From Saprospiraceae bacterium (GTDB lineage Bacteria; Bacteroidota; Bacteroidia; Chitinophagales; Saprospiraceae): 20,288 nt of DNA. The stretch spans positions 1 to 20,288 of the forward strand of contig JACMLK010000325.1 in assembly GCA_014379665.1 (NCBI GenBank), read 5' to 3'. A program made the translations under genes and the position numbers. The notes beneath the pieces were generated by a model, which ran no database searches, was not told the origin of the DNA, and saw only the letters and a program-made list of their open reading frames with translations. Shown one piece after another: positions 1-20,288 of the stretch (position 1 is its first letter; every line of letters begins with the position of its first letter).

Positions 1-92
1 TGGGGATAAAACCAGCAACAGACCCGATTTTCTGTATAATACTGACCCTCCATATTTACTCCCATTCTCAATTATTTCTTCACATTCGATTG

Positions 93-142
93 TCGAAGTT
101 TTCAACTTCGATACAATTCATTAAGCATTTATAATGCGTTAA
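93..142. repeat. Pair of short hairpins, REP-like
   Basis: Two inverted repeats stand 29 bp apart centre to centre. The first, 93-111 (TCGAAGTTTTCAACTTCGA), has a perfect 8-bp stem and a TTC loop; ATTG/CAAT arms further out can extend it with a 2-nt bulge. The second, 121-142, pairs TTAAGCATT with AATGCGTTAA around a TAT loop, with one bulged G. Neither has a T-run, so they look more like repetitive extragenic palindromes than terminators. This is seen directly; the REP interpretation is inference. Confidence 0.55.
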
Positions 143-218
143 CAGATTTATATAAGGATATATCATAGGTCATTGAAATAGAAAAATTGTACAAGTGGTT
201 ATAATGATAGTTAATTGC

Positions 219-332
219 GAATTGCAAATTCTTAAAATATAGGATCGCAGTTGCAAACTGCGACCATCGGGAATTTAGTTATTAGGGCACAAGTTGGACT
301 TGTCAGGCTTTCAACGGCCTGAAACTTGCGCC
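219..332. repeat. Three further hairpins, REP-like
   Basis: Hairpin 219-231 pairs GAATT with AATTC around GCA. Hairpin 245-263 (TCGCAGTTGCAAACTGCGA) has a perfect 8-bp stem around GCA. Hairpin 286-332 is larger: GGCACAAGTT (286-295) pairs with AACTTGCGCC (323-332) with one mismatch, and TCAGGC (303-308) pairs with GCCTGA (317-322) around an 8-nt loop, leaving a 7-nt bulge on the left arm. The first two lie 29 bp apart, the same spacing as the pair at 93-142, and the two pairs are 123 bp apart. These could be REP elements or an old mobile-element end; no REP-associated transposase is in the window. Confidence 0.55.
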
Positions 333-460
333 AGCAACGGGATTATCGGGTTAATGAGTAGCTGTTATACAGTTGCCATTAGTTCAGCTAAATAGTTACT
401 ATTGTTGTATCAATTCTTCATGCTACTTTTCATTGAATACTAAATTGTCAAAATTATCAC

Positions 461-468
461 TATCTTTG
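461..468 (+). promoter_or_regulatory. Bacteroidota -7 promoter box (TATCTTTG)
   Basis: TATCTTTG is a perfect match to the Bacteroidota housekeeping -7 consensus TAnnTTTG. A well-spaced -33 TTG is not obvious: TTG 445-447 leaves 13 nt and TTG 433-435 leaves 25 nt, against the usual value near 19. The box ends one base before the first ATG of the next gene, so the transcript would begin at or just inside the coding region. Confidence 0.5.
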
Positions 469-469
469 T

Positions 470-898
470 ATGATGATCACTGCCAGAATTGCGGTTTATT
501 TATTAATTATATCCTATATACTCCCTATAGGACATAATTTTATTCCGCATCATCACCATCATCAGGATCAGGAACATTACAACCATGTAAATCATCATCA
601 TGCTCCATCAGGAGGGGAAGATAATAATGACCATGATCATGATACCGATAGTTTCCCCGGCATTTTTAGTAATATGCTTCATCACGATGATGATGGTTTG
701 TTTATACAATCAACATCATCAAAGGAATATAAAATTGTTACACCTAGTTGTGATTTCGGGTTGTGTAACGAAAACAGTGTTTTTGGAAGCCTTACATCGT
801 TAAAAAGAAAAAAACATCCGCCGGAAAATCATTCCTGGTTTAAATTACATCATTTCTATTCCTACGGGCTCAGGGCACCACCAGCTTTCATAGCCTAA
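470..898 (+). CDS. His-rich exported or membrane-anchored protein, putative metal binding
   Basis: I do not recognise a named family. The 142-residue product starts with a hydrophobic segment (about residues 3-22), which fits a signal peptide or N-terminal anchor. Residues 27-58 are dominated by His, Asp and Glu: a five-His run near residue 28, an HHH near 42 and alternating D/H near 53-58, with another HHDDD cluster near residue 71. The C-terminal half is ordinary and contains two Cys around residues 94-99. Such a composition suggests binding of Zn, Ni, Co or Cu in the periplasm. It is the first gene of a run of metal-handling genes ahead of an RND efflux operon, which supports this. Two ATGs stand in tandem (470 and 473). 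Because a -7 box ends at 468, the 473 start on a leaderless mRNA is possible. A weak terminator follows at 903-927, so the gene may be transcribed on its own. Confidence 0.65.
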   Translation: MMITARIAVYLLIISYILPIGHNFIPHHHHHQDQEHYNHVNHHHAPSGGEDNNDHDHDTDSFPGIFSNMLHHDDDGLFIQSTSSKEYKIVTPSCDFGLCNENSVFGSLTSLKRKKHPPENHSWFKLHHFYSYGLRAPPAFIA

Positions 899-902
899 AT
901 TT

Positions 903-927
903 CTTTCTTTCAGAAAGTTAATTTTTT
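903..927 (+). terminator. Weak intrinsic terminator
   Basis: CTTTCT (903-908) pairs with AGAAAG (912-917) around TTC, followed by TTAATTTTTT. The stem is short and AT-rich, but it starts only 5 nt after the stop of the His-rich gene and carries a T-rich tail. The remaining sequence to 1086 shows no gene or clear promoter; CATATTTG at 956-963 is one base off the -7 consensus. Confidence 0.35.
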
Positions 928-1086
928 CCTGCATGAGCATCATGTCCGGGATTTTCATATTTGTTATGGGTTGCTTATTTGGGATCACTCCAGTTATCAC
1001 AAATCTAAAAGAACACAGCACCAATTCCATATATACAGACACAATAAAATGCTTACACTATTATTAATTTTTAAAAAATCAAACAC

Positions 1087-1314
1087 ATGAAACACTTATT
1101 TTTCTTTCTTGTCATGACCATATTCATAACCGTAGGGTGCCGCAATCCTAAAACTAATGAGCATAACCACGATGGCACACATACGCATGATGATGGAGCC
1201 GTACATCAAAATCATGATGACACCACTCACCAGCAAAAAGAGTTTAAAGTTGACGCGGACACATCTCATCACAGCCATGACCATGATGACAAAAACGATA
1301 ACCACAAGCACTAA
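1087..1314 (+). CDS. Small His/Asp-rich lipoprotein, putative metal chaperone or buffer
   Basis: The product is 75 residues long. Residues 1-17 form a lipoprotein signal peptide with lipobox TVGC, so Cys18 would be lipidated. The mature part is almost only H, D, N, T, Q and K: HNHDG, HTHDD, HQNHDD, HHSHDHDD and a C-terminal NHKH. It is low-complexity and probably disordered, suited to holding several metal ions at the membrane. Homology is hard to judge because composition dominates. It precedes the RND adaptor, whose mature N-terminus (DDHGHDH) and C-terminus (HGHEH) are also His-rich, so a role in handing metal to or sensing it for the pump is a reasonable inference. A strong hairpin at 1327-1353 follows its stop by 12 nt. 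Confidence 0.7.
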   Translation: MKHLFFFLVMTIFITVGCRNPKTNEHNHDGTHTHDDGAVHQNHDDTTHQQKEFKVDADTSHHSHDHDDKNDNHKH

Positions 1315-1326
1315 TGACTAATTTAA

Positions 1327-1353
1327 GCACCATAAATGGAGCATTTATGGTGC
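1327..1353 (+). terminator. Perfect 12-bp hairpin, terminator or attenuator
   Basis: GCACCATAAATG (1327-1338) pairs perfectly with CATTTATGGTGC (1342-1353) around a GAG loop. It sits 12 nt after the lipoprotein stop and is followed by TGCTTTAAAC, a poor T-tract, so termination may be partial. The most upstream ATG of the adaptor frame (1336) lies inside the stem, an argument against that ATG as the start. It could also stabilise the 3' end of the lipoprotein message. Confidence 0.5.
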
Positions 1354-1398
1354 TGCTTTAAACATTCCATTATTTCGTTCCATAATAAATTTTATACC

Positions 1399-2916
1399 TT
1401 GAAACATATACCTATCATATTATCAATCATAACCATGCTCTTAGTCGGATGTGGTCCTGAAAAATCTTCGGAAGATGACCACGGTCATGACCATTCAGCT
1501 GGTGGACTTGAACCCGTTTCCTATACGCTATACTCGGATAGAACAGAAATCTTTGTTGAATTTAAACCCCTGGTTGTGGGTGAAATTTCAAAATTAGCAG
1601 CCCATTTTACCATTTTGGGTGAAAGGTTTATGCCACTGACATCAGGAACTGTTACGGTGAGTCTCATCAACGGAGACACTGGAATTGAAATGTCATCTGA
1701 AAGTCCAAGTTCACCGGGTATTTATAGATTGGCTTTAAAACCATCCAGAGACGGGATGGGTAAATTGATTTTTAAAATTGAAACAAAAGAATTTAAAGAT
1801 CAAATTACTATTGATAGTATCCCGATTTATGCTGACGCATCTGCCGCCATATCAGATCAGAAACCATCGACTACGGGTGACGATATTAGTTATCAGAAGG
1901 AACAGGCCTGGAAAGTAAATTTTGCCAATACGCCTGTAGTTAAACAACCATTCAGCAGTATCATCAAAACGAGTGGACAAATCATGCCTTCTCCTGGAGA
2001 TGAGTATGTAGTGAGTGCTCAGATAAGTGGTATCGTTACATTTGCAAATCAACATATTTTACAGGGAAGTGAAGTTGCTGCAGGTTCTCAACTTTTCACC
2101 CTGAAGAGTAATGAGGTCGTACAAAGTAGTTTGGGAACTGCAGTGCTGGAAGCAAAAAACGAACTGGCCAGTGCCCAAAAAAATTATACCCGAGCGACAG
2201 AGCTGGTCAAAGACAGGATCATATCAGATAAGGAGTTTTTAGCTGCTAAACTCAGATTTGAAAATGCACAAAATCAACTTTCAAGGGTTTCTGTTACAAA
2301 AAACTTTAATACCAACAGACAGAATATAACAGCTTCAATTTCCGGATATTTGAAAGATGTATTTGTAGAAAATGGACAATATGTAGAAGCCGGTCAGGCA
2401 TTGGCCACCATTTCAAAAAACAAAAAGCTAATATTACAAGCCAATGTGTCATTGAAGTATTTTGATAAAATCCCGCTGATTACATCTGCCAATTTTAAAC
2501 CGGCCAATAGTCAAATAACTTACAGCACAGATACCAATGGTGGTAAAAAGATAACTTATGGTAGGAGCATTTCGGAAAACGCTCCTTTTATCCCTATCCA
2601 TTTTGAGATAGAGAGTAAAAGTGACATTATCCCTGGTACAGTGGGCGAAGTATTCCTTAAATTATCATCCAAACAAAATGTACTCGTGATTCCTGCTTCG
2701 TCACTTATAGAAGAACAAGGATTATTTTTTGTGTTTGTACAAACAGGGGGCGAAAAATTTCAGAAACGGGAAGTTAGCGTAGGTGGTAATGATGGACAAA
2801 ATGTAAGTATTCTGGATGGTATCAAAGAAGGAGAAAGGGTGGTAAGTCAAGGCGCTTATCATATCAAATTGGTCATGGCATCAGGTGAACTTCCTGCGCA
2901 TGGACATGAGCATTAG
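1399..2916 (+). CDS. RND efflux periplasmic adaptor lipoprotein (CusB/CzcB type)
   Basis: This is the membrane-fusion subunit linking the RND pump to the outer-membrane channel. From TTG 1399 the 505-residue product begins MKHIPIILS and has lipobox LVGC with Cys18 lipidated. The frame can be read from ATG 1336, but that adds 21 non-hydrophobic residues before the signal peptide and starts inside a hairpin. Mature residues 27-32 (DDHGHDH) and the last five (HGHEH) are His-rich. Residues about 38-148 form an extra beta-rich domain, as often found ahead of Bacteroidota heavy-metal adaptors. The lipoyl/barrel-sandwich halves are at about 203-238 and 308-340, separated by a coiled-coil hairpin (about 245-298). 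Beta-barrel and membrane-proximal domains follow (IPASSLIEEQG, IKEGERVVSQG). The pump gene comes next but is separated by a probable insertion. The metal is not fixed by sequence; Cu, Ag, Zn, Co or Ni are possible. Confidence 0.88.
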   Translation: MKHIPIILSIITMLLVGCGPEKSSEDDHGHDHSAGGLEPVSYTLYSDRTEIFVEFKPLVVGEISKLAAHFTILGERFMPLTSGTVTVSLINGDTGIEMSSESPSSPGIYRLALKPSRDGMGKLIFKIETKEFKDQITIDSIPIYADASAAISDQKPSTTGDDISYQKEQAWKVNFANTPVVKQPFSSIIKTSGQIMPSPGDEYVVSAQISGIVTFANQHILQGSEVAAGSQLFTLKSNEVVQSSLGTAVLEAKNELASAQKNYTRATELVKDRIISDKEFLAAKLRFENAQNQLSRVSVTKNFNTNRQNITASISGYLKDVFVENGQYVEAGQALATISKNKKLILQANVSLKYFDKIPLITSANFKPANSQITYSTDTNGGKKITYGRSISENAPFIPIHFEIESKSDIIPGTVGEVFLKLSSKQNVLVIPASSLIEEQGLFFVFVQTGGEKFQKREVSVGGNDGQNVSILDGIKEGERVVSQGAYHIKLVMASGELPAHGHEH

Positions 2917-2934
2917 TCTAAATGTTGTATTATA

Positions 2935-2953
2935 AATGTTGAATTTTAAATTA
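2935..2953 (+). repeat. 19-bp direct repeat, left copy
   Basis: AATGTTGAATTTTAAATTA occurs here, 9 nt ahead of the four-helix-bundle gene, and again without mismatch at 3318-3336, just after that gene's stop. A related AATGTTGTATTATA precedes it (2921-2934). The two exact copies bracket the gene and suggest a cassette insertion. Confidence 0.7.
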
Positions 2954-2961
2954 TTTATAGA

Positions 2962-3315
2962 ATGAAAAAAGAAAATGTAATCCTTGAAAAGTCTTTCGAT
3001 TTTGCTCTTCAAATTATAGAACTCTACAAAAAACTTATTGCTGGAAAGGAATTTATTATATCCAAACAGTTGTTGCGCTGTGGCACAAGCATAGGAGCAA
3101 ACATCGAAGAAGCTGGTGCGGCAATTTCTAAACGAGATTTCATTGCTAAAATGTCTATTTCTTCAAAAGAGGCTAGAGAAACCAAGTATTGGCTTCGATT
3201 ATTGGAAAAAAGTAAACTAGCGAATATTGATGTTTCTGATGAGTTGAAAGAAGTAGAACATATAATCAATATCCTTACGTCAATTGTCAAGACGTCTCAA
3301 GCAAATGTTAAATGA
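2962..3315 (+). CDS. Four-helix-bundle protein (S23 / 23S rRNA intervening-sequence family)
   Basis: The 117-residue product matches the four-helix-bundle family first known from proteins encoded in 23S rRNA intervening sequences (also related to the Avd accessory protein of diversity-generating retroelements). Family hallmarks seen are the N-terminal FDFALQIIELYK helix, LRCGTSIGANIEEAGAA (about residues 39-55), SISSKEARETKYWLRLLE (about 66-83) and a final helix. Molecular function is unknown; the family forms oligomers and may bind nucleic acid. Length and start (ATG 2962) are typical. It has no evident link to metal efflux, yet lies between adaptor and pump, 45 nt after one and 70 nt before the other, and is bracketed by a perfect 19-bp repeat. 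I infer a mobile cassette that inserted into the efflux operon without disrupting either reading frame. Confidence 0.88.
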   Translation: MKKENVILEKSFDFALQIIELYKKLIAGKEFIISKQLLRCGTSIGANIEEAGAAISKRDFIAKMSISSKEARETKYWLRLLEKSKLANIDVSDELKEVEHIINILTSIVKTSQANVK

Positions 3316-3316
3316 T

Positions 3317-3359
3317 GAATGTTGAATTTTAAATTAATCAACATATCCATTCAACATTC
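3317..3359 (+). repeat. Right copy of 19-bp direct repeat plus inverted copy
   Basis: 3318-3336 repeats AATGTTGAATTTTAAATTA exactly. Its first part, GAATGTTGAAT (3317-3327), is also inverted as ATTCAACATTC at 3349-3359, giving an 11-bp stem with a 21-nt loop; a further near-copy of the A/T part in reverse runs to about 3381. This inverted-repeat block fills the gap before the GTG start of the pump gene and is the likely footprint of the inserted cassette. Confidence 0.65.
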
Positions 3360-3385
3360 AAAATCAAAAATTTAAAATTTCAAAA

Positions 3386-6300
3386 GTGTTAAATAAAATA
3401 ATAAATTTTGCCTTAGGTAACAGACTGCTGGTGGTGGTTGCATCAGTTTTGTTGCTTATATTCGGTACTTATGTCGCTACAAAAATGGAAGTGGATGTAT
3501 TTCCTGATCTTACTGCTCCCACTGTTGTAGTACTCACTGAATCTCATGGTATGGCTCCTGAAGAAGTAGAGAGACTGGTAACCTTTCCCATCGAAACATC
3601 CGTCAATGGTGCCACCAATGTAAGAAGGGTACGTAGCTCATCTACTGCAGGATTTTCTGTAGTATGGATAGAGTTTGACTGGAATACAGATATATTCAAA
3701 GCCAGGCAGATAGTGAATGAAAAACTCATATCGATCAGTTCTAAATTGCCTGATGGTACAGGAAATCCGACTATGGCGCCACAAGCAAGTATCATGGGGG
3801 AAATCATGCTAATTGGCATTTCATCTGACAGCACATCACAAATGGAATTGAGGACCATAGCAGACTGGACCATACGGCCACGCTTGCTCGCTACTGGTGG
3901 AGTGGCTCAGGTAGTTGTCATTGGCGGAGAATATAAACAATACCAAATTCTGGCATCACCACAAAAAATGGAGGCTTATCACGTGTCATTGTCTGAATTA
4001 ATAGCTGCGTGTAAATCTGCCAATGGTAATTCGTCCGGTGGATTCATCACTGAATACAGCAATGAGTATATTGTCAAAGGTATCGGAAGGACCAATGATC
4101 TGACTGAATTAGGCAAATCTATGATAAAAATGGTAGAAGGTTATCCTGTAAAGATTGAAGACGTAGCTGAAATTAAAATAGGCGCATCTCCCAAGATTGG
4201 TGACGGGTCGATCAACGGGAAACCGGCCGTTATCATGACGGTAATGAAACAACCTGCTACAAATACGCTGGTATTAACATCCAAAATAGAAGAAGCTATT
4301 AATGAAATACAAAAAAATGTCAAAAGCGATGTCAAAATTAATACAAAGATATTCAGGCAGGAAGATTTTATTACTTCTTCCATCAATAATATACAGAAAG
4401 TACTATTGGAAGGCACCGCTTTTGTAATTATCATTTTATTTCTGTTTCTGATGAACTGGCGTGCTACCGCTATTTCTTTGGTTGCCATACCCATCTCACT
4501 GATAGTTGCTATTCTTACACTAAAGTGGCTTGGATTGAGTATCAATACCATGAGTCTGGGTGGGATGGCCATTGCTATAGGTGACCTGGTGGATGATGCG
4601 ATTATAGATGTGGAAAATGTTTTTAAAAGACTCAAAGAAAACGCCCGAAAGCCTTTAAATGACCAAAGAAATAAGATTCAGGTCATCTTTGATGCGTCGT
4701 TTGAAATACGAACATCTATCATCAATGCTACATTTATCATCATCGTGGCTTTCTTACCGTTGTTTTTTCTTTCTGGAATGGAAGGAAAACTGCTTGCTCC
4801 ATTAGGGATTGCTTTTATAGTATCTTTGTTTGCATCGCTTATTGTGTCTATTACGCTTACGCCCGTATTGTGTAGTTATCTGCTGACGAGCGACAATATG
4901 CTGAACAAACAACATAAAGAAAGTTGGCTGGTTGAAAAGTTGCAGTATATATATACCAAAACTTTAACTCAGGTAATGCACTTTAAAAAAACTGCCATTG
5001 GCGTTAGCGTCATATTGTTTATAATTGCTATAATGGCCTTCAGCCAGTTAGGAAGAAGTTTTCTGCCGGAATTTAATGAAGGCTCATTGGTGATCAGCGC
5101 AGTAAGTCTTCCCGGCATATCTCTGGAAGAAAGTAATAAAATCGGGACCCAAATAGAACAAACATTACTCACGGTGCCGGAGATTAAGATAACCACTCGT
5201 CGTACCGGCCGGGCGGAGTTGGATGAACATGCTCAGGGAGTAAATTCTGCAGAAATTGACGCTCCGTTTACGTTGGCTGACAAAAGCAGGGAAGAATTTA
5301 TGTCAGATGTCAGGGGTAAGTTATCAGGTATAGGAGGCGTAAATCTAACCATTGGCCAACCTATTGGACATAGAATAGATCACATGCTATCAGGAACAAG
5401 GGCTAATATCGCTATTAAAATATTCGGTACAGACCTGAATAAGTTATTTACCTTGTCTAATCAGGTAAAAACCGAGATCCAAAACATAAATGGATTGGTG
5501 GACATAAGTGTGGAGCAACAAGTGGAAATCCCTCAATTGCAAATCAAAGCAAAAAGGGACTTGCTCAATCATTATGGTATTTCGATGGGTGATTTTAATG
5601 AGTTTGTAGATGTGGCTTTTGCAGGTGAAAAAGTATCTGAGATTTATGAATATGCAAAGACGTTTGATTTAATCCTGAAATTTGATGATGCCAATAGAGG
5701 CAAGATTGAAAATATTAAAAATACCTACATAGATACTCATAACGGACAAAAGATCCCCTTGCATTATGTCGCAGATGTAGTGAGTACCAGTGGCCCCAAT
5801 ACGATCAACAGAGAAAATGTACAACGTAAAACCGTAGTATCTGCCAATGTTGCAGGGAGAGATCAGAAAAGTGTGGTTGATGATATCCAAAGAATAGTTT
5901 CAGAAAAAATAAAACTGCCTGAAGGTTATCACATTGAATATGGTGGACAGTTTGAAGCAGAAGCACAAGCGTCCAAAACATTGATGGCCATGTCGTTATT
6001 GTCATTGATGATAATATTTCTTTTACTTTATCAGGAGTTTAAAAATGTCACCATTTCAGGTATTATACTGATCAATCTGCCATTGGCGTTAATAGGGGGA
6101 GTATTCAGTATTTACTGGACCAGTGGTATCCTAAGCATACCAGCGATAATTGGGTTTATCACCTTGTTTGGTGTAGCTACACGAAATGGTATTTTATTGG
6201 TCTCACATTATCAGACACTGCGAGATGAAGGTATGGGTCTTTATGATACCATCATACAAGGATCAAGAGACAGATTGAGTCCTATCCTGATGACAGCACT

Positions 6301-6469
6301 TACCGCCGGATTGGCATTGATCCCACTGGCGATGGGTGGCGATTTGCCCGGGAATGAGATCCAAAGTCCTATGGCAAAAGTTATCCTGGGTGGATTACTC
6401 ACATCGACAATGCTTAATATTTTTATAGTGCCGGTTGTCTATTATCTAACCAACAAAAAATTTCAATAG
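3386..6469 (+). CDS. Heavy-metal RND efflux pump, inner-membrane subunit (CusA/CzcA family)
   Basis: The 1027-residue product is a full-length HME-RND permease, a proton-driven trimer that expels metal cations. It starts at GTG 3386 with LNKIINFALGNRLLVVVASVL, the usual first membrane helix, followed by the porter-domain signature EVDVFPDLTAPTVVVLTE. A group of helices at about residues 337-500 contains the TM4 proton-relay region GDLVDDAIIDVEN (399-411), rich in Asp. A second large periplasmic domain (about 560-860) and the last helices (ending in FIVPVVYYLTNKK) follow. The TM4 motif differs from the CusA pattern (GAMVDAAIV) and the classical CzcA pattern, so substrate assignment by motif is unsafe. 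It is followed 2 nt later by a DUF3147 gene and then a TolC-like gene, giving adaptor-pump-(DUF3147)-channel order. The sequence before its start is AT-rich repeat left by the cassette. Confidence 0.93.
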   Translation: MLNKIINFALGNRLLVVVASVLLLIFGTYVATKMEVDVFPDLTAPTVVVLTESHGMAPEEVERLVTFPIETSVNGATNVRRVRSSSTAGFSVVWIEFDWNTDIFKARQIVNEKLISISSKLPDGTGNPTMAPQASIMGEIMLIGISSDSTSQMELRTIADWTIRPRLLATGGVAQVVVIGGEYKQYQILASPQKMEAYHVSLSELIAACKSANGNSSGGFITEYSNEYIVKGIGRTNDLTELGKSMIKMVEGYPVKIEDVAEIKIGASPKIGDGSINGKPAVIMTVMKQPATNTLVLTSKIEEAINEIQKNVKSDVKINTKIFRQEDFITSSINNIQKVLLEGTAFVIIILFLFLMNWRATAISLVAIPISLIVAILTLKWLGLSINTMSLGGMAIAIGDLVDDAIIDVENVFKRLKENARKPLNDQRNKIQVIFDASFEIRTSIINATFIIIVAFLPLFFLSGMEGKLLAPLGIAFIVSLFASLIVSITLTPVLCSYLLTSDNMLNKQHKESWLVEKLQYIYTKTLTQVMHFKKTAIGVSVILFIIAIMAFSQLGRSFLPEFNEGSLVISAVSLPGISLEESNKIGTQIEQTLLTVPEIKITTRRTGRAELDEHAQGVNSAEIDAPFTLADKSREEFMSDVRGKLSGIGGVNLTIGQPIGHRIDHMLSGTRANIAIKIFGTDLNKLFTLSNQVKTEIQNINGLVDISVEQQVEIPQLQIKAKRDLLNHYGISMGDFNEFVDVAFAGEKVSEIYEYAKTFDLILKFDDANRGKIENIKNTYIDTHNGQKIPLHYVADVVSTSGPNTINRENVQRKTVVSANVAGRDQKSVVDDIQRIVSEKIKLPEGYHIEYGGQFEAEAQASKTLMAMSLLSLMIIFLLLYQEFKNVTISGIILINLPLALIGGVFSIYWTSGILSIPAIIGFITLFGVATRNGILLVSHYQTLRDEGMGLYDTIIQGSRDRLSPILMTALTAGLALIPLAMGGDLPGNEIQSPMAKVILGGLLTSTMLNIFIVPVVYYLTNKKFQ

Positions 6470-6471
6470 TC

Positions 6472-6816
6472 ATGTACATTCTAATAAAAACCATTATCTC
6501 AGCCTTGCTAATCGTAGCGATTTCAGAAGCCGGAAAACGATTTACTACGTTTGGGGCAATTTTGGCATTGCTGCCATTAACATCTCTCCTTGCTTTTATC
6601 TGGTTGTATAGAGACACAAAAGACATTCAGAAGATCTCTTTGCTTTCGCATGAAATATTAATGATGATCATACCTTCTTTAGTATTCTTTATTGCTTTGC
6701 CTATACTATTAAAAAGTACAAAATTTTATCCGGCTATATTTATATCAGCATTTTTTACAGCCGTCGCATACTTTTTATGGATGCTGCTTTTAAAAAAAAT
6801 GGGATTCACTCAATAA
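6472..6816 (+). CDS. DUF3147 family membrane protein
   Basis: The 114-residue product has four hydrophobic segments (about residues 3-20, 25-45, 61-80 and 86-108) and matches the DUF3147 family by its features KTIISALLIVAISEAGKR, GAILALLPLTSLLAFIWLY and the RDTKD turn. The biochemical role of the family is not established; it is a small integral inner-membrane protein. Its start is 2 nt after the pump stop and its stop is 12 nt before the TolC-like gene, so all three should be translated from one message. This tight coupling suggests a role in, or at least co-expression with, the efflux complex. Small membrane partners of RND pumps are known in other systems (for example AcrZ with AcrB), but DUF3147 is unrelated in sequence, so this is only an analogy. 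Confidence 0.82.
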   Translation: MYILIKTIISALLIVAISEAGKRFTTFGAILALLPLTSLLAFIWLYRDTKDIQKISLLSHEILMMIIPSLVFFIALPILLKSTKFYPAIFISAFFTAVAYFLWMLLLKKMGFTQ

Positions 6817-6828
6817 AACCTTCAGATC

Positions 6829-8013
6829 ATGAATTTTAATAATCTTATCATCCTACTTTTCTCCATTACATTTTATCATCAAGGTAAAACACAAAATGGC
6901 ATAGAAGAGGTAATTGCAGCCATTAAAAAAAATAATAAACAAATACTGGCATATGCCCAATATAATGAATCCGAAAGACTAATGTATAAAACAGGTTTGA
7001 CACTGCCCAATCCTGCAGTGGGATTTGATTTTATGGCAGGGTCGCCTGCCACAGCTGGCAATCAGACAGACCTAACCATCACTCAAGCCTTCGATTTCCC
7101 TTCGGTGTATGGTAGAAAGAAAGAACTGTCTGATCTCTTGATAGCACAATTGCCCTATCAATCTACATCTATGAGACAACATATATTGATGGAGGCTCAA
7201 AAGACATGCAACGAAATCATCTACTTAAATAAAATGTTGGCTGAACTCACTAAGAGAAAGGTAAGTGTAGAAAAATTGAATCGGGATTTTTATAAAAGTA
7301 TGGAAAATGGTGATGGGAACATCCTTGATGTAAACAAAGCAAAACTCCAACTCGCAGAAGTGAATGCCATGTACCGGCATCATCAATCCCTGCTGCAGCA
7401 AGCATTATTAAAATTAACATCTTTGAATGGCGGATTGGAAATCAACTTTACAGACAGCACCTATGCGACTCAGTTAACAAGTACAGCAATGGATGAATTT
7501 GTAAAAGTTAGCTTAACTGATGATCCGGATATAAAATATATGGAATCAGCTAAAATGATAGCTCAACAGGAAATTGCGGTAGCAAAAGCTATGACTTTGC
7601 CGAAAATGGAAGTAGGGTATCATTATCAGGCTATATTGGGACAAAGATTTCAGGGAGGACATGTAGGTTTTTCTATTCCATTATGGGAAAACAGGCATCT
7701 GGTGAAGTCAAAACATTCAAAATGGATATATGCAGATATGCAACTCGAAGCACAACGCCATCAGCGATATCTTGAACTCCGGCAAATTTATGACAAGTAT
7801 GAAAGCACTAAGGAATTGCTTGCTGAATATACAACTGTTTTATCTTCAATAAATAGTTTGCCACTCCTGAATAAAGCACTGGAAATGGGTCAGTTCTCTA
7901 CAATAGAATATTTTATGGAAACGAGTTATTTTTACAACACGGTAGATAAATATCTGCTGATAGAGAAGGAATATCACGATATGGTTTTTGAGATGAATAA
8001 GTATAAGTTGTGA
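6829..8013 (+). CDS. TolC-family outer-membrane efflux protein (CusC/CzcC type)
   Basis: The 394-residue product is the outer-membrane channel of the RND system. Residues 1-21 form a signal peptide (hydrophobic NLIILLFSITF, then a short polar stretch). The rest has the long amphipathic alpha-helices and paired repeats of the outer-membrane efflux protein family: the N-terminal PNPAVGFDFMAGSP region (about residues 63-76), helices rich in Q, E, A and K at about 100-200, a second VGYHYQAILGQRF strand region (about 262-274), FSIPLWENRH (about 281-290), and helices to the end. It is a little shorter than typical TolC proteins, as usual for heavy-metal types. It lies 12 nt downstream of the DUF3147 gene and closes the efflux operon. 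It has no lipobox, unlike CusC of E. coli. Confidence 0.9.
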   Translation: MNFNNLIILLFSITFYHQGKTQNGIEEVIAAIKKNNKQILAYAQYNESERLMYKTGLTLPNPAVGFDFMAGSPATAGNQTDLTITQAFDFPSVYGRKKELSDLLIAQLPYQSTSMRQHILMEAQKTCNEIIYLNKMLAELTKRKVSVEKLNRDFYKSMENGDGNILDVNKAKLQLAEVNAMYRHHQSLLQQALLKLTSLNGGLEINFTDSTYATQLTSTAMDEFVKVSLTDDPDIKYMESAKMIAQQEIAVAKAMTLPKMEVGYHYQAILGQRFQGGHVGFSIPLWENRHLVKSKHSKWIYADMQLEAQRHQRYLELRQIYDKYESTKELLAEYTTVLSSINSLPLLNKALEMGQFSTIEYFMETSYFYNTVDKYLLIEKEYHDMVFEMNKYKL

Positions 8014-8021
8014 TGATTAGG

Positions 8022-8037
8022 TTACCAACCGTGGTAA
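8022..8037 (+). terminator. Small hairpin after the efflux operon
   Basis: TTACCA (8022-8027) pairs with TGGTAA (8032-8037) around ACCG, 9 nt after the TolC-like stop. There is no T-run, so it is a weak candidate for termination or 3'-end protection. The rest of the gap to 8214 shows no gene and no exact TAnnTTTG box. Confidence 0.25.
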
Positions 8038-8214
8038 GGCAATAGGTCTACGATAAAATATAAACTATAAGTATCAATTTTGAATGAAATGACAGTAGTT
8101 TAGTTCGATACAAAAACTTGGCAGTATATTTCAACACATTGGTAATCAAGTGTAATGTTTGTAATTTTATAGCGACCAGTGCAACAATTTGAATAAAAGT
8201 AAGTTTATAATTTT

Positions 8215-8664
8215 ATGTATAATAAGTCTTTGCACATATTATTGGCCTTAAACTTATTTATCTCGTCTTTTGGCTTGATGGCTTTTGAGCATATATGCAG
8301 TAAAAACGGTACTACTTTTTCTGTTTTTCTAAAACCTGATAGTTGCTGTTCCAAGAAAAAAGCCAAAAGTTGTTCTGCTACTGGTTGTACTAAACACAAA
8401 TCAAATCAGGGCGTGGCATTTAATAAGAAGCCATGCTGTGAAGATAAAACACACTATAAAAAACTTAATATAAGCGCTACTGAACAAACAAAGGTTGTCC
8501 TTTCAGAGATTCAATCAATTTTTTATTATCCTGTCGCCGAAACCATTTTAAGTGGAAATGATTTTATCAGCGAAAATGAAAAAACCTTAAGATCTTACTC
8601 ATATAAACCACCGCCACTCCATGTGGACAATTTAAGGGTGCTTTATCAATCGTTCCTTTGTTAG
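8215..8664 (+). CDS. HYC_CC_PP family Cys-rich exported protein
   Basis: The 149-residue product fits the small Bacteroidota family named for its conserved H-Y-C, C-C and P-P motifs. Here they read EHIC (His26-Cys28, Ile in place of Tyr), CC at 44-45 and again at 74-75, extra Cys at 53 and 58, PPP at 132-134, and a final Cys149. Residues 1-23 are hydrophobic (signal peptide or anchor), so the cysteines face the periplasm. The function is unproven; the Cys/His pattern and the usual genomic setting next to copper genes suggest soft-metal binding. It lies between the RND operon and an exported HMA-domain gene. Basic runs (KKKAKSC, HKSNQ) separate the Cys pairs. The family assignment rests on motif recognition. 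Confidence 0.75.
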   Translation: MYNKSLHILLALNLFISSFGLMAFEHICSKNGTTFSVFLKPDSCCSKKKAKSCSATGCTKHKSNQGVAFNKKPCCEDKTHYKKLNISATEQTKVVLSEIQSIFYYPVAETILSGNDFISENEKTLRSYSYKPPPLHVDNLRVLYQSFLC

Positions 8665-8859
8665 CTTTCCAAAACATCCTATTTCTGCAATAGGTTCTTA
8701 AGTTCATTATATGTATTGGTCTTCAACCTACATGTTAATGATCTTCCATAAGAAGCATCCATTGGTTTTGAAATATCTGCCTGTATTTGGGCAGACCGGA
8801 GTTTTTCCTTTTGAGATAAATTTCGTCAATACTAAGAATTTGGTGCTACTAATATTAAA

Positions 8860-8888
8860 TCACCTGGTGAGGTATAACCCAGAAGGGT
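8860..8888. promoter_or_regulatory. Adjacent inverted repeats, possible operator
   Basis: TCACCTGGTGA (8860-8870) is a perfect 5-1-5 palindrome, followed by ACCC-AGAA-GGGT (8877-8888). They lie 31-59 bp upstream of the HMA-domain gene. Position and symmetry fit a regulator site, but they match no copper-regulator operator I know. The rest of the 254-bp gap contains only a doubtful 74-codon open frame. Confidence 0.2.
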
Positions 8889-8918
8889 ACTATTTTTCAA
8901 ATTTCAAAATAATTCTTA

Positions 8919-9275
8919 ATGAAAACATTTATTAGAAGTATAGTGGTCATATTTATAGCATTATTCACCACTCATCTCAGTACAGCGCAGTCAATAAATT
9001 TAAAAATCGTAGATGTCAAAGTGTATGGTAACTGTGGCATGTGCAAAAAGACTATCGAAAAAGCGGGGAATGTAAAAGGCATCTCAAAGACAAAATGGGA
9101 TACAGAAACCGCGATGGCCAAAATAACCATAGATAGTACCAAAACAAGTGTAGATGAAGTATTGAAAAGAATCGCTGAAGTTGGATATGACAGTGATGCA
9201 TTCCGGGCACCTGATGCAGTGTATGAAAATCTACATGGCTGTTGTCAATATGAGAGACCGGCAAAAAAGATTTAA
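8919..9275 (+). CDS. Exported heavy-metal-associated (HMA) domain protein
   Basis: The 118-residue product carries a signal peptide (residues 1-23, ending STAQ) and one ferredoxin-like HMA domain (about 28-93). The metal site reads VYGNCGMCKKTIEKA, with Cys39 and Cys42 in a CxxC arrangement, preceded by N-C-G rather than the cytosolic CopZ pattern GMTC. The C-terminal extension has an extra Cys pair (Cys108-Cys109) not needed by the fold. It is likely a periplasmic Cu+ carrier, a compartment variant of CopZ. It follows the HYC_CC_PP gene and precedes the multicopper oxidase. The start ATG 8919 gives a normal signal peptide. The stretch 9276-9370 holds a 24-codon frame of uncertain meaning. 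Confidence 0.85.
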   Translation: MKTFIRSIVVIFIALFTTHLSTAQSINLKIVDVKVYGNCGMCKKTIEKAGNVKGISKTKWDTETAMAKITIDSTKTSVDEVLKRIAEVGYDSDAFRAPDAVYENLHGCCQYERPAKKI

Positions 9276-9370
9276 AATAACTATGAAACCATTTACAATC
9301 ATAGTACTCATGCGTCCGTACAGACCTAGAAGAAAAGATATCAGGATGGAAAATTAAAATTAGAAAATAA

Positions 9371-10822
9371 ATGACCATGAATATATTAAAATTCGGTGGG
9401 ATGATCACCTTAGTATCAGCTTTTACTTTTATGAGTTGTCATAAAATGGGCGAAGGTAATAAAGAAACTGCAAGAGCAGTTATTGAAAAATCCTTTACAT
9501 TTCCCATATCTACTCCAATGGTCATGGATGCAACGAATGCATCTTTTGCAGCAAAATCAAGCATTGCCAATATTGGTGGTCAATCTGTAAATACCCTTTC
9601 GTATGGTAATGGAGGCATATTAGGACCGACACTTAAGATAAATCAAGGTGATGTCATGAATCTGGTATTTACAAATGAGCTTTCAGAACCGACAAATATA
9701 CATTGGCATGGACTAGAGGCTCCTGCTGTGCAAGACGGATATCCCACAGACCTGACTCAGGCTGGTAATTCATATACCTATAATTTTCGTGTTGTGGACA
9801 GGCCAGGGACATATTGGTACCACCCTCATCCTGATATGGCTACTGCAAGCCAGGCTTACAGAGGATTGGCCGGTTTTTTTATAGTCACCTCTCCTGAAGA
9901 ACAAGCATTGAATTTACCTCAGGGTATTTATGATGTTCCTTTAGTAATTCAGGACAAAAGATTGGCAGGTGGACTGGTATATAATCCGGATACTGATGAC
10001 AAAACTATAGGATATTTTGGAGAATCAGTATTAGTTAATGGCACATCAGGAGCCGTTATGGATGTAGAAACACGTACCTACAGATTTCGATTATTGAATG
10101 GTTCAAATGCAAGAATGTACAATTTTGCCTTGTCTGACGGTTTGAAATTTAAGCTTATCGGGAGTGATGGCGGACTATTGGATGTTCCGGCAGATATATC
10201 AAAAATCTTACTTGCTCCTGGTGAAAGAGCTGATGTACTTATTAATTTTGGTAGTATGCCGGTAGGTACGGAATTGTTTATGGAGAGTGCATCGTTTAGC
10301 GGATCATCTTCCCAAGGCAGTCAAAGTTTTAAGATTATGAAATTTAAGATAATTAAAGATGTCATTGACAATTTTATTGTTCCGACCACATTGATGCCAG
10401 TGGTAAAAATATCTGAATCTTCTTCTCTTGCTTCGCGCAAATTTAACATAGGACATATGATGGCCCATGGAGGTATGGATGGAGTTATGCATCCAATAGA
10501 TGGAAAGACATTTGATGCCAATCGAAGAGATGAGGTAGTTAAGAGTGGTAGTGTAGAAGTCTGGGAGTTTGATAATACAGCAGGTACAGAAATTCACCCA
10601 ATGCATTTGCACGGTCTTCAGTTTCAGGTTTTGAAAAGGACAGGAGGAAGAGGCTTGATTCAACCATGGGAAAAAGGATGGAAAGATACAATATTGGCAT
10701 TTCCAGGTGAAAAGGTAAAAATCATCATACGATTTCCTGAAAACAAAGGAAAATTTGTATTCCATTGCCATAATCTGGAACACGAAGATGCAGGGATGAT
10801 GTTAAATTTTGAAATTCAATAA
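9371..10822 (+). CDS. Multicopper oxidase lipoprotein (CueO-like cuprous oxidase candidate)
   Basis: The 483-residue product has three cupredoxin domains. A lipobox-like FMSC puts a lipidated Cys at position 23. All four copper-binding motifs are intact: HWHG (His111, His113), WYHPH (His151, His153), HPMHLHG (His409, His412, His414) and HCHNLEHEDAGM (His465, Cys466, His467, His471, axial Met476). An internal run GHMMAHGGMDGVMH (361-374) is Met/His-rich, similar in place and character to the methionine-rich insert that gives CueO its Cu+ oxidase activity, though much shorter. The expected role is oxidation of toxic Cu+ to Cu2+ at the membrane surface. ATG 9371 and ATG 9377 are both possible starts. 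It is followed after 33 nt by the lipocalin-like gene. A laccase-like role on organic substrates cannot be excluded. Confidence 0.92.
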   Translation: MTMNILKFGGMITLVSAFTFMSCHKMGEGNKETARAVIEKSFTFPISTPMVMDATNASFAAKSSIANIGGQSVNTLSYGNGGILGPTLKINQGDVMNLVFTNELSEPTNIHWHGLEAPAVQDGYPTDLTQAGNSYTYNFRVVDRPGTYWYHPHPDMATASQAYRGLAGFFIVTSPEEQALNLPQGIYDVPLVIQDKRLAGGLVYNPDTDDKTIGYFGESVLVNGTSGAVMDVETRTYRFRLLNGSNARMYNFALSDGLKFKLIGSDGGLLDVPADISKILLAPGERADVLINFGSMPVGTELFMESASFSGSSSQGSQSFKIMKFKIIKDVIDNFIVPTTLMPVVKISESSSLASRKFNIGHMMAHGGMDGVMHPIDGKTFDANRRDEVVKSGSVEVWEFDNTAGTEIHPMHLHGLQFQVLKRTGGRGLIQPWEKGWKDTILAFPGEKVKIIIRFPENKGKFVFHCHNLEHEDAGMMLNFEIQ

Positions 10823-10855
10823 CCATATTTTTTAACATTCTAAATTTATTTAAAA

Positions 10856-11230
10856 ATGATTCATATAAAATCTTTAATGGCTATTCTGTTATTGGTAACT
10901 ATGACCTTTATTTCCTGTAAAAGTGATGAAGCCACAATTACTGAAAATCTAACTGCTGAGTGGAGTTCAACTGCTGTTAAAATTGATGGTGTCGCTTCTC
11001 CTGCTACTACTGTGATGTTTTTGCATTTGCTAAGCAGCAAACAGTATGAAATCACGACCAGCATCACACCATTTACCCACCCGAAAACAGGTGTATGGTC
11101 TGTCAATACTGGCGGTGACAAGTTGACTCTGGCGGGAAACGTCTGGACGATTCATCATCTTGAAGGTAATACGCTTCGTTTAGAAAATGTGGTTGATGGA
11201 AAAGAACTTGAAATAGATTTTGCCAAGTAA
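10856..11230 (+). CDS. Small lipocalin-like lipoprotein
   Basis: The 124-residue product has a lipoprotein signal peptide (lipobox FISC, Cys21). The mature part alternates beta-strands and ends in GNVWTIHHLEGNTLRLENVVDGKELEIDFA, the pattern of small lipocalin-like domains common in Bacteroidota; an early W (TAEWSS) and a later W (GVWSV) fit that fold. There are no clustered His or Cys in the mature part, so direct metal binding is not indicated, and the ligand is unknown. It lies 33 nt after the multicopper oxidase and is probably cotranscribed with it. The family call is moderate because these domains diverge widely. Confidence 0.65.
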   Translation: MIHIKSLMAILLLVTMTFISCKSDEATITENLTAEWSSTAVKIDGVASPATTVMFLHLLSSKQYEITTSITPFTHPKTGVWSVNTGGDKLTLAGNVWTIHHLEGNTLRLENVVDGKELEIDFAK

Positions 11231-11383
11231 TTCACCTGATGGTTTTTCTCTAAATTTTGAATATTTTTTTTAAATGTATAAGAATGAATAAGGTAATGCA
11301 CTTCTTCAAGAGGATTTTGAAAATGATATTTATAAAAAAATGTTGTCGCTGATTGTATTAAAAAACAAATAAATAAAAGCCTT

Positions 11384-13327
11384 ATGCTCCTAAAATATTT
11401 CTCAATTTGTCTCATGTTTTCAAGCAATATTTTGTTTGCTCAATATTCCATTAAAGGCAAGATCACTGAACAAACACAAACCATAAGTGGTGCCAGGATG
11501 ACGCTTTTTAACAGTGATACTACTTATTTTATGGAAAGACGCAGCGATAATATTGGCATGTTCTTTTTTTCAAATGTTCCTTCGGGAACTTATAAAATAG
11601 GTGTTGCCAAATCAGATTATAATTACAAAGAATCCAATATTATTATTAATGAAACCAATCAGGATATAAATTTTGAACTTGATCGCGAAACAGAAAAAGG
11701 AAAATGGGAAGTGATCATAAAATCGCCTGAACCACTGGGTGGAACGGACTTAGGAGTACTCATGCCTGATGGCAAAATATATTATTGCCATGACACCAAA
11801 GATCCATTTTATTTTGACCCCAAATCAAATGATACATTAAGTGTAATGGGTAGTGACAGTTTGCAAGGATGTGTGGGGCCCATACTTCTGGCAGACAGTA
11901 CGGTTTGGTTTTTTGGTGGCACATTGAAAGAAATTTATGGTCCCGGAACAAAAAAAGTAAAAAGGTTTGATGTCCGGACGTCCAAATGGAAAACCCAGCA
12001 AAATATGCTTGATTTCAGATGGTATCCAAGTGTTTCACCGCTATCAAATGGTCGAGTCATAATCCTTGGCGGTGGCGGACTCAACAATCCAATAAGAGTA
12101 AAAACATCTGAAATCTATGACCCAAAAAGTGGCATTTCAAAACCAACAGGTCAAATTGCCATTGGTAATGAAGTTTCTCCTATTGTACCGTTACTGAATG
12201 GTAAAACATTGATGACGCACCGTCCGCCACAATTGTTTGATCCAACTACAAATCAATGGGAATTGGCGGCTGATTTTGCCCAAAGCAATCGTATGAGCAA
12301 TGGAGATCATAGTGATCATGAATTGGTATTGATGCCGGACGGGGATGTATTTGCTTTTGGATATAAACCGTTTAACAACACTCCGGGTACATTTGTGGAA
12401 AAATATGACGTCGCGGCTAATAAATGGGAACTAAAAAGTAGTATTAATCCTATCAGATCAAGGGCAAAGGCAATAATACTGCCGGATAAAAAAATATTGA
12501 TAGCAGGAGGTCAGAAAGAAGATCAAAATGACATAAGCCCGGTAAACCAATGGGGATACATGAAACGATCCGATCTGTATCATCCAGAAACCGATACCTG
12601 GAGAAATCTTGCAGATTTGAATTATTTTAGGGAGTATCATTCCATAATGACTTTAGTCCCGGATGGAAGGGTTATAGCAGTGGGAGGCGAGGGTCAACCC
12701 GGTAATGAACCCACCCAAAGTATCATTGAAGCTTTTAAACCGCCTTATCTTTTCAGAGGAGTAAGACCTGAAATAATGAATCTAAATGCCAAAAGATTTT
12801 CAAAAGGTGATGAGTTAACATTTGAAATAACAAGGTCAGATTCCATAACCGGAGTACTGCTTATGGCTAATGCAGTAAACACTCATTTTATGAATAGCAG
12901 CAGTAATCGGTTTATCGAACTAGAATATGAACAAAATAATGGAAAGGTCACTGCTTTATTACCTTCGGATTCTCTTATATTATTTGATGGCTTTTATATG
13001 TTGTTTGCCATGGTTGATGATATACCATCAAAAGCTGAAATAATTGTAGTCAACAACCGGGCAGGGATCACATCAAATATTCAGGAATATGGAAAAGAAA
13101 ATGCGGTGATATATCCTAATCCGTGTAAAGACATTGTCCACTTCAAATCAGAAAACCCCATCATAGGAATCACGATCAGGGACATAAATGGGCATATAGT
13201 ATTGACAAAACGAGATAAAAACATTGAATCAGTAAATCTTGAGGGGTATTCATCCGGTATGTATTATGTTGAAATTATGAATGGTAACAGTGAAGTCACT
13301 GTTCAACAAATAAGTAAAATTAAATAG
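11384..13327 (+). CDS. T9SS-secreted galactose/glyoxal oxidase-like copper-radical oxidase (AA5 candidate)
   Basis: The 647-residue product has a signal peptide (1-19, ending FAQ), a carboxypeptidase-regulatory-like beta domain (about 21-100), a Kelch-type seven-bladed propeller (about 108-450), a galactose-oxidase C-terminal early-set domain (DUF1929, about 455-558) and a T9SS type A sorting domain (about 573-647, beginning VIYPNP). The residues expected for a copper-radical active site are all visible: Cys163 (QGCVGP), Tyr214 (FRWYPS), Tyr418-His419 (EYHS) and His501 (NTHFMN). They correspond to Cys228, Tyr272, Tyr495, His496 and His581 of galactose oxidase. The RWYPS motif and THFMN context resemble glyoxal oxidases more. 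Such enzymes oxidise aldehydes or alcohols with O2 and release H2O2. Its position in a copper cluster fits a copper cofactor. Substrate and activity are unproven. Confidence 0.85.
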   Translation: MLLKYFSICLMFSSNILFAQYSIKGKITEQTQTISGARMTLFNSDTTYFMERRSDNIGMFFFSNVPSGTYKIGVAKSDYNYKESNIIINETNQDINFELDRETEKGKWEVIIKSPEPLGGTDLGVLMPDGKIYYCHDTKDPFYFDPKSNDTLSVMGSDSLQGCVGPILLADSTVWFFGGTLKEIYGPGTKKVKRFDVRTSKWKTQQNMLDFRWYPSVSPLSNGRVIILGGGGLNNPIRVKTSEIYDPKSGISKPTGQIAIGNEVSPIVPLLNGKTLMTHRPPQLFDPTTNQWELAADFAQSNRMSNGDHSDHELVLMPDGDVFAFGYKPFNNTPGTFVEKYDVAANKWELKSSINPIRSRAKAIILPDKKILIAGGQKEDQNDISPVNQWGYMKRSDLYHPETDTWRNLADLNYFREYHSIMTLVPDGRVIAVGGEGQPGNEPTQSIIEAFKPPYLFRGVRPEIMNLNAKRFSKGDELTFEITRSDSITGVLLMANAVNTHFMNSSSNRFIELEYEQNNGKVTALLPSDSLILFDGFYMLFAMVDDIPSKAEIIVVNNRAGITSNIQEYGKENAVIYPNPCKDIVHFKSENPIIGITIRDINGHIVLTKRDKNIESVNLEGYSSGMYYVEIMNGNSEVTVQQISKIK

Positions 13328-13472
13328 TCAATTATAAGTATCTGTACTAAAGCAGCTGGCACCTTTTCATATTTAAAAGCATGAAACTTATAGGATAAAA
13401 GAATTATAAATTAAAATGTGAATTCATAAACTTAAATATTTTTAACTAATTAATCATCTAAAAAAATGTATC

Positions 13473-13742
13473 ATGAAAAATCAAATTATTGCTCTCAGCG
13501 TAATTCTGGCCATCACTTTTGTTATGACATCGTGCGGAAGTAAAACCAGTACTCAGCAAACAGAACCATCCTCAAGTGAACAAATGGCTGTGGATACGAG
13601 CGGTTCTTTAAAAACTGTAGCCGCTCTCTATCAATGTCCTATGAAGTGTGAAGGAGAGAAGACCTATGACAAACCTGGAACTTGCCCTGTGTGCAAAATG
13701 GATCTTAAAGAAAAAGATAAGCATAAAGACCATAAGCACTAA
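13473..13742 (+). CDS. Lipoprotein with heavy-metal-binding domain (HMBD)
   Basis: The 89-residue product has a lipoprotein signal peptide (VMTSC, Cys21), a Ser/Thr/Gln-rich linker (22-50) and one HMBD/YHS-like module (53-78): YQCPM, CEGEKTYD, then GTCPVCKMDL, with Cys55, Cys59, Cys71 and Cys74. A charged His-rich tail ends in HKDHKH. The module is the same type as the two N-terminal ones of the CopA encoded at 15987-18470 and matches the first of them at 19 of 26 positions. It probably binds Cu+ at the periplasmic face and could receive copper exported by CopA. It lies 145 nt after the secreted oxidase gene and 89 nt before a DUF6122 gene; no clear promoter is visible. Confidence 0.85.
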   Translation: MKNQIIALSVILAITFVMTSCGSKTSTQQTEPSSSEQMAVDTSGSLKTVAALYQCPMKCEGEKTYDKPGTCPVCKMDLKEKDKHKDHKH

Positions 13743-13831
13743 ACTTATTATGATAAGAATGAAATAAACCGTATAAATTGAGATAGGAAGTTTTAGTAAA
13801 AGAAAATTTAATTCAATTAGAAAATTTAAAA

Positions 13832-14167
13832 GTGTCTGCAATAAGTATTTTTCAAAATGTGTTACATTATTTTTTACATTTCGGTGTTCCGTTTGTAATT
13901 GCCTACTTATTCTGGAGAGAAAAATGGTTAAGAGTTGGGACAATCATGTTCTCTACAATAATAATAGATATTGATCATTTTTGGGCAAATCCCATTTTTG
14001 ATGCATGCAGATGCAGCATTGGCTATCATCCTTTTCATAGTATGCCGATAATAATATTGTATCCGGTTCTCCTATTTTTTCCTAAAACCAGGCTTCTGGG
14101 AATAGGATTGACTATCCATATATTAACCGATTATATTGATTGCTTAATCATGAAGTTAAATTGTTAA
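13832..14167 (+). CDS. DUF6122 family membrane protein
   Basis: The 111-residue product has several hydrophobic helices (about 15-30, 33-47, 70-84 and 87-101) and conserved polar residues typical of DUF6122: His12 and His16 (LHYFLHFG), DIDH (46-49), CRCSIGYHPFHS (59-70) and HILTDYID (96-103). The D-x-D-H, HxxH and HxxxD spacing recalls membrane-bound metal-dependent hydrolases of the YdjM type, so a metal site at the membrane is plausible, though no activity is established. The start is GTG 13832; a second GTG (13859, just before LHYFLHFG) is a possible shorter start. It is the last + strand gene of the metal cluster and is followed by terminator-like hairpins. Confidence 0.75.
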   Translation: MSAISIFQNVLHYFLHFGVPFVIAYLFWREKWLRVGTIMFSTIIIDIDHFWANPIFDACRCSIGYHPFHSMPIIILYPVLLFFPKTRLLGIGLTIHILTDYIDCLIMKLNC

Positions 14168-14176
14168 AAGAAATGG

Positions 14177-14219
14177 CAAAAATCAGGATTGATTTTTGCA
14201 ATCCCTAACTATTTAGGGA
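14177..14219. terminator. Two hairpins between convergent genes
   Basis: CAAAAATCA (14177-14185) pairs perfectly with TGATTTTTG (14190-14198) around GGAT; with A-run and T-run in its arms it could act in both directions. TCCCTAA (14202-14208... loop ...) pairs with TTAGGGA (14213-14219) around CTAT. They lie between the DUF6122 stop and the end of the minus-strand DUF1801 gene. Confidence 0.5.
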
Positions 14220-14239
14220 ACGCCAAAATAAGATGCTTT

Positions 14240-14258
14240 CCCCTCTCGGGGTTTTATT
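14240..14258 (+). terminator. Intrinsic terminator of the metal gene cluster
   Basis: CCCC (14240-14243) pairs with GGGG (14248-14251) around TCTC and is followed directly by TTTTATT. It is a short GC stem with a T-tract on the + strand, 73 nt past the DUF6122 stop, and is the best-formed terminator of the + strand cluster. Confidence 0.55.
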
Positions 14259-14275
14259 ACTAAATAATTGATTGT

Positions 14276-14839
14276 TCATTTTTTATAAGCATCATTCAAT
14301 CCTATTCCGTTCATTATCATTGGTATAATTTTTTCAACTCTTTTGATTTTTGTGGCTTCCTGCTTTGCTTCACTGATAAAGATGTTGTATTCTTTTTGTT
14401 TTCCGGGAGTCAGATTTTCAAATGCCGCTTTCAATATTTTGTCCTTTTTGAATTCACTTTCGAGTAATTGAGGAACAGTTACCGGTGCAAATTTATCGGG
14501 TTTAATTTTTAATCCTTTTTTTTCAATTTCTATGGCTTCAAGGATATATTCCAATATTTTTTTTTCATCGATTTCGTCTATAGCATTAAATCGCCATTGA
14601 CGCAAAGATTTAGTTTTGCCTTCCTGCGCGTTAACCAAAACCTGATACCTGTCTTCCAAAAACACACCATTAAAAAACCATACCGTAAAATAGTTTTTGA
14701 AACCCCCATAACTAACCACATTTTTTCCTTCAAAAGTAAATACTTCAGCTCCCCATTTTATGGATTTCTGTAGCGGAGCCTTTTGAATGATGGAGGCAAG
14801 TAAGTCAAGTTCTTCACTCCATTGGTCATTATTTTGCAT
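14276..14839 (-). CDS. DUF1801 / YdeI (OmpD-associated)-type protein
   Basis: From ATG 14839 the product has 187 residues. The N-terminal part (about 5-110) fits DUF1801, a small alpha/beta fold related to frataxin-like YdhG: the LQKSIKWGAEVFTFEGKNVVSYGGFK stretch (here split by position 23-48) and the VWFFNGVFLED strand are typical. The C-terminal part (about 125-187) fits the OmdA/YdeI helical domain: LLESEFKKDKILKAAFENLTPGK followed by EAKQEATKIKRVEKIIPMI. Such proteins are often called YdeI/OmpD-associated; their role is unclear, with links to stress responses and iron handling in the wider family. A longer frame begins at TTG 14866, but that codon lies inside a -7 box, so ATG 14839 is preferred. 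It is convergent with the metal cluster and is probably not part of it. Confidence 0.8.
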   Translation of the reverse strand: MQNNDQWSEELDLLASIIQKAPLQKSIKWGAEVFTFEGKNVVSYGGFKNYFTVWFFNGVFLEDRYQVLVNAQEGKTKSLRQWRFNAIDEIDEKKILEYILEAIEIEKKGLKIKPDKFAPVTVPQLLESEFKKDKILKAAFENLTPGKQKEYNIFISEAKQEATKIKRVEKIIPMIMNGIGLNDAYKK

Positions 14840-14863
14840 TAGTGGTGTGGTTTTATTGTCACA

Positions 14864-14871
14864 CAAATATA
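14864..14871 (-). promoter_or_regulatory. Bacteroidota -7 box (TATATTTG) for the DUF1801 gene
   Basis: Read on the minus strand, 14871-14864 is TATATTTG, an exact TAnnTTTG. It lies 24 nt upstream of ATG 14839, leaving room for a short leader. A -33 TTG is 25 nt further upstream, longer than usual. The upstream part overlaps the repeat beginning at 14882, so the repeat may have replaced the original -33 region. Confidence 0.5.
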
Positions 14872-14881
14872 CATCATTGTG

Positions 14882-14948
14882 GTCTGCTGGAAGTCACAAA
14901 AATAAATAAAAATCTAATGATAATAATTGATGATTTGTTGATTTGTTA
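14882..14948 (+). repeat. Imperfect direct repeat, left copy, flanking the toxin-antitoxin pair
   Basis: The 33 bp at 14882-14914 match 15812-15844 at 30 of 33 positions (both begin GTCTGCTG and contain TCACAAAAATAAAT). After a spacer of 18 nt here and 6 nt in the other copy, ATTTGTTGATTTGTTA (14933-14948) recurs exactly at 15851-15866. The T/G-rich end continues as degenerate GATTTGTT units to about 14960. The copies lie 930 bp apart and enclose the Fic/Doc module. Confidence 0.75.
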
Positions 14949-15187
14949 GATTTGTTGGATTTGCTTAAAAGGTGGTAACAACTACTTATTAATATACTGA
15001 TTGTAATCTATCTGAATAATCATTTATTCAAAAACCTTCCTGAAGTAGCCCTAAAACTTCATGATGTAAAATAGATGGTTTTAAACCTGGAACGTAGAGT
15101 TAAGCCCTTCTATTAGTTGTTTAGTAACCCACCAATCAGGGAACTAAATAAATACCTAATCCGTTATTCCTATTCAAATATAATATT
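14949..15187. other. Gene-free stretch inside the repeat-bounded segment
   Basis: Together with the left repeat this makes about 350 bp without a gene. Apart from a few more GATTTGTT-like units near 14950-14960 and a repeat-derived TAGATTTG at 14947-14954, I see no reading frame, RNA gene or strong hairpin. A promoter for the toxin-antitoxin pair should lie here, but none matches the TAnnTTTG consensus near 15188. Confidence 0.5.
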
Positions 15188-15406
15188 ATGGCAAGTATAA
15201 TAGATGTAAAGACGTTGAGTAAGAGTGAGATAATCAATTTGGTCAAAGACTTATTGGAAAGTAAAATAATTACTCGCAATTTTTTGTCTGAATTAGCAGA
15301 CATTAGCGATTCTGAGGTTGTTGACACTTCCAGTATGGAGTATATCGAATCACTGATTGACAAACATTTTGAAGAGTATGATGAAGTTTTTCGTAAGTTG
15401 GCATGA
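15188..15406 (+). CDS. Putative antitoxin of a Fic/Doc toxin-antitoxin pair
   Basis: The 72-residue acidic product has no motif I can name with certainty. It is predicted mostly helical, with SKSEIINLVKDLLESK (about 11-26) and a C-terminal HFEEYDEVFRKLA (about 60-72) that would be suited to wrap around a toxin, as the Phd C-terminus does with Doc. Its stop codon overlaps the start of the Doc-like gene (ATGA at 15403-15406), the standard arrangement for antitoxin before toxin with translational coupling. No DNA-binding domain of Phd/AbrB type is obvious, so whether it autoregulates is unclear. The role is inferred from context and size. Confidence 0.7.
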   Translation: MASIIDVKTLSKSEIINLVKDLLESKIITRNFLSELADISDSEVVDTSSMEYIESLIDKHFEEYDEVFRKLA

Positions 15407-15810
15407 TTAGATATTTGACCAAGGACGAATTGATTTTTGTCAATAAACATACTGTTTCTAAGCATGGTGGACAATATATTTTACCACATAACTTCCTGAA
15501 TCAAGGGGCTTTAGACTATTTAATAGATATTATTTCTTCTGAAATGTTTGGTGAGCCGTTATATCCGGAATTTAGTGACAAAGCCGGTTTGTACATGTAT
15601 AATATCATTGCGAATCATTTATTCAGTGATGGGAATAAACGTACTGGACTGGAGGCTGCTATACTATTTTTGGATCTTAATGGTTACAGATTAAATAAAG
15701 GAACTCCTAAACAAGATGTCTACGAATTCACCATTAAAGTTGCTTCAGGTGAATCTAGTCTTGAAGAGTGTCAGGAATGGTTTGATAAAAACATGGTAAA
15801 GAGTATATAG
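15403..15810 (+). CDS. Fic/Doc family (death-on-curing) toxin
   Basis: The 135-residue product has the size of Doc and its central motif HLFSDGNKRTG (from His72; Asp76, Asn78, Lys79 and Arg80), matching the HxFx(D/N)xNKR signature of Fic/Doc proteins. Other family features are the N-terminal YLTKDELIFVNKHTVSKHGG and the following helix GLEAAILFLDLNGYRL. Doc phosphorylates elongation factor EF-Tu; other Fic enzymes AMPylate targets. The NKR form with Lys after Asn is that of Doc, where canonical AMPylating Fic has G at the corresponding place, so kinase action is the better guess. The gene overlaps its likely antitoxin by 4 nt. The pair is bracketed by imperfect direct repeats and probably moved in as a unit. 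Confidence 0.88.
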   Translation: MIRYLTKDELIFVNKHTVSKHGGQYILPHNFLNQGALDYLIDIISSEMFGEPLYPEFSDKAGLYMYNIIANHLFSDGNKRTGLEAAILFLDLNGYRLNKGTPKQDVYEFTIKVASGESSLEECQEWFDKNMVKSI

Positions 15811-15811
15811 A

Positions 15812-15866
15812 GTCTGCTGAAGGTCACAAAAATAAATGAAAATCAAAGATATTTGTTGATTTGTTA
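15812..15866 (+). repeat. Imperfect direct repeat, right copy
   Basis: 15812-15844 matches 14882-14914 at 30 of 33 positions, and 15851-15866 matches 14933-14948 exactly. It begins 2 nt after the toxin stop. The remaining sequence to 15986 holds no gene; a 5-bp inverted repeat (CTTCA/TGAAG, about 15913-15928) is too weak to call a terminator for the minus-strand copA. Confidence 0.75.
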
Positions 15867-15986
15867 AGTTGCTGATTGGCGGAATTTAGCATAAAATACA
15901 ATGTACTACATCTTCACCACACTGAAGAACGAAAAAGCTCCACATTCCCGAAAGCATAAAATTCATCACAAAGTTCAATCTCAATA

Positions 15987-18470
15987 TTAAGTCTTAAATG
16001 AACGTAATCGAAGTGCGTTAGCAATCACCGAAACAGAACTAAAACTCATGGCCAAAGCTGCGATCATTGGCGAAAGTAAGATGCCAAAAAAGGGAAATAA
16101 AACTCCCGCTGCCACCGGGATACCCAATACATTATAAAAGAAAGCAAAAAATAAATTTTGTTTGATATTCCGCATAACTGCATGGCTTAAATTTTTGGCC
16201 TTCACAATACCAAGTAAGTCTCCTTTTATCAAAGTGATTTTGGCACTTTCAATGGCTACATCAGTACCTGTGCCCATGGCTATACCAATATCTGCCTGTG
16301 CCAATGCCGGGGCATCATTTATACCGTCTCCCGCCATGGCTACCATTTTCCCTTCCGATTGCAAACGCTTGATTTCATTTAATTTGTCTTCGGGTAAACA
16401 GCCTGCTTTAAAGGAAGTTAAATTTAATTCATCTGCTACTGCTTTGGCCGTATTGATGTTGTCGCCTGTGAGCATGATGACTTCTACTCCTTGTCGGATC
16501 AATGCTGCAATAGCTTCTCTGCTTGATGGTTTGATCGCATCGGTAATGGCAACAAAACCAACAGCAAGGCCATCTACTGAAATATAGGAAACGGTCTTAC
16601 CCAATTTTTGCTCAGCAATAATTTCGGACTCCAAATCAGCAGGAACAGTTGCGTTCGCTTGTTCCATCAGACTTTTATTACCTAAGGCAACTTTTTTATT
16701 ACCGATAGATCCTGTTACTCCTTTTCCCGGGACGGATTCAAAATCTTCTACTTCTATTAATACAATAGATTTGGATTTTGCGAAATTTACGACTGCTTCA
16801 GCCAATGGATGCTCGCTGTATTGATTTAGCGAGGCCATCCATTGTAATAATTCATCCCCGTCATCATTCGAAGAAAATACTTTTTCTACCGATGGTTTTC
16901 CCTCTGTGATGGTTCCTGTTTTATCTGTTATTAACACATCCACCCTGTTCATATTTTCCAAAGCTTCGGCATTTTTAATCAAAATACCTGATTGAGCACC
17001 CTTACCCACACCCACCATGATTGACATTGGTGTAGCCAGGCCCAATGCGCAAGGGCAAGCAATGATTAATACGGCTACGGCATTTATAAACCCATAAACC
17101 AAAGCTGGTTCAGGGCCAAATTTTGCCCAGATTAAAAAAGTGATGACTGAAATAATAACCACCGCGGGTACAAAATATCCGGCAATACTATCAGCTAGTT
17201 TTTGAATGGGCGCTTTGGAACGACTGGCATCATTCACCATTTGTACAATTTGAGCAAGCAGGGTTTCAGAACCCACTTTTTCAGCTATCATCACAAATGA
17301 TTTGTTGCCGTTGATGGTGCCTGCCATCACTTGATCGTCTTTCTTTTTATCAACAGGGATAGGCTCACCAGTTATCATGGCTTCGTCAATACTACTAAAG
17401 CCATCGGTTATCCTACCGTCTACCGGAATTTTATCCCCGGGTTTCACTCTGAGTAAATCACCTTTTTTGATATCGTGAATGGAGATTACCTTATCATGTC
17501 CATTTAAAATCAGCGTGGCTTCGGTAGGAGCAAGTTTTAATAAAGCTTTGATGGCTCCACTGGTTTGGCTGTGGGCTTTTGCTTCGAGTAATTGCCCCAA
17601 CAAAACGAGTGTCAGAATAACAGTAGTTGCTTCAAAATACAGGTATACAGCACCTGAATCTGCTTTAAACTCATCGGGGAACATATCAGGATAAATAAGA
17701 CCGGCCAAACTAAAAAGGAATGCTACACCGGTCCCTAAGCCTATAAGGGTGAACATATTAAGATTCCAGGTGATGACAGATTTCCAGGCTCTGACAAAAA
17801 ACATCCAAGCGGCATAAAAAACAACCGGCAGTGAAAGCAATAATTGTACCCAGTTCCATTTTATAGGTTCCATTATTCGGAATAATGGATTATTGGGTAT
17901 CATTTCTGACATCGCAATGGCAAAAACAGGCACGGTAAATACCAATGCCACTTTCATTTTCCGTAATAAATCCAGGTACGTCTTTTGTTCAGCGTTTTCA
18001 TTAGCATCTAAGGGCACTAAATCCATTCCGCAAATAGGACAGGAGCCAAAAGTATCATTGATAATTTCCGGATGCATTGGGCAGGTATACTGTGGACCTG
18101 TGGATAATTGTGGCATTTGTACCAAATCCATTCCGCATACAGGACAATCACCGGCCTTGTCATAGGTCTTATCACCTTCACAATGCATCGGGCAATAAAA
18201 AACACCGTTGCCTTTTATTTCGGGTTTTTCTTTCAAATTTTCTGTTGGTTGAAGTTGACCATAATTGTAAATGCTATAACGGCCACCATCATTTTTTAAA
18301 GCTTGCTGAAATTTTTCCAATGGAATATGTGATTCCATTTCGATAGAGGCTTCTGCCTTTTCTAAATCAACATATGCCTTTGAAACCCCCTGAACTTTTG
18401 ACAAGGTTTCTTCTACGTGACCGCGGCACCCATTGCAAGTCATTCCGTTTATATGATAAGTATGTTTCAT
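15987..18470 (-). CDS. copA: Cu+-exporting P-type ATPase CopA with HMA and two HMBD modules
   Basis: From ATG 18470 the product has 827 residues and pumps Cu+ out of the cytoplasm using ATP. Order: one HMA domain (GMTCNGC, Cys12 and Cys15), HMBD module 1 (about 91-116) and HMBD module 2 (about 128-152), then eight membrane helices. The transport motif is CPC (Cys472, Cys474) within ACPCALGLATP. The phosphorylated Asp is Asp516 in DKTGTITEGKP. TGEP (actuator), HPLAEAVV (nucleotide domain), MLTGDN and MAGDGINDAPALAQADIG are all intact. The last helices carry YN and MSFSS-VSV, the Cu+ selectivity residues of P1B-1 pumps. The longest frame starts at 18506 but adds 12 residues before the HMA domain, so ATG 18470 is preferred. 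HMBD 1 closely resembles that of the lipoprotein at 13473-13742. The gene is divergent from the CorC-type gene; no exact TAnnTTTG box was found for it. Confidence 0.95.
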   Translation of the reverse strand: MKHTYHINGMTCNGCRGHVEETLSKVQGVSKAYVDLEKAEASIEMESHIPLEKFQQALKNDGGRYSIYNYGQLQPTENLKEKPEIKGNGVFYCPMHCEGDKTYDKAGDCPVCGMDLVQMPQLSTGPQYTCPMHPEIINDTFGSCPICGMDLVPLDANENAEQKTYLDLLRKMKVALVFTVPVFAIAMSEMIPNNPLFRIMEPIKWNWVQLLLSLPVVFYAAWMFFVRAWKSVITWNLNMFTLIGLGTGVAFLFSLAGLIYPDMFPDEFKADSGAVYLYFEATTVILTLVLLGQLLEAKAHSQTSGAIKALLKLAPTEATLILNGHDKVISIHDIKKGDLLRVKPGDKIPVDGRITDGFSSIDEAMITGEPIPVDKKKDDQVMAGTINGNKSFVMIAEKVGSETLLAQIVQMVNDASRSKAPIQKLADSIAGYFVPAVVIISVITFLIWAKFGPEPALVYGFINAVAVLIIACPCALGLATPMSIMVGVGKGAQSGILIKNAEALENMNRVDVLITDKTGTITEGKPSVEKVFSSNDDGDELLQWMASLNQYSEHPLAEAVVNFAKSKSIVLIEVEDFESVPGKGVTGSIGNKKVALGNKSLMEQANATVPADLESEIIAEQKLGKTVSYISVDGLAVGFVAITDAIKPSSREAIAALIRQGVEVIMLTGDNINTAKAVADELNLTSFKAGCLPEDKLNEIKRLQSEGKMVAMAGDGINDAPALAQADIGIAMGTGTDVAIESAKITLIKGDLLGIVKAKNLSHAVMRNIKQNLFFAFFYNVLGIPVAAGVLFPFFGILLSPMIAALAMSFSSVSVIANALRLRSFKT

Positions 18471-18691
18471 TAATTTATGTTTCCAATTAGTATAGAGAAA
18501 ATCCACGCTCGCAATTCCAGGACCTTAAGAAGGGTAATCCTAATTTAATCAACTACAATATCATACACTTTGTTGTTTTTTCAGACTGATGAAAATCGTT
18601 TTAATAGTAAATAATGCCAACGGGGATTTATTTGTCCAAATTGTTTAACACTCCTGGCCTTTAATTTAGGTTAATATTTGATTCGAATGAC

Positions 18692-18699
18692 TAACTTTG
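18692..18699 (+). promoter_or_regulatory. Bacteroidota -7 box (TAACTTTG) for the CorC-type gene
   Basis: TAACTTTG is an exact TAnnTTTG match, 15 nt before ATG 18715. The last TTG of the box (18697-18699) is the longest-frame start of the downstream gene, which therefore cannot be the translated start if this promoter is used. No TTG stands at the usual distance for a -33 element (TTG 18678-18680 leaves 11 nt). The rest of the 244-bp divergent gap shows nothing else I can name. Confidence 0.5.
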
Positions 18700-18714
18700 C
18701 GCAAAATTGAACGA

Positions 18715-20007
18715 ATGATTTCCGACATATTGATAACACTTACGCTTGTGTTGCTGAACGGTTTTTTTGTGGCAGCTGAATTTGCCATCGTAAAAGTCAG
18801 GGCTTCACAAATCAAGATAAAAGCAGATGAAGGTAACAGGGCAGCCATTTTATCTGCTCACATAGTCAGCCATCTTGACGGTTATCTTGCAGCAACACAA
18901 TTGGGTATCACGCTTGCCAGTCTTGGGTTGGGGTGGGTAGGAGAGCCGGTCGTGTCCAAAATCATTATGGGCATATTTACATTTGCCGGTCTTGAAATGT
19001 CTCCTGAGCTTGCACATCAGATCGCTTTGCCTGTTGCTTTTGCCATAATAACCGTTCTGCATATTGTGTTCGGGGAGTTGGCACCCAAGTCTATGGCCAT
19101 ACAGAAACCTGAGGCCACTACACTTATTATTGCTTATCCGCTTAATCTTTTTTATTATATTTTCAGGCCATTTATCAGGGTATTGAATGGATTCGCCAAT
19201 GTAATTCTTAGGGCATTTGGAATTCATCCGGTCCATGGGGCGGATATACATAGTTCAGATGAATTGAAATATCTCATACAGCAAAGTAATGAAAGTGGGA
19301 CTATAGTCAATACAGATTATGAAATAATAAAAAATGCTTTTGACTTTGCAGATCGGACGGTAAAACAAATCATGGTGCCACGGAATCAGGTCGTTGCGTT
19401 GGATCTGGCTAATTTCAATGACAGCACGATTGACAAGATCCTGGAAGATGGATATTCCCGTATACCATGTTATGAAAAAAATATAGATAATATCATTGGA
19501 TTGATCTATGTCAAGGATTTGTTGGCTATTTTAAGCAAAAAAAAGGAACTGAATATAAGAGAAGTAATCCGTCCGGTAGTAGTCACATCCGAAACAAGGA
19601 AAATAGGCAGTTTGCTTAAGGAATTTCAGCATAAACATATACAAATGGCTATCGTAGTAGATGAATTCGGAGGATTGGATGGCATTGCAACCATGGAAGA
19701 TATTATTGAAGAACTGGTCGGAGAAATACAGGATGAATATGATAATGAAAAGCCGGTGGTCGAAAAAATTGATGATAAAACGTTTAATGTAATTGCTACC
19801 TCGTCCATCAATGATATCAATACTTTTCTTCCCTATGCCATAGAATCCAGTGGTGATGTGACCACACTTGCAGGCATTCTGATTCAAAAACTGGGCAGAA
19901 TTCCGGCGATAAATGAAAAAATCCATATCGATGAATACGAGATTGTGATCGTTAAAAAAATAAGGAATACCATCAGCCTGGTTCAAATCAAGGATATTGC
20001 TTCCTGA
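18715..20007 (+). CDS. CNNM/CBS/CorC-HlyC domain membrane protein (hemolysin/CorC family)
   Basis: From ATG 18715 the product has 430 residues. The CNNM (DUF21) membrane domain comes first (about 1-185): LNGFFVAAEFAIVKVR, LGITLASLGLGWVGEP and FGELAPKSMAIQKPE are family signatures. A CBS pair follows (about 205-325: VKQIMVPRNQV, DGYSRIPCYEKNIDNIIGLIYVKDLL, then AIVVDEFGGLDGIATMEDIIEELVGEI, listed as separate pieces). A C-terminal CorC_HlyC domain (about 345-428) completes the architecture. Members are linked to Mg2+/Co2+ efflux or tolerance; the name hemolysin is historical. The gene stands alone, divergent from copA, with its own -7 box at 18692-18699. A link to copper is not indicated by sequence. 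Confidence 0.92.
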   Translation: MISDILITLTLVLLNGFFVAAEFAIVKVRASQIKIKADEGNRAAILSAHIVSHLDGYLAATQLGITLASLGLGWVGEPVVSKIIMGIFTFAGLEMSPELAHQIALPVAFAIITVLHIVFGELAPKSMAIQKPEATTLIIAYPLNLFYYIFRPFIRVLNGFANVILRAFGIHPVHGADIHSSDELKYLIQQSNESGTIVNTDYEIIKNAFDFADRTVKQIMVPRNQVVALDLANFNDSTIDKILEDGYSRIPCYEKNIDNIIGLIYVKDLLAILSKKKELNIREVIRPVVVTSETRKIGSLLKEFQHKHIQMAIVVDEFGGLDGIATMEDIIEELVGEIQDEYDNEKPVVEKIDDKTFNVIATSSINDINTFLPYAIESSGDVTTLAGILIQKLGRIPAINEKIHIDEYEIVIVKKIRNTISLVQIKDIAS

Positions 20008-20083
20008 TTTCTTCTGTCAGCTAATCTGTTTATTAGATGCCACCAGAATATCATTTCCCTTACATCGTTGTTTAGTTCGATTT

Positions 20084-20105
20084 ATCAAGCCAGAATCGGC
20101 TTGAT
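20084..20105. terminator. Hairpin downstream of the CorC-type gene
   Basis: ATCAAGCC (20084-20091) pairs with GGCTTGAT (20098-20105) around AGAATC, 77 nt past the stop, followed by TTCTCT. The T-tract is poor. An outer pair TAGTTCG (about 20073-20079) and CGAACTA (about 20142-20148) could enclose it. Confidence 0.4.
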
Positions 20106-20190
20106 TTCTCTGAAGTCGTTTGGACACTGATCTCAACGGCACCGAACTATAAAAATTTGGAAAGTTAATTTCACATTTACTCCAATGATT

Positions 20191-20207
20191 TGATCCCAGC
20201 GGGATCA
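20191..20207. repeat. Short perfect hairpin, REP-like
   Basis: TGATCCCAGCGGGATCA has a 7-bp perfect stem and an AGC loop, the same form (7-8 bp stem, 3-nt loop) as hairpins near the left edge of the window. No T-run follows. The last 280 bases of the window contain no convincing gene. Confidence 0.45.
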
Positions 20208-20288
20208 CACTATACTACATTGCAAATGATGATACACATGAATGCATCACTTTATAATAATACAGGCAGAAAACAATATGGCATTGAA

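Follow-up and report, generated by a model that had tools for sequence, protein, structure and literature searches.

In copper radical oxidases of family AA5, the cofactor thioether forms with copper and O2, and a Cu(II)-radical form then oxidizes an aldehyde hydrate or an alcohol by two electrons, with O2 going to H2O2. Bacterial members are few in the literature covered. GlxA of Streptomyces lividans/coelicolor is one of them, and at low copper its maturation requires Sco and ECuC, both chaperones, as well as the peroxidase DtpA, which consumes the H2O2 that GlxA produces (available text of PMC4736821). GlxA, which the initial annotation named as a bacterial case, is not alone among studied bacterial enzymes: there is a solved structure of a galactose oxidase from Pseudoarthrobacter, and an AA5 alcohol oxidase from Burkholderia is among the enzymes cited in the literature (accessible portion of PMC11267884). 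The second-sphere Trp of the Fusarium aldehyde oxidase, W509, adjoins the cofactor Tyr Y510; its counterpart in GlxA, W288, shares both the second-shell position and the flipped orientation, and the second-sphere Trp of galactose oxidase, W290, comes from a different region (PMC13094651, in the excerpt available).

The window, meaning the whole stretch of 20,288 nucleotides analysed here, encodes a protein that is probably a copper radical oxidase (CRO) of the aldehyde-oxidase/GlxA type, exported through the T9SS, with a gene that serves as an accessory in copper-handling blocks (Table 1). A T9SS-tailed copper radical oxidase in a copper island is a new form of a known kind of AA5 oxidase, and our search of the open-licence literature located no description of such a T9SS-tailed, copper-associated protein from Bacteroidota. 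The subfamily adds a Bacteroidota branch to the bacterial copper radical oxidases, one whose predicted site is of aldehyde type, which carries its own export tail and which is repeatedly associated with copper-handling genes.

Table 1 Features of the window and of the encoded oxidase, with scores in bits
Feature	Position	Strand	Evidence
RND efflux adaptor (CusB/CzcB type)	1336..2916	+	TIGR01730 130.3, cut-off 94.9
CusA/CzcA-family heavy metal RND pump	3386..6469	+	TIGR00914 805.3, cut-off 701.45
TolC-type outer membrane efflux protein	6829..8013	+	PF02321 64.6
HYC_CC_PP family protein	8215..8664	+	NF047658 33.6, cut-off 28
CopZ-like heavy-metal-associated (HMA) protein	8919..9275	+	HMA, MerP and CopZ models all below cut-offs; signal peptide by eye
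CueO-like multicopper oxidase	9371..10822	+	Pfam Cu-oxidase domains above cut-off; NF008205 298.8, below cut-off 525
Small lipoprotein-like protein between multicopper oxidase and CRO	10856..11230	+	no Pfam or NCBIfam match
CRO ORF	11384..13327	+	647 aa, no internal stops
CRO signal peptide	residues ~1-20		by eye
CRO N-terminal beta-sandwich	residues ~22-99
CRO kelch propeller	residues ~102-458
CRO galactose-oxidase-like E-set	residues 461-555
CRO T9SS type A tail	residues 576-643
Cys163 codon, predicted cross-link cysteine	11870..11872	+	invariant 121/121; aligns with MFCPG/FFCGG cysteines of AA5 relatives
Trp213-Tyr214 codons, predicted second-sphere Trp and cofactor Tyr	12020..12025	+	invariant 121/121
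Tyr418-His419 codons, predicted second Tyr and first His copper ligand	12635..12640	+	invariant 121/121; aligned with GlxA NYHS
His501 codon, predicted second His copper ligand	12884..12886	+	invariant 121/121; aligned with GlxA STH
Small lipoprotein-like protein with HMBD heavy-metal-binding domain	13473..13742	+	PF19335 44, cut-off 23.6
Copper-translocating P-type ATPase	15987..18506	-	TIGR01511 586.5, cut-off 397; CPC motif, HMA and HMBD domains

Fold, export tail and predicted active site

The fold bears out the AA5 assignment made in the initial annotation. CRO combines a kelch propeller with a C-terminal E-set, the arrangement that marks the AA5 fold, and the best solved matches of its predicted fold were GlxA and other AA5 oxidases, which also came first in a single-sequence search of the PDB. 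Pfam recognized the kelch repeats and, at 53.2 bits against a cut-off of 25, the galactose-oxidase-like early set domain. Whereas fold and single-sequence matches support family membership, the dedicated models fell short, with 125.6 bits for the GlxA equivalog NF052501, far below its NCBIfam cut-off of 800, and 32.2 bits for Pfam Glyoxal_oxid_N, just below 37.5. A GlxA reference sequence was sought in 14 control genomes and none was obtained from them. Within the predicted model, the loop at residues 304-308 has a pLDDT below 50.

The predicted T9SS sorting domain was confirmed by a tail that scores 42.2 bits in Pfam (cut-off 27) and also exceeds the cut-off of the NCBIfam tail model. The source genome, 65% complete, encodes the SprA translocon, split into two pieces that score 1504.5 and 505.3 bits, as well as the motor protein GldM (245.6 bits), so that a recognized tail and T9SS genes occur together, as expected for type A cargo. 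The N-terminal carboxypeptidase-regulatory-like match is slightly under its Pfam cut-off (30.6 against 32.3 bits). The fusion of these two parts to the oxidase had been regarded as unusual, a view that the relatives contradict: by hand count in the best 120 of 948 relatives, PF18962 (the tail) is present in 109 and PF13620 or PF13715 (CarboxypepD_reg, N-terminal) in 112, and the fusion is therefore the normal form among the closest relatives.

Cys163, Tyr214, Tyr418, His419 and His501 are placed as originally proposed and make up the complete AA5 set. Together with Trp213 they are identical in all 121 rows of an alignment of the query with the best 120 of 948 relatives, one of which is the query's database copy P0002 while the remaining 119 reach down to ~49% identity, and again in the 23 of 23 proteins from the genomic loci analysed below, window included, where identity falls to ~41%. 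The global predicted fold and the colinear alignment agree with each other, and the five residues may converge on one copper site.

The second-sphere Trp points to the type of site. In a PDB sequence search, W213 aligned with the GlxA Trp that is replaced by Ala in the W288A mutant chains 5LQI and 5LXZ, which places it at the W288 position and, since GlxA and the Fusarium enzyme share that position, gives the CRO site the aldehyde-oxidase/GlxA arrangement. The galactose-oxidase Trp position is occupied in CRO by a Gly/Leu stretch, GGGGLNN, aligned with GGSWSG of a galactose-oxidase-type relative. We take the W of that motif to be the W290 position of galactose oxidase, and in this alignment CRO has no AA5_2-type aromatic residue there. 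The second-sphere aromatic residue of AA5_2 enzymes sits elsewhere than W213 (PMC13094651, available excerpt). Of the galactose/glyoxal-oxidase-like site first suggested, the residue set thus stood and the galactose-like part did not; with the second-sphere Trp adjoining Tyr214 in the aldehyde-oxidase position, we set aside a site of galactose-oxidase type. The sequence is most plausibly read as that of an aldehyde (glyoxal)-type oxidase.

Two cysteines, C135 and C163, are the only ones in the catalytic module. C163 lies one blade before Y214, at a spacing of 51 residues that is near the 60 of the Fusarium aldehyde oxidase (450 to 510), and profile alignments put it on the MFCPG or FFCGG cysteine of other AA5 proteins. 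C135, nearly invariant in its own right (120 of 121 rows, with a gap in the remaining one), was set aside as the cross-link residue and kept as a minor alternative.

Compared with characterized enzymes, CRO is most like GlxA in its Trp-Tyr adjacency and its aligned Tyr-His and His ligands, at 26% identity over the structural alignment. We also count the tie of GlxA maturation to copper chaperones as a likeness. The cross-link Cys is placed differently: in CRO its predicted position is 51 residues ahead of the Tyr, whereas in GlxA it is C121 (maturation and C121 from the available text of PMC4736821), with W288 as the second-sphere Trp (PMC13094651, excerpt). The T9SS tail sets CRO apart, as do its neighbours, which are copper efflux and oxidase genes, whereas glxA lies in a putative operon with cslA (PMC3543389, in the portion available). 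FgrAldOx of Fusarium graminearum (AA5_1; 9N3U) is a fungal protein with a WSC domain and is 21% identical to CRO, and galactose oxidase and AA5_2 alcohol oxidases (1GOF, 6RYV, 5C92), along with the bacterial 9G43, are 21-25% identical. The CRO set provides bacterial sequences with a Trp directly before the predicted cofactor Tyr for comparison with the fungal aldehyde oxidases.

A separate feature of the propeller is a DHSDHE loop at residues 308-313 (12305..12322, + strand), in which D308, H309 and D311 are invariant across the 121 rows. It has no counterpart in the GlxA-like protein of locus L012 and is perhaps a subfamily-specific metal or substrate site.

The copper neighbourhood and its spread

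On the + strand of the window the order is adaptor, pump, TolC-type protein, HYC_CC_PP protein, CopZ-like protein, multicopper oxidase, lipoprotein-like protein, CRO and HMBD protein. A gene for a 23S rRNA-intervening-sequence-type four-helix bundle (2962-3315, +) separates the adaptor gene from that of the CusA pump. Relatives of the small lipoprotein-like protein that precedes CRO were found near 6 of 22 related CRO loci.

We compared 23 CRO loci with 20 control stretches of 20 kb, drawn from seven CRO-carrying contigs, at fixed tblastn thresholds. One locus, L056, whose protein is 24-28% identical, of galactose-oxidase type and free of markers, was left out, giving 22 loci, to which the window does not belong; L015 and L034 were taken, by coordinates, as copies of L009 and L010 and each pair was counted once, and L012, L013 and L014 (23-26% identical, other phyla) stood outside the 23-locus set. 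At least one of four markers (multicopper oxidase, Cu-ATPase, CusA-type pump, CopZ-like protein) lay near 17 of the 22 loci against 3 of 20 controls, or 17 of 23 with L056 included. Multicopper oxidase alone was near 15 of 22 loci and none of the 20 controls. The Fisher values are 6e-5 for any marker, which overstates the linkage because the loci are related to each other, and 2e-6 for multicopper oxidase alone, again with mutually related loci, several of them on short contigs. Two of the three marker-bearing controls (L068, L069) come from a contig of genome G373 that itself carries an oxidase gene. Counted by genus label, with L011 grouped with L010 (93% identical), a marker occurs in 9 of the 12 genera other than that of the window. 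The copper cluster noted at the outset is present in the window and is not a one-off, and this recurrent copper neighbourhood, rather than the export architecture, is the point of interest.

Five of the 22 loci (L026, L048, L052, L054 and L055) showed none of the four markers by tblastn; the contigs of L048, L052 and L054 are only 8.6, 6.2 and 11.0 kb long. The same kind of search found no copper markers around the more distant AA5 relatives, namely L056 in Bacteroidota and L012-L014 in other phyla.

Clustering of all ORFs gave the same picture. With the window included, the oxidase family was present at 23 of 23 loci, followed by multicopper oxidases (16), a mixed metal-binding/adaptor family (15), P-type ATPases (14) and CusA-type pumps (10); these four families occurred in 0, 3, 3 and 2 of the 20 controls, respectively. 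Also recurrent near CRO is a T9SS-tailed protein that combines a choice-of-anchor V domain with a CTGCHGG motif; it is encoded at L055 (12609-13508), and similar genes lie at L030, L032, L046 and L053. Its cluster covers 9 of 23 loci and none of the 20 controls, with some members joined through T9SS tails only.

The gene is sparse. At E 1e-30 it was detected in 17 of 398 genomes from the family (in 16 of 275 when restricted to good ones) and 9 of 298 order genomes, the source genome included, and in 1 of 395 phylum genomes, the source genome itself; at E 1e-20 it was found in 4 of 395 class genomes, the source genome included and one of them the distant L056. The genome samples share members, and scoring was limited to the top few candidates in each genome. 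Among the same-genus genomes listed, 0 of 9 others carried it. Copies from two other genera (genomes G120 and G804) are nevertheless 85% and 83% identical to the CRO of the window, and at L009, which by coordinates is the place of the G120 copy, the multicopper oxidase and CopZ are 87% and 86% identical to those of the window. The core gene gldM, in contrast, is only 49% and 60% identical to those of G120 and G804, compared with 67-77% for five genomes of the same genus. Some genera thus share the block at far higher identity than the core gene, and the sequences suggest, as the simplest reading, that the copper block was transferred between genera. In three other genera CRO reaches 60, 55 and 50% identity against 52, 46 and 41% for GldM, a gap of only 8-9 points.

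Elsewhere in the window, a 72-aa ORF (15188-15406, +) overlaps by 4 bases a Fic/Doc-family ORF (15403-15810, +) that carries HLFSDGNKRTG, and the two look like a Doc-type two-gene toxin-antitoxin pair with an unfamiliar small partner. PADLOC, run on five flanking proteins, matched the Fic ORF alone, with six matches, all to candidate models (best 6.4e-13). A scan for promoters and terminators returned 72 and 11, against shuffled means of 62.3 (sd 7.1) and 8.7 (sd 3.2).

Predicted function and competing explanations

Direct results cover the sequence and its conserved residues, the predicted fold, the export tail, the T9SS genes and the copper neighbourhood; copper binding, thioether formation, secretion, the type of substrate, H2O2 release and any cause of the copper linkage are inferred from these. 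The protein would enter the periplasm via its signal peptide and be loaded there with copper, possibly by the neighbouring HMA protein, and the Cys163-Tyr214 thioether would form with Cu and O2. The T9SS would then move it outside the cell, where the tail would be removed and the enzyme would oxidize small aldehydes in their hydrated form, or primary alcohols, by two electrons that it hands on to O2, yielding a carboxylate or an aldehyde plus H2O2. Its gene may ride in copper blocks because the enzyme needs copper, or because it pays when copper is plentiful, and such blocks probably move between genera. In L009, L010 and L011 the genes directly upstream of CRO encode a thioredoxin-like protein and a further HMA protein; the HMA proteins, and at these three loci the thioredoxin-like protein, could act as copper chaperones for the enzyme. 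If the copper tie is functional, it would join copper homeostasis to extracellular oxidation and H2O2.

T9SS cargo of Bacteroidota is often polysaccharide-active, and CRO might instead be a galactose-oxidase-like carbohydrate or alcohol oxidase working on environmental polysaccharides, with the copper genes reflecting its need for the metal or accretion of the island. The L056 genome lends this some weight, as it encodes two giant AA5 proteins with T9SS tails (by eye) and the galactose-type Trp, free of copper markers. We nonetheless regard it as unlikely for the window protein, given W213 in the aldehyde-oxidase position, the Gly/Leu stretch in place of the galactose Trp, a Pfam scan that found no sugar-binding module in CRO, and copper genes that recur at most of the related loci.

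The recurrent and apparently transferred neighbourhood, together with the export signals of CRO, would also suit a copper-defence factor, which might convert aldehyde or alcohol groups at the surface into copper-binding acids or clear reactive aldehydes that aggravate copper stress. Such a role would release H2O2 beside copper ions, in principle a harmful combination, and the five marker-free loci also speak against it; we consider it unlikely, and slightly less probable than the polysaccharide oxidase.

More speculative still is an extracellular relay, in which H2O2 from exported CRO would feed adjacent MbnH-type di-haem enzymes that install copper sites with a modified tryptophan in MbnP proteins exported by the T9SS; abundant copper would then switch on its own capture at the surface. 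The MbnP/MbnH pair has been described in methanobactin genome mining (PMC3621798, available portion), and the use of GlxA-made H2O2 by Streptomyces DtpA offers a precedent (PMC4736821, available text). Within the fetched stretches, MbnH relatives lie at 5 of 22 loci and MbnP at 4 of 22, with more farther along the contigs: both are near CRO in L009, L011, L046 and L050, and MbnH relatives pass the threshold in L048. The MbnP of L009 has a T9SS tail above the NCBIfam cut-off (26.6 of 27 bits in Pfam), but the L009 proteins stay below the NCBIfam MbnH and MbnP cut-offs even though those of Pfam MbnP and CCP_MauG are reached. The window has no MbnP/MbnH pair, with one partial match elsewhere in its incomplete genome, and one of the 20 controls (L066) has such a pair as well. 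MbnH-family matches occur, mostly several each, in 100 of 100 sampled family genomes, so the pair may be merely one more copper gene. These findings weakened it as an explanation of the linkage, and we think it very improbable.

Large kelch families often act in binding, and a catalytically dead protein retained for adhesion or for binding copper is just as hard to credit, with the ligand, cross-link and second-sphere residues all invariant across divergence to ~41% identity.

The gene order at L009 can be recorded separately: at 823-3902, within the CRO cluster, a gene for an MbnP relative with a T9SS tail is followed by two MbnH-type di-haem genes.

The two giant AA5 ORFs of L056 (genome G1262) are neighbours, at 33-4904 (-, 1623 aa) and 5075-11173 (-, 2032 aa). 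They resemble CRO in pairing an AA5 module with a T9SS-like tail (by eye) and are unlike it in their galactose-oxidase-type Trp, their long extra C-terminal parts and their lack of copper markers. Judged by sequence, they are a putative second T9SS AA5 line in Bacteroidota, from another family than that of the window.
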